From the NCBI GenBank assembly GCA_902529115.1, contig CABZVB010000002.1, positions 1 to 64,000 of the forward strand: DNA of 64,000 bases, written 5' to 3'. This stretch comes from an uncultured Balneola sp. (GTDB lineage Bacteria; Bacteroidota; Rhodothermia; Balneolales; Balneolaceae). Positions 1-64,000 of the stretch are shown in pieces; position 1 is the stretch's first letter; each line of letters opens with the position of its first letter. The notes below the pieces were generated by a model, which made no database searches, had not been told where the DNA came from, and saw nothing but the letters and a program-made list of their open reading frames with translations. The translations under genes and the position numbers were made by a program.

Positions 1-88
1 ACTAATGGTTTGTTGTCTATTGACATTGAAATATATGTTAATATTAATACCTCAAAGTCGACTTTCGACTCTGGGATAAGGTTATGAT

Positions 89-745
89 TTATTCTATTAT
101 GATAGATTCTTTTATCTTATTAACGATGTATTGGACTTGCTTATCAAAACTAAATGCTGAGCTATCCACTAAAATCGCGTCATCTGCTTGCTTCAACGGG
201 TCTTCTTCTCGGGTTGAGTCGATTTGATCTCGCCGATTAATCTCAGCAACTACATCAGAGTAACTCATTTGAATACCTTTTGAGTTAAGTTCCTTGTACC
301 TTCTTTTAGCTCTGGTTTCAAGATCAGCTATCATGAAAAACTTGCATTTAGCGTTTGGAAATACCGCTGTACCTAAGTCTCGTCCATCAGCAATGTATAG
401 GTCATGTTGGACTGCCTTCTTCATTATAGCATTAATAAATTCTCTGACCTTTGCTTTAGCAGCAATGCCACTAACATGCAATGAAACCATGGGGTCTCTA
501 ATAGCTTCGGTTATTACTTCGCCATTTAGAGTGACTTGAAATTCATTGTCGAATTTAAAAGTAAGCTGAGCAGAATAAAGTGATTCAAAGAACTTAGGTA
601 ATGATTGCTCACTTTTTAAAAAAAGATAGGTTACTGCGCGATAGAGAGCTCCAGAATCTAAATATTGGATATTTAGTTCATGAGCCACTGCACGTGCAGT
701 AGAACTTTTTCCCGATCCAGCGGGGCCATCTATTACCACTATCAT
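89..745 (-). CDS. cmk: Cytidylate kinase
   Basis: Cytoplasmic kinase that phosphorylates CMP and dCMP with ATP in pyrimidine nucleotide synthesis. The 218-residue product has the P-loop GPAGSGKSS at residues 7-15, the substrate-binding DSGALYR at 30-36, DGRDLGT at 120-126, and the lid region RRDQIDSTREEDPL at 171-184. These are the standard landmarks of bacterial Cmk, and the length is normal. The ATG opens directly into the MIVVIDGPAG strand, so the start is secure. It is transcribed divergently from rpsT across about 118 bp. A short stem (AGTCGA-CTT-TCGACT, 56-70) lies just beyond the stop and could mark the transcript end, but no T-run follows it. Confidence 0.96.
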   Translation of the reverse strand: MIVVIDGPAGSGKSSTARAVAHELNIQYLDSGALYRAVTYLFLKSEQSLPKFFESLYSAQLTFKFDNEFQVTLNGEVITEAIRDPMVSLHVSGIAAKAKVREFINAIMKKAVQHDLYIADGRDLGTAVFPNAKCKFFMIADLETRAKRRYKELNSKGIQMSYSDVVAEINRRDQIDSTREEDPLKQADDAILVDSSAFSFDKQVQYIVNKIKESIIIE

Positions 746-863
746 TATAGAAAAGTAAAAATACGCCGAAATAAGTAATTATTCAATCTTTTATTGATTA
801 GAATAAAACTAAGCCGTAATTTCACTATTCTATTTATAAAAAAGTCTAAACTCCGGATTAGGA

Positions 864-1115
864 ATGGCCCAGAATAAATCAGCAATAAAACGCGACCGAC
901 AAAATGTAAAGCGTAACGCGCAAAATCGTGCTAGACGATCTAAAATGCGCACACTTATTAAAAAGGTGATGACATCAACGAATAAAGATGAAGCACTTGC
1001 ATCATATAAGGAAGCTGTATCTTATCTAGATAAAATGAGTGTAAAAGGTGTAATTCATACCAATAATGTTGCTAGAAAAAAAGCACAACTTACTCGCCAC
1101 ATAAACGCTCTTTAG
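864..1115 (+). CDS. rpsT: 30S ribosomal protein S20
   Basis: Small basic protein that binds 16S rRNA early in 30S assembly. The 83 residues start MAQNKSAIKRDRQNVKRNAQ and carry the typical RRSKMRTLIKK segment and the C-terminal GVIHTNNVARKKAQL motif. The length matches the family. AGGA sits immediately before the ATG, closer than a useful Shine-Dalgarno, as is common in this branch of bacteria. The gene lies 4 bp ahead of gpmI on the same strand, so the two are probably cotranscribed. Confidence 0.97.
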   Translation: MAQNKSAIKRDRQNVKRNAQNRARRSKMRTLIKKVMTSTNKDEALASYKEAVSYLDKMSVKGVIHTNNVARKKAQLTRHINAL

Positions 1116-1119
1116 GCTT

Positions 1120-2637
1120 ATGTCTACGCTCAAATCCAAAGTTATGCTAGTAATCCTGGATGGCTTTGGTGTAGCAAAAGATCCCAATGTTAGTGCAATA
1201 GATCAGGCTAATATGCCTTACTATAAATCACTCATTAGTGTTATGCCTAACACTCTACTATCTGCAAGTGGGGAGGATGTAGGCTTACCAGATAATCAAT
1301 TCGGCAATTCAGAAGTAGGCCACTTGAATATCGGAGCTGGACGCATCGTTTGGCAAGCTCTTTCAAGAATAAATAAAGATATTCGCGAGGGTGGCTTCTA
1401 CACCAATCCTATTTTTTTAAAATCTATACAAGCTGCAAAAAAAAGCGGATACATTCACGTGATGGGTTTATTTTCCGACGGAGGCGTCCATTCTCATATT
1501 AATCACCTATATGCCATTCTGACCTTAGCAAAAAAAGAAGGACTCAAAGAAGTATATGTGCATGCATTTACAGATGGACGAGATACCTCCCCTCACTCTG
1601 GGTTATCGTATCTTAAGGAGTTTCAACTGAGAGCAAAACAAATTGGTATAGGAAAGATTGTAAGTATTGTTGGACGATATTTTGCTATGGATAGAGATAA
1701 TCGTTGGAATCGAGTTAAAAAGGCATATGATTTATTAACAGCTGGTAAAGGTAATTTGTTTGAAGATGCAAAAGAAGCTATCCAAGCATCCTATTCTGCA
1801 GGTGTTACCGATGAATTTATTGAACCTATCTGCATAGGAAAACGTAATCATGGCAGAATACAACAAGATGATGCGGTTATATTTTACAATATTAGAGGCG
1901 ATAGAGCCCGTGAAATAACACAAGCCTTCACTGAGAAAGAATTTGATGAGTTTGACACACACATTACAAACCTTCATTACACCTGTTTTACCTCTTATGA
2001 TCAAACTTTTAAGTACGTGTCGGTTGCTTATCCACCTCAAGATCTAGTAAATACACTTGGGGAATGGGTATCCAAAAATGGAAAAAAGCAATTTAGAATT
2101 GCAGAAACTGAGAAATTTCCTCATGTGACATACTTTTTCAACGGCGGCATTGAAGAGCCCAATGAAGGAGAAGTTCGCAAAGTCATACCTAGTCCCAAGG
2201 TGGCAACATACGATTTGCAACCCGAAATGAGTATTGCTGAAGTGGCAGAAAGATTAGTATCGGCTCTGAAAGAAAATAAATACGACTTAGTCGTTTTAAA
2301 CTTTGCAAATCCAGACATGGTTGGTCATACTGGGAACATGCAAGCAGCTATAAAAGCGGTTGAAGCAGTAGATACAGAACTTCAAAAAGTAGTAACTGCC
2401 GCCACTGAAATGGGTTATAAAACCCTTATAACAGCCGATCATGGAAATGCAGACCAAATGGTAAAAGAGGATGGAAGTCCACATACTGCCCATACTACCT
2501 CTTTTGTACCAGCCATATTAGTAGGGCTTAGTGATGAATTACTTCACGAAGGTAAACTCGCAGATATAGCACCTACACTACTCAAAATGATGGGCTTAGC
2601 TAAGCCAAGTGAAATGACAGGGAGTGCTTTATACTGA
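1120..2637 (+). CDS. gpmI: 2,3-bisphosphoglycerate-independent phosphoglycerate mutase
   Basis: Glycolytic, manganese-dependent enzyme that interconverts 3- and 2-phosphoglycerate. The 505-residue length is typical. VILDGFG at 11-17 supplies the first metal-binding Asp, and GNSEVGHLNIGAGR (62-75) contains the catalytic Ser64 that forms the phosphoserine intermediate. FSDGGVHSHINHL, FTDGRDTSP and the metal site TADHGNADQM near residue 438 follow in the expected order. It starts 4 bp after the rpsT stop, which suggests translational coupling. I see no clear terminator after it before the clpC upstream region. Confidence 0.97.
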   Translation: MSTLKSKVMLVILDGFGVAKDPNVSAIDQANMPYYKSLISVMPNTLLSASGEDVGLPDNQFGNSEVGHLNIGAGRIVWQALSRINKDIREGGFYTNPIFLKSIQAAKKSGYIHVMGLFSDGGVHSHINHLYAILTLAKKEGLKEVYVHAFTDGRDTSPHSGLSYLKEFQLRAKQIGIGKIVSIVGRYFAMDRDNRWNRVKKAYDLLTAGKGNLFEDAKEAIQASYSAGVTDEFIEPICIGKRNHGRIQQDDAVIFYNIRGDRAREITQAFTEKEFDEFDTHITNLHYTCFTSYDQTFKYVSVAYPPQDLVNTLGEWVSKNGKKQFRIAETEKFPHVTYFFNGGIEEPNEGEVRKVIPSPKVATYDLQPEMSIAEVAERLVSALKENKYDLVVLNFANPDMVGHTGNMQAAIKAVEAVDTELQKVVTAATEMGYKTLITADHGNADQMVKEDGSPHTAHTTSFVPAILVGLSDELLHEGKLADIAPTLLKMMGLAKPSEMTGSALY

Positions 2638-2987
2638 ATCTTTAGAAATCAGCAGAACTTGATCACATTATGCTAAATAAAGGTAATAGTGTTATCTTCA
2701 AGTATCCAAAAAAATCGGTATTTATAATAATTTAGCTGAACCATGAGTTACATAATTTCAAAAAAAAGATACAGATAGGGTCATTTTGTTTGCATTTAGA
2801 TAGATGCCCTGCTACATTCGTTGAGAACGATTTGAAAAGTTTGATAGTTTAAAATTACAATTAGTCATCAGTTTAAACATTCAACAATTTAAATCACTCG
2901 ATCAGGTCATAATTCAAATATTTTTGAAAGATCGATTAGTTAATCAAATGAAAGTAATTTCAATTCATAGAGAAAAAGGACGATCAT
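2638..2987. other. 350-bp intergenic region upstream of clpC
   Basis: No coding frame or RNA is evident. The only promoter-like element I can point to is TATTTTTG at 2919-2926, which fits the Bacteroidota -7 consensus TAnnTTTG, but no convincing TTTG -33 box lies at the right distance. AAAAAGGA at 2973-2980 is a plausible Shine-Dalgarno for clpC. No CIRCE-like or CtsR-like inverted repeat was found by eye. Confidence 0.3.
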
Positions 2988-5642
2988 ATGGAGGGTAATT
3001 TCTCAAGTAAGGTTAGAGACGTAATCCAATTCAGTCGCGAAGAAGCACTTCGACTAGGGCATGATTATATAGGTACCGAACATTTAATTTTAGGTATAGT
3101 TCGACTTGGCGATGGGGTTGCGGTACGCATACTCAAAAACCTAGACTGTGATTTATTTAAATTAAAAAAGACTATTGAGGACACCGTACGAGGTACTGGG
3201 GGATCCGTCACCATTGGGAATATACCTCTTACCAAGCAGGCAGAAAAAGTTCTCAGAATAACTTATTTGGAAGCTAAATTGTACAAAAGTGATACCATAG
3301 GAACGGAGCACCTACTACTATCACTTCTTCGAGACGATGAAAATATAGCTGCACAAATCCTTCAGCAACTTAATATAACTTATGATTCAGTTCGCGAGGA
3401 ATTGGATCTCATTATTTCAGGTAAAACTAGAGATGACTACAAAAGTCCTTCAGCAGTAGCTTCAGGTGAGGCAGATATCAGTGGGTCAGGAAAATCAGGA
3501 AGCGCAAAAGAGAAAAAGAACGATAAATCAAAAACACCTGTACTAGATAATTTCGGTAGAGATCTTACCCAACTAGCCGAGGAAGGTAAATTAGATCCCA
3601 TTATTGGTCGTGATAAAGAAATAGAACGCGTTGCTCAGGTCCTGAGTAGACGCAAAAAAAATAACCCTGTATTAATCGGTGAGCCAGGTGTTGGTAAAAC
3701 AGCTATTGCAGAAGGTTTAGCCTCAAGAATAGTTGACCGTAAAGTATCACGTATACTTTTTGACAAAAGAGTCATTGCTCTAGACATAGCAGCATTAGTT
3801 GCAGGCACTAAGTATAGAGGTCAATTCGAAGAACGTATGAAGGCAGTCATGACTGAATTAGAAAAAACTGATAACGTCATACTTTTCATTGATGAACTCC
3901 ATACTATCGTAGGAGCTGGTGGTGCAAGTGGATCATTAGATGCCTCTAACATGCTCAAGCCAGCTCTAGCTAGAGGAGATGTACAGGCTATTGGTGCCAC
4001 CACTTTAAACGAATACCGTCAGTTTATTGAAAAAGATGGTGCTTTAGAAAGACGCTTTCAAAAAATCATGGTTGATCCAACTACTCCAGAAGAAACCCTT
4101 GAAATATTAAATCAAATTAAACCAAAGTATGAAAAGCATCATTCAGTACGCTACTCCGACGATGCACTTGTTTCGTGTGTAAAGCTTACCGACCGCTATG
4201 TTCCTGATCACTTTTTACCAGATAAAGCAATTGATGCTATGGATGAAGCTGGTGCTCGAGTTCATATAGCAAATATTAATGTCCCTAAGCATATAATGGA
4301 GCTAGAAGAAACCATCGAAAAGACTAGTACTGAAAAGAACACTATGGTTAAAAAGCAACGCTTCGAGGAAGCCGCACGACTTCGAGATAAAGAAAAAAGA
4401 CTTATTGAGGACTTAGAAGTAGCTAAAAGAGATTGGGAAAAAGAATCTGAAGAAATAGTATTTGATGTACAGGAAGATGATGTTGCTTCAGTTATTGCCA
4501 TGATGAGTGGTGTTCCTGTGAATAAAATCTCTCAAAATGAAGGTCAAAAGCTCCTTAACATGAAGGCTCGACTTAGTGGAAAAGTAATTGGTCAAGATGA
4601 AGCTATAGACAAATTATCAAAAGCTATTCAACGAACCCGCGCAGGGCTGAAAGATCCTACCCGTCCAATAGGTTCTTTTGTATTTTTAGGACCAACAGGT
4701 GTGGGTAAAACCGAACTCGCCAAAGTTCTGGCTAAATATTTGTTTGATAAAGATGAAGCTCTTATACGAGTAGATATGAGCGAATATATGGAAAAATTTA
4801 GTGTATCTAGACTGATTGGAGCTCCTCCAGGCTATGTGGGATATGAAGAAGGAGGCGTTTTAACCGAAAAAGTACGCCGCAAACCATATAGTGTCATTTT
4901 ATTGGATGAAATTGAAAAAGCACATCCAGATGTGTTCAATATATTACTGCAAGTTTTAGATGATGGAATATTAACTGACAGCCTAGGGCGTCGTGTAGAT
5001 TTCAGGAATACTATCATTATCATGACATCTAATATTGGTGCTCGTGATATTAAAAACATGGGTAAGGGAATTGGATTTGCTGGTCAAGGCGAAAATACTT
5101 TTGACTATGCAAAAATGAAGAGTACTATACAGGACGCACTCAAAAAAGTTTTTAATCCTGAATTTTTAAATCGTATAGACGATGTGATCACCTTTAAGCC
5201 TCTTGAAAAAGAAGATATTTATCATATAATCGATGTGCTAAGCGAGGAATTATTTCACCGAATTAAAGAGGTGGGTTATAATGTCGAATTGACCAAAGGT
5301 GCTAAGGACTTTATAACTGATAAAGGATTTGACCCAAAATATGGGGCTCGTCCGCTTAAAAGAGCTATTCAACGATACATTGAAGATCCACTTGCTGAAG
5401 CATTACTAGAGAATAAAAAACCAGAAGGATCTACAATTAAAATAAAATTGAATAAATCTAGAAATGACTTAAGTTTTAGTTGGAGTATTGCAAAGTCTAA
5501 ATCAGTTAAAACGTCAAATGAAAACCGTCCCCAGATTGAAAACCCTAAACAGAACTCCAATCAAGATGGTAGCCTAGACGATATCGCTACAGGAGAAAAA
5601 GACACATCTAATTCATCTCAAGAACAGGCGAGAAAAGTATAA
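2988..5642 (+). CDS. clpC: ATP-dependent Clp protease ATP-binding subunit ClpC
   Basis: Class I AAA+ unfoldase that feeds substrates to ClpP. The 884 residues contain two Clp-N repeats (about 1-150), AAA-1 with Walker A GEPGVGKT near 231, a UVR-type coiled segment ([14 protein letters not shown]) in the M-domain region that marks ClpC rather than ClpB, and AAA-2 with Walker [10 protein letters not shown] near 567. The IGF tripeptide (GKGIGFAG) used for docking to ClpP is present. The C-terminal ~50 residues are polar and low-complexity ([19 protein letters not shown]...), longer than in most ClpC. Arginine-finger and sensor motifs look intact. AAAAAGGA 7 bp upstream supports the ATG chosen. 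Only 7 bp separate its stop from the stop of the convergent neighbour. Confidence 0.96.
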
Positions 5643-5649
5643 CTTATAA

Positions 5650-6711
5650 CTATCTTAGTACAAACTCACTTGCCAGACCAGTCAATAAAAGAAAATCACC
5701 CTTTTGGCTCAAGTTTATTGGCGCATATTGTTTTATATCCAATATCTTAAATTTCTGTTTTGAAATTCGTCGTTCGACAATATTGATTTGGTGTAGTTCT
5801 AAATCCGTAACTGTTGGGTAAACACTAAGTTTTAACCCCGTTTGCTGAATAAGGGATTCATCTACATCTGCTGTAATTACCGCTATTGTACTTTTAGAAG
5901 GTAAGTATGCCGCAGTTAAAATGGGATTCCCCCTAACAGATGAGCTACCTACTCTTTGTGACGTATAGGAATCATACACCCCTACTCTACCGCCTGAAAA
6001 TAAGGTATGGTATCGTCCGTCTTGCGAAAACTCAACACCTTCGACCGGTTGAGAAAACTCCCACTGAGTAATCGAATTTCCATAACGATCAAATATCTTC
6101 ACCAAATCATCTAGTCCATTTTGGGCAGTGACTAAAGCAACGAATGCACCATTGTTTGAAACATGAACTCCTCGCAATTGTCTAGTTGTGCTAAAATGAA
6201 GAGAAATGGTTTTTTTTTTAGATGTTATGAGTTGTGCTGAAGAACCCACCGAGTTACCAAAAACTATTTTTGGATTGTATATAACCTGAGTTCGAAACTG
6301 TGGATCAGTTGCAAGTTCAGATACAACTTCACCATCTTCAGAACCGGAACTATTTGACTCGCTATGTATAATTTTTCCTTGTCGATTAATCCATAAAAAA
6401 TTGGCGATATTTTCTCTAATTATACTCTCAGATGGGTTTCCATAAACTAAGAATGATGGATCTTGATTAGAAGGAAAGGTATAATCAACCTGCTGTAGTA
6501 TTACTCCCGATGCATCTGAAATTATGATCTTGTTTTCAGCAACCAAAGTTTCTACTTGAATACTTGGCTCTGTGTTTCCGGTTTTGCTAACTTGTAAATC
6601 TTGGGCTTGTATACCAACTTGCCATCCAACACACATACATATAATGGTAATTTTGAGCAATAATAAGTCTCTTGAATTACATCGATTAGTTTTTTTTGCA
6701 CAGAATTTCAT
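5650..6711 (-). CDS. Secreted beta-propeller-like protein of unknown function
   Basis: I do not recognise a named family. The 353-residue product begins with an N-terminal region (CAKKTNRCNSRD) followed by a hydrophobic stretch and a signal-peptidase-like site at GIQAQ/D near residue 37, so it is probably exported. The rest is rich in beta-strand repeats of the kind seen in WD40 or YVTN propellers, for example RGVHVSNNGAFVALVTA, EGVEFSQDGRYHTLFSGG and AAYLPSKSTIAVITA, each a likely propeller blade. No enzymatic motif is visible. It converges tail to tail on clpC, and its 5' end faces the epimerase gene. It may be a lineage-specific periplasmic protein. Confidence 0.7.
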   Translation of the reverse strand: MKFCAKKTNRCNSRDLLLLKITIICMCVGWQVGIQAQDLQVSKTGNTEPSIQVETLVAENKIIISDASGVILQQVDYTFPSNQDPSFLVYGNPSESIIRENIANFLWINRQGKIIHSESNSSGSEDGEVVSELATDPQFRTQVIYNPKIVFGNSVGSSAQLITSKKKTISLHFSTTRQLRGVHVSNNGAFVALVTAQNGLDDLVKIFDRYGNSITQWEFSQPVEGVEFSQDGRYHTLFSGGRVGVYDSYTSQRVGSSSVRGNPILTAAYLPSKSTIAVITADVDESLIQQTGLKLSVYPTVTDLELHQINIVERRISKQKFKILDIKQYAPINLSQKGDFLLLTGLASEFVLR

Positions 6712-6817
6712 TCGCTTCCTAGGTCATATTAGCTTAAATTAATTAACAAAATACAGCTATTATTTTAGACATCCTTAAATAGTTTAATCAAGAATTTTTT
6801 AAGAAAATATTTGAATT

Positions 6818-7867
6818 ATGAAGTACCATCTTATCACAGGGGGATGCGGTTTTGTTGGGCGTAATTTTGTAAATAGACTTTATTCTACAACACAGGATAC
6901 TCTATTAGTAATTGATGATTTATCTGTAGGAGCTCATCCCAAAGAGTGGTTAGATCCAAGTTTTGCCAAACATAAAGAAGGTAATGTCGAATATTTTGGG
7001 GATGATAAAAGAATTATTTTTATAAATGAAGATATCCGTTCAATTTTAAATGGCCTTATAGAACGCGAAGATTATTTATATGAACATTTTGCTCTAGAAA
7101 TAGACCATTTTACCGATGTTTTCCATTTTGCAGCCATTGTTGGTGGTAGAACTACTATTGATGGTGATCCTATGAAAGTGGCGCTAGATTTGGCTATTGA
7201 TGCGTTATTTTTTAGATGGACCTGTCTTCATAAACCTAGCCGTGTTTTATATCCAAGTTCGAGTGCGGCCTACCCGGTTGACCTTCAAACTGAATCTGAC
7301 GCTGTTGCGTTGAATGAAACTGATATTAATTTTAAAAAGATGGGCCAACCTGATATGACCTATGGCTGGACCAAACTAACTGGAGAATATTTAGCATCTA
7401 TAGCAGCCTCTCATTATGGGGTCTCTGTTACCTGTATTCGACCTTTTTCGGGATATGGTGAAGATCAAGACTTAAGTTATCCTGTTCCCGCTATAGCTAG
7501 AAGAGCCGCATTATTGGAAAATCCATTCGAAGTATGGGGTTCTGGTAAACAAGGGCGTGATTTTGTTCATATCGAAGATGTGATAGACTGTACACTACTT
7601 GCGATGGATCACATTAAAGATGGTCGAGCAATAAATATCGGTTCAGGTAAACTTACCTCTTTTTTAGATCTAATTGAGATATTTACCTCATTCGCTGGAT
7701 ACACTCCAGATATCAAACCATTGTTAGACAAACCAGTAGGTGTCCATTCACGTTATGCCAACATGGATTATGTTTATGAAACTCTAGGCTGGAAGCCCAA
7801 ACTTTCACTTAAAGAAGGTATGAAGCGAGTCTACGATGTAGCTACATATAAATATACCCGAATATAA
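6818..7867 (+). CDS. NAD-dependent sugar-nucleotide epimerase/dehydratase (extended SDR)
   Basis: Cytoplasmic enzyme acting on an NDP-sugar for surface-polysaccharide synthesis; the exact substrate cannot be read from sequence. The 349 residues open with a Rossmann glycine motif (TGGCGFVGRNF), carry the catalytic YGWTK (Tyr182, Lys186), and have substrate-binding features such as IRPFSGYG and the downstream GSGKQGRDFVHIEDV, typical of the UDP-glucose 4-epimerase/GDP-mannose dehydratase superfamily. It is followed after 4 bp by a glycosyltransferase on the same strand, so the pair probably forms a small glycan operon. Confidence 0.88.
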   Translation: MKYHLITGGCGFVGRNFVNRLYSTTQDTLLVIDDLSVGAHPKEWLDPSFAKHKEGNVEYFGDDKRIIFINEDIRSILNGLIEREDYLYEHFALEIDHFTDVFHFAAIVGGRTTIDGDPMKVALDLAIDALFFRWTCLHKPSRVLYPSSSAAYPVDLQTESDAVALNETDINFKKMGQPDMTYGWTKLTGEYLASIAASHYGVSVTCIRPFSGYGEDQDLSYPVPAIARRAALLENPFEVWGSGKQGRDFVHIEDVIDCTLLAMDHIKDGRAINIGSGKLTSFLDLIEIFTSFAGYTPDIKPLLDKPVGVHSRYANMDYVYETLGWKPKLSLKEGMKRVYDVATYKYTRI

Positions 7868-7871
7868 TATA

Positions 7872-9176
7872 ATGGGTAAAATTGTTTGCTTTGGTCCTGG
7901 TCCGAGGTTTAAGGGAGGAATAGCTAACTACAATACTTCTTTAGCTAAAACATTGGATTCAAGTACTGACCATGAGATTCATATCGTATCATGGACCCAG
8001 CAGTATCCCTCAATTATACCACGAAAGTTCGAAGATACTAGCTCCAAGACAGATTTTATGGAGGGTAGTAAAATTCAAATTCACTACCTAACCAATTACA
8101 ATAATCCCTTTAGTTGGTTACAAACTGCACGATTTATTGCTGGATTAAATCCTGATAAGGTAATTTTTCAATGGGCTATTGCTATTCAGGGAATTCCAAT
8201 GGGAGTCATTGCACGTAAACTGTCTAAAATTAGTTCTACAGAAATTTTATTCGATTTACACTTTGTTGTGCAAAAAGAGGGAAGTAAAATAGATAACCTA
8301 TGTACTCAATTTGGAATTAAGCCTGCACACACTTATCTCACCCATGCTTATAAAACTGTTGATGAACTTAAGACTCTTTATCCTAATCAGTACTTTCATG
8401 TAAACGAATCAGGCAAACGCGTTGGCAATGACCTAAATGGATCTCAAGCTGAAAATCAGGCTAAATATGCTAAAACAATTATTAAACTGTATCACCCAGT
8501 ATATAACTTATATGCCCCAGATCCAGAATTTAATGTTGAGGCATTTAAAACTGAAATGGGGCTTAATAAACATGTTTTTTTATTCTTTGGCTTCATTCGT
8601 AAATATAAAGGTTTACACTTAGCTATTGAAGCATTCTCAGAGGTCGTGAAGTCACGTGATGATGTAAGTTTCTTGATTTGTGGTGAAGAATTTTGGGCCA
8701 CCTTAGATCCTAAAAAATGGACGACTAAAATAAAAAATGTTTTTTTTAGTGGTTTGAAGAAGATACTTTTGTCAAAAGATTCTGATGAACGTAATTACAG
8801 GCCACTTGAAAGTATAAAAGCCTTAGGAATCGAAGATCGAACCGTTGTAATAAATACCTTCATTCCAAACGAAGATGTACACAAGTATTTCCAAGTAGCA
8901 GATTCAAGTATCTTATTTTACGAGACAGCCACCCCTTCCGGTGTTGAATCACTCACCTATAATTTTGAATTACCTATTCTAGCTACGCATGTAGGGCACT
9001 TTCCAGAGACCGTTAAAGATGGTTACAACGGATACTTAGCCAAAGCTGATAATACTCACTCAATGGCACAAATAATGCTCAAATCGATTGACCAACCTAT
9101 AGAACGGAAACATGTGAGAAAGGCTGCAGAAAAAATGAGCTGGAAGAATTACATTCAAGCAATAATGAATAATTAA
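7872..9176 (+). CDS. GT-B glycosyltransferase (family 4-like)
   Basis: Probably transfers a sugar from a nucleotide donor during surface glycan assembly. The 434-residue protein has an N-terminal acceptor domain (FGPGPRFKGGIANYNTSLA) and a C-terminal donor domain with FFGFIRKYKGLHLAIEAF, and then PSGVESLTYNFELPILAT...GHFPETVKDGYNG, the pattern of the GT4 nucleotide-binding half. An acidic E-x7-E-like signature is only approximate. The start lies 4 bp after the epimerase stop. Donor and acceptor are unknown. Confidence 0.82.
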   Translation: MGKIVCFGPGPRFKGGIANYNTSLAKTLDSSTDHEIHIVSWTQQYPSIIPRKFEDTSSKTDFMEGSKIQIHYLTNYNNPFSWLQTARFIAGLNPDKVIFQWAIAIQGIPMGVIARKLSKISSTEILFDLHFVVQKEGSKIDNLCTQFGIKPAHTYLTHAYKTVDELKTLYPNQYFHVNESGKRVGNDLNGSQAENQAKYAKTIIKLYHPVYNLYAPDPEFNVEAFKTEMGLNKHVFLFFGFIRKYKGLHLAIEAFSEVVKSRDDVSFLICGEEFWATLDPKKWTTKIKNVFFSGLKKILLSKDSDERNYRPLESIKALGIEDRTVVINTFIPNEDVHKYFQVADSSILFYETATPSGVESLTYNFELPILATHVGHFPETVKDGYNGYLAKADNTHSMAQIMLKSIDQPIERKHVRKAAEKMSWKNYIQAIMNN

Positions 9177-9184
9177 TATACCAT

Positions 9185-9217
9185 AGTTCTTGACGATTTA
9201 TCTAAAGAACTTTCTTT
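9185..9217 (+). terminator. Possible terminator after the glycosyltransferase gene
   Basis: Inverted repeat AGTTCTT (9185-9191) and AAGAACT (9205-9211) followed by a moderately T-rich TTCTTTACTT. It lies 9 bp past the glycosyltransferase stop. The stem is short and AT-rich, so this is tentative. Confidence 0.35.
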
Positions 9218-9321
9218 ACTTAGATGATGGTTTACAGTCCCGCATAAATCCCCGATAAATAAATTTCACATTTGGCTTGTCATCAGAGTAAATATTGCAG
9301 TATCTTCTACGTCTAATTAAT

Positions 9322-9395
9322 CGGGGAGTGGCGCAGCCCGGTAGCGCATTCGCTTTGGGAGCGAAGGGTCGCAGGTTCAAATCCTGTCTCCCCGA
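9322..9395 (+). tRNA. tRNA-Pro (UGG)
   Basis: A full cloverleaf of 74 nt can be drawn. The acceptor stem pairs CGGGGAG (9322-9328) with CTCCCCG (9388-9394), with discriminator A. The anticodon loop is TTTGGGA, giving anticodon TGG. The T-arm contains GGTTCAAATCC. CCA is not encoded. It marks the left edge of the small-membrane-protein cluster. Confidence 0.97.
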
Positions 9396-9487
9396 CTTTT
9401 AATCATCCTATTTTATTGTGGGCTAAAGACTCAAATTTTTGTTGATTTTTTAGCTTCCATATTAATCCCCTAAACCTATATTTTGGT

Positions 9488-9742
9488 TTAGTTAGACTTA
9501 TTTTCAACCTCTTTTTGGTCAAGTAGTTTAACTGAGATGATTTTATTTACCTGACGATAGGTAAAATAAACTACAATCAAAGTAATTACCCCTCGCAACG
9601 GACTATTTGTAAATAAATCCTCAAACCCATCAAGGATTGGTCTATCTATAAAATAACTTAAACATAATATTATGAATAGAACATTATTGATATAATAGAA
9701 CCAATTGGGTAATTCTCCCTTTTCCATAACCCTACTCATCAA
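9488..9742 (-). CDS. Small two-helix membrane protein, cluster member 7 (unknown family)
   Basis: I do not recognise this 84-residue protein. It has two predicted membrane helices (about residues 15-33 and 50-66) joined by RPILDGFEDLFTNSPLRG. The loop resembles that of the 142-residue neighbour (RPFVEGFMEDFTDPVLYY) and, more weakly, the 74-residue member (STFKEGIIEMTTNPSYI), suggesting one paralogous family with an acidic GF(E/D)-(D/E)FT(N/D) loop. It overlaps the upstream small gene by 11 bp. A CTAAACC/GGTTTAG inverted repeat (9470-9491) spans its stop codon. Confidence 0.55.
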   Translation of the reverse strand: MMSRVMEKGELPNWFYYINNVLFIILCLSYFIDRPILDGFEDLFTNSPLRGVITLIVVYFTYRQVNKIISVKLLDQKEVENKSN

Positions 9743-9920
9743 CTATTTCTTTACTTTTTTTCCATTTTAGTATTCTCATAACAACACCATATCCCATCAT
9801 TGGAATACATATGATATACATCGCATTCATATATAAACTTGGAAGAGGGTAATAAAGGTTAAGTGATATACTAATTAGGAATATGATAAAACCTAAATCA
9901 TCATAGTGTATATGTTTCAT
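9732..9920 (-). CDS. Small membrane protein, cluster member 6 (unknown)
   Basis: A 62-residue product with two hydrophobic segments (FIIFLISISLNLYY and MYIICIPMMGYGVVM) and a short basic/acidic tail KWKKSKEIVDE. It shows no recognisable motif and lacks the GFE-FT loop of its neighbours. Its 3' end overlaps the start of the downstream 84-residue gene by 11 bp, the packing expected in a real operon. The short length keeps confidence moderate. Confidence 0.42.
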   Translation of the reverse strand: MKHIHYDDLGFIIFLISISLNLYYPLPSLYMNAMYIICIPMMGYGVVMRILKWKKSKEIVDE

Positions 9921-9951
9921 ATCATTGTTTTAGGTTTAGTAAAAGGGACTA

Positions 9952-10380
9952 CTATTGTGAGTGAGGGTCTATCTGTTCCATCTTCTTTTGTTCAATAAAA
10001 TCTTTAACTCTCTTCTCGGTTTCTTCTCTATGTCTATTACTGAAATACCCCAAGATTATAACAAATATCCATACAATCACTACAATGGTCATCCCACCAT
10101 TAGATGAGTTTTCTTCTTGGCTTAAGTTATCTACCTCGCCATCCTCAACTTTCTTTCTCTCATTTCTTTTTACGAAATAAAGTATAATAAAAGAGACAAT
10201 ACCCACACCAATGAAAATATAATACAAAACAGGGTCTGTAAAATCCTCCATAAACCCTTCTACAAATGGTCGGTGTCCGTATTCAGTTATTAACATAAAT
10301 AACCAAACAAGGATAACGAGTGGTAAAATCCATTTTGGTAGTTCTTTTCGGTAGGTGAAAATATTTTTCAATTTTCCCAT
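9952..10380 (-). CDS. Small membrane protein with three predicted helices, cluster member 5 (unknown family)
   Basis: At 142 residues this is the longest member of the cluster. It has helices at about 18-35 and 53-70, then a polar linker KRNERKKVEDGEVDNLSQEENSS, a third helix (MTIVVIVWIFVIILGYF) and a charged tail. The loop between helices 1 and 2 reads HRPFVEGFMEDFTDPVLYY, close to the loop of the 84-residue member. It looks like a two-helix unit with an added single-helix extension. It is separated by 4 bp from the upstream small gene. Confidence 0.55.
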   Translation of the reverse strand: MGKLKNIFTYRKELPKWILPLVILVWLFMLITEYGHRPFVEGFMEDFTDPVLYYIFIGVGIVSFIILYFVKRNERKKVEDGEVDNLSQEENSSNGGMTIVVIVWIFVIILGYFSNRHREETEKRVKDFIEQKKMEQIDPHSQ

Positions 10381-10384
10381 AATC

Positions 10385-10570
10385 TTACCCCACTATCGTC
10401 TCTTTTTTTGATGAAAAAAATGACATATAACTAAAACTCATTACTATAAATCCTATACCAAGAAATAAAAAAAAGAATACTTGATGAGGTAATATACTTC
10501 TAAAATAAATAGTTAAGAGTAATATGATTAAACTGATAAAGAATAGTTTTCTGTTACGTATTACCATCAA
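10385..10570 (-). CDS. Small membrane protein, cluster member 4 (unknown)
   Basis: A 61-residue product, almost entirely hydrophobic, with two helices (LFFISLIILLLTIYF and FFFLFLGIGFIVMSF) between an N-terminal basic patch (RNRK) and a C-terminal KKETIVG. It overlaps the 3' end of the upstream 101-residue gene by 17 bp and precedes the 142-residue gene by 4 bp. No motif suggests a function. Confidence 0.42.
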   Translation of the reverse strand: MMVIRNRKLFFISLIILLLTIYFRSILPHQVFFFLFLGIGFIVMSFSYMSFFSSKKETIVG

Positions 10571-10859
10571 TTTCTCTTTTTTCTTTTTTCATTTCTAGTT
10601 CTTCAGTCTTTTTATTTAACCCCTTTTGATAATTATTGAAAAGGTACAATGAAAATAAAACTAATGGTGAGTAGTAGAGAATAAGTAAAGGTGTATTTCC
10701 ACTATCCCATAATTCTTTTCTTATTCTATAACCAAAGATTTCAAAAAACATATATACTGAAACACCAATAATGATTAAATATTGGTTTCCATTAGTGATT
10801 TTTTTCAACCACTCATAAAATCCAAAAAACACGGGGAAAAATGTTTTTAATTTAGACAT
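10554..10859 (-). CDS. Small membrane protein, cluster member 3 (unknown family)
   Basis: A 101-residue product with helices around residues 26-43 and 60-76, linked by FGYRIRKELWDSGNTPLLIL, and a strongly charged C-terminal tail (KGLNKKTEELEMKKEKREID) probably on the cytoplasmic side. The two-helix plan and the (N)TP after an acidic loop are reminiscent of the GFE-FT members but divergent. No enzymatic signature. Confidence 0.5.
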   Translation of the reverse strand: MSKLKTFFPVFFGFYEWLKKITNGNQYLIIIGVSVYMFFEIFGYRIRKELWDSGNTPLLILYYSPLVLFSLYLFNNYQKGLNKKTEELEMKKEKREIDGNT

Positions 10860-10876
10860 TAGTTTTCAGTAAAGGT

Positions 10877-11059
10877 TCAAAGTAAATCATCATATTTAGA
10901 AGTCATCAAACTTTCAAAGTAATAACCTATAATTGAAACAATAAATACCCTAAAAAGTATATATCCAACATCTTGTTGTTTCATAATAACAACTACAGAA
11001 ATCAGAATTGTAAAACTTATCCATCTGATTTTTTGAGTTCTAATAAAAAACTCTCTCAC
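10877..11059 (-). CDS. Small membrane protein, cluster member 2 (unknown)
   Basis: A 60-residue product with two short hydrophobic segments (WISFTILISVVVIM and ILFRVFIVSIIGYYF), a basic N-terminus (RTQKIR) and an acidic end (KYDDLL). It lies 33 bp downstream of the 74-residue gene. Nothing recognisable; it could be a shortened relative of the neighbours. Confidence 0.4.
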   Translation of the reverse strand: MREFFIRTQKIRWISFTILISVVVIMKQQDVGYILFRVFIVSIIGYYFESLMTSKYDDLL

Positions 11060-11092
11060 AGAACTGCCCCATTTGGAATAGATACTAAAATC

Positions 11093-11317
11093 TTACTCCT
11101 CACCTTCTTTGTTTTTTTTCATCATCTTAACCAAATAATGAACATATACGCCAACCCCTACTATTCCTATAATTATATAGGAGGGGTTAGTAGTCATTTC
11201 TATAATTCCTTCCTTAAATGTACTCCCATCATATGTTGAAATGTAATAAATAATACCAAAGAGGATCAACCAAAATAAGGTCTCTATTAATATTAATCTA
11301 CCATTAACTTTTATCAT
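11093..11317 (-). CDS. Small two-helix membrane protein, cluster member 1 (unknown family)
   Basis: A longer frame opens at 11368, but I prefer the ATG at 11317 (product MIKVNGRLILIE..., 74 residues) because it is preceded by GAGGAGTAAGGTT. There the stop of a vanished upstream gene overlaps a good ribosome-binding sequence. Two helices (LFWLILFGIIYYI and YIIIGIVGVGVYVHYLV) flank the loop STFKEGIIEMTTNPS, related to the GFE-FT loop of other members. The C-terminus is KMMKKNKEGEE, and the upstream tail fragment ends KEDEE, pointing to tandem duplication. Confidence 0.5.
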   Translation of the reverse strand: MIKVNGRLILIETLFWLILFGIIYYISTYDGSTFKEGIIEMTTNPSYIIIGIVGVGVYVHYLVKMMKKNKEGEE

Positions 11318-11321
11318 AACC

Positions 11322-11360
11322 TTACTCCTCATCTTCTTTGTAATATATTTTTCTATATAA
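11322..11360 (-). pseudogene. C-terminal tail remnant of another cluster paralogue
   Basis: Directly before the 74-residue gene, a short open stretch reads LYRKIYYKEDEE-stop and is closed upstream by an in-frame TAG. Its last codons and following bases (GAAGATGAGGAGTAAGG) match the end of the 74-residue gene (GAAGGTGAGGAGTAAGA). This is best explained as the surviving 3' end of a deleted tandem copy. Confidence 0.35.
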
Positions 11361-11368
11361 CTAACCAC

Positions 11369-11793
11369 CAGATATGATTGTAAATATTAAAATCTTAAAT
11401 ATTTAGTCGTATTTCTTCGTCCAAAAACTCTGAATTATTAAAATTTCATAAAATATAGAACCCGTTCATCAAAATAAAAATTAAGAAATAAAGTAGTGTA
11501 GTAATTGGAATATCATACAATATTTCTTCTAAAGAGTGTGATTATAACCGACTTGGGGCTTTTATTTGATTAACTTACAAGTTCATTTTATATAATTTGT
11601 TTTTTCATTACCTTTACCAACCTAAAATTAGTAGTCTAGGATTTACCTTTTCTCTTTAAAGTTTATTGGTAAAAGTATATTTACTAAATCACCTAATTCC
11701 AGATGAGAAATTAGATAAAATCATAGTTCGAAATGGATTAAGGGGGCATTCAATTTTTGTCACCTCGATTTTACTCTTCTCATTTATGAATAT
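11369..11793. other. 425-bp AT-rich region between the small-protein cluster and tRNA-Arg
   Basis: Very AT-rich, with no open frame of note on either strand. It presumably holds the promoter for the minus-strand small-protein cluster and the plus-strand promoter of tRNA-Arg, but I cannot place either with confidence. I saw no repeat of the tRNA-Arg 3' end here. Confidence 0.3.
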
Positions 11794-11867
11794 GCGCCCA
11801 TAGCTCAACTGGATAGAGCAATTGCCTTCTAAGCAATAGGTTTCAGGTTCGAGTCCTGATGGGCGTA
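11794..11867 (+). tRNA. tRNA-Arg (UCU)
   Basis: A 74-nt cloverleaf. Acceptor GCGCCCA pairs with TGGGCGT (one terminal G-U pair), with discriminator A. The anticodon loop CTTCTAA gives anticodon TCT, and the T-loop GGTTCGAGTCC is standard. CCA is not encoded. A strong terminator follows. Confidence 0.96.
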
Positions 11868-11878
11868 CAATTAATCTA

Positions 11879-11915
11879 AGCTAAGTAACACATTTATAGT
11901 TATTTAGCTTTTTTT
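11879..11915 (+). terminator. Rho-independent terminator of tRNA-Arg
   Basis: Stem GCTAAGTAAC (11880-11889) and GTTATTTAGC (11899-11908), with one G-U pair and a 9-nt loop, followed by seven T residues. Confidence 0.75.
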
Positions 11916-11950
11916 ATTCGAATAAGGGGCACACTATGGTGTAGTATTTT

Positions 11951-12163
11951 TTAAACAAATCTGTCTTTTACCCGTAAAAACTCTTTGTATTCTAGGCTAG
12001 TTTTATTCAAGCTGTGACCATTTTCTTTTTGATTTGAATGACATTCTACACATAAATGTTCAAGATTACTCATCATATTATTCTTCTTATCAGTATTTAT
12101 GTAATGAATATGCAGGAACTGTTTAAAAAAGAGATTTAAATACATGGAATAAACCGAAAACAA
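11951..12163 (-). pseudogene. HNH endonuclease C-terminal fragment
   Basis: The 70-codon frame contains FLHIHYINTDKKNN, then NLEHLCVECHSNQ, the layout of the HNH nuclease fold (H-x-H-h, Asn, then LC-x2-CH). It is too short for a complete HNH protein, the residues upstream of the motif are hydrophobic filler, and the second His of the usual HIHHI is Tyr. I read it as the 3' remnant of a former nuclease gene, possibly from a mobile element next to tRNA-Arg. No partner gene or integrase is nearby. Confidence 0.5.
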
Positions 12164-12279
12164 TAGATATAAAAAGAAATTGTATTAATCAAAAAACCTT
12201 TTTTTTTTATATATAAATAACTTTTTTTAATAATTAATTAAAGCATTTATCATATAAATATTAAAAATAAATTTGTGAA

Positions 12280-13266
12280 ATGAATGTGTTAATTACTGGT
12301 GCAGATGGCATTTTAGGAAATAATTTAGTTCGTGAATTATTAAGTAGACAGTATAATGTTAGCGTCATGCTTCTCAACAAATCGTTGGCTTCCAAAGGCC
12401 TTATTGGTTTACCAGTAAATCGATATTATGGAAACATTCTAGATAAACAGGCTTTAGATAATGCAATAATTAATCATGATATTGTTATTCATGCTGCAGC
12501 CGACACTAGAGTCTATCCAGCTTATGACTCAAACGTCCGAGCTGTAAACGTTACAGGTACAAGTAATGTGATTGAATCTTGTTTAAAGCATAACGTAAAA
12601 AAATTAATTCATATTGGAACAGCTAATTCATTCGCGCCAGGTAATAAAAAAAAACCTGGTGATGAAACTGGTATATATAATGGTTTCAAGTATGGTTTAT
12701 CCTATATGGATTCTAAATTTGAAGCACAAGAATTAGTACTAAATGCAGTAAAAAGTAAAGGCTTAGATGCTCATATTATTAATCCAACTTTCATGCTAGG
12801 TCCTTATGATTCAAAACCAAGTTCTGGTCAACTTATTATTGCATTATTTAATAATAAATTACCCATTTACCCGCCTGGTTCAAGAAGTTACGTTGCTGTA
12901 AAAGATGCTTCAATTGCAATAGTTAATAGCATATCAATGGGTCAGTCAGGTGAGTGTTATATACTCGCAAATGATAATCTTTCCTATAAAGAATTTTTTC
13001 AAATTGTAGCGGAGTCAATAGGGGTAAATACACCAAGGTATACCTTACCTTCATCCATAATTAAACTATATGGAACAGTTAATTCATTAATTGGGAAAAT
13101 GAGTGGAAAGATACCTGCTATGACCAAAGAGCTAGCTGTTATTTCTTGTGATAATCATTGTTATTCAGGTGCAAAAGCAAAAGAAAAACTCAAACTACCA
13201 CATACTAAACCAGCTATTGCTATAAAAGAATGCTTTGAGTGGTTTCAAGCAAATGGATACATTTAG
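12280..13266 (+). CDS. NAD(P)-dependent epimerase/reductase (extended SDR, dihydroflavonol-reductase-like)
   Basis: A 328-residue oxidoreductase. It has the Rossmann motif TGADGILGNNLV near the N-terminus, HAAADTRV in the NAD-binding region, and a catalytic YMDSK (Tyr142, Lys146). The overall pattern fits the 3-beta-hydroxysteroid/dihydroflavonol-4-reductase branch of extended SDRs; the substrate is unknown. A simple SDR follows 13 bp downstream on the same strand, so the two probably act in one short pathway, perhaps on a lipid, polyketide or sugar derivative. Confidence 0.82.
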   Translation: MNVLITGADGILGNNLVRELLSRQYNVSVMLLNKSLASKGLIGLPVNRYYGNILDKQALDNAIINHDIVIHAAADTRVYPAYDSNVRAVNVTGTSNVIESCLKHNVKKLIHIGTANSFAPGNKKKPGDETGIYNGFKYGLSYMDSKFEAQELVLNAVKSKGLDAHIINPTFMLGPYDSKPSSGQLIIALFNNKLPIYPPGSRSYVAVKDASIAIVNSISMGQSGECYILANDNLSYKEFFQIVAESIGVNTPRYTLPSSIIKLYGTVNSLIGKMSGKIPAMTKELAVISCDNHCYSGAKAKEKLKLPHTKPAIAIKECFEWFQANGYI

Positions 13267-13279
13267 ATAATAAAAAGCC

Positions 13280-14083
13280 ATGTTCAAAAATAAAGTAATT
13301 GTAATTACAGGGTCGACACAAGGCATAGGGTTTAAAACTGCTGAAATGCTACTAAATAGAGGGGCTCGAGTTGTTATCAATTCAAGGTCATCAGAAAAAG
13401 TAACAAATGCACTCAATTCTTTTGAAAAATTTAGCCCCAATGTAATTGGACTAGCAGGTGATGTAAGTAATTATGAATTTTGTATAGCTTTAAGAGAATT
13501 TGCAATAAAAAAATTTGGTCAAATTGATATACTGATCAATAATGCCGGTGTTGCATCAAGTGGTTTATTAAAAGAATCAGTACCAGATGCGTTGGAAAAA
13601 GTAATTAATATCAATTTACTTGGTAGTATATATCCAACTATGGCTTGTTTAAATGATATTTGTAAAGATAGAGGTTCTATATTATTCATATCATCTGTAG
13701 CAGGTATAATTGGATTACCCAGCTATTCGCAATATTCTGCTACTAAACGTGCGGTAATAAGTTTAGCTGAAAGCTTAAAAAGTGAATTAATTGATTATGG
13801 GGTTTTTGTTGGTATAAATTATCCAGGTTTTACAGAGAACGAAGAGCATAAAACGATTATTAATTCAGAGGGAGTAGAAGTACGTCTGAGTAAACGACCA
13901 GGAATTAATGCATTAACTCGAGAACAGACTGCAGGAAAAATTATTGAACAACTACAGAAAAAGAAATTTAGAATGTACTCTTCAATTTCAGCGAAAATAA
14001 TTCAAATTATATATAATCTACTGCCAAATCTAACTTTGAGAATCGTGATTTATCTTCGAAAGAAAATAATCTCAATGCAATAA
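13280..14083 (+). CDS. Short-chain dehydrogenase/reductase (classical SDR)
   Basis: A 267-residue NAD(P)H-dependent oxidoreductase with cofactor motif TGSTQGIG (10-17), NNAG, the catalytic Ser in ISSVAG, and YSATK (Tyr152, Lys156). The C-terminal part (PGFTENEEH...INALTREQTAGKII) resembles 3-ketodihydrosphingosine-reductase or DltE-like SDRs, but this is not specific. It is coupled to the preceding epimerase-like gene. The last 12 bp overlap a doubtful minus-strand frame. Confidence 0.87.
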   Translation: MFKNKVIVITGSTQGIGFKTAEMLLNRGARVVINSRSSEKVTNALNSFEKFSPNVIGLAGDVSNYEFCIALREFAIKKFGQIDILINNAGVASSGLLKESVPDALEKVININLLGSIYPTMACLNDICKDRGSILFISSVAGIIGLPSYSQYSATKRAVISLAESLKSELIDYGVFVGINYPGFTENEEHKTIINSEGVEVRLSKRPGINALTREQTAGKIIEQLQKKKFRMYSSISAKIIQIIYNLLPNLTLRIVIYLRKKIISMQ

Positions 14084-14335
14084 ACCTGAAATAATAAAAT
14101 TACAAAAATATCTTTTCTCATAGCCGCTACTAAGCCCTCCTTCTTTGCTAATTATGTATCCTGCAAGTAACGCTGTACTTGCGTAGGCCTGAAGGTAATC
14201 TTTCTTTACTTTAAAATATATTTGATTACCATAAACGATCTTACTAATCATGCCAGAGATAACGTTTACAACCTGAGTTTTTTTCTGTTCACTTTCTGCT
14301 GTAAAGATGACTTTTACTTTTATAGCACTTGTCAT
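14072..14335 (-). CDS. Doubtful small hypothetical protein
   Basis: An 87-codon frame convergent with the SDR gene. The product (MTSAIKVKVIFTAESEQKK...) is mixed in composition with no signal peptide or motif. The upstream sequence is A-rich without a Shine-Dalgarno. Its only support is that it fills an otherwise empty 360-bp interval. It may be spurious. Confidence 0.27.
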   Translation of the reverse strand: MTSAIKVKVIFTAESEQKKTQVVNVISGMISKIVYGNQIYFKVKKDYLQAYASTALLAGYIISKEGGLSSGYEKRYFCNFIISGLLH

Positions 14336-14446
14336 TTTTAGTTTTCACTCAATACGAATTGGTGCTTTAGGTGTACTATTCTAATTTTGCTTTTATATTT
14401 TATCTTGATAAAATTTTTGATGATTATATGTCATATTTAAAATCAT

Positions 14447-17400
14447 ATGCATAACATAATGAAATATTTACCTTTCATCCCTTTTATCATTATTAAAATA
14501 CTCCCAATACTTTCAGTTCAAGCCCAAGAAAATCCAGATTTTTACTTGAATGAAAATGGTATCACAATAATGTGTCCTGATGCAGAATTTGGTGACACTG
14601 GTGAATTAAATGGAATCACATATACAAAAAGAACCAAAGAGGAGATACAAAACAGCGGGAGCGATACAGAAATTGCAACCTCTTGCACAAGTGGAATCAC
14701 TGATATGTCAGCAATGCTTATGTCTCGGACTTCATTCAATGAAGATATTAGCTCTTGGGATGTATCAAATGTCACTAATATGGATTCTCTTTTCTTTTCT
14801 GCACGCACTTTTGATAAACCATTAGCTTATTGGGACGTTTCACAAGTTACTAGTATGCATAGCACTTTCAATATTGCGACTGATTTTAATCAACCAATCA
14901 ATAGCTGGGATGTATCCAATGTAAATAATATGACAAGCATCTTCTATAGTGCAACCGAATTTAATCAATCTTTAAATGATTGGGACGTTAGTAACGTAAC
15001 TGATATGTCAGGCATGTTCCATAGTGCATCAGATTTTAATCAACCAATCGGCACCTGGGATGTAGGTAACGTGACAGATATGTCGAACATGTTCAATAGA
15101 GCATATATGTTTAATCAATCATTAGCTAACTGGGATGTATCTAATGTAACTGATATGTCAGGCATGTTCTCTAGTGCAACTAAATTTAATCGAACATTAA
15201 ATGATTGGGACGTCAGTAATGTTACATTGATGAAAGAAATGTTCAGAAATGCTGGAAGTTTTTACCAATCCGCAGACTTGGATAATTGGGATGTGAGCAA
15301 CGTAACTGATATGTCAGGCATGTTCCATAGTGCAAGATATTTTAATCGACCAATAAATGATTGGGACGTAAGTAACGTAACTGATATGTCAGGCATGTTC
15401 CAAAATGCATCACGTTTTAATCAATCTTTAAATGATTGGGACGTAAGTAACGTCACTAATATGGCTACTATGTTTTCTTCTAACGGCACTTTCAATGGTG
15501 TAATCGAAAATTGGGACGTAAGTAACGTAACTGACATGTTTGGCATGTTCTATAATGCTCGAAGTTTTAATCAATCCATAGAGAATTGGGATGTGAGCAA
15601 CGTAACTAATATGGCTCGTATGTTCTATGATGCTCGATCGTTTAATCAACCAATTGGCGCCTGGGATGTAGGCAACGTAACTAACATGGAGAGTATGTTC
15701 TACATTGCTAGCAAATTTAATCAACCAATTGGTGATTGGAACGTAAATAATGTAACAAATATGGTGAATATGTTCGCTAATGCAACTGATTTTAATCAAC
15801 CCATTGACACCTGGAACGTAAGTAATGTGACGAATATGGAGACTATGTTCTCTAATACAGCTAATTTTAACCAACCCTTAAATGATTGGGATGTAAGTAA
15901 CGTTGAAAATATGAAGGCAATGTTTAATTATACTAATGCTTTCAATGGTGATATAGGTAGATGGAATGTTAGCTCAGTATCTAGAGATGGAATGGCGCAG
16001 ATGCTTAAAGCTGCGAAGGCTTTTAATAAAGATCTCTCATTATGGTGTGTATCACACATAACAGCAGAACCATCGAATTTTAACACGAGCGGTATTATGC
16101 AGGAGGAATATAAACCAGTCTGGGGGACTTGCGAGAGTGTACCATACAAAATTCGATTGATTAGCCCAGAAGATTCAACGTCTAATACTGAGATATCCCA
16201 AAAATTTACATGGCTTAAAGAAACAAGAGCAACACATTATCAATTTCAAATTAAAGAATCGGATTCAATCATAGTCAATCAGATTAATACATTTAATCAG
16301 GTTGATGATACCATATCTACTGATTTACTAACTCTAGATTATGATAAATCTTATAATTGGCGTGTCAGGGGGGTGAATGAAGAATTTGATACTTTTGGTG
16401 AGTGGAGTGATGAGTGGAATCTTACAACTACTTTTATTGAGGGAGTTGAACTAACCTATCCAATAAATGGGGAAACAGAATCAATTGTAGCAAAGCTATA
16501 CTGGAATAATACTCAAAATGGTGGCACCAAATCTGACTCACATCAAGTGCAACTGTCAACCGATGACTTTAAGAGTGTTATTTTTGATACAGTGGGAGTA
16601 TTTATTCCTTCGACTTCTTCAAGCCCAAATCTTATTACTCCAAAATTAGATTATACAACAACTTATTATTGGAGAGTAAGAGGTATTATTGGAAATAAAT
16701 CAGCTGATTGGTCTCAGACAGAGAATTTTATTACTGAAGCTGCAACTATTCCTAAAAAGATCAGACCATTAAATCCTAGTGGATGCTGTTATCCTAATGA
16801 TCTTAGATTTAGTTGGTTCAGAGACTCATCGTCAACCATATATCAATTCAAATTAAGAGACTCAGATTCAATGTTCGTCGATACATTAGATATATTTAAT
16901 GCTATTGAGGATACAGTATTTACAGAGGTTTCAGACTTAACATATAACAAGTCATACATATGGCGTGTCAGAGGAATAAATATACAAAATGTAGCTGGTG
17001 AATGGAGCGAACAAAGTCTATTTCGTATAAATGTAGAACCATTCCCAACTCCAACATTAGTGTATCCATCAGATGAAGAAGAAAATGTTGGAATGGTAAG
17101 CGCATTCTCATGGAGTGCGAATCCTTTTACGCAAGAGTATCACATTCAAGTATCTGAAGATAGTACGTTCAATGATGATCCCGTGGGTCAACAACCCAAA
17201 GTTAATCTAATTATACCGCGCCCACCAAATGATGTCTTTGGCAATCATGTTTATGAATCTAATGAGATGACTCTAGATCCAAGTACTACATATTATTGGA
17301 GAGTCAAGGCTCAATCAATACAAGGATTATTCAGTTCTTCAAACTGGTCTAGTGCTGCTAAGTTCACAACAGGAACACGCACATCTATCGAAGAAGAATT

Positions 17401-17671
17401 ATTGCCTAACAAATATCTGCTAAATCAAAACTATCCAAACCCGTTTAATCCATCGACCCAGATTCAATATGCTCTACCAGAAGCAACTCAAGTCACCCTT
17501 GAAGTATTTAACAGCGTAGGTCAAAAAGTAATGGAATTAGTGAATGGGCAGCAGTCAGCTGGCTATCATACTGCTAGTTTTAATGCTGCAGGCTTGTCTA
17601 GTGGAGTGTACCTATACAAGTTAACAACACCATCCTTTACCGAAACTAAAAAGATGCTTCTCATCAAATAA
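14447..17671 (+). CDS. Giant BspA/DUF285-repeat surface protein with fibronectin-like domains and T9SS tag
   Basis: A secreted, probably cell-surface protein of 1074 residues. The N-terminal signal sequence ends near VQAQ/EN. A cysteine-containing cap (ITIMCPDAEFGDTGELNGI) leads into 17 DUF285-type repeats of about 24-25 residues with consensus FNQ-x-(L/I)-x2-WDVSNVT-x-M-x2-MF-x2-A (residues about 97-530), closed by a divergent capping unit LWCVSHIT. Four fibronectin-III-like domains follow, each ending in YxWRVRG or a close variant. The last ~85 residues form a type IX sorting domain ([19 protein letters not shown] ... [19 protein letters not shown]). BspA-type repeats are known for binding host or matrix proteins; here adhesion is inferred only. 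Starts at 14447 or 14459 (MKYLPFIPF) are both possible. Confidence 0.9.
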   Translation: MHNIMKYLPFIPFIIIKILPILSVQAQENPDFYLNENGITIMCPDAEFGDTGELNGITYTKRTKEEIQNSGSDTEIATSCTSGITDMSAMLMSRTSFNEDISSWDVSNVTNMDSLFFSARTFDKPLAYWDVSQVTSMHSTFNIATDFNQPINSWDVSNVNNMTSIFYSATEFNQSLNDWDVSNVTDMSGMFHSASDFNQPIGTWDVGNVTDMSNMFNRAYMFNQSLANWDVSNVTDMSGMFSSATKFNRTLNDWDVSNVTLMKEMFRNAGSFYQSADLDNWDVSNVTDMSGMFHSARYFNRPINDWDVSNVTDMSGMFQNASRFNQSLNDWDVSNVTNMATMFSSNGTFNGVIENWDVSNVTDMFGMFYNARSFNQSIENWDVSNVTNMARMFYDARSFNQPIGAWDVGNVTNMESMFYIASKFNQPIGDWNVNNVTNMVNMFANATDFNQPIDTWNVSNVTNMETMFSNTANFNQPLNDWDVSNVENMKAMFNYTNAFNGDIGRWNVSSVSRDGMAQMLKAAKAFNKDLSLWCVSHITAEPSNFNTSGIMQEEYKPVWGTCESVPYKIRLISPEDSTSNTEISQKFTWLKETRATHYQFQIKESDSIIVNQINTFNQVDDTISTDLLTLDYDKSYNWRVRGVNEEFDTFGEWSDEWNLTTTFIEGVELTYPINGETESIVAKLYWNNTQNGGTKSDSHQVQLSTDDFKSVIFDTVGVFIPSTSSSPNLITPKLDYTTTYYWRVRGIIGNKSADWSQTENFITEAATIPKKIRPLNPSGCCYPNDLRFSWFRDSSSTIYQFKLRDSDSMFVDTLDIFNAIEDTVFTEVSDLTYNKSYIWRVRGINIQNVAGEWSEQSLFRINVEPFPTPTLVYPSDEEENVGMVSAFSWSANPFTQEYHIQVSEDSTFNDDPVGQQPKVNLIIPRPPNDVFGNHVYESNEMTLDPSTTYYWRVKAQSIQGLFSSSNWSSAAKFTTGTRTSIEEELLPNKYLLNQNYPNPFNPSTQIQYALPEATQVTLEVFNSVGQKVMELVNGQQSAGYHTASFNAAGLSSGVYLYKLTTPSFTETKKMLLIK
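14735..16084 (+). repeat. DUF285/BspA tandem repeat array (17 units plus cap)
   Basis: In-frame units of about 75 bp encode the WDVSNVT-x-M motif. Unit 8 carries two extra residues (FYQSADLDNW) and unit 17 is degenerate (SSVSRDGMAQM). Neighbouring units share long identical DNA words such as TGATATGTCAGGCATGTTC, which indicates recent unit-level duplication. Confidence 0.9.
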
Positions 17672-17700
17672 AAATTCAACCTTCGCAAAAATGATATTGA

Positions 17701-17733
17701 GCCCTACTAACATCAAAGTTGGTGGGGTTTTTT
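17701..17733 (+). terminator. Rho-independent terminator after the BspA gene
   Basis: Stem CCCTACTAAC (17702-17711) and GTTGGTGGGG (17718-17727), which pair fully if two G-U pairs are allowed, with a 6-nt loop and six T residues. It lies 30 bp past the stop codon. Confidence 0.8.
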
Positions 17734-17906
17734 ATTAGCTAAATTTTTTGAGGTCTCCAATATAAGCCATTGGTATTGAAAATATACTAACCAATGACCG
17801 AGCTCAGCTATCTTAGCAGTTCACAAAAAAATATCTCTAAATGGAATCATATAGCACAACTTTGATGTTTTTCCTAAAACTTATTTAAATAAATTACAAC
17901 AGCATT

Positions 17907-19013
17907 ATGAGATATTTAATCCCTTTGGTACTCACTTTTAACGTAACATATCTATATGCACAAGCAATAGATTTCAATTCTGAATTTGATAAATCTATTT
18001 CAGTTTCTGATGCCAATAGTAATACCATTAGTTCTATTAATGTCTGGAAAGGTGATGAAATAACAATAACACGTGCCAATAATTCAGACCAGGTATTTGA
18101 TACTCTCACATCATCGGTGATAGTTACTAGAGGAAGCGACGGACTTTTGTACAACTCAGCTGCTGAAGATGCTGCTAATCAACAAAGTCCAGAGGGAATG
18201 CTATGGTATGAAGGGGTTTTGGAAAATTTTAATGAGGATGAACTGCCAAATTTAAGTTATGTAAGCTTAAGAGAAGTCACCAATCAAAGAATGAAGGATG
18301 TTGCTGGTAAGAGTTACATAGTCAGCTTACCTGAAGATGATATTTTCTTTGAATTAACTTTCAATGATTGGCAAACAAGACATCAAGGAGCAGGATACTC
18401 TTATACACGTACTTCTGCCTCAGTAGTAGTTAAGCCCAACAAGATTTCCCTTATAAGTCCAGATTCAGCAGCCACTGGTGTTGAGTTGGTCCCAACTTTT
18501 GTTTGGGTTAGCGATTCTCTTGCTTCTCACTATCAGCTTGAATTAACTAATCTATCAGACTCCTCAATGATTGACACACTAGTTGCTTACTTATCTTATA
18601 CTAGTGGTATTCAACTAACTAATTCTACAACATATACTTGGAGAATAAGAGGCCTAGTTAAAGATCAGAATTTATATGGTGAATGGAGCTCAAGTTGGAT
18701 TTTTACAACAGAGAGCTCTACAACCTTTATAGAAGACGAACTTATTCCAAATCAGTTTATCTTACTTCAAAATTATCCTAACCCATTCAATCCTACTACT
18801 CAAATACAGTACACTCTTCCAGAGCGATCACAGGTTACACTTCAAATTTTTAATAACCTTGGCCAAAATATTTCAGTACTGGTGAATGAGCAAAAATCAG
18901 CCGGTTATCATACAGCTACCTTTAATGCTTCTGGTTTATCTAGTGGAATATATATGTACAAGCTAACAACTCCATCCTTTACTGAAACTAAAAAAATGCT
19001 ATTGATTAAATAA
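17907..19013 (+). CDS. Secreted protein with fibronectin-like domain and T9SS sorting domain
   Basis: A 368-residue exported protein of unknown function. An N-terminal signal (MRYLIPLVLTFNVTYLYAQ/A) is followed by an unassigned beta-rich domain (about 20-175), a fibronectin-III-like domain (KISLISPDSAATGVELVPTF to TYTWRIRG...SSWIFTT) and a C-terminal type IX sorting domain ([20 protein letters not shown] ... GIYMYKLTTPSFTETKKMLL). The last part closely resembles that of the upstream BspA protein. It sits just behind that gene's terminator, so it probably has its own promoter. Confidence 0.82.
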   Translation: MRYLIPLVLTFNVTYLYAQAIDFNSEFDKSISVSDANSNTISSINVWKGDEITITRANNSDQVFDTLTSSVIVTRGSDGLLYNSAAEDAANQQSPEGMLWYEGVLENFNEDELPNLSYVSLREVTNQRMKDVAGKSYIVSLPEDDIFFELTFNDWQTRHQGAGYSYTRTSASVVVKPNKISLISPDSAATGVELVPTFVWVSDSLASHYQLELTNLSDSSMIDTLVAYLSYTSGIQLTNSTTYTWRIRGLVKDQNLYGEWSSSWIFTTESSTTFIEDELIPNQFILLQNYPNPFNPTTQIQYTLPERSQVTLQIFNNLGQNISVLVNEQKSAGYHTATFNASGLSSGIYMYKLTTPSFTETKKMLLIK

Positions 19014-19119
19014 GATAGTGGTCATACGGAGTTATGATTTTGAGCCCTGTTTGATTGGATAGATGTTTTTCTGTAAATATAAAAATCAAGAGTTATTTAG
19101 ATGGTGATAGTAAAACATT

Positions 19120-19248
19120 GATATTAATTTTGCTGAAGAACAATCTAATTCTTTAAGACTACAAATTCTTAAACAAAGTGCTAAAGCTGTTTTATCTTAA
19201 ACGAATATTAGACCATAGGCAGTACTTAAATATTTAGGTGATAACTAA
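19120..19248 (+). pseudogene. Flagellin C-terminal remnant
   Basis: Read in frame, this stretch gives DINFAEEQSNSLRLQILKQ then SAKAVLS-stop-TNIRP-stop-AVLKYLGDN. The conserved end of flagellins is D-x2-(F/Y/M)-AxE-x6-LQILQQ-x-(G/A)-x-(A)-x-L-(A/S)-QAN-x2-PQ-x-VLxLL. Here the two expected Gln codons are TAA (19198-19200) and TAG (19216-19218), each one C-to-T change from CAA or CAG. The frame is closed upstream by TAA at 19111-19113, and no N-terminal flagellin domain is present. This is a decayed fragment. Confidence 0.6.
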
Positions 19249-19298
19249 CTTCGAAAGTATTTATACCAAAAGTGATTAATCACAAACTAATTTGAGTA

Positions 19299-20573
19299 TT
19301 ATTCAAAAGCTCCCCATCCCTTAGCGGGACTACTTACTTGTAAATTATAATCACCATTTTCAAAGTCAAAAAATAATGGGTTAGCAAAAATTTCTCCTTG
19401 ACCTAATGACTGACCAAGATTAACTTCACTTCCCTCAATATTCCAATAACAATTATTGATGTGATTCACATCATTGACTGCGCCATCAAAACCTTCAATA
19501 AAAACAGCTTCAGTAAGATCATCATTAATGACAATGATATTTTTATTAAGTTCAATATCTCCTGGAGGTGAATCAAAAATAAATACAGCATTCCAAGGAC
19601 CCTCAACCAAATTATCAACTCGTATGATGGTATTGTTTTTCACAATACTACTTTCGGTCGGTGCCCACCAAAGCAGGAAGCTCTGATAGTCTCGACTTAA
19701 ATTATATTCAATAACAACGTTTTTAGAAGACATATATTCAATGTCATCCCAATAACTAATTTCAATAAAACCCATATTGTTGAATGTTTTATTGTTGTGA
19801 ATGTAGATATTATCCTTATGATTCCGACCATCGTCTATCTCTATCGCGCCACCATCAGCGCCAAACTCTCCGCCTGAAGCGTACATATTTTCAATAGTAT
19901 TATGTGAAACTTCTTGATTTCCAATACCTAACTGAATACCTATGGGACCCCACCACGGTTTTGATAAAAATCCGTTTTGACGTCTTATGTTTCCATCATG
20001 TATATAGTTTCTGGTGATTAGGCTATATTGGCTATAAGATTGAATGGCTTTTGGGATATTGGCAAATTCATTATTTCTAACAATAACATAATCGCTTCCC
20101 AAACCAATATGCAGGGCGCCGGTAGACCACACCGTTTCAAATGATACATCTCCGCTAGGAGCTGGTGCTGTGTCATGAAAATACAAGTTTTCAACTATGT
20201 GGTAATCTCCTCTAATTCGCATTGCATTGCCATTGCATGTGCTAAAATAAGGATTGGTAAATTTCGGAGCATCACCTGTTCCATAAGCACCAACTAAAAT
20301 TGGATCTTTGGCGTTTCCGTTGCCATTTATGGTTACGCAGCCAGAATAACTCGTGCCTCTTTTAAAATAAATGTTGTCACCTGGTAGAAAGGACTCATTA
20401 GATACTCTGTTTAATGTCTTCCAAGGATAGCCTTCAGTACCCTCATTAGTATCATCGCCATTTAAGGCATCTACATAGAATATAGATTGGCTATTACGCA
20501 CTGACAAAGCCTGATCATCAACGCATCCAACAAAGCAAAATATTATTAGTAGAGATTTGAAAAACAGGTTCAA
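19299..20573 (-). CDS. Lipoprotein with right-handed parallel beta-helix fold
   Basis: A 424-residue probable outer-surface lipoprotein with lipobox FCFVGC (Cys near 17). The mature part begins SIFYVDALNGDDTNEGTEGYPWKTL, the usual start of beta-helix polysaccharide lyases and related DUF1565 proteins, followed by helix coils with recurrent N-x-I motifs (IVENLYFHD, VIVRNNEFANI, ITRNYIHDG, VSHNTIENM). GGAIEIDDGRNHKDNIYIHNN closely matches the beta-helix part of the next gene, so the two are related. No catalytic residues can be assigned; it could bind or cleave a carbohydrate. It is last in the minus-strand ribose/nucleoside locus. Confidence 0.8.
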   Translation of the reverse strand: MNLFFKSLLIIFCFVGCVDDQALSVRNSQSIFYVDALNGDDTNEGTEGYPWKTLNRVSNESFLPGDNIYFKRGTSYSGCVTINGNGNAKDPILVGAYGTGDAPKFTNPYFSTCNGNAMRIRGDYHIVENLYFHDTAPAPSGDVSFETVWSTGALHIGLGSDYVIVRNNEFANIPKAIQSYSQYSLITRNYIHDGNIRRQNGFLSKPWWGPIGIQLGIGNQEVSHNTIENMYASGGEFGADGGAIEIDDGRNHKDNIYIHNNKTFNNMGFIEISYWDDIEYMSSKNVVIEYNLSRDYQSFLLWWAPTESSIVKNNTIIRVDNLVEGPWNAVFIFDSPPGDIELNKNIIVINDDLTEAVFIEGFDGAVNDVNHINNCYWNIEGSEVNLGQSLGQGEIFANPLFFDFENGDYNLQVSSPAKGWGAFE

Positions 20574-20679
20574 AATTTATTTCAAAATATTATGTCCAGT
20601 TCTTGACAGTATCCAAACTATTTTTTTTATGATTCTGAATATAACTTCGGTTTCTTAAATATTATTTAAGAATATATAA

Positions 20680-23600
20680 TTATTCATGAATTCTAATTTG
20701 TTTTGATATTGAAGAAGACATACCAGAAGTTGACTCAGCGGTTAAAGTAATTACATATTTTCCCGTTTTTTCATATGTATGATTAACATCACTTCCATAA
20801 CCTATATTTCCATCCCCAAAATCCCAGATATATTTTGAAATAGATTCATTTAATTCAGCTGCGCTGCTTTTAGCATCTAATTCAATAGTTGCATTTTCCT
20901 TATAGAAGTTAAATCGTGCGACGAGCGCTGAGTATTTAGATTCAAATGCACCAATATCAGGTGCATTCCCTTGTGCCACATGATTTCTCTGTACATCTAC
21001 AGCATGACGAGATAAAAGTGCCTTATCAATGGCAGGGCTTCCGACGGCTAATTCTAAATGACGATTTTTATAATCAATAAAACCTGGTTCAGAGATTATT
21101 TCTCCAGGACCAAGAGCATATCCTTTCGGGTTTTTCAAACTTTGATCTATTGAATAGTAAATATTGTTACTGGCGGCTTCGCCTGGATCTTCCCATTCAA
21201 ATGCTTTTACACCATTTGCCAATACAAAAATGTTGTTACGGATAATACCATCTGGAATGACATCATGTAGACTAATACCCCAATTAAATTTGTTATTAGC
21301 CGGCAAGACTCTCAAAACTGTATTATTCTCGATAATAGGATTATTTCCAATAGGTCCATCTATAAACCATTGGTAGTCGTCACTGAAGTTGTATGATATT
21401 TCTATGTTATCCCAGGTACAGTCTTCGCATTCTGAATCGTCATAGGTTTCAAGGAAGCCTTGGTTTCCACGAGTAATATTATGATGAATTTTCCAATTCG
21501 TATGATTTCCCTCATCATCAATTTCAATCGCCCCTCCATCAAATCCATAGTTATTCGGAGCCAAAAATCCTTCAATTGTATTGAACGATATATCGCCGTT
21601 ATAACCAGCTACAACTATACCCATAGGTCCCCACCATTCATTGATGCCACCACCAGGACTATGTATATAGTTATTGGTAATTAATACATCATGAGCATAT
21701 AATCTCACACCTACACGGCATCCACTGAACTCACTATTTTGAATAGTAATGTGATGATCTCTTCGATTAAAAGATGCAATACCTGCAACCTTTCTAGGTT
21801 CACTCTGTCCGCAATCATGGATGAACAAGTCATCAATTACAATATGACTTGAAGAAATTCGAATAACGTTTCCGTCATTAGAAGATATATCTGGATTGCT
21901 AAGCGCTGGCCTTTTTCCTTTTCCATACGAAGTAAAAACGATTGGCGAGGATATAGATCCGCTTTCTTTTATTTCAAATGAGCCAATCCATTTAGATCCT
22001 TTTTCAAAAAACACCGAATCTCCGGGTACAAATGGATAGCCATCTATATCGTCTAACGTATCCCAAGGTCTTTCTCTACTTCCATCTCCATCCGTTTTTC
22101 CATTTATGGAGGAAATATAATATTTGTTTGAATTTGATTTGTTTCCAATAGTCCAATTTTCATTGGAGACTATCCCATTCATTTGTTCTATTATAACTTT
22201 ATCAATAAGTGGAAGTAATCTCTTAGCCATGTTTGTAAAACTATCGATTTCTTTGTCTCCTTCATCTTTTATTCCATTTCGGATTACTTCTATGTTGTGG
22301 ATTCCTCCCCCTGTTGGATGCATAACTGAAGCGATAATATCTCCTTCAGAAGCAATATTTTGATTATTTTCAAAAACCTCTAACTCTGAAATACTAATAA
22401 TTCCATCTCCACCGCCTCCTTTTCCAATAAGTCTAATACCGTTACCCTTTTCACTAAGCATAAAAGTATAATTCGAGAATGCTTCACCAAAAACCAGTAA
22501 TTCATCACCGTTTGGATATGCAGGGCTAATTTGATATTCCACGTCAATCCATCTTCCTCTTTTTAACAACTGTAGCCTTAAAGAATTGTTTGCAAACCAT
22601 CCACCATCCTCTGAATGTCTTCCTTCCTGAAAAATTATCTTATTAAATGACCTTTCTTCATTGAATTTATACCCAATGTACTGCTCATCATCTTCAAAAT
22701 ATTCATGATATGTATCAAAATTGTCACCTCCACCAAAATTCTTACGTGTGCGGTTAATATCATATTTTTCAGAAAAATTATAATAGTCAAAGTGTTTTTC
22801 CAACCCTTCAAAACCGTACATGAATCCAAGTAAGCCCCCCCAAGTAGCAGTAGGGTTATCAGAATCTTGACCTGAAAGTGTACCGATCTGTATAGTTCTT
22901 TTGAAATCTCCTTCACCAAAAAGTAGACTAATAATGCTAAACCCGAAATTACTTCCAGAATCATAAAAAGCTGAATATGTATACTCATCGGCTCCACCTT
23001 CTATGTAATAATCATGAAAATCATCTCTAACAGTCTCCCAATCATTTTTATTATCCATATTCATGTATTCGTTTCTTACCCAATCGTACATATCTGCAAT
23101 GTATGAGGAGTCTGGAATATATGTACGGGCAGAGTCGGCTAACCATAGAACTTGCTCTTTTCGAGACAAGTTAGGATCTATACTACTTGCTAGTGAGTGC
23201 ATAACAATATAAAATTGAGCTGCATACATAGAATGGGAGTAGGCTGTTGTTCTAACTGGTAAATATGAAAGTTTAAGCGCTATTTCAGGGTTACCTGGTG
23301 CTAGCAGACCAAATATCTCCGTTGTCAGCTGGGCATCGATCATTTCCCAATTCTCATTATTATGCGGCAAAGAAGTTGCTGGAGGGGTCATATTTTCATC
23401 CAGCATTAGATAAAAAGCTGTTTCATTTGATACCCATAGGAAATTCTCTTCCCTTTGGTATATATGTTCTAACCATTGAGTTTTTATATGCTCACCGGTG
23501 AGTAAATAAGTATCGTATGTTTCCATTGCATGTTGATAGATATATTCTATGTCGGTGTCATCGTCAGCCCCCCATATTTCTTTATCTATTACAAAGTCAA

Positions 23601-23871
23601 TGTATGATCCATGCCAAGGATGCCCTTGATTGGTGTACCAATCTTCATCAGTAAAATAAGGTTTATCATTTCGTACACCCTCAGTTATTAGACCTGTCCA
23701 ATTGGCTATGCTACTGCCTAGCCAGAAACCACGCAATTTTTCTTCATACTCAGTTTTACTAAATGTTTGTCCAAATAAAAAGTGAACATCCAAAAACAAA
23801 ATAAAAATTAGTGTACTGATTATTCTATGCATTAATTTACTGTATTTAAAAACGTTATCTTGTTTTATCAT
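20680..23871 (-). CDS. Secreted ADP-ribosylglycohydrolase / beta-helix / PKD multidomain protein
   Basis: A 1063-residue exported protein. After a signal segment (MHRIISTLIFILFLD...FGQ) comes an ADP-ribosylglycohydrolase-like domain (about 43-400). It has EEKLRGFWLGSSIANWTG, the metal-binding GADDDTDIEY (101-110) and the C-terminal metal motif GQDSDNPTATWGG (near 328-340), counterparts of the DDT and GD(D/A)xDT motifs of the family. A discoidin-like sandwich follows (about 400-520), then a right-handed beta-helix (about 585-930, YYISSINGKTDGDG, GGAIEIDDEGNHTNW) and a PKD domain (YIWDFGDGN, near the C-terminus). The start overlaps the upstream nucleoside-hydrolase stop as ATGA, implying translational coupling. 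Its presumed role is release of ribosyl groups outside the cytoplasm. Confidence 0.82.
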   Translation of the reverse strand: MIKQDNVFKYSKLMHRIISTLIFILFLDVHFLFGQTFSKTEYEEKLRGFWLGSSIANWTGLITEGVRNDKPYFTDEDWYTNQGHPWHGSYIDFVIDKEIWGADDDTDIEYIYQHAMETYDTYLLTGEHIKTQWLEHIYQREENFLWVSNETAFYLMLDENMTPPATSLPHNNENWEMIDAQLTTEIFGLLAPGNPEIALKLSYLPVRTTAYSHSMYAAQFYIVMHSLASSIDPNLSRKEQVLWLADSARTYIPDSSYIADMYDWVRNEYMNMDNKNDWETVRDDFHDYYIEGGADEYTYSAFYDSGSNFGFSIISLLFGEGDFKRTIQIGTLSGQDSDNPTATWGGLLGFMYGFEGLEKHFDYYNFSEKYDINRTRKNFGGGDNFDTYHEYFEDDEQYIGYKFNEERSFNKIIFQEGRHSEDGGWFANNSLRLQLLKRGRWIDVEYQISPAYPNGDELLVFGEAFSNYTFMLSEKGNGIRLIGKGGGGDGIISISELEVFENNQNIASEGDIIASVMHPTGGGIHNIEVIRNGIKDEGDKEIDSFTNMAKRLLPLIDKVIIEQMNGIVSNENWTIGNKSNSNKYYISSINGKTDGDGSRERPWDTLDDIDGYPFVPGDSVFFEKGSKWIGSFEIKESGSISSPIVFTSYGKGKRPALSNPDISSNDGNVIRISSSHIVIDDLFIHDCGQSEPRKVAGIASFNRRDHHITIQNSEFSGCRVGVRLYAHDVLITNNYIHSPGGGINEWWGPMGIVVAGYNGDISFNTIEGFLAPNNYGFDGGAIEIDDEGNHTNWKIHHNITRGNQGFLETYDDSECEDCTWDNIEISYNFSDDYQWFIDGPIGNNPIIENNTVLRVLPANNKFNWGISLHDVIPDGIIRNNIFVLANGVKAFEWEDPGEAASNNIYYSIDQSLKNPKGYALGPGEIISEPGFIDYKNRHLELAVGSPAIDKALLSRHAVDVQRNHVAQGNAPDIGAFESKYSALVARFNFYKENATIELDAKSSAAELNESISKYIWDFGDGNIGYGSDVNHTYEKTGKYVITLTAESTSGMSSSISKQIRIHE

Positions 23872-24947
23872 TGTTCAGAGTTTACGAGTACATAGTTTTC
23901 CATTGAGTTGTAGAAATCTTCCATTATTTCTTTCTTGTTGAAATTTTCCCAAAGAGTAATTTTTCTGGGATTTTCAGGTCTGTCTTTCCAAACGCCGTCA
24001 ATAAGTTCTGGGCTTGGTATTTGAGTAGGAATAGCCCAAGAAGGGTTTTTTACGATAGCAACTGCCGCCATGTCAAAAAGTGCTCTTGCCTGATCGTAAC
24101 CTTCGTCAAAACCATCATCAAATTCTTCAATATTCATAAATAAATTAACAGAATAATCACCAAAATTTGAAAACTCATTACCATGTCGCCCAATAATAGG
24201 ATTCAATAACTCTGGTCCTTTATTTGGCATATATTTTTTGATGTCTGCCAAATAAGCTTTGACAGCGTCAGTACCGGATGGTCGATCGTATCTAACTAGA
24301 GCTATTTCAAATTCCACATTAGAGTCTAGTATGTATTGTAGTGCAGAGGGATCACCATCCTGGTTATACTCACCGGGTTCAGGGTAGTTAGATCCAAGCC
24401 ATACAACTCTTACATTATCGGTGATGGTAGAATCTTTATAGAGTGCAAGAGCAATATTGGTTAGTTTACCGACAGGCAATAAAACCAATTTGTTATCCTG
24501 ATAGACTTTCGCAGTTGAGATAATGTAATTGACCGCCTCATCACCATCAAAAGTAGGTTCATTGATGTTTTCCTTAATTTCTTGAAAAGTACCACTGGCT
24601 CCTTTATAGATTTTAATTTTATCGGAAAGACCACACAATTTTACAACCCTTTCTGCTTCTTTATAATGCTCGTGAATATCTCCTCCACTTCTTGTTTTAT
24701 TAACTGTGATACCCTCTACCTCAAAATCCTGGCCATTGAATAATAAATAGGCTAAGGCATGCTGATCATCAAGTTCATTGTTAGCATCTGTATCGAAAAG
24801 TATTTTGGTTTTCTGTAGGCTATCACTAGTGCAATTGACAATCAAAGAAGCTAGCACTAGCAAGCTAGTTTTTATAAAATTCAGATAATAAATTTTAAAC
24901 TTAGTATGAATTCTATCACTACATATTTTTCCTACTAATTTCATCAT
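23868..24947 (-). CDS. Nucleoside hydrolase family lipoprotein
   Basis: A 359-residue enzyme expected to cleave N-glycosidic bonds of ribonucleosides to ribose and base. The metal-binding motif is ILFDTDANNELDDQHALAY, an IUNH-like DxDxxxDD motif with two extra residues, as in a Bacteroidota-type branch. GSNYPEPGEYNQDGDPSA and a later HGNEFSNFGDYS are consistent with active-site loops. An N-terminal hydrophobic segment ends in LIVNC, so it is probably a lipoprotein that acts outside the cytoplasm. Two adjacent ATGs (24947, 24944) are possible starts. It lies between susD and the ADP-ribosylglycohydrolase fusion. Confidence 0.87.
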   Translation of the reverse strand: MMKLVGKICSDRIHTKFKIYYLNFIKTSLLVLASLIVNCTSDSLQKTKILFDTDANNELDDQHALAYLLFNGQDFEVEGITVNKTRSGGDIHEHYKEAERVVKLCGLSDKIKIYKGASGTFQEIKENINEPTFDGDEAVNYIISTAKVYQDNKLVLLPVGKLTNIALALYKDSTITDNVRVVWLGSNYPEPGEYNQDGDPSALQYILDSNVEFEIALVRYDRPSGTDAVKAYLADIKKYMPNKGPELLNPIIGRHGNEFSNFGDYSVNLFMNIEEFDDGFDEGYDQARALFDMAAVAIVKNPSWAIPTQIPSPELIDGVWKDRPENPRKITLWENFNKKEIMEDFYNSMENYVLVNSEQ

Positions 24948-25030
24948 AAAGTTTTTTTTAATTTAAATTAAAACACAGATGATACTATAAGTCCTCTTTT
25001 TTTACATATTCAACTAAAATCAAATGGATT

Positions 25031-26587
25031 TTACCATCCTGGATTTTGTGGAAGTAGATTGGGATTCAAATCCAATTCGTCGAGAGGAATTGGAAAAAGT
25101 TCGTCTTGGCCATTCCTGAAATTTGAAAAAGATTGATCCCTTGCAATTATATTTCCAGTGGCAGGGACAGTAAAGTCGTTTGCTATTTGAGGCCCATACT
25201 CTCCCCACCTTTTTAAATCAAACCATCTTATAAACTCTCCACATAATTCAACTAGACGTTCATGCTTGATTTGTTCCCGTAATTCGGCCTGACTAAGTGT
25301 CGCTCCTGCGGTCACTTCAAGATTATTCATATTAGCCCTTGCTCTTACAATATTTATATAATTGTGTGCTTCAAGGGTCTTGCCATTCTCATTCAATGCT
25401 TCTGCATATAATAATAAGATATCGGCATATCGAATAATAATCATATCTTTGCCACCATTTTTCCATTGTACAGAACCTGAACCATTGTTTAACTCATTTA
25501 ACACAGCCACATTTTCATTAAACTTGTAAAAACTTGCTTCTGAAACGATATTTGCATTTGATTCCCACCATTCCCATGTCTGTCCATATAATGTTTTATC
25601 ACTGTAATTACTGAAAAGACTCATATTCAACCTAGGATCAATATTTCCATCTTTATCAGTTTCAACTAGATATGATTCTAATGCAAAATTTGTTGCAACT
25701 TGATCAGACCAAATGCCGAAACTGGACTCGCCTGGTGAATTTATTCTAAAAAACCAGTTATAATCCGACTCCTGCTGAGGTCCATTATGCAAAAAATTAA
25801 TTTGGAATATCACTTCCTTATTTCCAGTAGTGAGTTCTTCGGTAAAATTGGATTCATAGTTAGCATTAAGTTTATATTGACCAGATCCAATTAGTTCACT
25901 GAGAATTAGTTCTGCTGCATCATAATCATTTTGTTGCATATGGACTTTCGCCAGTAGTGCTTGTGCTGCACCCTTGGTTATCCTTCCGAATTCAGTAGAA
26001 GAATATGCCTTAGGTAATACCATAATAGCTTCTGTCAGTAAGGTTTCGGTAAAAACCCACATCTCACCTGGTTGTGCTTTTCTAGGCTTATCACTTGCGC
26101 TTTGAATACCATCTACAAATGCAATACCATCTCCGTATGCAGTAATTAAATTATAATATGATAACGCCACCAAAAACTTAGCCTCACCGATTATCCCATC
26201 AATACCAGATATATCGCTGTTTTCTCCTCTTTCAATAACTTGATAAGATCTGGCAATTAAAGTGTAAAAACTGTACCACAATGTGACATGAAATTCATTA
26301 TTAAGATCAGAACTGAATGTAGCCAAATTATATGGGTCGCCAAGCTGGCCCGTAAAACCTTCATCAGAAAGAAGATTAAGAGTATGTTGAATCTGGCCAG
26401 CGTACATATCTCCCGTTTGCAAAAAATCATATGCACCGATCAACCCTTGATAAAAATCTTCTTTTGTTTCCCAGAAGCTTTCTTCAGTTTCAAAGTTAGG
26501 ATTTACCTGTGTTAAATCAGTGCATGAAAATGTAAGTATGCCTATCACAAGAATTAATAATATTGATTTATATATCGATTTATTCAT
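25031..26587 (-). CDS. SusD/RagB-family nutrient-binding lipoprotein
   Basis: Surface lipoprotein that caps a SusC porin and captures ligand. The 518 residues begin with a lipoprotein signal (ILTFSC), and the SusD fold is shown by DLTQVNPNFETEESFW, a TPR-like helical region (GEAKFLVALSYYNLI; RITKGAAQALLAKVHMQQ), DMIIIRYADILLLYAEALNENG and the closing ELCGEFIRWFDLKRWGEYG. It is directly downstream of the SusC gene (25 bp), the standard pairing. Ligand specificity cannot be read from the sequence; context suggests nucleosides or another ribose compound. Confidence 0.95.
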   Translation of the reverse strand: MNKSIYKSILLILVIGILTFSCTDLTQVNPNFETEESFWETKEDFYQGLIGAYDFLQTGDMYAGQIQHTLNLLSDEGFTGQLGDPYNLATFSSDLNNEFHVTLWYSFYTLIARSYQVIERGENSDISGIDGIIGEAKFLVALSYYNLITAYGDGIAFVDGIQSASDKPRKAQPGEMWVFTETLLTEAIMVLPKAYSSTEFGRITKGAAQALLAKVHMQQNDYDAAELILSELIGSGQYKLNANYESNFTEELTTGNKEVIFQINFLHNGPQQESDYNWFFRINSPGESSFGIWSDQVATNFALESYLVETDKDGNIDPRLNMSLFSNYSDKTLYGQTWEWWESNANIVSEASFYKFNENVAVLNELNNGSGSVQWKNGGKDMIIIRYADILLLYAEALNENGKTLEAHNYINIVRARANMNNLEVTAGATLSQAELREQIKHERLVELCGEFIRWFDLKRWGEYGPQIANDFTVPATGNIIARDQSFSNFRNGQDELFPIPLDELDLNPNLLPQNPGW

Positions 26588-26612
26588 TTGTTTATCTATT
26601 AAAAATTAGACA

Positions 26613-29609
26613 TCAAAAACTGAAATTCAGCCCTAAATTATAGATTCTGACATTCGGGAATCCTCCTCCATCGTCAACTCCAGGAGCTAGAATACCACTT
26701 TCGAATTCTGGATCCATACCAGAATATCCTGTAAAAGTCAGTAGGTTCTGGCCAACAGCAAAAAGAGTTAGCTCTCCAATGTTATTCCATGGGACTTTGT
26801 AACCTACGCGAAGGTTCTTAAGTCGTAGATAGGAACCATCTTCGACGTACAAGCTACTGGCGATATTATTAGGACTTCCAAAATCAGCAGTGGGCCTTGG
26901 ATCGGAACCAGATCCATCAATGTATGGATCATATACTCCAGAATAGGTAGTTAGTGGACTTGTATCCATATCATATCTTACGCCATTGAAAATATCTCTT
27001 CCATGAACACCCTGAAAGAATACAGATAGTTCAAAATTTTTCCAGTATGCATTTAGATTTAATCCATATTCTAAATCGGGGTTTGGATCTCCAACAATAA
27101 CCCTGTCATCCCCTTCACTTATATTACCATCTTCATTAGCATCTTGATATTTCGCATCTCCGATATATGGAATCCTATTAATTACAGTGTACTCATTCAA
27201 CTCTGCAGCCTCTTTATAAATACCTTGGTAGCCTAAGGTATAAATCTGACCAATAGGACTGCCAACAGTTGTAATGGAATACTCTCCAAACAGATTTCCC
27301 AATGGAAGACTGGTGACCTTGTTTTCGGTATGGAATAGGTTTGCTGTGATATCATACTTGATAGATTTTTTTAACTCACGAAATACTACTAGAAATTCCC
27401 ATCCTGACCTCTCCATAGTGGCTACATTGATAATGGTAGTTCCGCCTATTCCTTCACCAGTAGTGCCAGGAACAGGTGCCGCTACTAATAAGTCTTCTAA
27501 GTCGCCAAAATAGTAATCCCCAATAAATTCCAATTTTCCATCGAACATTACTAAATCCAATCCTAGATTAGTTTCTTTCAGGGTTTCCCATTTCAGATCA
27601 TCATTTACAAGGTTTTCACGTATAGCTCCTATCACACTACGATCTCCGTAACCAAGGTTATAATTAGTACCGCCTGCCGAACTCGATGCAATTAATGTTT
27701 GATAAGCATAATTTCCAATGCTAGCATTTCCAACCACTCCGTAACCAGCACGTAGTTTTAATCTGGTGATAAAAGGTACATTAAAAAAACTTTCTTCATT
27801 GATATTCCATCCCGCTGAAACTGAAGGGAAAGTACCCCATCTGTTTTTCTCAGGAAATTTTGATGAACCATCTCTTCTTACATTTGCAGTTAGTAAGTAT
27901 TTATCGGAAAAATTATATGTAAGCCTTCCCAAAAATGAACGAATTGTTGATGTTTGCTGATTTCCATATGTCGAGATATTCTCGGGTGATGCAGTTGTTG
28001 ACGATATTTGGAAAAATGGGTCATCACTGTCAAAACCCCCATTAATTGATATACCATTTTGTTTAAAATCAAACTGTTGTTCCGTATGTGTAGCCATTAC
28101 AGAAAATTGGTGATTATTAATACTATTGCTATAAGTTAGTCTATTTTCAATTACAAGCATTAAATCCTCGGCACTGTTTTCTTCTAAACCTGATAAGTGA
28201 GGAATTTCTGTTCTAATCTGTCCACCCCGTTGAAAATTTCTTGCAGCCCCCATATCAATGTCGGCACCAAAGTTAAACTTATATTCAAGATTTTTTAAAA
28301 GCTGGACATCGGTGAATATATTACCCATGATCTTTGTATGATCCTGGTAGCTGTTGAACATCTCTCGAACTCCGACGGGATTGAACTGATAAGTTTCGGC
28401 ATCATCAATAGAACCGTGCCCATACCCACTAATCGTTGTTGGATCGTAAACCGGAATAGTTGGGAACATCATGAGTGTATTATATATGACACCTTGACCG
28501 TCAAGATATTGTTGCCCTATCTGACGAGTTTTACTTACAGCAAGGTTCTGTCCTACTATAATTTTATCATTTAGGTCAAATTCAGTATTGAGACGTACAC
28601 CTACCCTTTGAAAACGGGTTTTATTAATGGTACCATTCTGATCAGTATTGTTTAAGTTTAAATAGACTTTACTTTTCTCGCTTCCTGAGGATATTGATAT
28701 ATTGTTCTCTCGAAAGGATGCAGCATCATCAAAGACTGCTTTCTGCCAATCGGTATCAACGCCACGAGTAAGGTCGTCAGACCAGTTTCTTCGCGGTAAT
28801 CCGGCATTATCATAGGCTGCATTATGTATCCTTGCAAATTCAGCCGTATTTACAACATCCAATTTTTTAGAAAACTGCTGAATACCCGCCTGGCTTTCAA
28901 AAGAAACGGACATTTTATCGGCATTCCCTTTTTTTGTTGTAATAACTACTACCCCATTTGCTGCTCTTGAACCGTATATGGCAGATGAGGATGCATCCTT
29001 CAAAATTTGAATAGACTCAATATCTGTAGGATTTATATTTGGACTATCTTCAGTGGGAATTCCATCGATAACAAATAAAGGATTGTTATCACCGAAAAAT
29101 GAAACACCCCGTATAGTTATATCACCAAGAGAACCGGGTTCACCAGTTTTACTTACTGTAACACCAGGAATTCTGCCCTGCAGGCGGTCCGTTACATTTG
29201 TTGATAAACTTTTTGCAAGTTCCTCCATCTCCACAATACCTACTGCACCTGTGAGGTCTTTTTTTCTTTGAGACCCGTAACCAACCACGACGACTTCTTC
29301 TCCAGAAATAGAACTTACCGGCATTATTATATCTATGCTAGTACGACCATTAATTGGAATTTCTTGGGTTTGAAATCCGAGATACGAAACAATTAAAGTG
29401 TCTGACAAGGACATGACATTTAATTGAAATAATCCTTCTCGATTTGTAGCTGTTCCCGAAGAAGTACCTTTAACTTTTATATTTGCACCTGGTAGAACTT
29501 CTTGCGATTCATCTGTTACTTTACCATTAATGGTATATTGCGCATTAGCTTTAACAGAGCAAAACATCCCAAAAAGAATTACCAGTGTTGCTTTCTGATA
29601 TATTTTCAT
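26613..29609 (-). CDS. SusC/RagA-family TonB-linked outer-membrane transporter
   Basis: TonB-dependent porin that imports ligand presented by its SusD partner. At 998 residues the length is usual. A signal peptide (ending KANAQ) is followed by a carboxypeptidase-regulatory-like domain (YTINGKVTDESQEVLPGANI), a TonB-box-like EEVVVVGYGSQRKKDLTG segment, the plug (FVIDGIPTEDSPNINPTDI, ILKDASSSAIYGSRAANG) and a beta-barrel ending with an aromatic terminus (YNLGLNFSF). It is first of the SusC-SusD-hydrolase gene set and is preceded by a surface lipoprotein gene (37 bp). Confidence 0.96.
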   Translation of the reverse strand: MKIYQKATLVILFGMFCSVKANAQYTINGKVTDESQEVLPGANIKVKGTSSGTATNREGLFQLNVMSLSDTLIVSYLGFQTQEIPINGRTSIDIIMPVSSISGEEVVVVGYGSQRKKDLTGAVGIVEMEELAKSLSTNVTDRLQGRIPGVTVSKTGEPGSLGDITIRGVSFFGDNNPLFVIDGIPTEDSPNINPTDIESIQILKDASSSAIYGSRAANGVVVITTKKGNADKMSVSFESQAGIQQFSKKLDVVNTAEFARIHNAAYDNAGLPRRNWSDDLTRGVDTDWQKAVFDDAASFRENNISISSGSEKSKVYLNLNNTDQNGTINKTRFQRVGVRLNTEFDLNDKIIVGQNLAVSKTRQIGQQYLDGQGVIYNTLMMFPTIPVYDPTTISGYGHGSIDDAETYQFNPVGVREMFNSYQDHTKIMGNIFTDVQLLKNLEYKFNFGADIDMGAARNFQRGGQIRTEIPHLSGLEENSAEDLMLVIENRLTYSNSINNHQFSVMATHTEQQFDFKQNGISINGGFDSDDPFFQISSTTASPENISTYGNQQTSTIRSFLGRLTYNFSDKYLLTANVRRDGSSKFPEKNRWGTFPSVSAGWNINEESFFNVPFITRLKLRAGYGVVGNASIGNYAYQTLIASSSAGGTNYNLGYGDRSVIGAIRENLVNDDLKWETLKETNLGLDLVMFDGKLEFIGDYYFGDLEDLLVAAPVPGTTGEGIGGTTIINVATMERSGWEFLVVFRELKKSIKYDITANLFHTENKVTSLPLGNLFGEYSITTVGSPIGQIYTLGYQGIYKEAAELNEYTVINRIPYIGDAKYQDANEDGNISEGDDRVIVGDPNPDLEYGLNLNAYWKNFELSVFFQGVHGRDIFNGVRYDMDTSPLTTYSGVYDPYIDGSGSDPRPTADFGSPNNIASSLYVEDGSYLRLKNLRVGYKVPWNNIGELTLFAVGQNLLTFTGYSGMDPEFESGILAPGVDDGGGFPNVRIYNLGLNFSF

Positions 29610-29645
29610 TTTGACATTGGTTAATAAAGGTTGATGATTTAATAA

Positions 29646-30617
29646 TTAATCTACTATTCCAATATTGTCAATCCTGAATGAAATAGGATCGCCCTGCTCT
29701 CCTCCCCAAACCTCTATCCCGATATATCCAACTGTAGATGGGTCAGCTGGAAGCCCCCATAGACTAATGAAATCTGATAGTGGTATTTCAATACTCTGCC
29801 AACTTTCTGCATATTCGAGATTCAAACTGCTAATTTGTTTTTGTCCACCACTTGCTCCCCATGTTTCATCTACAAAATATAATTGAATATCAGCAGCGGT
29901 TGGATCATCTTCCCAATGTGCACCACTTAATGTAGGAGCAGTAAAATGACTGTAATCAAATCTTAATGTTTTCCCTGTAAAATCTTGATTACCTCCAAGA
30001 TTATATTCCGACCATATATAAGTCTCTGAAACATTATGGGTAATCATGAGATGATCATTATTTTCTAATGTTATTGATCCAAAATTTGTACCATCATGTT
30101 CAAAGTTCAATCCTTCAAAAGTGAAATTTGGAACTGGATTGTCAACAACACTACCCGTACCATGGCCGTTAAAATCGATTAAAACTGAAGCATTGCCTGT
30201 ATAATCTTCAGCTCCAAGAACTGATGCAATAATTACTGCAAATGTTGCGCTAACATCATGGCCTTCTTGTCCGTCTGTAGCAGTAACTGTGATATCTGAG
30301 GACCCCGCTCCAACCTCACTTATAGTTAACACAGTATTATCAAGACTTATGTCTATTACCGATTCATCAGAATTCGTAACTTGGTAGTTTATAATTTCTC
30401 CTTCTTGATCGCTTACATAGTTGGCAAAATCAATTTCATATTTACCAAACCCTGGACTTAAAAATACATTATTTAATCCTGATATCACAGGTGGTTGGTT
30501 AATGATGAGTGGAGGATCATATGATTCATCAAAACCAAAAAAATCAAAGCACCCAGTAATTACTGTTAGTGATAAAATTAAACAAGTGGGGATTATTAAA
30601 TATTTTCTATTTTTCAT
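29646..30617 (-). CDS. Surface lipoprotein with cadherin-like and carbohydrate-binding-like domains
   Basis: Probably a surface glycan- or ligand-binding protein of the SusCD locus. The frame extends to a TTG at 30638, but the ATG at 30617 (MKNRKYLIIPTCL) gives a clean lipoprotein signal with Cys at LTVITGC. An Ig/cadherin-like domain follows (NQPPVISGLNNVFLSPG ... ITVTATDGQEGHDV), then a ~190-residue beta-sandwich (VLIDFNGHGTGSVVDNPVP to FRIDNIGIVD). The sandwich is roughly 80 percent identical to that of the 31.1-31.8 kb gene. No catalytic motif. Confidence 0.75.
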   Translation of the reverse strand: MKNRKYLIIPTCLILSLTVITGCFDFFGFDESYDPPLIINQPPVISGLNNVFLSPGFGKYEIDFANYVSDQEGEIINYQVTNSDESVIDISLDNTVLTISEVGAGSSDITVTATDGQEGHDVSATFAVIIASVLGAEDYTGNASVLIDFNGHGTGSVVDNPVPNFTFEGLNFEHDGTNFGSITLENNDHLMITHNVSETYIWSEYNLGGNQDFTGKTLRFDYSHFTAPTLSGAHWEDDPTAADIQLYFVDETWGASGGQKQISSLNLEYAESWQSIEIPLSDFISLWGLPADPSTVGYIGIEVWGGEQGDPISFRIDNIGIVD

Positions 30618-30638
30618 GTCAACCATATTTGGATTCAA

Positions 30639-31093
30639 TTTTTGATTTGATGTAAGACAAATATTTGTATCAAAGCATAAGCATTTACGAATTTTACTAA
30701 AATATATTCTCTCAACTTCAGAGCCAGTTGTTCTAAGTTTTGGTTCTATTGATTTATTCTGCTATTCGTTATTAAAAAAAATTTAATAATGAAAATGTCG
30801 TTTAGCCTTTTTATTTATAATATATTTTCAATTGACTATTCAACCTCTATAAATGACAGCACAAAAAACCGAGAAAATATTACCGAATGTTTATAAACCT
30901 ATCTTATTTCAGCGTTAATTCAGCATCATTGAAAACTAGTATTTAACTTCACCTTTCATAAAAGCTAAATTTTTGAGGATTCTAAAGGCATATACGCATT
31001 TAATTAATTCAGTTTTTTTATCAATTAAATGTACATCTGTATATGCCTTTATTTTATCCTAATGTTGGTTAATAAAAGCTAGTGATCTTATGT
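30639..31093. other. 455-bp intergenic region between the two sister surface-lipoprotein genes
   Basis: Non-coding. It contains a 12-bp palindrome ACAAATATTTGT at 30657-30668, close upstream of the 29.6 kb operon and so a candidate operator or promoter element, and a long imperfect hairpin at 30984-31050, listed separately. Its AT-content is high and no open frame is convincing. Confidence 0.4.
30984..31050. repeat. Long two-part inverted repeat (hairpin) downstream of the 31.1 kb lipoprotein gene
   Basis: The outer arms AAAGGCATATAC (30984-30995) and GTATATGCCTTT (31039-31050) are perfect 12-bp complements. Inner arms CATTTAATT (30997-31005) and AATTAAATG (31023-31031) are perfect 9-bp complements. 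The arms are separated by 1 nt on the left and 7 nt on the right. It may terminate or stabilise the minus-strand transcript from the gene ending at 31094. Confidence 0.7.
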
Positions 31094-31783
31094 TTAATCT
31101 ATGATTGCAAAATTATCGATTCGAAATGTAATAGGGGCATTCCGCTTGCCCCCCCAAATCTCTATCCCAATATACCCTACCGTAGATGGCTCCACTGGAA
31201 GATCCCATAGACTATTAAAATCAGATAGTGAAATTTCAATAGTCTGCCAACCTTCTGTGTATTCTAGGTTTAAGCTGCTAAATTGTACTTGTCCACCACT
31301 TTCACCCCATTCCTCGTCTACAAAATATATTTGAATATCAGCAGCAGTTGAGTCATCCTCCCAATGTACACCACTTAATGCAGGAGCAGTGAAATGACTG
31401 TAGTCAAATCTTAATTTTTTCCCGGTAAAGTCTTGATTACCACCAAGATCTAATTCAGACCATATGTATGTCCCTTCTACATTATGGGTGATAAACAAAT
31501 GGTCATTATTCTCTAATGTTATTGATCCAAAATCAGTACTATCATATTCAAAGGTCAAACCTTCAAATTTAAAATTTGGTACCGGATTATCAAAAACACT
31601 ACCCGTTCCAAGTCCATTAAAATCTATTAAAACTGAAGCAACACCACTAATATCTTCAGCTCCAGTAATTGATTGTTCATCACTGACTGAAGTAGGTTGA
31701 TCCTCAGAGCATCCTATTGCTAATGCAAATGTTAGTAATAGAATAAAATTTATTTTGAATATTACGTAGTTTCTTATTTTCAT
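31094..31783 (-). CDS. Surface lipoprotein, sister of the 29.6-30.6 kb protein
   Basis: A frame extends to 31822, but the ATG at 31783 has AAAGAGA upstream and gives a lipoprotein signal (KINFILLLTFALAIGC), leaving 229 residues. After the lipobox and a short linker, the whole protein is the beta-sandwich found at the C-terminus of its neighbour (VLIDFNGLGTGSVFDNPVP ... SALN-type strands ... FRIDNFAIID). The cadherin-like domain is missing. It is presumably a ligand-binding surface protein made by duplication. It is transcribed divergently from the transporter and ribokinase genes. Confidence 0.75.
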   Translation of the reverse strand: MKIRNYVIFKINFILLLTFALAIGCSEDQPTSVSDEQSITGAEDISGVASVLIDFNGLGTGSVFDNPVPNFKFEGLTFEYDSTDFGSITLENNDHLFITHNVEGTYIWSELDLGGNQDFTGKKLRFDYSHFTAPALSGVHWEDDSTAADIQIYFVDEEWGESGGQVQFSSLNLEYTEGWQTIEISLSDFNSLWDLPVEPSTVGYIGIEIWGGKRNAPITFRIDNFAIID

Positions 31784-32122
31784 AATTGCTATCTCTTTAG
31801 ATAATGTATGTTTGAATAACAAATAAACAAATATTGATTAAAACTACAACTGACAGAGTTTTTACATGTCTATTTAGAAAAGGTCTAAATAAGAAGACAT
31901 CTTTATACTTATTTGTAAAGTATAAAATTTAATTTCAAGGATATAGTTTTTCCAAACTATTATCTCATAGATTTATCAATGGATAAGATTGGATAGCTTA
32001 CAACTTTTTCACTTACACTAGAAAATGCAAAACAAAGCAACTGCACATTTTTCTTGCAATAAGTAATATTTATTGTAAATTTTTATTTGTATTTAAAAAT
32101 AAAAATACAAGGAGTTATTTAA
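31784..32122. promoter_or_regulatory. Divergent regulatory region between surface-lipoprotein and transporter/ribokinase genes
   Basis: This 339-bp spacer separates two divergent transcription units of one pathway and so is the likely control point. It contains a perfect inverted repeat TATTTAGA-5-TCTAAATA (31871-31891), a candidate operator, and a second inverted repeat TTGTATTT-8-AAATACAA (32087-32110) abutting the Shine-Dalgarno AAGGAG (32109-32114) of the transporter gene. Exact promoters could not be assigned. Confidence 0.45.
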
Positions 32123-33127
32123 ATGGTAATAGTAGAATCATATTTAATTGCTATAGTATTGTGTTTTATAACCATGCTTTGTTGGGGATCTTGGGCTAAT
32201 ACACAAAAACTTGCAAGTAAAGAATGGAAGTTTCAATTATTTTATTGGGATTATTCAATTGGTGTACTTTTACTTGCATTATTTTTTGCTTTTACATTAG
32301 GTAGTTTTGGATCTGAGGGTAGGCATTTTATTGAAGATCTTTTTCAGGCTGACTCAAATGCATTATTATCCGCTTTTCTAGGTGGGGTTATTTTCAATCT
32401 AGCTAATATATTAATTGTTGTCGCAATTGATATAGCTGGAATGGCTGTAGCCTTTCCAGTTGGTATTGGGCTTGCATTAGTTTTAGGAGTAATCACAAAT
32501 TATATTGGAGCCCCAGTTGGTAATCCATATTTATTATTTGCTGGAGTTGCAGCAGTTACAATAGCGATATTAGTAGATGCAATAGCTTATAGACGACTCT
32601 CTGGATCTAAAGAAAGTAAAGCAAGAAATGGCTTATTGATTGCTTTAGCAGGTGGAATTTTAATGGGTTTTTTCTATCGATTTGTCGCATCATCAATGTC
32701 CGTAGATTTTGTAACACTAGAAGTTGGAAAGTTAAGTCCATACACAGCAGTAGTTATTTTTTCACTCGGTTTACTAGTATCAAACTTTGTGTGGAATACA
32801 ATCTTAATGGTAAAACCATTATCCGGTGAACCTGTTAAATATTCAGATTATATAAACAAGGGAAGTTTAAAGTTACATTTGATTGGAATACTGGGTGGGG
32901 TTATTTGGAGTATTGGCATGTCATTTAGCATCATTGCTTCTGGTGCAGCTGGTTTTGCCATATCATATGGACTTGGACAGGGTGCTACAATGGTAGCAGC
33001 ATTTTGGGGTGTATTTATATGGAAAGAATTTAAAGACGCACCTAAAGGAACTAATAAGTTACTTGGCCTTATGTTTTCTTTTTTTATTGTCGGATTAACA
33101 CTAATAATATTAGCTCGAATTTATTAA
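32123..33127 (+). CDS. GRP-family sugar permease, probable ribose transporter
   Basis: A 334-residue inner-membrane protein with about ten hydrophobic helices, belonging to the drug/metabolite superfamily branch of glucose/ribose/rhamnose porters (GRP/RhaT-like). Characteristic segments are the N-terminal MLCWGSWANTQKLASKEWKFQLFYWDY, IAGMAVAFPVGIGLALVLG and a late GQGATMVAAFWGVFIWKEF. AAGGAG 8 bp upstream is the best Shine-Dalgarno in this region. The stop is directly followed by the ribokinase ATG, so transporter and kinase are almost certainly coexpressed; this points to ribose as substrate. Confidence 0.87.
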   Translation: MVIVESYLIAIVLCFITMLCWGSWANTQKLASKEWKFQLFYWDYSIGVLLLALFFAFTLGSFGSEGRHFIEDLFQADSNALLSAFLGGVIFNLANILIVVAIDIAGMAVAFPVGIGLALVLGVITNYIGAPVGNPYLLFAGVAAVTIAILVDAIAYRRLSGSKESKARNGLLIALAGGILMGFFYRFVASSMSVDFVTLEVGKLSPYTAVVIFSLGLLVSNFVWNTILMVKPLSGEPVKYSDYINKGSLKLHLIGILGGVIWSIGMSFSIIASGAAGFAISYGLGQGATMVAAFWGVFIWKEFKDAPKGTNKLLGLMFSFFIVGLTLIILARIY

Positions 33128-34057
33128 ATGAAAACCACTAATAATATTGTAGTAATAGGTAGTTCCAATGTTGATATGATCATAAGAGGAGACAGAATAC
33201 CAAAACCTGGTGAAACCATTATAGGTGGGAAATTTTATAAAGCTGCAGGAGGAAAAGGAGCAAATCAGGCTGTAGCAGCTGCTAGAGCTGGTGGTAGAGT
33301 AACTTTTCTGTCTAGAGTGGGTAATGATGTCTTTGGTCAAGAAGCTATTCAAGGGTATAGAAACGATAAAATAAATGTGAATTATGTAAAAGTAGATCAG
33401 ACTGAATCTACAGGTATTGCATTGATTCTTGTCGACTCAAAAGGTGAAAATTGTATATCTGTTGCATCTGGAGCTAATATGAAACTTGACAAAAGTGATA
33501 TTAAAGATGCTACTGCTGAACTTGATAACGCTGATGTAGTGCTAATGCAATTAGAGACACCAATAGAAACCATTGAATACATAATTAAATTGTTAAAAAA
33601 TAAACAAGTCAAAACAATCCTTAATCCAGCACCTGCATTGAAGATAAGCGATGACTTGTTGGCGCATCTTACAATTATCACACCAAATGAAACAGAAGTC
33701 GAACTACTAACTGGGGTAATAGTTAATGATGAAAAAGACGCACTTAAAGCATCTAAAATTCTATTGGATAAGGGAGTAAAAAATGTAATTATAACGATGG
33801 GTAAAAAAGGAGCTTTTTTACACTCAGAATTAGGCTCTATACTTATTCCAGCTTTTGAGGTAAATGCTCTTGATACAACTGCAGCAGGCGATACATTTAA
33901 TGGAGCTTTTGCCGTTGCTGTAGCTGAGGGTAAAACACTAGAAGATGCTGTAGAATATGCTAATGCTGCTGCTGCAATTTCTGTGACTAAAATGGGCGCG
34001 CAGCCTTCTATTCCTTTAAGAAATGAAATTGAAGATTTTTTAAGCCATATAGACTAA
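33128..34057 (+). CDS. rbsK: Ribokinase (PfkB family)
   Basis: Cytoplasmic kinase converting ribose to ribose 5-phosphate. The 309 residues include NVDMIIRGDRIPKPGETI, the first PfkB signature GGKGANQAVAAARAGG, ILNPAPA, TPNETEVELLTG, and the second signature DTTAAGDTFNGAFAVA with the catalytic Asp. Length and motifs match ribokinase well. Translation begins at the base following the transporter stop codon. With the nucleoside hydrolase and transporter it completes a route from nucleoside to the pentose-phosphate pool. Confidence 0.92.
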   Translation: MKTTNNIVVIGSSNVDMIIRGDRIPKPGETIIGGKFYKAAGGKGANQAVAAARAGGRVTFLSRVGNDVFGQEAIQGYRNDKINVNYVKVDQTESTGIALILVDSKGENCISVASGANMKLDKSDIKDATAELDNADVVLMQLETPIETIEYIIKLLKNKQVKTILNPAPALKISDDLLAHLTIITPNETEVELLTGVIVNDEKDALKASKILLDKGVKNVIITMGKKGAFLHSELGSILIPAFEVNALDTTAAGDTFNGAFAVAVAEGKTLEDAVEYANAAAAISVTKMGAQPSIPLRNEIEDFLSHID

Positions 34058-34350
34058 AACAGACAGCTTATTAAAACTAGATTCAAATTTTTTTCATCAT
34101 AATATTTGACTCATAAACCGACTAGAGATACTGGGAGCAGGACGGAAAGGCATTCATTCAATATTTTCTCTACGTGAATGATTACAAATTCTTACTCATC
34201 AAATCCTTTAATAGCCCAAGAGTTGTTTCCCTATTTGTAGCGGATCAAGATCCGCAGAGACTGTATAACTATACGACTTTGACTAGATTCTAATAAGATA
34301 AGTATAAAAGTAAAAACGTTATACGGTTATATACTAGTGGTTTTTTATAT
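34058..34350. other. Intergenic region between ribokinase and SGNH hydrolase genes
   Basis: It contains a 16-bp perfect inverted repeat GCGGATC-AA-GATCCGC (34240-34255), unusually GC-rich for the area. It also has a 55-codon plus-strand open stretch without a usual start codon (34126-34293, reading RYWEQDGKAFIQYF...), which may be a gene remnant that I cannot identify. No T-run follows the inverted repeat, so it is not a clear terminator. Confidence 0.35.
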
Positions 34351-34356
34351 TTGAGT

Positions 34357-35445
34357 ATGAAATATTACCTCTATTTATTACTTCTTTTTTGTAATTCTAT
34401 TAGTGCTCAAGAAATAAATCAAACTGAATTTTATGGAAAAGAATATTTTTTAATTGAAGGAACAATTGTCGAAGATCATCTCAAAGAGAGTCCTTATGAT
34501 AGGCTTCCTATTTCATATAAAGAGCTTGTTAGAACACCTGTATGGAATTTATCTAAGTCTTCTGCTGGTATATCTATTCGTTTTTGGACAAACACCTCAA
34601 ATCTTAAAATTAAATGGGAGGTCATGAATGATTTCTCAATGGATCACATGCCTGATACTGGGATTAAAGGAGTTGATTTATATTTTAGAAATGGCCAGAA
34701 ATGGCGGTATATCAACACTGGAAGGCCTCAGGGGTTCTTTAACGAGTATACTCTGATTGAAAATATGGATGAAGTAATGAGGGAATTTAAAATTTTCCTT
34801 CCCTTATATGATGGTGTGAAAAATATTGAAATTGGTATTGATTCAAAAAGCAGTATTAAAAAACCATCAAAAAACTCAAAAAAACCTATCATATTTTATG
34901 GAACGAGTATAACGCAAGGAGGATGTGCATCAAGACCTGGTATGGCACACACGAACATCGTGTCGCGACAACTAGATATCGATGTTTATAATTTTGGTTT
35001 CAGTGGAAATTGTCGCATGGAACAGCCTATTGCTGAATTAATTTCTTCAGTAGAACCTTCTCTCTATATTATTGAATGCATGCCTAATATGATTAAACCA
35101 GAACTTATTACTGAAAGAACTATTCCACTAGTTAAAACCATACGTAAAAAGAATCCGGATACACCAATTATTTTTGTTGATCTATTTAAATCACCCATTA
35201 CTCTATTAAATAATAAAATAAGAAGTGAAAATGAGGCTATGGATGAAGCTTTAAAAGCCGAATATAATAAGATGATTGAAAATGACTTTAAGAACATTTT
35301 TTTTATAGAAACACCAGAACTTACCGATTCTGATCATGAGGGCACTGTTGATGCCGTCCATTTTACAGATTTGGGATTCCAAAGGTATGCTGACTTTTTA
35401 ATTGAACAACTAAAAGAATTTCAAATACTACCATCTAATAATTAG
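34357..35445 (+). CDS. Secreted SGNH/GDSL hydrolase (esterase)
   Basis: A 362-residue exported esterase, probably a carbohydrate deacetylase. The ATG at 34357 starts a clean signal peptide (MKYYLYLLLLFCNSISAQ); a TTG two codons earlier is also possible. An N-terminal beta-sandwich contains GVDLYFRNG, the GxDLY motif, followed by the hydrolase domain with the nucleophile in GTSITQGG (Ser184), FGFSGNCRM (block II) and the C-terminal DAVHFTDLGF, which supplies the Asp-His pair. The acyl substrate is unknown. It stands alone between the ribokinase operon and convergent outer-membrane genes. Confidence 0.87.
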   Translation: MKYYLYLLLLFCNSISAQEINQTEFYGKEYFLIEGTIVEDHLKESPYDRLPISYKELVRTPVWNLSKSSAGISIRFWTNTSNLKIKWEVMNDFSMDHMPDTGIKGVDLYFRNGQKWRYINTGRPQGFFNEYTLIENMDEVMREFKIFLPLYDGVKNIEIGIDSKSSIKKPSKNSKKPIIFYGTSITQGGCASRPGMAHTNIVSRQLDIDVYNFGFSGNCRMEQPIAELISSVEPSLYIIECMPNMIKPELITERTIPLVKTIRKKNPDTPIIFVDLFKSPITLLNNKIRSENEAMDEALKAEYNKMIENDFKNIFFIETPELTDSDHEGTVDAVHFTDLGFQRYADFLIEQLKEFQILPSNN

Positions 35446-35542
35446 ATTGGCTTAATGATGTTTTAAGAACTGCAAGAACTAACATTCATTTAACCCACTT
35501 TATAGATTCACTTGCACAGCTTAAAAGAAACGCAAAGTACAC

Positions 35543-35589
35543 AAAAAAAATCCAATCACTCTATCATTATATATAGTTCACAGAGTGAT
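35543..35589 (-). terminator. Terminator of the minus-strand barrel/YHYH gene pair
   Basis: On the minus strand, a perfect 8-bp stem (plus-strand ATCACTCT 35555-35562 and AGAGTGAT 35582-35589) is followed by TTGGA and a run of eight T residues (plus-strand A-run 35543-35550). It lies between convergent genes. Confidence 0.55.
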
Positions 35590-35611
35590 ATAACTAGTAT
35601 AATGAATCAAA

Positions 35612-36178
35612 TCAGAAATAGTATACCAACCCTAGATTAAGTCGTCCACTTGAGGCACTCTCTTCAATATTTTCTGTAAAATTACCTATCGATACTTCAT
35701 CTATTGTTATAGCTCCAATCGTATATCCAAGATTAATTGCTAGTTGATCTGAAATAAAAAAGTCGGAACCTAAACCAATACCTATACCTGAGCCTAAAAA
35801 CTCAATATCTCCACCTGGATTATCTTGTAACACTGAAAATCCAAGAAAGGATAATTTTCCAAATGGCTTCACCTTAGAATCTTTCTTACCTAATCTACCA
35901 ATAGCTCCTAAATCAAAATGAGCTAAAGCATAATTTCCACCAACATTTGCATTTATTTCAGACCCATCAAAACCAATAAAGAAACCTAGTCTAGAATTAA
36001 TATTATACCCTATCTCTAATTTGATACCTGAACCAGATTCAGCATCATAGTCGTAATCATCCAATGTCCATGCAGTTCCTTGAAGACTAAATGACAAGTA
36101 AACACCTGCCTGAGTTGAATCTTGGGCATTGACATTAACTGTAGCTATAAGAAACACTACAGGGATTAAATATTTCAT
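35612..36178 (-). CDS. Small outer-membrane beta-barrel protein
   Basis: A 188-residue protein with a signal peptide (MKYLIPVVFLIATVNVNAQ/D), alternating amphipathic beta-strands (LKLEIGYNINSRLGFFIGFDG, IGLGSDFFISDQLAINLGY) and a terminal strand RLNLGLVYYF ending in Phe, the signature of an 8-strand porin-like or OmpA/OmpW-like barrel. Function unknown. Its start is 8 bp downstream of the YHYH-domain gene stop, so the two are probably one operon. Confidence 0.75.
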   Translation of the reverse strand: MKYLIPVVFLIATVNVNAQDSTQAGVYLSFSLQGTAWTLDDYDYDAESGSGIKLEIGYNINSRLGFFIGFDGSEINANVGGNYALAHFDLGAIGRLGKKDSKVKPFGKLSFLGFSVLQDNPGGDIEFLGSGIGIGLGSDFFISDQLAINLGYTIGAITIDEVSIGNFTENIEESASSGRLNLGLVYYF

Positions 36179-36186
36179 AATTAAAT

Positions 36187-38346
36187 CTATTTGATGAGAA
36201 GCATCTTCTTGGCTTCAGTTAAGGATGGAGTTGTTAGCTTGTACAAGTAAACGCCACTCGATAATCCAGAAGCATCAAAGGTTGCAGTATGAAGACCAGC
36301 TGATTGCTGCCCATTAACTAGTTCCATTACCTTTTGACCTAAGTTATTGAATACTTCAAGATTTACTTGAGTTATTTCTGGCAGGACATACTGAATCTGC
36401 GTCGATGGGTTAAATGGATTCGGATAGTTTTGTAATAAAATTTGTTTATCAATCTCCAATTCAAAGTCATTATTTATTGGTATTGGTGTATATGTATTCT
36501 TAGCACCGACATATTTGGCTAATTCTGTATTTTTGACTTGAGAAGTATTTGTCTCTAATAAACCTGGAATATCATTTATGTTTCCTTTAAATGCTCCAAC
36601 AAATAGATGGTGATGAATGAACGATCCTGTTATTTCATTCGTACGTATATCAATAATATCTTTCTCTTGACTAAAAGCATGATAATGATAAGGGTAATCG
36701 CCATGCATATGTCCACCAAATGAATCTAAAGATTCATTAAATCCTTCTAAATTTTCATTTTCATATCTCCCAAATAATAGTATTCCATCATAAGAGATTG
36801 CAATCATTGGTGGGTGACTTTTTCCAATATAATCAACTGAATTATATAGATTTAGTCCATTCCCATTAAATGCATGTCCATCGGCATGATAGTGTAAATC
36901 CATGCCTCTTCCTACGTGTATACCAGTTATAGAAATTTCAGAGGCAGCAGAAGCAAAATTAAGGGTATTATTGAGGCTTGGATATACTTTAACTCCGTCT
37001 ACTGCTATTCCCATATCTCGTAAGCTTGCATAACTGTATTCATCACTTTCAGCAATGGATAAACCTACGTCACTTGCTAAAGTACCTAGTTCTGTAAAAT
37101 CATTTTCGGAAAAATGACTAACTAGTCCATAGTCTTTTAGAGGAATTTTAATAAGATGTGTAGCGAGGGTGGCATTACGTGTAATTGATTGTGTTTCATA
37201 TGAATTTGTTGTTCCATCACCAGGAGGTCTTGGAACATCAATTAAAAAATTTGGTCCTTCAGAAATATTATAAGAGGCAATAACCATGAATGGGTGATAT
37301 TGGTTATTCATATCTGACGCCATTGTGAAATAAACCTCTCTAACCGTAGCCTGCCCTAATAAACCGTTATAAATATCACTTGAGGCTAGTTTTGAACTCA
37401 ACAACCTTTCTCGAAATTTTAAGTAAAACTCTTTTTGATACCTAAGTTTTTCATCATTTTCGATAAGGTATTTTTCAATATCATTTAAAAATGACTCAGC
37501 GTTAGCATCAGAATCAGTATTCTCTCTGAACTGCGATTTATAGAAATCATCTATTTCACCAGAAAATTGAGTACTTGAAAATGGATGCCTTATATAATTG
37601 GATGTATTTGTTGGATATTCTGCAAATGGATTAGTTTGCCATTGAGTTGATTTTGGATCAAAATCACTACCACTAATTAATCTTAATTCTAGAGAATTAT
37701 AGGGGTTCTTAAAACTTAACTCTAATGCTTTTAATTTGTCATCCGTCAATTTAAGGACTGAATTTTCAATAGAAATCCACTTATCTATCCAATTCTCTGA
37801 TTTTTTAAATGCATTACTCCCAGCTTCAAAAATATATTGTGCAGTTGCTTTTAAATGATTCTCATCCAATTCAAATGCAAGAAAAGAAGATGTATTAGCA
37901 GAATTAATTTCTATGGTAGCTCTATCATTTATTATCAATTCGTCAGAATTGTTAGAACCTAAGGAATAGTAACTGTGTAATAGTGGTTGAATGGTAAAGG
38001 CATTTTCTTGAATAGATTCTAAATTATTCAGAATATCAAGTGATGTGATTTGAAAAATTATTTCAAGAGCATCCCTGTTTGTATTTAAGGAATCAAGATT
38101 AAATACTTTAATTTGATTTGAGTTAGCAGTAAAAACTAATGTAGTATTCTCTGAATCACTAATTATTATGTAATCTCTTGAATTAAGTTCTGTTTGATCA
38201 GTTAATTCTAATGAATTGGATATATTGCGATTTAAATAGTCATTAAAAGTTAATGGACTATAAACCTCAATAGCTTGCGAATAGAGGGGAGCACTGATAC
38301 TGGCTACTATGAATAGTAGATTTAATCTAAGACACTTAAAGTTCAT
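36187..38346 (-). CDS. Secreted YHYH-domain protein with T9SS sorting domain
   Basis: A 719-residue exported protein. The signal peptide ends APLYSQ/A. The C-terminal third contains the YHYH domain landmarks [19 protein letters not shown] and [10 protein letters not shown], with many histidines that suggest metal binding. The extreme C-terminus is a type IX sorting domain ([18 protein letters not shown] ... [19 protein letters not shown]), nearly the same as that of the 14.4 kb BspA protein. The N-terminal half is unassigned. YHYH proteins have no firmly established reaction; secretion and surface attachment via T9SS are inferred. Confidence 0.82.
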
Positions 38347-38402
38347 TATAATAAAATTTTGTTCGAGTATATCATGAGTTATGACATAAATATACTGTTA
38401 AT

Positions 38403-39977
38403 TTAACCTCCTGGACAGGTACCCCATTTGGGTAGATTTTCTTCTGAAAGTGCACTTTCCGTAGAAAAACGTTCTGGTTTAGTGATAATATTAGAAACGC
38501 ACCACCCGGTCAAATCTTGATTGAAATTACTCGCATTATCAAACATGTATTGCATATCATTTACGGATGATACATCCCAATCACCAATGTCTTGATTAAA
38601 ATTAGAAAATTGGAACATAGCGGTCATGTCTGTCACAGATGAGACATCCCATTTACCTATATCTTTATTAAATCGTTCTGCATAATAAAACATAGACTGC
38701 ATATTAGTTACCGATGAAACATCCCAATTTGCAATATCCTGATTAAATCTACGCGCAGTGTAAAACATGTTTGACATATTTGTGACATTACTTACATCCC
38801 AATTTCCAATATCTACATCAAAAAGTATTGCTTGTTTAAACATATTTTCCATACTACTTACTGATGAAACTTCCCAATCACCAATGTCTTGATTAAAATT
38901 AGAAAATTGAAACATAGCGGTCATGTCTGTCACAGATGAGACATCCCATTTACCAATATCTTGATTGAAAGAGGTACCGTAAAATATTTTTGACATATTT
39001 GTAACATTACTTATATCCCAATCACCAATGTCTTGATTAAAATTAGAAAATTGAAACATAGCGGTCATATCTGTCACAGATGAGACATCCCATTTACCAA
39101 TATCTTGTTGGAAATATTCTGTTTGATAAAACATATAATGCATATTAGTTACAGATGATACATCCCAATAACTGATATCTTGATTAAATTGTATTGCTCC
39201 AGCAAACATATTCGACATAGATATTACGGATGACACGTCCCAGTGAGAGATATCCTGATTAAAATCTGTTTTATTCATAAAAATATTGGATAAATCTGAT
39301 ATACCTGATGTACATGAAAATGCAGCATTTTTATCAGTTATATCTTGATATAACCTTTTTGTATACTCCATCCCGTTAACTATTCCTGTCTCACTACGTT
39401 CTGCGTCTGGACAAATAATCGTAACACCATTCTCCGCACGTTTAAAAGTTTTTTCCTTAAATGTGACAGAAATTGATGTTGCCTCTGTAATAACCAAATC
39501 AATTGTGTCACTTGAATCTGGATATTCAGTCCATCCCTGAAATAGCCAATCTTCGGCAGGGTTAGCAGTTAGTCTAACAATTGTACCAGGTAAATAGTCT
39601 GTTGACTTTGGAAGAGCAATAACCTGTTCTGTTACCTCACCTTCACCAACTACATTTATAGTCAAGGTATATTTCTTTTCTTCAAAGTTAGCCACAACTA
39701 ACATATCTTGATCTAAAGTGAGCGTTGTCGGATTATAATAAGAATTAATATCACCACCCCAATTGGTGAAAACCCATCCTTCCTTAGCTTCTGCAGTCAA
39801 AGAATACGAAGTACCTTCATATGCTGTCCTATGACTAGGATTTGATGTAATTGACCCAGCTTCAGGTGGATCAATAGAAAATGAAATCTCGAATAATGGT
39901 TTTTCCTCAGTGTTAACACAACTAATTGATAAAGTTGCTAAAACTAATACAAAGGAAAAATATTTTAAAAATTGCAT
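38403..39977 (-). CDS. BspA/DUF285-repeat lipoprotein with InlB-B-type repeats
   Basis: A 524-residue lipoprotein (lipobox LSISC) that lacks a T9SS tag. Two InlB B-repeat-like domains come first (GTSYSLTAEAKEGWVFTNW ... LVVANFEEKK; GTIVRLTANPAEDWLFQGW ... SVTFKEK). A cap like that of the 14.4 kb protein follows (GVTIICPDAERSETGIVNGM) and then ten DUF285 units FNQDIGxWDVSSVTxM-x2-MF, ending in a capping unit GWCVSNII. Three units are nearly identical at DNA level. It is related to the 14.4 kb protein but anchored differently. A binding or adhesion role is inferred only. Confidence 0.87.
   Translation of the reverse strand: MQFLKYFSFVLVLATLSISCVNTEEKPLFEISFSIDPPEAGSITSNPSHRTAYEGTSYSLTAEAKEGWVFTNWGGDINSYYNPTTLTLDQDMLVVANFEEKKYTLTINVVGEGEVTEQVIALPKSTDYLPGTIVRLTANPAEDWLFQGWTEYPDSSDTIDLVITEATSISVTFKEKTFKRAENGVTIICPDAERSETGIVNGMEYTKRLYQDITDKNAAFSCTSGISDLSNIFMNKTDFNQDISHWDVSSVISMSNMFAGAIQFNQDISYWDVSSVTNMHYMFYQTEYFQQDIGKWDVSSVTDMTAMFQFSNFNQDIGDWDISNVTNMSKIFYGTSFNQDIGKWDVSSVTDMTAMFQFSNFNQDIGDWEVSSVSSMENMFKQAILFDVDIGNWDVSNVTNMSNMFYTARRFNQDIANWDVSSVTNMQSMFYYAERFNKDIGKWDVSSVTDMTAMFQFSNFNQDIGDWDVSSVNDMQYMFDNASNFNQDLTGWCVSNIITKPERFSTESALSEENLPKWGTCPGG
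38576..39098 (-). repeat. Three near-identical ~80-bp repeats within the BspA lipoprotein gene
   Basis: Copies at about 38576-38657, 38873-38954 and 39017-39098 encode the same stretch, GKWDVSSVTDMTAMFQFSN followed by FNQDIGDW. They differ by only a few bases, so they duplicated or were homogenised recently compared with the other units. Confidence 0.8.
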
Positions 39978-40042
39978 TTCGATTAAATAAGGATTTTTGT
40001 TTTACAACAATACTTGTGAATTTACATATTTCATATTCTAAT

Positions 40043-40213
40043 CTATTTGATAGGGAACATCTTATTTGTTTCAGTAAACGATAAACTGTTTAACTTGTGA
40101 AGGTAGGCTCCACTCAATAATCTAGTAGCATCAAAGATAGCAGTGTGATAACCAGCTAGTTGTTGATCATTAACTAAGACCATTACTCTTTGGCCTGCAG
40201 TATTAAATACCTT
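40043..40213 (-). pseudogene. Orphan T9SS sorting-domain remnant
   Basis: The minus strand reads KVFNTAGQRVMVLVNDQQL then AGYHTAIFDATRLLSGAYL and HKLNSLSFTETNKMFPIK-stop. This is clearly the C-terminal two-thirds of the sorting domain present in neighbouring secreted proteins, with changed residues such as YLHKL for YLYKL and MFPIK for MLLIK. An in-frame TAA at 40214-40216 closes it upstream, and the NPFNP part is missing. It lies downstream of the aldose epimerase gene and is the leftover of a lost T9SS cargo gene. Confidence 0.75.
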
Positions 40214-40229
40214 TTACTATAGTTATAAT

Positions 40230-41312
40230 TTAGTTGATTTTAAAAGAATAAATTGTTGAACTTGTAAATATTGTTCCAGGATGAAGAATTGTATTCGGAA
40301 ATAAAGGCTCATTTGGTGAATTAGGAAAATGTTGGGTTTCAAGACATAATGCAGTATGCTTATTTAGAGGTAGGTCATTTTCAGTATTCAATGTACCATT
40401 TAAAAAATTACCTGTATAAAATTGTAAACCTGGTTCGGTAGTGTAAATTTGAAGACTTCTACCGCTAGTAGGATCAGTTAGTGTCGCAGCTCGGTATAAA
40501 TCATTATATAATTCATGTTTTAATTTCTTATCTAGCACAAAATTATGATCAAATCCAAAAGGGGTATGGATAATTTGTTTGCCAATAATTGTTGACTTAT
40601 TAAAATCGAAAGGGGTGTCTCTAACATATTGTAATTCGCCGGTTGGTATAAACTCTGAGTCTGTCGGTGTATATTGAGTGGCATTTAGGATTAATTCATG
40701 ATTATTTATTTGATTTTGAAAATCACCGCTTAGATTAAAATAAGAGTGATTAGTAAAATTAATAGGGGTTTTTTTATTGGTACTTGCTTGGTAATCGATA
40801 CGAAGGTTATTGCCACTATCTAAGGAAAATTTCACTTGTACATTCAAATCACCGGGATAGCCCATATCTCCATCAACACTTACAGTTTTTAATATAACTT
40901 GTTGTGGGTCGATTTTTTCAATATCCCACAACATTTTATCTAAACCTTTATTTCCTCCATGAAGATGATGATTGCCATTATTAATTGGGAGACTGTATTC
41001 AACATTATCTATAGTAAATTTACCCTTTGCAATTCGGTTGGCAAATCTGCCAATTGTCGAGCCAAAATAAGGGGTTCCTTTTTCATACGGGGTAACATTT
41101 GAATAACCAATTACAATATTTTTAAAAATTCCATTACGATCAGCTGTTTTAATTGAAGTGATAGTTGCGCCAAAATTTGAAACAGATATCTCAGTGCCTT
41201 GATCATTTTTTAATGTAATGACTGTTGATGCAGTTCCGTCTTTTAGATAGCCAAAATTTTTAACATAATTTTTTCCATCATTATTAGAAATACAATTCAT
41301 TAAAAAAAACAT
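40230..41312 (-). CDS. galM: Aldose 1-epimerase (mutarotase)
   Basis: Interconverts alpha and beta anomers of hexoses such as galactose. Visible in the 360 residues are NNGNHHLHGGNKGLDKMLW, NHSYFNLSGD (catalytic His), DHNFVLD, GLQFYTGNFL and LETQHFPNSPNEP (catalytic Glu), all standard GalM motifs. The N-terminus is odd: MFFLMNC looks like the end of a lipoprotein signal, and the hydrophobic part of that signal lies in another frame just upstream of an A8 run (41302-41309). The protein may be extracytoplasmic in relatives. It follows the FGE gene on the same strand by 75 bp. Confidence 0.92.
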   Translation of the reverse strand: MFFLMNCISNNDGKNYVKNFGYLKDGTASTVITLKNDQGTEISVSNFGATITSIKTADRNGIFKNIVIGYSNVTPYEKGTPYFGSTIGRFANRIAKGKFTIDNVEYSLPINNGNHHLHGGNKGLDKMLWDIEKIDPQQVILKTVSVDGDMGYPGDLNVQVKFSLDSGNNLRIDYQASTNKKTPINFTNHSYFNLSGDFQNQINNHELILNATQYTPTDSEFIPTGELQYVRDTPFDFNKSTIIGKQIIHTPFGFDHNFVLDKKLKHELYNDLYRAATLTDPTSGRSLQIYTTEPGLQFYTGNFLNGTLNTENDLPLNKHTALCLETQHFPNSPNEPLFPNTILHPGTIFTSSTIYSFKIN

Positions 41313-41387
41313 ATAAAATTAATACTACAATATAATTTTTTATATCAAAGAATTTATTAGCTCTATTTGATATAAATAATTCGAAAA

Positions 41388-42407
41388 TTATTTATACTTA
41401 TCTACATTATAGTCGATTGATTTAACACCTCTAAAACCAATATGAAACATAGAATTGTCTATTGGTGTATAGCTTCTAGCTGAGACCCTATAACCATGAC
41501 AATAAGAAGTATGACATAAAAAAGAACCGCCTCTTAGAACTTTTTGACTTGCAGGATTAATTATATATGGTTGATTATAGTTTTCATAAGATCGATACCA
41601 ATCCGATGTCCACTCCCAAACATTACCACCCATATCAGACAGATCAAACTGATTTGTACCAAATGTTCCTACTGGTGATGTTGTTAAATAGCCATCGTCT
41701 ATTGTATTCATAATTGGGAAAACACCATTCCATGTATTGGCCATATATGTTGAGTCATTTTCTTTGAGTTCTTGACCCCAGCTGTAAGGATTGTCTCGAA
41801 GCGATATTCCTCTTGCCGCATGTTCCCATTCAACCTCCGTTGGTAAACGTTTATCAACCCAAGATAAATATTCATCTGCATCACTATAGGAAAGCATAGT
41901 AACAGGATGATTATCATTGGCTTTTTCAGCTAACGGTCCTTGCGGATAATCCCATGTTGCATTTGGTAATAATACCCAAGTCGATTTTTTAAAGTCAAAG
42001 ACAACGCCATCACCAAATTTTTCAGCCTCTGTCACGTAACCCGTTTCTTCTATGAAATCTCTAAATTCTGCAACAGTCACCATTTTTTTGTCCATCAAAA
42101 AAGGTTGTACTTCGGTTTGAAATACAGGCTTTTCGTTGGCTAGTCCCGATTCAGAACCTATCCATATTTCGCCTCCTAAGATTAAACTCATCTCCGAAGG
42201 TATCTTATAATTTTTTTTATTCATATCTAACCAACTTTTATATTCATTCTCAGTTGTAATTTTTTCTCCATCTGGTGCATAACAACAATCATTATACGCA
42301 GAAATATTAGAATTCAAATTTACATCGTGATTACTACAGCTAAGTATATAGATAAATAGAAGAGTAGAAACAAATAGTACAATTTTATTGATTATCAAAA
42401 GATTCAT
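41388..42407 (-). CDS. Formylglycine-generating enzyme (SUMF1 family) lipoprotein
   Basis: Converts the active-site cysteine of type I sulfatases into formylglycine. The 339-residue protein has a lipoprotein signal (FIYILSC), the family start GGEIWIGSESGLANEKP, PVTMLSYSDADEYLSWV, MGGNVWEWTSDWY and the C-terminal block RGGSFLCHTSYCHGYRVSARS. The two cysteines (298 and 303) match the catalytic pair of aerobic FGE (GGSYMCHxSYC in human SUMF1), so the enzyme is probably active. The lipoprotein signal places it outside the cytoplasm. It is divergent from a sulfatase across 146 bp, its obvious client. Confidence 0.9.
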   Translation of the reverse strand: MNLLIINKIVLFVSTLLFIYILSCSNHDVNLNSNISAYNDCCYAPDGEKITTENEYKSWLDMNKKNYKIPSEMSLILGGEIWIGSESGLANEKPVFQTEVQPFLMDKKMVTVAEFRDFIEETGYVTEAEKFGDGVVFDFKKSTWVLLPNATWDYPQGPLAEKANDNHPVTMLSYSDADEYLSWVDKRLPTEVEWEHAARGISLRDNPYSWGQELKENDSTYMANTWNGVFPIMNTIDDGYLTTSPVGTFGTNQFDLSDMGGNVWEWTSDWYRSYENYNQPYIINPASQKVLRGGSFLCHTSYCHGYRVSARSYTPIDNSMFHIGFRGVKSIDYNVDKYK

Positions 42408-42553
42408 ATATTTGACAGAGATAAATAATATTCTTACTTAATTATTATTTTCATTTAAACTTAATCTAAAAAAGAAATATAAAATATATAGTTTTATTAT
42501 TAAATAGAGCTAAAATTTAAATTATAACACTATAAAAGACTTGCTATAATCTT

Positions 42554-43930
42554 ATGACTATGACTAAGCAATTATATTTTATTTTGACTTTATTTTTATT
42601 TACTGTGTGCACAAAGATTGATAAGAATTTAAATCCTAATATAATATATATTCTTACTGATGATTTAGGTTATGGCGATATTGGTGTTTATGGTGCTACT
42701 GATATTAAAACGCCCAACATAGATTATCTGGCTAATAATGGGATTCTTTTTACTGATTTTTATTCTGCTTCTTCAGTATGTACACCATCTCGAGCAGGAC
42801 TATTAACGGGGCGTTACCCTCAAAGAATGGGAGTTAATGGTGTGTTCTTCCCAGAGAGTTTCCAAGGTATGCCTATAGAGGAATTTACAATTGCTGAAAT
42901 GTTGAAAATGAAAAATTACAAAACAGGGTTGATTGGAAAATGGCATCTAGGACATCATCAAAGCTTTTTACCTCTTTCGCAAGGCTTTGATGAGTATTTT
43001 GGTATTCCATACAGTAATGACATGGAAAGTGTTGTATATATGAGAGGTAATAAAGTTTTTACACATACAGTTGATCAATCACAATTAACTAAAACTTATA
43101 CACAAGAGGCAATCAATTTTATTGATAGAGTAGAAGACCAACCATTTTTTCTGTTTTTTTCTCATAATATGCCCCATGTACCTTTGTATGCATCAGATGA
43201 GTTTTTAGGTAGTTCTGATCGAGGTTTATATGGAGATGTGGTACAAGAAATTGACTGGAGCGTAGGTCAAATAATTAAAAAGTTGAAGGATAATGATTTA
43301 CTTAATAATACATTAATAGTTTTTTCTAGTGACAATGGACCCTGGTTGGTTATGGAAGATCATAGTGGTAGTTCAGGCGGTTTAAGAGAAGGCAAAATGT
43401 ATTCTTTTGATGGTGGTATGAAAGTACCTTTGATTGCAATGTGGGCATCGTATATTCCTTCTAATACAAGAGTTGTTGAGATGGCAACTCAACTTGATTG
43501 GTTCCCAACTATTGCAGAAATAACTGGTTTTAAAATTCCCAAAAACTTAGTGATAGATGGAGTAAGTATCGCCAAAGTACTTAATAATTCAGATAAAAGA
43601 GAAGATGAGGGTTTTTTATTTTTAGAATACGAAGAGTTAACTGGTTACCGAAAAGGTGACTGGAAAGTAAAAAGACCGTCTATGGGTTTCGAAGGTACAT
43701 GGTGGAAAAATGCTTCTTCTGGTCACGATTCATTGTTGTTTAATTTAAAATATGATCCATTTGAAATGGACAATTTATTTGATGCAAATAAAGAATTTGC
43801 TCGAAAACTATTCAATGAAATGGAGAAAGAATATTTTAATTTAGGTGAGCTACCACCATCGATTTATATTCGAACACCTGCAGATGAAAGTCACTTAGAG
43901 TATCTAAATTTAAAAAATAGCCCTTATTAA
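42554..43930 (+). CDS. Type I formylglycine-dependent sulfatase
   Basis: Hydrolyses sulfate esters, probably on a carbohydrate. The 458 residues begin with an export signal (KQLYFILTLFLFTVC, likely a lipoprotein). NIIYILTDDLGYGDIGVYG provides the metal-binding Asp pair, SSVCTPSRAGLLTGRYPQR has the Cys76-x-Pro-Ser-Arg formylglycine motif, and GKWHLGHH, SHNMPHVPLY and SSDNGPW supply the remaining active-site residues. It has the usual length for family S1. With the divergent FGE and galM it suggests use of a sulfated, perhaps galactose-containing, polysaccharide; that is inference. Confidence 0.93.
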   Translation: MTMTKQLYFILTLFLFTVCTKIDKNLNPNIIYILTDDLGYGDIGVYGATDIKTPNIDYLANNGILFTDFYSASSVCTPSRAGLLTGRYPQRMGVNGVFFPESFQGMPIEEFTIAEMLKMKNYKTGLIGKWHLGHHQSFLPLSQGFDEYFGIPYSNDMESVVYMRGNKVFTHTVDQSQLTKTYTQEAINFIDRVEDQPFFLFFSHNMPHVPLYASDEFLGSSDRGLYGDVVQEIDWSVGQIIKKLKDNDLLNNTLIVFSSDNGPWLVMEDHSGSSGGLREGKMYSFDGGMKVPLIAMWASYIPSNTRVVEMATQLDWFPTIAEITGFKIPKNLVIDGVSIAKVLNNSDKREDEGFLFLEYEELTGYRKGDWKVKRPSMGFEGTWWKNASSGHDSLLFNLKYDPFEMDNLFDANKEFARKLFNEMEKEYFNLGELPPSIYIRTPADESHLEYLNLKNSPY

Positions 43931-44466
43931 AAAGTATTGAGTATAACCAGTCGACATTGAGAGTAACACTGCTAGAAATGAACCGTGAACTGATATAGAA
44001 CCATTTAATCCATACATCCACAATACTTATTCATACAAATCATTTGCATTTAGTAAATCTGGTAAAGACGGAGATAGGATACCCTAAAAAAAACCCAAAA
44101 TATAATAACTAAACAAAAGAATTCATAAAATTCAAAAGATGAATACCTGTTTAATACCTAAGAATCCAGATAGACTTACATTTAGGACATCTTGAGAAAA
44201 ATGAAATATATTCCTGCCACTTGGTTCTCTTCCAGTTATGTTTACACTTAAGACATTTCACTTTAGAGCTTTTTATTTCAACTAAACTTGGCTCTTTAAG
44301 GCCTAAGTAAAGTTAGGTTTCGTATCTGCTATTTCACTTTTAAAAAAAAAGAAAAGTGCCCGATATAAAATCATTCACTTTGTGTTTATTTATTGTAAAT
44401 GCTGTAATATGATCTAAATTATCATGGATCCATCATTATACTCAATAAAGTGCTAGATTATAATAG
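43931..44466. other. 536-bp intergenic region between sulfatase and phosphatase genes
   Basis: Mostly non-coding. It contains a zinc-ribbon-like fragment on the minus strand (listed separately) and a weak AT-rich stem CACTTTT/AAAAGTG (44335-44359) with an A-rich loop. The sulfatase and PP2C genes converge here, but no clean terminator was seen next to either stop. Confidence 0.35.
44151..44261 (-). pseudogene. Zinc-ribbon protein fragment
   Basis: The minus strand encodes VKCLKCKHNWKRTKWQEYI then SFFSRCPKCKSIWILRY-stop. The C-x2-C ... CP-x-C spacing is that of small zinc-ribbon proteins (CLxCGHxW...CPRCKS). The open frame continues upstream about 14 codons to an in-frame TAA but has no ATG; GTG at 44261 is the only usual start. 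It could be a tiny zinc-ribbon gene or a remnant. Confidence 0.4.
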
Positions 44467-45744
44467 TTATCCATCTCTTTGTATGACTATAATCGTTATA
44501 TCATCACTTTGTTCAGCTTCCTTACGAAAATGATTTAATTCTTCAGTAATACCTTCAACCATTGCATCAGGATCTAAAAACTTATTGTCTAATAACCATT
44601 TTTCAAATCTTTCTTCTCCATAAAAATCACCCTTTATATTTCTAGCCTCTGTGATACCGTCAGAATACAAAATTATTTTTTGGTTGGATTTTATTTTATA
44701 AACCTCTTCATCATATTTCACAGTATCTAGTATACCCAACATTAAACCCCCAACCTCAAGAGTGGAAATCGAATTTTTTTCGACATCTAATACATAGGGA
44801 TTGTTATGACCTGCATTTACATAACGTATTGTATTTTTGATTGAATCCAATTCACAATAAATAGCCGTTATAAATTTATCTAATGGTGAATCATTAAATA
44901 TTAATTCATTCACTTTGGTTAAAGATATATTGGGCGTATTACTGTACTCTAGATGTGACCTAAGAGAAGCTCTCATGGTAGCCATCAATAAAGCGGCTGA
45001 TACACCTTTACCAGTAACATCTGCTACTGTAAATCCCCAATTATTTTTATTAGGTAACGATATATAATCATAATAGTCGCCTCCAACATTTTTTGCAGGT
45101 ATACTACAACCAGCAACTTTATAATTTGAAATCATAGGTTGCTCTTTAGGCCAAAATCCACTTTGAATGGTAGATGCTAATTCGATTTCTTTGTTTAATA
45201 ATTGGTTATTCAACCGTTCTTTATGTAATAATGCATTTTCAACAGCAATGGCTGCCTGATTTGCCATAGTTTGAAAAATCGCTGCATTATCTTGGTCAAA
45301 CTTTTCTAATTGAAGACTATTTATAGCTTGGAGTGCTCCAATTACCTCATTATTATGATTAATTAAAGGAACACAAATTATATTTTTTGTTTTAAAAGAC
45401 GATCCTTTACCTATATCTCCCCCAAATCTAGAGTCTTTACTCACATCTTTAACAACTGCTAACTTTTTATTTTGTACAACCCAACCTGAGATGCCTGATG
45501 TTACGGGAATTTTTTTACCTGACAATTCAGCAGTTAAAGGACCTGTAGGGACCGTTAAAATTAAATCATTTTTGTCCTCTGATAATAGAAACAAAGAACT
45601 TGCCTCTGCGCTCATTATTTCCTTCGTTGCATTCATTATTTCTTTAAGAATATTTTTCAATTCTAAATTAGAATTAATTTTAGCAACCAATTCCATTAAC
45701 AAATTTAGTTTATTAACATCTATTAAATTATTCTCTTTGGACAT
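44467..45744 (-). CDS. GAF-PP2C (SpoIIE-type) serine phosphatase
   Basis: Partner-switching phosphatase expected to dephosphorylate a STAS anti-sigma antagonist. The product has an N-terminal coiled segment, a GAF domain (about 25-175, IMSAEASSLFLLSEDKNDL ... AIAVENALLHKERL) and a SpoIIE/RsbU PP2C domain with GGDYYDYISL, FTVADVTGKGVSAALLMA, NAGHNNPY and LYSDGITEARN. I chose ATG 45744, which directly follows the PrsW stop (45747-45749); a GTG at 45771 would overlap PrsW. No output DNA-binding domain. Its likely target is the STAS protein at 52.1 kb. Confidence 0.9.
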   Translation of the reverse strand: MSKENNLIDVNKLNLLMELVAKINSNLELKNILKEIMNATKEIMSAEASSLFLLSEDKNDLILTVPTGPLTAELSGKKIPVTSGISGWVVQNKKLAVVKDVSKDSRFGGDIGKGSSFKTKNIICVPLINHNNEVIGALQAINSLQLEKFDQDNAAIFQTMANQAAIAVENALLHKERLNNQLLNKEIELASTIQSGFWPKEQPMISNYKVAGCSIPAKNVGGDYYDYISLPNKNNWGFTVADVTGKGVSAALLMATMRASLRSHLEYSNTPNISLTKVNELIFNDSPLDKFITAIYCELDSIKNTIRYVNAGHNNPYVLDVEKNSISTLEVGGLMLGILDTVKYDEEVYKIKSNQKIILYSDGITEARNIKGDFYGEERFEKWLLDNKFLDPDAMVEGITEELNHFRKEAEQSDDITIIVIQRDG

Positions 45745-45746
45745 AT

Positions 45747-46754
45747 CTATTTTATTAATGTTAGTTGCCACAAGTCTGTGTCTTTTAAGTTTAATAATGG
45801 TTGTATAGCAAGTTTACCAGTTTTACCAATTTGAGTCTCTAAATATTCAAGCTCTTTAAATTGTGCTATAGTAGAGGGATCAGGCTCTAGTTCAATTCCA
45901 GAATCTTTCAAGATTAGCAGTCCTTTTGCTTTAACAGAAAGCTCCAAATAAATTCGTAAATAACAAATAATATCCCCTACTACTAAGGGCTGAAAGCTAT
46001 TCTGGACAGTTGAGATGTACTTACCTACTCTTGTCTCAGATATATTACCTGCCATTAGTAATTTAAGTAATTCCATATCATTATCTAAGCCAACACCTAA
46101 CCAAGATCTAGTAAATTCTTCGCTTTTATTAAAAATCACATAATAAATAATCGGTAGTGATAGAATAGTTATAATAGCAGTTGTGATGGGTGGCAATAAA
46201 AATAAATTATAGACTGCATGAATGATAACTGCAGATAAATAACCAAATAAAAATGGAAAAAAGTTATTCCAAGACTTCGTATCACTAATGATTTTTATAA
46301 TAATAGCAGCAATACTTGTAACTCCACCATGCATTATTGCAGTACCAAAACCTCTAACAAACCATGTAATTAAACTAGTATTATTAAGTACATTCAAGTA
46401 AAAGATATTTTCAATGAGTGCAAATCCAACTCCGATTGCAAATCCTAATATTGCACTATCAATCATAAATCCTATACGTCGTTGCCTGAATAATAATAAT
46501 ATCGGAATAAGCTTTAGGAACTCCTCAGTAAATGGGGCTATGAAACGACTCAATGTTGTTCGGTCGACTGAATAATTAATAGTAATAAAATCATTAACTA
46601 ATGTAGCCAAACCTGCGGTTATACAACCAATAACAACAGTTGACATTAAAAATTCTTTCTTTATCAATTGAAAAGTGTCTAGATACCACATTATTAGCAA
46701 AAAAATTAACATGGGAAGCAATGCTACACTAAATTCAATTATCACCTGCATCAT
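45747..46754 (-). CDS. prsW: PrsW-family intramembrane metalloprotease
   Basis: A multi-pass membrane protease. The 335 residues contain about eight helices and all the PrsW motifs: EEFLK (77-81), FALIE (111-115), MHGG with His142, and HAVYN (His179-Asn183). A ~120-residue soluble C-terminal domain (from about 215) is an extension beyond the basic PrsW core. In Bacillus, PrsW cleaves the anti-sigma factor RsiW, and an ECF sigma with a membrane anti-sigma-like protein lies 3-5 kb upstream here. It is 18 bp downstream of the MA-peptidase gene and continuous with the PP2C gene. Confidence 0.87.
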   Translation of the reverse strand: MMQVIIEFSVALLPMLIFLLIMWYLDTFQLIKKEFLMSTVVIGCITAGLATLVNDFITINYSVDRTTLSRFIAPFTEEFLKLIPILLLFRQRRIGFMIDSAILGFAIGVGFALIENIFYLNVLNNTSLITWFVRGFGTAIMHGGVTSIAAIIIKIISDTKSWNNFFPFLFGYLSAVIIHAVYNLFLLPPITTAIITILSLPIIYYVIFNKSEEFTRSWLGVGLDNDMELLKLLMAGNISETRVGKYISTVQNSFQPLVVGDIICYLRIYLELSVKAKGLLILKDSGIELEPDPSTIAQFKELEYLETQIGKTGKLAIQPLLNLKDTDLWQLTLIK

Positions 46755-46772
46755 AACATTGAATAATCTAGA

Positions 46773-49724
46773 CTATCTCATTAAACGCAATGAAATCATC
46801 AATTCATTATAGCTCTCACCACTTAAATTATCTTTTGCAGTAGCATAACCTATTGAAAGGGTTGACGAAAGTATTTGGATCATTGATAATCTAAAGTCAA
46901 TTTGAGCACCAATATTAAAAAATCGCTCGTTAAAATTAGAGTTATCCAAATTGGTCATTAAAGTACTGGTAAATAGGTTCATCTGAGCCCAATTCACATG
47001 ATAATTATTAAATCCGAGTTTTTTAAATCTAATGGGCGGTAGTGAAAGTTCACCCATAATTTTCATATAATTTGTCCCACCAACTTTATTTAATTCTACA
47101 CCAGGAAAAGAAGTCGCACTACGATATCTCTTGCTGTATTGATTGTCAATCCAATTGTTCCCAAAGCCACCAAAGTAAAAATTTCCCAATGGCTCTTTTC
47201 TTGGTGAAAATGAAATCCCAGCCGATGATCTAACCCAAACAGATGAGTGTTTAACTGGTAATGGTATACCAAAATCAAAACTTTGACTAATTCTAGGAAA
47301 TAAAGTCTCAGCTACATAGTTATTGTAAGAGCTCATAGACCATTGAAAACCTTTTTCATAATCGACAGCCCCTAAAGACGCTCTCATAGACTGATAGTTA
47401 ATACTTCCAGATAAAGCGAAAAACTGATCAAAAGAAGTTTTTATATTTTGAAAATTAGGTAATTTCTCCATGCCACCAAAATAAATACCGCTGATATTTG
47501 CTGATAAATTTTTATCAACCTCCTCTATTAGATTAAAATTTCTAGAGAGTCCTAGTGAATAGCCTTTTCTTGATTTTTTTGTTGGGCCAAACAAATCATA
47601 AAAATCAGCTCCATTATAAGTCCCTGTAATTGCCCAATCTGAAAATTCATAGGATGCAGATGCATGTACATTTTCGTCATTCTTCCATAAGGAATTGTTA
47701 GTGAATGACAATTCAATTCCTATGTTGTGCAGTTTCATAGGATCATTTATGTTAATTTTCACACCAGGAGAGACATAGTCCTTATATCCATGAATAATTG
47801 GATAAATAGAGTTAAGCTTTAGCTTTCTAATCGGTTTATAATCAGATACCCCTATTTTTATTGAATTAACATCAATTACGTTTTGTGAAGGTGGTGGTAA
47901 AATCCAATCCATTACGATTGGATGATTTTCGACTATCTCCTGCCCCAAAAAATGTATCGCACTAACTTTTTTTACAGGTTTATTTTCTAAATAAATTGGG
48001 TAAAAACCGTTACCTGAATATTCAAATGCAATCAATTTTTCATCATTCAATGGTACAGGCTTAAATAGGCCCGTTTCTGCGTTACTTAACCATTCCATGG
48101 TTTCATTTTCCATAGAGTACCTAGTTATATTAGAAACTCCAGAATAGTATGATGAACCAAATAAAAATTTACCATCATCTGAAAAAGTAAAACTTGCAGG
48201 AGAACTTACATCAAAATCATAAATCTCTCTTGGATTGAATTCAGCATTCATTAATTCATCTATTTCTAATAAAACTAATTTTTGGAAACCACTAACATCT
48301 CCAATAGCTGCACTCAAATATTCACCATTTGGAGATATATCTATGTCAAATATATCTTCACCATATGGCATTGTGAATACTCTTTCCCAGTCGTCATAAG
48401 GTTTTGGAATTCTGATTAGTGACGCTATTCCGTTAAAATGTCTCACAGCCCATAAAGATTCATCATGCTCGTTAAAAACCAGATAACCAGCCCTTAGATC
48501 TTTAATCAATTGTCTTGGTTTTTTCTGATCTATGTTAACTGTAAATAAATCTCTCCAACCGTTATTATTATTTGTATAAAAAATAGATCCAGATTTTTTA
48601 TCATAGGTCAATGAACTCACGAAATATACAGCCGATCCAATAACATCTGTCACCTTATCGAAAGTACCTTTATCTAAATCATATGTTGTAATATGAGCTA
48701 CTTCACCCGGCAAATCAGCAGCAAAAATCAGCTTATTCCTAACTTTGTCATATACTGCGTTAGATACTGCACCTAATGGATTAGTTGAGAGACGTTCACC
48801 TTGAGTAACTATGTTACTTCTAATTCTATTCAAGTTAGATGATTGCCATTCCTTTTCCCACTCAATCCAATTTGACCACTCATCATCTAATGATATACCA
48901 TAAACATTTTTAAACTGTTTGGCATAAAAACTCTTGCTTTCGTCATCACGAGAAACCCAATCTAATAGACTATTTGGCCCGTATTTGTTGGATAGATAGG
49001 CCATGAATCTTGTCCCGTACATATAAGAATTCGAACCAATCTCAAAATCATTAGTAGTCCCTTCCGATTCTAATCCTACCGCATCATAAATATGCATTGA
49101 GTCTCGAACCATTGTCCGAAACATCATCTCATCATACCCCCCCATTACTCTTCCAATACCACCATTCATCCATGTTGTCATGTAATCAGCTATACCCTCG
49201 TGGTACCATCTAGGTGCGTAAATCCGTGGATTAGTCAAATAACTATATCCCATTGAAATTGGATTATCTTTATCTGGAGCGACTTTCCCAGCGAAAATTT
49301 TTCTGAATGTAAGATCTCTATTTGATGGTTTTTCTTGTGCAATGATATGTACTAATTCATGCTTCATAAGAACACCTATTCTCTCATTAGCTTGATTAGT
49401 CTCATAAGCATAACTAAAAGGGGCTATGCCCATTAAAACCACATTATTTGGTACTGCAGTTGCACCACCTTGTGCAAAATCACCAAAATCAGACATAATT
49501 ACATGTATTGGTTCATTTACCTTATAAGCAAACTTTTCTTTATGGAACTCGAGTGCGTTGGTAAAATTTCTAATTGAGTGATTTATAAGATATTCATGAC
49601 CAAAATTGTAATAAATCAGTTCAAGATCTTCCGTAGAAACAATTTTAAATTGAGCATTAGTAGGCTTACTAAAACTGAATAGCGATATAAGTATTACAAG
49701 AATTGAGGTTTTATTTATACCCAT
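46773..49724 (-). CDS. Exported peptidase-MA-like / TolB-propeller / beta-barrel protein
   Basis: A 983-residue outer-membrane or periplasmic protein. The signal peptide ends PTNAQ/F. A gluzincin metallopeptidase domain (about 28-260) has HELVH at 122-126 and WYHEGIADY at 173-181, giving both zinc histidines, the general base and the third ligand Glu. A TolB/WD40-like beta-propeller follows (about 300-610; NEHDESLWAVRHFNG, DIDISPNGEYLSAAIGD, FTFSDDGKFLFGSSYY) and the C-terminal third is beta-barrel-like, ending with LMISLRLMR. Substrates are unknown. It is the first gene of an operon with prsW and the PP2C gene, placed after a bidirectional terminator. Confidence 0.82.
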   Translation of the reverse strand: MGINKTSILVILISLFSFSKPTNAQFKIVSTEDLELIYYNFGHEYLINHSIRNFTNALEFHKEKFAYKVNEPIHVIMSDFGDFAQGGATAVPNNVVLMGIAPFSYAYETNQANERIGVLMKHELVHIIAQEKPSNRDLTFRKIFAGKVAPDKDNPISMGYSYLTNPRIYAPRWYHEGIADYMTTWMNGGIGRVMGGYDEMMFRTMVRDSMHIYDAVGLESEGTTNDFEIGSNSYMYGTRFMAYLSNKYGPNSLLDWVSRDDESKSFYAKQFKNVYGISLDDEWSNWIEWEKEWQSSNLNRIRSNIVTQGERLSTNPLGAVSNAVYDKVRNKLIFAADLPGEVAHITTYDLDKGTFDKVTDVIGSAVYFVSSLTYDKKSGSIFYTNNNNGWRDLFTVNIDQKKPRQLIKDLRAGYLVFNEHDESLWAVRHFNGIASLIRIPKPYDDWERVFTMPYGEDIFDIDISPNGEYLSAAIGDVSGFQKLVLLEIDELMNAEFNPREIYDFDVSSPASFTFSDDGKFLFGSSYYSGVSNITRYSMENETMEWLSNAETGLFKPVPLNDEKLIAFEYSGNGFYPIYLENKPVKKVSAIHFLGQEIVENHPIVMDWILPPPSQNVIDVNSIKIGVSDYKPIRKLKLNSIYPIIHGYKDYVSPGVKININDPMKLHNIGIELSFTNNSLWKNDENVHASASYEFSDWAITGTYNGADFYDLFGPTKKSRKGYSLGLSRNFNLIEEVDKNLSANISGIYFGGMEKLPNFQNIKTSFDQFFALSGSINYQSMRASLGAVDYEKGFQWSMSSYNNYVAETLFPRISQSFDFGIPLPVKHSSVWVRSSAGISFSPRKEPLGNFYFGGFGNNWIDNQYSKRYRSATSFPGVELNKVGGTNYMKIMGELSLPPIRFKKLGFNNYHVNWAQMNLFTSTLMTNLDNSNFNERFFNIGAQIDFRLSMIQILSSTLSIGYATAKDNLSGESYNELMISLRLMR

Positions 49725-49881
49725 GATTTTACACTATTTATACAATTCTATTTTAATTATTTAATAAAATTTACTTGGAAAGTTAATTACACCTAATAAC
49801 TTGGACATTGACTGTATAACTTTAATGTCATGTGCCGATCAAAATATTAGGTTGTGTAAGCTAGTAAATGATTCTAAATAA

Positions 49882-49916
49882 AAAAAAGACTACAAATTAC
49901 ATTTGTAGTCTTTTTT
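49882..49916. terminator. Strong bidirectional terminator
   Basis: Perfect 16-bp arms AAAAAAGACTACAAAT (49882-49897) and ATTTGTAGTCTTTTTT (49901-49916) with a TAC loop; T-runs result on both strands. It lies about 40 bp past the stop of the nonapeptide-repeat gene and separates the sigma-factor operon from the MA/PrsW/PP2C operon. Confidence 0.9.
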
Positions 49917-49954
49917 GGCTCAAAACTAAATAACTATACTAATAATATAAGTGG

Positions 49955-51466
49955 TTAGTTAAATGATTCTATATCTGATCCACTAATTAAATTGTGAAAA
50001 TTTGGATTTGCCATAAGCCTATTAAAATTAGGTGATGCCATTAATTCATTGAAAGAAGGACTTGCTAATAACTGTACAAAATTAGGAGTAGAGACAAGTC
50101 GAGCAAAATCCGGGCTTGAAACTAATCTACTAAAATTTGGACTTGAAATTAATTGAGCAAAGTCTGGACCCGCCATCAATTGAGCAAAGTTTGGCCCAGC
50201 CATTAATTCTGTGAAATTTGGGCTTGCAATTAGTTCAGTAAAATTAGGACTTGCCATTAGTTGTCGAAAATTAGGGCTTGAAACTAGTCTGCTAAAATTT
50301 GGGCTTGAAATTAACTGCGCGAAGTTTGGACCCGCCATCAATTGAGTAAAGTTTGGACTTGTCATTAATTGTGCAAAGTCAGGCGTCGATACGAGTCGGG
50401 CAAAACTTGGACTTGAAGTTAATTCAGCAAATTCAGGACTTGCTAGTAACTGTGCAAAATTGGGGCTTGATGTAAGTTCTGCAAATTCTGGGCTTGCGGC
50501 TAATTCTGCAAAATTAGGGCTAGACATCAACTGCGCAAACTCTGGACCTGTAATTAATTTTGCAAAATTTGGGCTAGCCAAAAGTTCACTAAATGAAGGA
50601 TTAGTAGTTAACCTAGCAAAATCTGGGCTTGCTGCTAACATAGCGAATTCTGGGCTTACCATTAACTGTGCAAACTCAGGCGCAGCCAATAATTCAGCAA
50701 AACTTGGACTACTAGTTAGTTCAGCGAAAGAAGGACTAGTAATAAGCTCGCTAAAGTTAGGACTAGACATCAATTGAGCGAACTCAGGATTGGCCATTAA
50801 TTGAGCAAAATCAGGACTTGCAATCATTTGATTAAAATTTGGACTTGCAAATAATTGAAAGAAATCAGGGCTTGCCATTAATTGGACAAAGGATTCATTT
50901 TGAGATAAATTTGTTAGCTCCCCTGATTCAACTAAATCCATAAAGGTTTTATCTTGTAATAGCTGCTGCATTTCCTGATTTTCAAGAGTAATATCAGCTT
51001 GAGTTACCTGGGTGGCTCTATAACGGACGGCTCGTTCAACAGGATCACCACCAATAGTTCCACTTATTTCGTTAGTTGAAGGTTGTTCTATATTTGATGC
51101 AAATAGAATCAAATACATAGCGGCTGCCCCTACAGCAGCTGAAATGAAATTTGACATAGTTAACTTGTTATTACTTTTGGCCATTATGTCTCCATTAATA
51201 GTTTTGGTTTGATTTATTGTGTTTTTTTTATTTTTAGACTCTGATTCAATAGCTTTTATAATGTTATTTTTAATTTCAGATGATGATTTTGAAATTAATA
51301 ACTTTTCACCTAGATACGATAGTTCAGTAGCTAGTGATTTAATTTCAAGCATCAAATCCTTTGCCTCTGAATTTTTATTGATAATTTCCCGAAATGATTT
51401 TGAAGCATCTAATGAATTTTCGTTATCAATTTCAGACTGAATTAATTGTATATATTTTTTATCCAT
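49955..51466 (-). CDS. Membrane anti-sigma-like protein with 33 nonapeptide repeats
   Basis: A 503-residue protein, not a family I can name. Residues 1-80 are helical and acidic/basic (SFREIINKNSEAKDLMLEIK, SSEIKNNIIKAIESE), like the cytoplasmic part of membrane anti-sigma factors that lack the zinc-binding motif. A single membrane helix at about 106-126 (NFISAAVGAAAMYLILFAS) follows. Residues 198-494 are 33 back-to-back nonapeptides with consensus (A/S)SP(N/D/E/S)FAxL(M/L), and nine residues close the protein. If the N-terminus is cytoplasmic, the repeat fibre is outside the inner membrane. It lies 65 bp downstream of the ECF sigma gene, the usual place for an anti-sigma factor. Confidence 0.72.
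   Translation of the reverse strand: MDKKYIQLIQSEIDNENSLDASKSFREIINKNSEAKDLMLEIKSLATELSYLGEKLLISKSSSEIKNNIIKAIESESKNKKNTINQTKTINGDIMAKSNNKLTMSNFISAAVGAAAMYLILFASNIEQPSTNEISGTIGGDPVERAVRYRATQVTQADITLENQEMQQLLQDKTFMDLVESGELTNLSQNESFVQLMASPDFFQLFASPNFNQMIASPDFAQLMANPEFAQLMSSPNFSELITSPSFAELTSSPSFAELLAAPEFAQLMVSPEFAMLAASPDFARLTTNPSFSELLASPNFAKLITGPEFAQLMSSPNFAELAASPEFAELTSSPNFAQLLASPEFAELTSSPSFARLVSTPDFAQLMTSPNFTQLMAGPNFAQLISSPNFSRLVSSPNFRQLMASPNFTELIASPNFTELMAGPNFAQLMAGPDFAQLISSPNFSRLVSSPDFARLVSTPNFVQLLASPSFNELMASPNFNRLMANPNFHNLISGSDIESFN
49985..50875 (-). repeat. 33 tandem 27-bp coding repeats (nonapeptide array)
   Basis: Every unit is exactly nine codons, with Pro at position 3, Phe at 5 and Leu at 8 almost invariant (one Met at 8). 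DNA identity between units varies, but blocks such as AGPNFAQLI/SSPNFSRLV recur (units 21-22 and 27-28), which shows block duplication. The fixed phase over 891 bp indicates selection on the protein. Confidence 0.92.
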
Positions 51467-51531
51467 TTACAGCTAGTGTTCCTTTATTATAAATACAATA
51501 CAGATTATCAAATGTTGGTGAAAAATTTAAG

Positions 51532-52056
51532 TTAATTCCCTTTAACATGATTTCTTAAAACCATTCTTGCACTATACAATCTAGATTTCACTGTTTTTTC
51601 AGACACGTCTAGAATTTGTGATATTTCCTTATAGGTAAAATTTTCAAAATGTTTTAGCTGAATTATAATTCTTTGATCTTGACTTAGTTTAGCTATAGCC
51701 AAATTTAATTTATTTAATTTCAAAGTGTCTATCTCATCAATATCAGACTCAATAACATGAATATTCTCATCATACTCTTCAAATACCCGAATTTTTTTAA
51801 GAGTGTTTAGAGATTCATTGACGGCTATTTTATATAGCCAACTTTTAAAGTTGTATTCAAAATCATATTTATGAAGATGTTTCCAAGACTTAATAAATAC
51901 ATCCTGTGTTATTTCTTCGGATGTCGCATGATTTTTTACAATTCCTATGATTAATCTAAAGATTTGATCTTGATATTCATCAATCAATACTTCAAATGAC
52001 TTTAAATCACCATTCAAAGAATTTCTAATCAGATTATGAATAATGTTTTGATCCAT
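51532..52056 (-). CDS. ECF-type RNA polymerase sigma factor
   Basis: A 174-residue sigma-70 family regulator with only regions 2 and 4. Region 2 reads YQDQIFRLIIGIVKNHATSE then EITQDVFIKSWKHLHKYD, and NFKSWLYKIAVNESLNTLKK follows. Region 4 contains ISQILDVSEKTVKSRLYSAR as a helix-turn-helix. It starts 2 bp after the STAS stop and is followed by the repeat-bearing membrane protein, its likely anti-sigma. Promoters recognised are unknown. Confidence 0.93.
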   Translation of the reverse strand: MDQNIIHNLIRNSLNGDLKSFEVLIDEYQDQIFRLIIGIVKNHATSEEITQDVFIKSWKHLHKYDFEYNFKSWLYKIAVNESLNTLKKIRVFEEYDENIHVIESDIDEIDTLKLNKLNLAIAKLSQDQRIIIQLKHFENFTYKEISQILDVSEKTVKSRLYSARMVLRNHVKGN

Positions 52057-52058
52057 GT

Positions 52059-52346
52059 CTATTCATCAAATACAAACAGTTGATCTAACCTTGTATATTT
52101 AAATACATCCTTAATATGTTCATTAAGGTTCTTGAGGATCACTTTATAACCCATACCATTAAGCCGATGATAATTTTTGACTAATATACCTAACCCCATA
52201 CTTGAAATATAACTTAATTCTTCCAAATCTAGCGTTAATGTAACTTCATATCTCTGCAAAAAATCAGTCACAATTTCAGCTTGGCTAGCATCAAACTCAC
52301 CAATTAATTTAATTTCATTCTGGCTAACTTCTTCAATTTTAAACAT
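52059..52346 (-). CDS. STAS-domain anti-sigma factor antagonist (SpoIIAA/RsbV-like)
   Basis: A 95-residue single-domain protein that in this family is phosphorylated by an HPK-like kinase and frees a sigma factor or other partner when dephosphorylated. LTLDLEELSYISSMGLGILV has the conserved D-L-x(4)-(Y/F)-I-S-S-x-G segment with the phosphorylatable Ser. The start is one base after the stop of the kinase gene and the end is 2 bp before the sigma gene, so all three are translated from one message. Confidence 0.93.
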   Translation of the reverse strand: MFKIEEVSQNEIKLIGEFDASQAEIVTDFLQRYEVTLTLDLEELSYISSMGLGILVKNYHRLNGMGYKVILKNLNEHIKDVFKYTRLDQLFVFDE

Positions 52347-52347
52347 T

Positions 52348-52758
52348 TCAATTTATATGTTTAGTTATTTTTATGGTTGTTTTACCTGCATCATGATCAA
52401 ATATTAGATCATCCATCAGTTTTTTGATGAGATGAATTCCAAGGCCGCCATATTTTTTTTGTTTAAAATACTCATCAAAATCAATTTCATCTGTATTTAC
52501 TATATCAAATGGATTGTCTTCATGATCTATCAAACTTATAGAAATACTATTTTTATAGGATTCTATTCGAATAGCTATATCCTTAGTCGTAGTTTCATTG
52601 TGACGTACCATATTCATGAAAATTTCTTCCACAGACAATTTTAGCTCATTAAGTATTTTTAGATTTGACGCATTTTCTGCTATTACAGTATTCAAGAATT
52701 GAAATATCATGGGTAATTCACTAGCACTTCTACTGAAATATTTAATCTCGTTGGTCAT
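52348..52758 (-). CDS. Anti-sigma regulatory factor, HATPase_c serine kinase (RsbW-like)
   Basis: A 136-residue GHKL ATPase domain alone. The frame extends to a TTG at 52767; I prefer the ATG at 52758 (MTNEIKYFSRSASELP). ELKLSVEEIFMNMVRHN is the N-box, DHEDNPFD the G1-like box and YGGLGIHLIKKLMDD the G2 box. Such proteins phosphorylate their STAS partner and bind a sigma or other target. It heads the four-gene minus-strand operon with STAS, ECF sigma and the repeat protein. Confidence 0.9.
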   Translation of the reverse strand: MTNEIKYFSRSASELPMIFQFLNTVIAENASNLKILNELKLSVEEIFMNMVRHNETTTKDIAIRIESYKNSISISLIDHEDNPFDIVNTDEIDFDEYFKQKKYGGLGIHLIKKLMDDLIFDHDAGKTTIKITKHIN

Positions 52759-53463
52759 AAAATACAATGATAATTTAACATGAGATCGTTACAATTATAT
52801 GCTTAGCTTTGATTGAATCTCAAATGGAATAGTTCAAAAAAAGGCTCTTCTTGATTCCTTTAGACTTTGCTGCTATTCATTTGAATAAAGAGAAAAATAG
52901 AATTATTATGAATGTGGGTTGACGAAACTTTATTTATTAATAATATATATAGAATTTAAGTACTCAAAAATAGATTTTTATTAACCTTAAGGATTGAGTG
53001 TTTATAATCAATTTATATGGCCTAAACAATCTTTTCAATTCTAAAAGTAAAAACTGCTTCACTATAATTTAATATTGACTTTCAGGTTGCTTCTGCCCCT
53101 ACATATGTACCTTTGTATGACCACTAAATAACCCTTCCCTTTTACTAATTATATTACCAACAAATAGAGCTATACTGGTTATCTATACTAGTATTAATAC
53201 ATCCATATCTAATCCATTTATTTCAACAAAATTTGACCCCCTATAGGCCAAAATCAATGTTCTTGGGGATAACCTGACATTATACTAATTATTAAGAAAG
53301 TAAAATAAACGCAATAATATCAATGACTCTGAATAGTACCCAGGCCAAAGTCTATGTTAAATAAGAAAGTTTCTATTTACAATAGACTTATAAAGTCGTA
53401 TTTTTTTTGTCTTTTAGATTATTGAAATTATTATGGCATTAATGGCAACTGCCTACTTTAGAA
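52759..53463. other. 700-bp non-coding region between sigma operon and tRNA cluster
   Basis: AT-rich, with no convincing open frame on either strand and no recognisable RNA. It must contain the promoter of the minus-strand anti-sigma kinase operon and the promoter of the plus-strand tRNA cluster. TTAAGGATTGAGTG-like and other short motifs were not interpretable. It is the longest empty stretch in the window. Confidence 0.35.
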
Positions 53464-53534
53464 GGCGACATGGCCGAGTGGCTAGGCAGAGGTCTGCAAA
53501 ACCTTGTACGGCGGTTCGAATCCGCCTGTCGCCT
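53464..53534 (+). tRNA. tRNA-Cys (GCA)
   Basis: A 71-nt cloverleaf. Acceptor GGCGACA pairs with TGTCGCC, with discriminator T as expected for Cys; the anticodon loop gives GCA; T-arm GGTTCGAATCC. CCA is not encoded. Confidence 0.96.
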
Positions 53535-53569
53535 CATATGTTTTATTTAATCAATTGACTTAATGACCT

Positions 53570-53642
53570 GCCGCGTTCGTCTAGAGGCCTAGGACGCCGC
53601 CCTTTCACGGCGGTAGCACGGGTTCGAATCCCGTACGCGGTA
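53570..53642 (+). tRNA. tRNA-Glu (UUC), copy 1
   Basis: A 73-nt cloverleaf with acceptor GCCGCGT and ACGCGGT (terminal G-U) and discriminator A. Anticodon loop CTTTCAC gives TTC. The next three bases happen to be CCA. It is identical over its full length to the copy at 53741-53813. Confidence 0.96.
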
Positions 53643-53650
53643 CCATTTAT

Positions 53651-53725
53651 GGAGCCCGTAGCTCAGTCGGTTAGAGCGCCAGGTTGTGGCCCTGGAGGCC
53701 GTGGGTTCAATTCCCATCGGGCTCC
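53651..53725 (+). tRNA. tRNA-His (GUG)
   Basis: A 75-nt cloverleaf including the encoded G-1. GGAGCCCG pairs with CGGGCTCC over eight base pairs, the hallmark of tRNA-His. The anticodon loop within CCAGG-TTGTGGC-CCTGG gives GTG. It lies between the two identical tRNA-Glu genes. Confidence 0.96.
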
Positions 53726-53740
53726 CAAAATGAAATCAAT

Positions 53741-53813
53741 GCCGCGTTCGTCTAGAGGCCTAGGACGCCGCCCTTTCACGGCGGTAGCACGGGTTCGAAT
53801 CCCGTACGCGGTA
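53741..53813 (+). tRNA. tRNA-Glu (UUC), copy 2
   Basis: Sequence identical to copy 1 at 53570-53642, with anticodon TTC. It is followed by CTACTT rather than CCA. It ends 28 bp before the 3' end of the convergent MFS gene. Confidence 0.96.
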
Positions 53814-53840
53814 CTACTTCTTTATTAGCGATAAAGAGAG

Positions 53841-55394
53841 TCAAGGTACTTTCATTATTAATTTACCCTTAGTTTCGGGTAAGTACCGATATATAACTGC
53901 CCATCCAATTGCCGCAATGCCAGCATAAATAGTATATGTAAAATGATCACCAAAAATATTAAGCTCTATGGGGAATAAAAATTGAGTTACCCAACTTGTA
54001 AATGAATTTAAAAAGCCAACTATAGAAATACCTATTCCTCTCAATTGGGTTGGAAATATTTCCGAAAGAACAACCCACATAACTGGACCTAATGAACAAG
54101 CAAAGCTAGCAACAAATCCTAAAATTCCAAACAGTATCAAATAAGGATCTACCTGCTTTGATTCCATGAGAATATCCTGATAGATACTCGTACGGTCAAT
54201 ATTTGAACCAGGATCTTTTTCGACCCAATTAATCTGCCTAATTGCTTTGGTGAGATCATTCTTAAAGGCCTCTTCTGTAGTGTAACTAATATCTATCATT
54301 ACTTGAAATATCTGAGATGATTTATGAAATTCAAGTTCTTGGTTATATTTAGTAATGATTTCTTCCGTAAGTTTGTATTGAGTAACGGAAAATCCGTACG
54401 CAATTATACTCATACTTATAACAATACCCACTAAGCCCCAAAGCAGTAAAAATCTTCGTCCAAACCTATCTATGGTAAAGAAGGCAACTAAAGTGAAAAC
54501 TATGTTAATTAAACCAACTGCAACTGTTTGCGCAAGGGAGGCATCAATACCAATACCTGTTTTTTCAAAGATGCTGGTGGCATAGAAAAAAATGGCATTT
54601 ATACCACTAAGTTGTTGTAAAATACCCAAAAAAATGGCGACCAAAAAAATCTGCCGCCAAGTTATAGACCATAGTGTAGATAGATTCTTTTTTTGACACA
54701 TAAACCAGTCTAAAAAAGAGGTAGAAAACAACAAAATAGACCTAAATGATGAAGCTTCTTCTTTTGCTGTTTGTCGTCTTTTAATTAAACTCGGACGACT
54801 TTTTAACCATACAGATGATTCTGAAATTTTGGGCAATAAAGTCAGATATATAATAGCAGGTAATAACTCTACTGCTAGCATCCATCGCCAGATATTTAAC
54901 TCACTTACCCATTGGGCAAAATAAACTACAATTATGTAATTACTGAAATACGCAGCCAAAAAACCTAGAACAATATTCATTTGTTGAATGGAAACTAAGC
55001 GACCTCTTTGCTCTGCTGGTGATATCTCCGATATATAAACAGGAACTATGATAAGCGCGCCCCCAAAAGCCATACCACCTAGCATTCTAGCAGCAATTAA
55101 ACTCCCAATATCCTGAGATATAGCTGACAAGAAAGCTGATAAGACAAAACAAAATGCTACTAATTGCAAGGTTTTCTTTCTTCCTATCCGATCACTAAGT
55201 ATCCCTGCTCCCAACATAGCAAACATAGCTGAAAATGACGGAGCACTTACAATCCAGCCTTTAGATAAGCTATTCAGTTCAAATATAGCATCTAAATAAA
55301 CTATGGCACCAGATATTACTGAGGCATCAAATCCGAATAAAAAGCCACCTAAAGAAACGATAAGTGTAAAGTACAATGGAGACCTATTCTGCAT
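53841..55394 (-). CDS. Sugar porter of the major facilitator superfamily
   Basis: A 517-residue inner-membrane proton-coupled or facilitative sugar transporter. The sugar-porter landmarks are all present: GGFLFGFDASVISGA in helix 1, DRIGRKKTL after helix 2, PVYISEISPAEQRGRL after helix 4, QQLSGINAIFFYATSIF in helix 7 and PETKGK at the C-terminus. An uncommon ~90-residue polar insert between helices 9 and 10 (about residues 350-420, ITKYNQELEFHKSSQIFQV ...) makes it longer than the ~460-480 of most relatives. It is divergent from a LacI-type regulator that probably controls it. Confidence 0.9.
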   Translation of the reverse strand: MQNRSPLYFTLIVSLGGFLFGFDASVISGAIVYLDAIFELNSLSKGWIVSAPSFSAMFAMLGAGILSDRIGRKKTLQLVAFCFVLSAFLSAISQDIGSLIAARMLGGMAFGGALIIVPVYISEISPAEQRGRLVSIQQMNIVLGFLAAYFSNYIIVVYFAQWVSELNIWRWMLAVELLPAIIYLTLLPKISESSVWLKSRPSLIKRRQTAKEEASSFRSILLFSTSFLDWFMCQKKNLSTLWSITWRQIFLVAIFLGILQQLSGINAIFFYATSIFEKTGIGIDASLAQTVAVGLINIVFTLVAFFTIDRFGRRFLLLWGLVGIVISMSIIAYGFSVTQYKLTEEIITKYNQELEFHKSSQIFQVMIDISYTTEEAFKNDLTKAIRQINWVEKDPGSNIDRTSIYQDILMESKQVDPYLILFGILGFVASFACSLGPVMWVVLSEIFPTQLRGIGISIVGFLNSFTSWVTQFLFPIELNIFGDHFTYTIYAGIAAIGWAVIYRYLPETKGKLIMKVP

Positions 55395-55426
55395 ACCTAT
55401 ATACCTCTTTTATTTCGCCCATACTC

Positions 55427-55522
55427 AAATGTACATAATTCTCAGTTGTTGTTTAACCTAGGTTTAATGGGAATGAATGTGCAAACTAAGAAATACCATT
55501 ATATCATTTAAATGTGTACATT
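55427..55522. promoter_or_regulatory. Candidate LacI operators between sugar porter and regulator genes
   Basis: Two similar words, AAATGTACATAATT (55427-55440, core palindrome ATGTACAT) and AATGTGTACATT (55511-55522), lie in the 146-bp divergent spacer, one close to each gene. Such placement fits binding by the adjacent LacI-family protein, though these cores lack the central CG seen in many LacI operators. Confidence 0.35.
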
Positions 55523-55540
55523 CTACAGATTTTTATAAAT

Positions 55541-56548
55541 ATGAGAATAACACTTAAACACATTGCGGATAAAACTGGGTACTCTATTTCAACTGTGTCT
55601 AGAGTATTAAATGGTACCAATAAAATTAGCTTGGATGTACAAAGAAGAATCGTTCAAGTGGCAGAAGAATTGGAATATTCATTTAACAAAAATCAAATTC
55701 CAATGTTTTCAAATGGTACTAAAGATATCGTACTCATTTCGGAGTTAGCCCACGGTGAATTTTATGCTTCAGCCTATACCGGATATTTCAATGCCGCTGC
55801 AAAGTTAGAAGTTAATTTATCGCTGATCAGTGCTAATCAGTATGGGAAGAGTCTTTTTGATATAATTACCGCTCGAATTCAACATCAAGTAGATGGTATA
55901 GCACTTTTTGTGCCTACGATGGAGCACAAGGATTACAAAAAGCTGCTAGATGATCTAAATGAAACTCAAGTTTCCATTCCTATCATATCCAATGGCCTTA
56001 TCGAAAACCCCATCCTACCAACTATTACCTTTGATGGTTATTCAGGAGGCTTTGTTGCTGCTGAATCTTTTGATCAGCGTAACATGAAAAAAGTGGGAAT
56101 CGTAAAAGGCCCCTCTGGTAAGGCAGAAAGTAGTTTTCGGGCTAATGGGTTTAAAGATTATTGCGTGCACCATGATCTAGATGTAGTTTGGGAGGTGCAG
56201 GGAGATTTTACCTTTGAGAGTGGATTTAAATCTTTTGAATCTTTTCAACTCAGTAACCAGCAACCGCAAGGTATTTTCTTTAGCAATGATTTGATGGCTG
56301 CCGGCTTTAGCTTTGCAGCAACAAATGCAGGTTTACAAATTCCGCGTGACGTTTCTATTATTGGGTATGACAACTTACCTGTTTGTTATCAGCTACAACC
56401 AAATCTAAGTTCAATAGAAACAGATTTTGAAGAGCTTGGAAGGCTTAGTATCCAATCATTATTAGATATGATTGAGAGGAAGGACCGATTACGCTCGACC
56501 CTTAGCTTGGTCCCTGTCACCCTAAATAGAAAAAATTCTATTGGATAG
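55541..56548 (+). CDS. LacI-family transcriptional regulator
   Basis: A sugar-responsive DNA-binding protein of 335 residues from the ATG at 55541 (MRITLKHIADKTGYSISTVS); a GTG nine codons upstream is less likely because the HTH starts right after this Met. The N-terminal helix-turn-helix and hinge (SRVLNGTNKISLDVQRRI) precede a periplasmic-binding-protein-like ligand domain with GIFFSNDLMAAGFSFAA and VSIIGYDNLPVCYQLQPNLS. It presumably represses the divergent sugar porter; the effector is unknown. Confidence 0.92.
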   Translation: MRITLKHIADKTGYSISTVSRVLNGTNKISLDVQRRIVQVAEELEYSFNKNQIPMFSNGTKDIVLISELAHGEFYASAYTGYFNAAAKLEVNLSLISANQYGKSLFDIITARIQHQVDGIALFVPTMEHKDYKKLLDDLNETQVSIPIISNGLIENPILPTITFDGYSGGFVAAESFDQRNMKKVGIVKGPSGKAESSFRANGFKDYCVHHDLDVVWEVQGDFTFESGFKSFESFQLSNQQPQGIFFSNDLMAAGFSFAATNAGLQIPRDVSIIGYDNLPVCYQLQPNLSSIETDFEELGRLSIQSLLDMIERKDRLRSTLSLVPVTLNRKNSIG

Positions 56549-56573
56549 AAAAAATTCACATACTATTAAAAAG

Positions 56574-57524
56574 CTATTCACTCCGCTTCCTAATAACTGG
56601 TTGTCTATTATGTATATGATTTTTATTTATAAGCTCACCTAAAAAACCGGTGGATAAGAATTGCACACCCAAAACCATTAATAAGATTCCAAGAAATAGT
56701 AAGGGACGATTTCCAATTCCTGCGTTATAAAAAATTCGAATTCCTGCCAAATAAAGATTAATAAGAGACCCAACACTCATTAATAAAACGCCGATTGTCC
56801 CAAAAAAATGCATAGGTTTTTGAAGGTATTTTTGAACAAAAAGGATAGTAATCAGATCCAAAAATCCGTTAATAAATCGGGATAAACCAAATTTAGTTCT
56901 CCCATATTTTCTTGCTCTGTGCTGAACAATCTGCTCTGTAATACTGCCAAACCCTGCTCTTTTTGCCAATAGGGGTATATAACGATGTAATTCCCCATAT
57001 AACTGAATATGAGCCACAACTTCTGCCCTATAAGCTTTCAAACCACAATTAAAGTCATGTAAATGGATACCAGCAGCTCTTCGTGTAACCCAATTAAAAA
57101 ATTTCGAAGGTATAGTTTTACTTATTGGATCGAATCGTTTTTTCTTCCAACCACTTACCAAATCATAACCCGATTCTAAACTACAGATCATTTGTTCAAT
57201 TTCTGCGGGATCGTCTTGTAAATCAGCATCCATCGTGACAATGTATTGCCCTTTCACCTCATTAAAACCTGCTTGTAAAGCATAACTCTTTCCTTGATTT
57301 ACGCCTAGCGAAATACCTTTAACCTCGCTATTAACTTCAACCAATTGCTCAATGACATTCCAAGAGTTGTCACTTGAACCATCATCTATAAAAATGAGTT
57401 CAAAGCTTCTGTTCGATAAAGATTTTTTTATTTGATCAACTAATTCGGAAAGGGATTCTTCTTCATTATAAAGAGGAACTACAATGCTAATTTCTAGAGT
57501 CTGGGATTCAGTAGTTGAGCTCAC
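56574..57524 (-). CDS. Family 2 glycosyltransferase (polyprenyl-phosphate type)
   Basis: A 316-residue membrane-associated GT-A enzyme. SIVVPLYNEEESLSELV, FIDDGSSDNSW and the metal-binding MDADLQDDP are present, followed by GYDLVSGWKKKR and a late FNCGLKAYR. Two C-terminal helices (GTIGVLLMSVGSLINLYLAG and LLFLGILLMVLGVQFLSTG) place it with DPM1/GtrB/ArnC-like transferases that load a sugar on undecaprenyl phosphate. The sugar is unknown. It faces the MerR gene, back to back. Confidence 0.88.
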   Translation of the reverse strand: MSSTTESQTLEISIVVPLYNEEESLSELVDQIKKSLSNRSFELIFIDDGSSDNSWNVIEQLVEVNSEVKGISLGVNQGKSYALQAGFNEVKGQYIVTMDADLQDDPAEIEQMICSLESGYDLVSGWKKKRFDPISKTIPSKFFNWVTRRAAGIHLHDFNCGLKAYRAEVVAHIQLYGELHRYIPLLAKRAGFGSITEQIVQHRARKYGRTKFGLSRFINGFLDLITILFVQKYLQKPMHFFGTIGVLLMSVGSLINLYLAGIRIFYNAGIGNRPLLFLGILLMVLGVQFLSTGFLGELINKNHIHNRQPVIRKRSE

Positions 57525-57597
57525 AACAAACGACTTTATTGTTTCTGAAATAAATAACGTACTTTTATTAAGATTTAAAATACACTTTATATAGACT

Positions 57598-57930
57598 ATG
57601 AAAAAATTGTATTATTCGATGGGTGAAGTAAGTACTTTAACTAATTTACCACCACATGTCTTAAGAAATTGGGAAAAAACATATCGAGAGCTTAAACCAA
57701 AAAAAAACAGTGCTGGAAACCGTGCCTATACCGATAAAGATGTGGCTCTTATTTTCAAAATCAAAGAGTTAGTTGAAGACCAAAAGTTTACTAGTGATGG
57801 AGTAAAAAAAGTCTTAAAAAATTCAGGCCTTACCCGAATTCAACAAAGTCAGACGGCTCTAAATCCCGAGATGCGAAGAGATTTAACAGAAGTAAGAAAT
57901 TTTATGAATCAACTACTTCAAAAACTTTAG
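57598..57930 (+). CDS. MerR-family transcriptional regulator
   Basis: A small 110-residue regulator with only the winged-helix DNA-binding domain: YSMGEVSTLTNLPPHVLRNW then NRAYTDKDVALIFKIKELV. No effector-binding domain or metal-binding cysteines. Short HTH-only MerR proteins of this size are common in Bacteroidota-like genomes next to heme/respiration genes, but the target is not known. Its 3' end overlaps the convergent ctaA gene by 29 bp. Confidence 0.86.
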   Translation: MKKLYYSMGEVSTLTNLPPHVLRNWEKTYRELKPKKNSAGNRAYTDKDVALIFKIKELVEDQKFTSDGVKKVLKNSGLTRIQQSQTALNPEMRRDLTEVRNFMNQLLQKL

Positions 57931-58873
57931 TTCGCTGGGATAGCATTAACACAAAAATAAAGATGAATGACAATAGAAAGGTGACCCCTACAAGATGAAG
58001 TACCTGCAAAACTCTTGGCATGTCAAACCATTGAAGTCCTACCCCAATTATAAATTGAGACAATACACCTATTGGGATAGCATAACCAAGCAATATAAAT
58101 CCTTTTAGACCTGTAGTTGTTGTTCCCAATTGATATTTTGAAAATTTTAGAACTCGATATGAAAGTAATGCAATGGCGATAATCAGCAGCCAAGAAAAAC
58201 TCCTATGAACTTTATAGATTACTCCTATATGCTCAATCCATAGACTTCGATCTGTAATGACTATCCCTTCATTCACTAAATCTATTGCCTCGCGAACCTG
58301 GGTTCCAAGTATCATCTGTATAATACTTAATACTCCAATCATAATACCTAACCGTAAAAATTGCTGTTTTGATTTATAACTCATTCGTAATTCCACAAAA
58401 TCCTCTTTTGATTTAAAACTCGCATACAATAGAACCCCTACAATAATCATAGCCAATAGCATGTGTAGAGTAATCATGCCTGAAGCTAACCCAGAACGTA
58501 CCACTTGCCCACCAAGCCACGCCTGAAATAGCACTAAAATCAAAGCTAATAAAGATGAAATTGTGACATTAGGCTTAGATTTACGATATCTTAATGAGGT
58601 TAAAAAGTTAGCGGCGATAAAAAAACCTACTAAAACCCCTATTAGCCTATTAATATATTCGGTCCAAGTTTTAAATGCATTGAAACTATCTACATCAAAG
58701 CCAGGAGGAAGCTCAGATACATGCATTGGCGGGATCCACAAACCATAACACTTAGGCCAGTCAGGGCAACCTAATCCAGCACCTGCAGCTCGAACAATTC
58801 CCCCCACCATAATTAAAAATAGCGTTGCTGCTATGGTACTAAGGGCTGTTTTTTGATAGAGATTTAATTTCAT
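57902..58873 (-). CDS. ctaA: Heme A synthase (COX15/CtaA)
   Basis: An inner-membrane enzyme that oxidises the C8 methyl of heme O to make heme A for cytochrome aa3 oxidase. The 323 residues have eight hydrophobic helices and the COX15 features VGGIVRAAGAGLGCPDWPKC, heme-ligand histidines in ITLHMLLAMI, YKVHRSFSWL and VLQVLHLVGVTF, plus GGQVVRSGLASGMITLH. It is divergent from the heme O synthase gene across 85 bp, the two consecutive steps of one pathway. Confidence 0.93.
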   Translation of the reverse strand: MKLNLYQKTALSTIAATLFLIMVGGIVRAAGAGLGCPDWPKCYGLWIPPMHVSELPPGFDVDSFNAFKTWTEYINRLIGVLVGFFIAANFLTSLRYRKSKPNVTISSLLALILVLFQAWLGGQVVRSGLASGMITLHMLLAMIIVGVLLYASFKSKEDFVELRMSYKSKQQFLRLGIMIGVLSIIQMILGTQVREAIDLVNEGIVITDRSLWIEHIGVIYKVHRSFSWLLIIAIALLSYRVLKFSKYQLGTTTTGLKGFILLGYAIPIGVLSQFIIGVGLQWFDMPRVLQVLHLVGVTFLLSFIFIFVLMLSQRTKVFEVVDS

Positions 58874-58958
58874 ATCTATAAGGTTCTTTTTACCTACAAT
58901 TAAATCGATTATTCGTTATTTTTATCCTTCAAAATTACACTTATGAACGCATATTTGC

Positions 58959-59873
58959 TTGAATATCATCGAAAATAAGTTATCCCTCCATAGTAGCCTT
59001 CTTGCTAAGCTTTCCGATTACAATATAATGACTAAGCCCGTAATCACACTTACCGTGCTTATAAGTATGTTAATAGGTTTTTTAATGGCAAGTATAGTAA
59101 CTATGGGTTTTATTGATTGGGTATTAATGATTCATGCAATCATAGGTACCTATTTCATTGCAGCAGGCACTGCCGCACATAACCAATTCCTAGAAAGAGA
59201 TCTAGATGGATTGATGAACAGAACCAAGACTCGGCCTTTACCGACTCAGCGAATTTCAGCACATGAAGGAAAAGTATTCTCTGTAAGTTTAATCATCATT
59301 GGTTTAGGATATTTAATTTGGTTTACACATCCCATAGCCGCAGCTGTTTCTTTATCAACCACCCTGATTTACTTGGTGTTATATACCCCAATGAAGCAAA
59401 AAACAGCGTTTAATATCATAATTGGGGCCATACCTGGGGGTTTACCTCCTGTTGGAGGGTGGGCTGCGGTAACAGGGAATATTAACGATCTAGGCATGTG
59501 GATATTATTTGCCATCGTTTTTTTCTGGCAAATACCCCATGTTATGGCGATAGCTTGGGTATGTAAAGAAGATTACTCTGAAGCGGGTTTTAAAATGCTG
59601 CCGAAGGATGACCATAATGGACAAAAAACTTCTATTTATGCCCTTTTCTGCATAATAATTTTATTTGCTGTGAATTATTCTCTGTACGCTCTTGGTTTAG
59701 CTCATACCTTATTTTTAATAAGTAGCATTTCAATCGGTCTGTTTTTTCTTTTTTTTGGTTTACATTTTATCCAAGCAAGATCGTATAAAACAGCAAAAGC
59801 ACTCATGTATGCTTCCATCGCATATTTACCTCTTATTTGGCTTGCTTTGAGTATTGATATTTTAATTAACTAA
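58959..59873 (+). CDS. ctaB: Protoheme IX farnesyltransferase (heme O synthase)
   Basis: An inner-membrane UbiA-type prenyltransferase that adds farnesyl to heme B. The 304 residues include the prenyl-diphosphate motif NQFLERDLDGLMNRTKTRPLP (N-x3-D-x3-D), YTPMKQKTAFNIIIGAIPGG and CKEDYSEAGFKML. The TTG start at 58959 is kept because DYNIMTKPVITL upstream of the next ATG (59028) matches the conserved N-terminal YxxLTKP motif. It is followed closely (17 bp) by a membrane-protein gene. Confidence 0.93.
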   Translation: MNIIENKLSLHSSLLAKLSDYNIMTKPVITLTVLISMLIGFLMASIVTMGFIDWVLMIHAIIGTYFIAAGTAAHNQFLERDLDGLMNRTKTRPLPTQRISAHEGKVFSVSLIIIGLGYLIWFTHPIAAAVSLSTTLIYLVLYTPMKQKTAFNIIIGAIPGGLPPVGGWAAVTGNINDLGMWILFAIVFFWQIPHVMAIAWVCKEDYSEAGFKMLPKDDHNGQKTSIYALFCIIILFAVNYSLYALGLAHTLFLISSISIGLFFLFFGLHFIQARSYKTAKALMYASIAYLPLIWLALSIDILIN

Positions 59874-59890
59874 TCCCGTAGAGCTATTGT

Positions 59891-60712
59891 ATGCGTTACT
59901 ATAAGGTTCGTGATATTGGTAATACACTAAAAGATAGTTTCAACTATCTAAGTGCAAATAGCAGAAATTTGCTAAGAATTTGGATTTTATTTGCTGCACC
60001 CCTCATCCTTCTACATTATTTTTTACTTTCAAAACTCCCAATTACAAATATTTTGGAGCAATTTGAGTCAGAAATGTTACTAGGATTCAATAGCTTGGAT
60101 GCTTTTGATACTATGATGGGACCATTATACCCTTTAGTTATTATCACAGGTATTTTAAGTCAAGCTACCTCAATTGTAATCATCCTTGAACATATAAAAT
60201 GTACAAAGGATTCAGTACCCATAAACCCAGAAGATATATCCTCATTATTGCCAAAAATTCTAGGTGTTAGTACTCTTTATTTTATCATTTCTATGATTTT
60301 AGGTCTTTCGTTACTCTTCTTTTTTTTCCCATTCTTATTTGTGGGAACCAAACTGGCAGTCGCCTTTCAAAGCTACATTATTGAAGAAAAATCTCTAATT
60401 GATAGCTTGGTTCATAGCTGGAATATAACAACCTATCAAGCTTGGCCTACATTTGGGCTTTTAATTATTTTAATTCTTATCACTATTATAATTAGTTTGT
60501 TGATTCAAATACCTAGTGAATTCATCCGTTTGAGCTTAGAAGGGGCTGCTTGGATGGGAAGTGATCTAGGTGAGTTCATATTTACACTCATCAGTGGTTT
60601 ATTCAACGTTTTGACCGCACTAGCTACCATAATTTTTCAAACGGTCTTGAGTTTTCATTTTTTTAATCTAAGTAGTAGATACTCTAAAAATATCTCAACT
60701 ATGAACACTTAA
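59891..60712 (+). CDS. Integral membrane protein of unknown function
   Basis: A 273-residue protein with about six hydrophobic segments. The N-terminal YKVRDIGNTLKDSFNYLSAN and the SYIIEEKSLIDSLVHSWNITTYQAWPTFG region resemble the DUF975/glycerophosphodiester-phosphodiesterase membrane-domain family, in which a charged amphipathic helix repeats before a membrane pair. No catalytic residues. It sits 17 bp behind ctaB and so may be cotranscribed, but a functional link to heme is not evident. Confidence 0.72.
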   Translation: MRYYKVRDIGNTLKDSFNYLSANSRNLLRIWILFAAPLILLHYFLLSKLPITNILEQFESEMLLGFNSLDAFDTMMGPLYPLVIITGILSQATSIVIILEHIKCTKDSVPINPEDISSLLPKILGVSTLYFIISMILGLSLLFFFFPFLFVGTKLAVAFQSYIIEEKSLIDSLVHSWNITTYQAWPTFGLLIILILITIIISLLIQIPSEFIRLSLEGAAWMGSDLGEFIFTLISGLFNVLTALATIIFQTVLSFHFFNLSSRYSKNISTMNT

Positions 60713-60823
60713 TAATTCTAATACATGCTACATTCGTTCATTCTTGCTGAGGGTAAGCGGTACAAATGCTAGCAAAGTGAGACAAAAGTCAGAAAAATAC
60801 TGACCTGTTGAAATAAAAGCTAA

Positions 60824-63262
60824 TTAAAATATTGGTGGAAATGCGTTGGGATTAATTTCTTGCATAATTCCGTAGGCTGCATTAAAGATATCCTCAGCAT
60901 TAGGCTTACTAAAGTAATCCCCATCCGAAGAGTATGCAGGACGATGGGCTTTAGCTGATAGGCAAACTGGGGCGGCATCCAACAAATAAAATCCTTTTTG
61001 GTGCTGTAATACTTTTTGGAGTATGTAAGCCGAGGCTCCACCAGGCACATCTTCATCGACTATAAGAAGTTTATTGGTCTTACTGAGTGATGCTCGAATA
61101 AGACCGTTTAGGTCAAATGGAAGCAAGGTTCTAAGATCAATTAAATCTACTCCAATTCCAATATTTTCCAGGTCGAAAACAACACTTTTAGCAATATTTA
61201 ATGTTGATCCATAAGATACTAAAGTTAAATCATTTCCTTCGTTGAGCAAGCACGGCACACCTAAAGGTATAGTAAATTCACCAAGATTATTTGGCAAGTC
61301 TTCTTTTAAACGGTATCCATTAAGAGGCTCCACCATGATAGCGGGATCATCACCTTGAAGTAAGGTGTTATACATTCCAGCTGCTTCAGTTAAATTCCTA
61401 GGCACACACAGGTGAACCCCGCGTAAACTTCCTAGTAATGTGGACATAGGAGACCCTGAATGCCAAATTCCCTCTAATCGGTGACCTCGGGTTCTGATAA
61501 TAACGGGAGAAGCTTGCCCGCCTTTGGTCCTGTATCTCAAGCTAGCTAAATCATCAGATAACACAAATAAAGCATAATAAATGTAATCGAGATATTGAAT
61601 CTCAGGGATAGGACGAAGTCCTCGAATAGCCATTCCAATACCCTGACCAATAATCGTTGCCTCTCGAATTCCTGAATCCATTACCCGTGATTCGCCAAAT
61701 TCTTCCTGTAATCCCTCGAGTCCCTTATTAACATCACCTAATGCACCTACATCTTCACCAAAGGTAAGAAGCTCAGGATATTTTTTAAAAAGTACTCTAA
61801 AATTATCTCTGATTATGATGCGACCATCTACCTTGGCGGGATTTGTATTGTAGCTAGGATCAATGGATTTTACTAATACAGGAGAATAAGGTGTCTGGCT
61901 ATATAAGTGAGAATGATAACGATCTTGTGTAGTTATTCTTAGTTCTTCTAACCATTCGATCAACTGTTTCTTCGACTTTGATTCATAAGAACCCACACTT
62001 CGTAAAGCCTTATAAATACTCGATACAATATCTTTTCGAATCGGATTTGGAGTGGATTTTAAGCGCTGCATAATATCATCAATAGATGCAGACACATCGT
62101 TTTTTATATTCGATGATTCCTCCTTCAAAGCATGAAATAGGCTAAGTATATAATCACGTTCCTGTTTTATTGGGCCAATGTACTGCTGCCAAGCTAATTG
62201 CTTCGCTGCTAACGCCTCTCTTTGAGCCTCAGACTCTAAGGATTCGAGCTCAGATTCAGTTGCAATTTTTTTAGCTAGAATCCATTTCTTAAACTGTTGG
62301 AGACAACAATGATCACTCTCCCATTCGAGGCGTTCTTTGCTTTTATATCTTTCGTGAGATCCTGAACTAGAATGCCCCAAAGGCTGTGTAAGCTCTTCCA
62401 CATGAATGAGTACAGGAATATGCTTGGTTCGAGCAAGTTCAGTTGCTCTAGTGTAGGTCGTTATTAAATCCTCATAATCCCATCCTTTAACCTTTAATAT
62501 TTCTATCCCATTGGTGGATTTATCTCGCTGCATTCCACTTAAGGCTTCCGAAATACTTTCTTTTGTGGTCTGAAACTTTTTAGGAACACTTATGCCATAT
62601 CCATCGTCCCAAACAGAAATAACAGCAGGTGCTTGTATGACCCCAAGAGTATTCATTGTTTCCCAAAAAACACCTTCAGAAGTACTTGCATCACCTATAG
62701 TTCCAAAAACAACTTCATTACCTTTGTCGGAAAATTTCTTCCATTTACCAGATTGGAGTTTTTTATGACTTCGATAAATCTTAGATGCCTGAGCTAAGCC
62801 AGCAATACGAGCCATTTGCCCAGCTGTAGGAGAAATCCCAGATACCGAATTCTTCCTTTTGACCTGATCTAACCAATTCCCAGTTTCATTTAATAGTCGT
62901 GAACCAAAATGAGAATTCATCTGTCTACCTGCTGAAAATGGATCCGCCTGCACATCAGGATGGGCGTATAATTGTGCAAAATACTGGGTTAATGTGGCTT
63001 CTCCAATTGCAAACATAAAGGTTTGATCACGGTAATACCCACTTCGGAAATCACCATTTTGAAAAACCTTTGCCATTGCTAGCTGTGGTAATTCCTTCCC
63101 ATCCCCAAATATTCCAAATTTAGCCTTTCCCGAAAGCACTTCTTTTCTACCCAAAATAGATACATGTCTACTAAGCCATCCTAAGAGATAGTCCTTTAGG
63201 ATATCTTTTTTCCTTACCTTAGAAAAACGGGTTTTCTTTTTTTTAGTTGAAACTTCAGACAT
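60824..63262 (-). CDS. Thiamine-dependent 2-oxoacid dehydrogenase E1, fused alpha and beta subunits
   Basis: An 812-residue E1 component for decarboxylation of a branched-chain 2-oxoacid or similar. The alpha part (about 1-420) has GDASTSEGVFWETMNTLGV and NDGYGIS-like WDDGYGISVPKKF for thiamine diphosphate, and HSSSGSHERYKS in the phosphorylation-loop position. The beta part (about 460-812) has GEDVGALGDVNKGLEG, GIREATIIGQGIGMA, PIPEIQYLDYIYYA and a C-terminal transketolase domain VDLIDLRTLLPFD. A single-chain alpha-beta E1 of this type is common in Bacteroidota relatives. No E2 or E3 genes are nearby. Confidence 0.9.
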   Translation of the reverse strand: MSEVSTKKKKTRFSKVRKKDILKDYLLGWLSRHVSILGRKEVLSGKAKFGIFGDGKELPQLAMAKVFQNGDFRSGYYRDQTFMFAIGEATLTQYFAQLYAHPDVQADPFSAGRQMNSHFGSRLLNETGNWLDQVKRKNSVSGISPTAGQMARIAGLAQASKIYRSHKKLQSGKWKKFSDKGNEVVFGTIGDASTSEGVFWETMNTLGVIQAPAVISVWDDGYGISVPKKFQTTKESISEALSGMQRDKSTNGIEILKVKGWDYEDLITTYTRATELARTKHIPVLIHVEELTQPLGHSSSGSHERYKSKERLEWESDHCCLQQFKKWILAKKIATESELESLESEAQREALAAKQLAWQQYIGPIKQERDYILSLFHALKEESSNIKNDVSASIDDIMQRLKSTPNPIRKDIVSSIYKALRSVGSYESKSKKQLIEWLEELRITTQDRYHSHLYSQTPYSPVLVKSIDPSYNTNPAKVDGRIIIRDNFRVLFKKYPELLTFGEDVGALGDVNKGLEGLQEEFGESRVMDSGIREATIIGQGIGMAIRGLRPIPEIQYLDYIYYALFVLSDDLASLRYRTKGGQASPVIIRTRGHRLEGIWHSGSPMSTLLGSLRGVHLCVPRNLTEAAGMYNTLLQGDDPAIMVEPLNGYRLKEDLPNNLGEFTIPLGVPCLLNEGNDLTLVSYGSTLNIAKSVVFDLENIGIGVDLIDLRTLLPFDLNGLIRASLSKTNKLLIVDEDVPGGASAYILQKVLQHQKGFYLLDAAPVCLSAKAHRPAYSSDGDYFSKPNAEDIFNAAYGIMQEINPNAFPPIF

Positions 63263-63362
63263 TTCTATTAGATAGTTATGCGCAAAAATTATAAAAACTT
63301 ACATATTTGAAATTATCAATATAACGCACTGAAACCTCCAAAAAAAGTATTTCAGATTACTA

Positions 63363-63383
63363 TTTAGTAAAGGCTTTACTAAA
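63363..63383. repeat. Perfect inverted repeat between fumC and the E1 gene
   Basis: TTTAGTAAAG (63363-63372) and CTTTACTAAA (63374-63383) with a one-base centre. It is 40 bp past the fumC stop on the minus strand. There is no immediate T-run, although TTTTTTT occurs about 17 bp further on; it may be a terminator or an operator for the E1 gene. Confidence 0.5.
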
Positions 63384-63423
63384 AGTAACTTAGCTTTTTA
63401 ATAAACTAATCAACACTATAAAG

Positions 63424-64000
63424 TTACTCAGTAAAACCACCCTTGGTCATTTTCATAGGATTTAAAGCCGTATTCAAGTCCTTATCAGATAGATCCGTCA
63501 TTTCCTTAGCTACATCTTTCAAAGCACGACCCTCTGCATATGCTTTTTTGGCAATTTTGGCAGCTAAATCATATCCAATAATAGGGTTGAGAGCAGTTAT
63601 TAATACTGGGTTTTTTCCTATTTTTTCAGAAATAATATCTTCCCGAACAGTTAATTTAGATACTGATTCATCGGCTAAATTGTTTGCAGCATTAGCTAGA
63701 AGCTCGATCGATTCTAAAAGGTTATGAGCCACTACCGGTAGCATTACATTGAGCTCAAAGTTCCCTGATTGACCCGCCAAAGATACAGTGAGATCGTTAC
63801 CCATAACCTGTGCACATACCATAGATACAGATTCTTCAATCACTGGATTTACTTTACCTGGCATAATTGAAGAGCCTGGCTGTAGAGCAGCCAGTCGAAT
63901 TTCACCTAAGCCACTGTTAGGTCCAGAATTCATCCAACGTAAATCATTCGCTATTTTCATCATTCCAACTGCAATTGTTTTTATTTGAGCACTCATTTCT
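63424..64000 (-). CDS. fumC: Fumarate hydratase class II, C-terminal part (runs off the window)
   Basis: TCA-cycle enzyme that hydrates fumarate to malate. Only the last ~190 residues are in the window; the 5' end lies beyond base 64000. GSSIMPGKVNPVIEE is the superfamily signature with the catalytic Ser loop. GQSGNFELNVMLPVVAHNLL and the C-terminal ALNPIIGYDLAAKIAKKAY identify fumarase rather than argininosuccinate lyase or aspartase, though aspartase is a close relative. The internal Met at 63996 is not the start. Confidence 0.9.
   Translation of the reverse strand, partial: EMSAQIKTIAVGMMKIANDLRWMNSGPNSGLGEIRLAALQPGSSIMPGKVNPVIEESVSMVCAQVMGNDLTVSLAGQSGNFELNVMLPVVAHNLLESIELLANAANNLADESVSKLTVREDIISEKIGKNPVLITALNPIIGYDLAAKIAKKAYAEGRALKDVAKEMTDLSDKDLNTALNPMKMTKGGFTE

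Follow-up and report, generated by a model that had tools for sequence, protein, structure and literature searches.

A probable ribose and ribonucleoside scavenging locus of rus-like composition, with SusCD of another lineage, in an uncultured Balneola

The window analysed here is a stretch of 64,000 nucleotides from an uncultured Balneola sp. (assembly GCA_902529115.1, contig CABZVB010000002.1, positions 1 to 64,000). It carries a locus that is probably a rus-like system for scavenging ribose and ribonucleosides, to which a SusCD pair would have been recruited independently. This reading is based on the part list, the folds, the active-site motifs and the wide linkage of the genes, all taken from sequence. 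Ribosides, or larger ribosyl compounds, would be bound by the surface lipoproteins and SusCD and so cross the outer membrane. Still outside the cytoplasm, ribose would be cut from nucleosides or ADP-ribose by two enzymes acting on N- and O-ribosyl bonds, a nucleoside hydrolase (NH) lipoprotein and a secreted ADP-ribosylglycohydrolase (ADPRGH) protein. A GRP permease would move free ribose over the inner membrane, and ribokinase (RbsK) would convert it to ribose 5-phosphate, the sugar serving as food. All of the named genes were open reading frames at the following coordinates, and their Pfam and NCBIfam assignments held.

19299..20573, minus strand: beta-helix lipoprotein with a Cys17 lipobox and a partial DUF5123
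20680..23871, minus strand: secreted protein with an ADPRGH domain, a beta-helix and a C-terminal PKD domain (Pfam, predicted model)
23868..24947, minus strand: NH lipoprotein (IU_nuc_hydro), subfamily DTDANNELDD, lipobox Cys39
25031..26587, minus strand: SusD-family surface lipoprotein (Pfam/NCBIfam)
26613..29609, minus strand: SusC/RagA TonB-dependent outer-membrane transporter (TIGR04056, 797 bits)
29646..30638, minus strand: surface lipoprotein in a SusE-like position, putative ligand-binding protein
31094..31822, minus strand: second surface lipoprotein, a duplicate of the C-terminal domain of 29646-30638
32123..33127, plus strand: GRP/ureide-permease family inner-membrane permease (ureide permease and sugar transport models)
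33128..34057, plus strand: ribokinase (TIGR02152, above cut-off)
34351..35445, plus strand: GxDLY and Lipase_GDSL_3 esterase directly 3' of the ribokinase gene, possible member

An earlier note on this DNA had listed SusC, SusD, two surface lipoproteins, an NH lipoprotein and an ADPRGH protein, with a divergent GRP permease and ribokinase, and the Pfam and NCBIfam models agree with that content. It had also placed the ribokinase directly after the permease, and indeed the ribokinase start is the base following the permease stop. The genes likely form two transcription units, one on the minus strand from 31822 to 19299 and one on the plus strand from 32123 to 34057, the latter perhaps extending into the GDSL esterase at 34351. 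The NH and ADPRGH genes overlap by 4 nt, and the two small surface lipoproteins are copies of each other, with 77.6% identity across 192 aa. In the divergent intergenic region, a single weak match to a Bacteroidota-type promoter and an imperfect palindrome of 14 bp were seen, neither of them meaningful. A perfect 18-bp A+T palindrome, TTTTAATTTAAATTAAAA, lies in the gap between the SusD and NH genes (24956-24973) and may be chance in AT-rich DNA.

The window ribokinase scored 384 bits against the equivalog model TIGR02152 (cut-off 300), and its alignment with the E. coli enzyme (E 8e-81) spans the full length. The NH reached 78 bits with PF01156 (cut-off 34), and its predicted model matched NH structures with a probability of 1.0 and TM-scores of 0.6-0.64. 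Its subfamily motif is DTDANNELDD, a DTD motif with a two-residue insert, and the lipobox Cys39 is invariant. The Ca and ribose-site residues D52, D54, D60 and D61 are kept. In the alignment with E. coli RihC, E193, N195 and D292 fall on the AEFN and HDL residues, so that both the E-x-N motif of the ribose site and the late Asp are kept; where classic NHs have their leaving-group His, the window protein has Phe.

The ADPRGH protein scored 82.8 bits with PF03747 (cut-off 26.2). In a predicted model of the whole 1063-aa protein (pLDDT 66), residues 36-560 adopted an ARH3-like fold (Z 23.2, rmsd 3.1, 284 aligned residues); the low Foldseek TM-scores of this model are due to its multidomain nature. 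A PDB sequence search with the ADPRGH profile gave no match, while the fold search did. DDDTD at 103-107 and DSDN at 336-339 are invariant in the domain and are the putative metal ligands, as in ARH/DraG proteins. Two features were missing from the earlier note: the fusion partners of the ADPRGH domain, a right-handed beta-helix (about 580-950) followed by PKD, and an insert of about 155 aa (375-540) inside the ADPRGH domain of the window copy. The fused beta-helix was nearest to PL9-type lyases (Z 28), with matches to PL9/PL6-type enzymes at Z 25-28. The beta-helix lipoprotein at 19299..20573 is a homologue of this beta-helix part (32% over 420 aa) and fell just short of the DUF5123 cut-off (34.8 against 35.1 bits). 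Elsewhere in the window's genome lies another ADPRGH of this subfamily (G000:C8:67186-68178; L002, L033), which is shorter and 46% identical; a single ADPRGH of that kind is present in most of the genus members that were searched.

The grouping of these genes is not due to chance, as three routes showed. RbsK, NH or ADPRGH was found nearby in 52 of 66 GRP-centred loci, which were drawn regardless of NH and mostly extend no more than about 1.5 kb to either side; the corresponding count was 0 of 29 in control loci centred on SusC with similar flanks. Permease and ribokinase were both near in 20 of 76 NH-centred loci from named genomes. Within the window's own order, the NH subfamily was matched in 12 of 98 genomes, and tight runs of NH, permease and ribokinase occur there in L021, L023, L024 and L028, joined by ADPRGH in L021 and L024. 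These four clusters and one from Cyclobacterium (L078) have the NH subfamily, permease and kinase of the window but, unlike the window, no SusCD or beta-helix was seen adjoining. The linkage reaches marine Bacteroidota and other phyla (Neomarinimicrobiota, Kiritimatiellota), and in a KSB1 locus (L055) genes for NH, RbsK, a beta-helix protein and ADPRGH occur as well. In L060 and L057, both the DTDANNELDD type of NH and another NH subfamily lie beside permease and ribokinase.

The closest relatives were four marine loci (L050-L053) from Flammeovirgaceae/Marinoscillum and one unplaced Bacteroidota MAG. There SusC-SusD-ADPRGH-NH-ADPRGH(/beta-helix)-GRP-RbsK form one co-directional run, with GRP and RbsK on the same strand as the rest, whereas in the window they lie on the opposite strand. 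Orthologues of the window's SusC (62-65%), SusD (69-77%), NH (68-81%) and ADPRGH/beta-helix/PKD protein are present, the ADPRGH/beta-helix fusion being kept in all four, and L051-L053 have a homologue (55%) of the surface lipoprotein at 29646-30638. They differ from the window in a second ADPRGH between SusD and NH and, in L051 and L052, in an upstream LacI-type regulator gene, none being found in the window stretch. The nearest NHs (L050:6491-7924, L051:9482-10963) are extended at the N-terminus, in L051 by a part that Pfam assigns as SnoaL/NTF2-like; the window NH lacks such an extension. The ADPRGH protein of L050 and L051 continues past PKD into a type IX secretion (T9SS) tail, while the window copy stops at PKD. 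Because of signal peptides and such tails, export of the hydrolases is predicted, in keeping with the extracytoplasmic placement proposed in the earlier note. A GDSL gene of a different Pfam family lies 3' of RbsK in L051.

For comparison with rus, loci were anchored with NCBIfam model NF058569 (cut-off 550), which bears the name 'BT2802 family ribose utilization protein'; BT2802 corresponds to the regulator RusR. The comparison covers RusR-linked loci of Bacteroidales other than B. thetaiotaomicron. One Bacteroidales family had a regulator above this cut-off divergent to ribokinase-ADPRGH-NH-permease loci, and in a second family eight genomes with such a regulator were chosen by the regulator alone. 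In all six RusR-anchored loci with enough contig, ribokinase and SusC followed the regulator and a GRP permease lay farther downstream, preceded by SusD with two or three ADPRGHs or else by an NH. The rus part list given in the earlier note (SusCD, transporter, ribokinases, NH, ADPRGH) was therefore confirmed by sequence in these loci. In one Bacteroidales family (L252-L265), the RusR-RbsK-ADPRGH-NH-permease set was common with no SusCD beside it, and in L300-L304, which are RusR-linked, two esterase-like proteins of about 525 aa lie between ADPRGH and permease.

In the literature the rus PUL is BT2803-2809, regulated by RusR, with RusT as putative ribose transporter and activity highest on ribose (PMC12596196). 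A ribokinase, a GRP-type permease, a SusC-SusD pair, ADPRGH, NH and the predicted export of the hydrolases are common to rus or RusR-linked loci and the window. The window permease was 53-58% identical to the two RusR-linked permeases compared. The window differs from the rus PUL in its SusCD lineage and NH subfamily, in GRP-RbsK on the opposite strand, in the fusion of ADPRGH to a beta-helix and in the extra beta-helix and SusE-like lipoproteins. Its NH, by sequence a member of a different subfamily, gave only short local matches with rus NHs (29% over 55 aa). No BT2802-family regulator was found at the window locus (genome 87.6% complete), and the only match to the RusR model in that genome was a distant one on contig C20 (144 bits against the cut-off of 550). 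The description as rus-like given in the earlier note is partly supported: the part list and the permease and ribokinase homologues suggest that the locus works like rus, whereas SusCD, the NH subfamily and the missing RusR speak against a rus locus by descent. The permease, ribokinase, NH and ADPRGH are constant in rus-like systems, while SusCD, NH subfamily and regulator are swapped. Our literature search returned no paper on ADPRGH with NH and a PUL, nor on PULs of Balneolaceae.

In the SusC maximum-likelihood tree, the window sequence and those of L050-L052 formed a 100/100 clade, which joined SusCs of GH43 and GH2 loci that also include a BNR protein in a 13-row starred clade (100/98). 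RusR-linked SusCs were placed elsewhere, in agreement with an earlier tree. The window SusC was 28.7% identical to RusR-linked SusC and 36% to GH43-locus SusC; the corresponding values for SusD were 24-26% and 32-34%, against 69-76% with the SusDs of L051 and L050. The grouping with rus proteins that the earlier note had proposed to look for was not seen, and the grouping with systems for unrelated glycans that it had held to count against its reading was found in part, the nearest SusCD being those of GH43/GH2 loci. By tree and identity, the window SusC and SusD are not orthologues of the rus pair, and the outer-membrane half is recruited from a lineage other than that of rus loci. In the earlier tree SusCs linked to the core are scattered over several separate places, and starred branches force at least three label changes, so that the core probably acquired its importer on more than one occasion. 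The starch-SusD model NF033071, applied as a route to B. thetaiotaomicron, gave no match above cut-off in the sampled order, nor was there a hit in four genomes of the G462 family.

This placement of SusC bears on an alternative that we consider unlikely, namely a locus for a pentofuranosyl glycan. Beta-helix proteins would cut or bind a polymer containing ribose or arabinose, SusCD would import oligomers, its usual cargo, and NH and ADPRGH would free ribofuranose for the permease and phosphorylation. The two beta-helix domains, with PL9/PL6-type matches for the fused one, the kinship with SusCs of GH43, GH2 and BNR-protein loci, and the gene content of the KSB1 locus all argue for it. However, no recognised polysaccharide-active enzyme family exceeded its cut-off within the locus, the beta-helix fold is common and does not indicate function, and RusR-linked loci use SusCD too with no beta-helices seen adjoining. 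That a ribofuranosyl or mixed pentofuranosyl polymer is eaten instead of free nucleosides, with the beta-helix proteins as depolymerases and NH and ADPRGH as exo-ribofuranosidases, is likewise improbable in our judgement; the locus would then be dedicated to a ribose-containing glycan. We prefer the reading as ribose and ribonucleoside scavenging, against which stand the beta-helix domains, whose part in cleaving nucleosides is not obvious, the non-rus SusCD, the short NH matches, the lack of RusR at the locus and the Phe in place of the leaving-group His. The exported ribosyl-hydrolases predicted here, including the ADPRGH/beta-helix fusion, are concrete candidates for assay.

The two halves of the locus appear to differ in history. 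A single clade of the window GRP with the GRPs of L050-L053 was rejected (p-AU 0.008, in a clade test chosen after the tree was seen). As the window GRP stands apart from these permeases while its SusC groups with theirs, the permease seems to have an origin different from that of the SusCD half; the claim is made for GRP alone because the RbsK tree lacked resolution. That the minus-strand SusCD-NH-ADPRGH locus and the plus-strand GRP-ribokinase operon are merely unrelated neighbours, as the divergent strands and the separate GRP would allow, is very improbable, since the same families are repeatedly linked elsewhere, including in the co-directional run of L050-L053, and assembly of the same set again despite differing histories points to a functional link between the halves. 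The nearest NHs (81% and 68-70%) came from genomes outside the sample of the window's order, the best inside it reaching 53-58%. NH was absent from two genomes of the same genus (98% and 93% complete), one of which also lacked the permease, and the window's genome was alone among seven of the genus in having two ADPRGHs. Together, these sequence comparisons fit a horizontal gain.

On both sides of the locus lie large BspA-like DUF285 repeat proteins (14447-17671 and 38403-39977), which resemble each other at about 51% over 288 aa; type IX secretion tails were also present on their neighbours. Near the locus, 40230-43930 encodes an aldose epimerase, an FGE-type sulfatase-modifying protein and a sulfatase, and an FGE-like gene was also found in the NH/ADPRGH region of L055.
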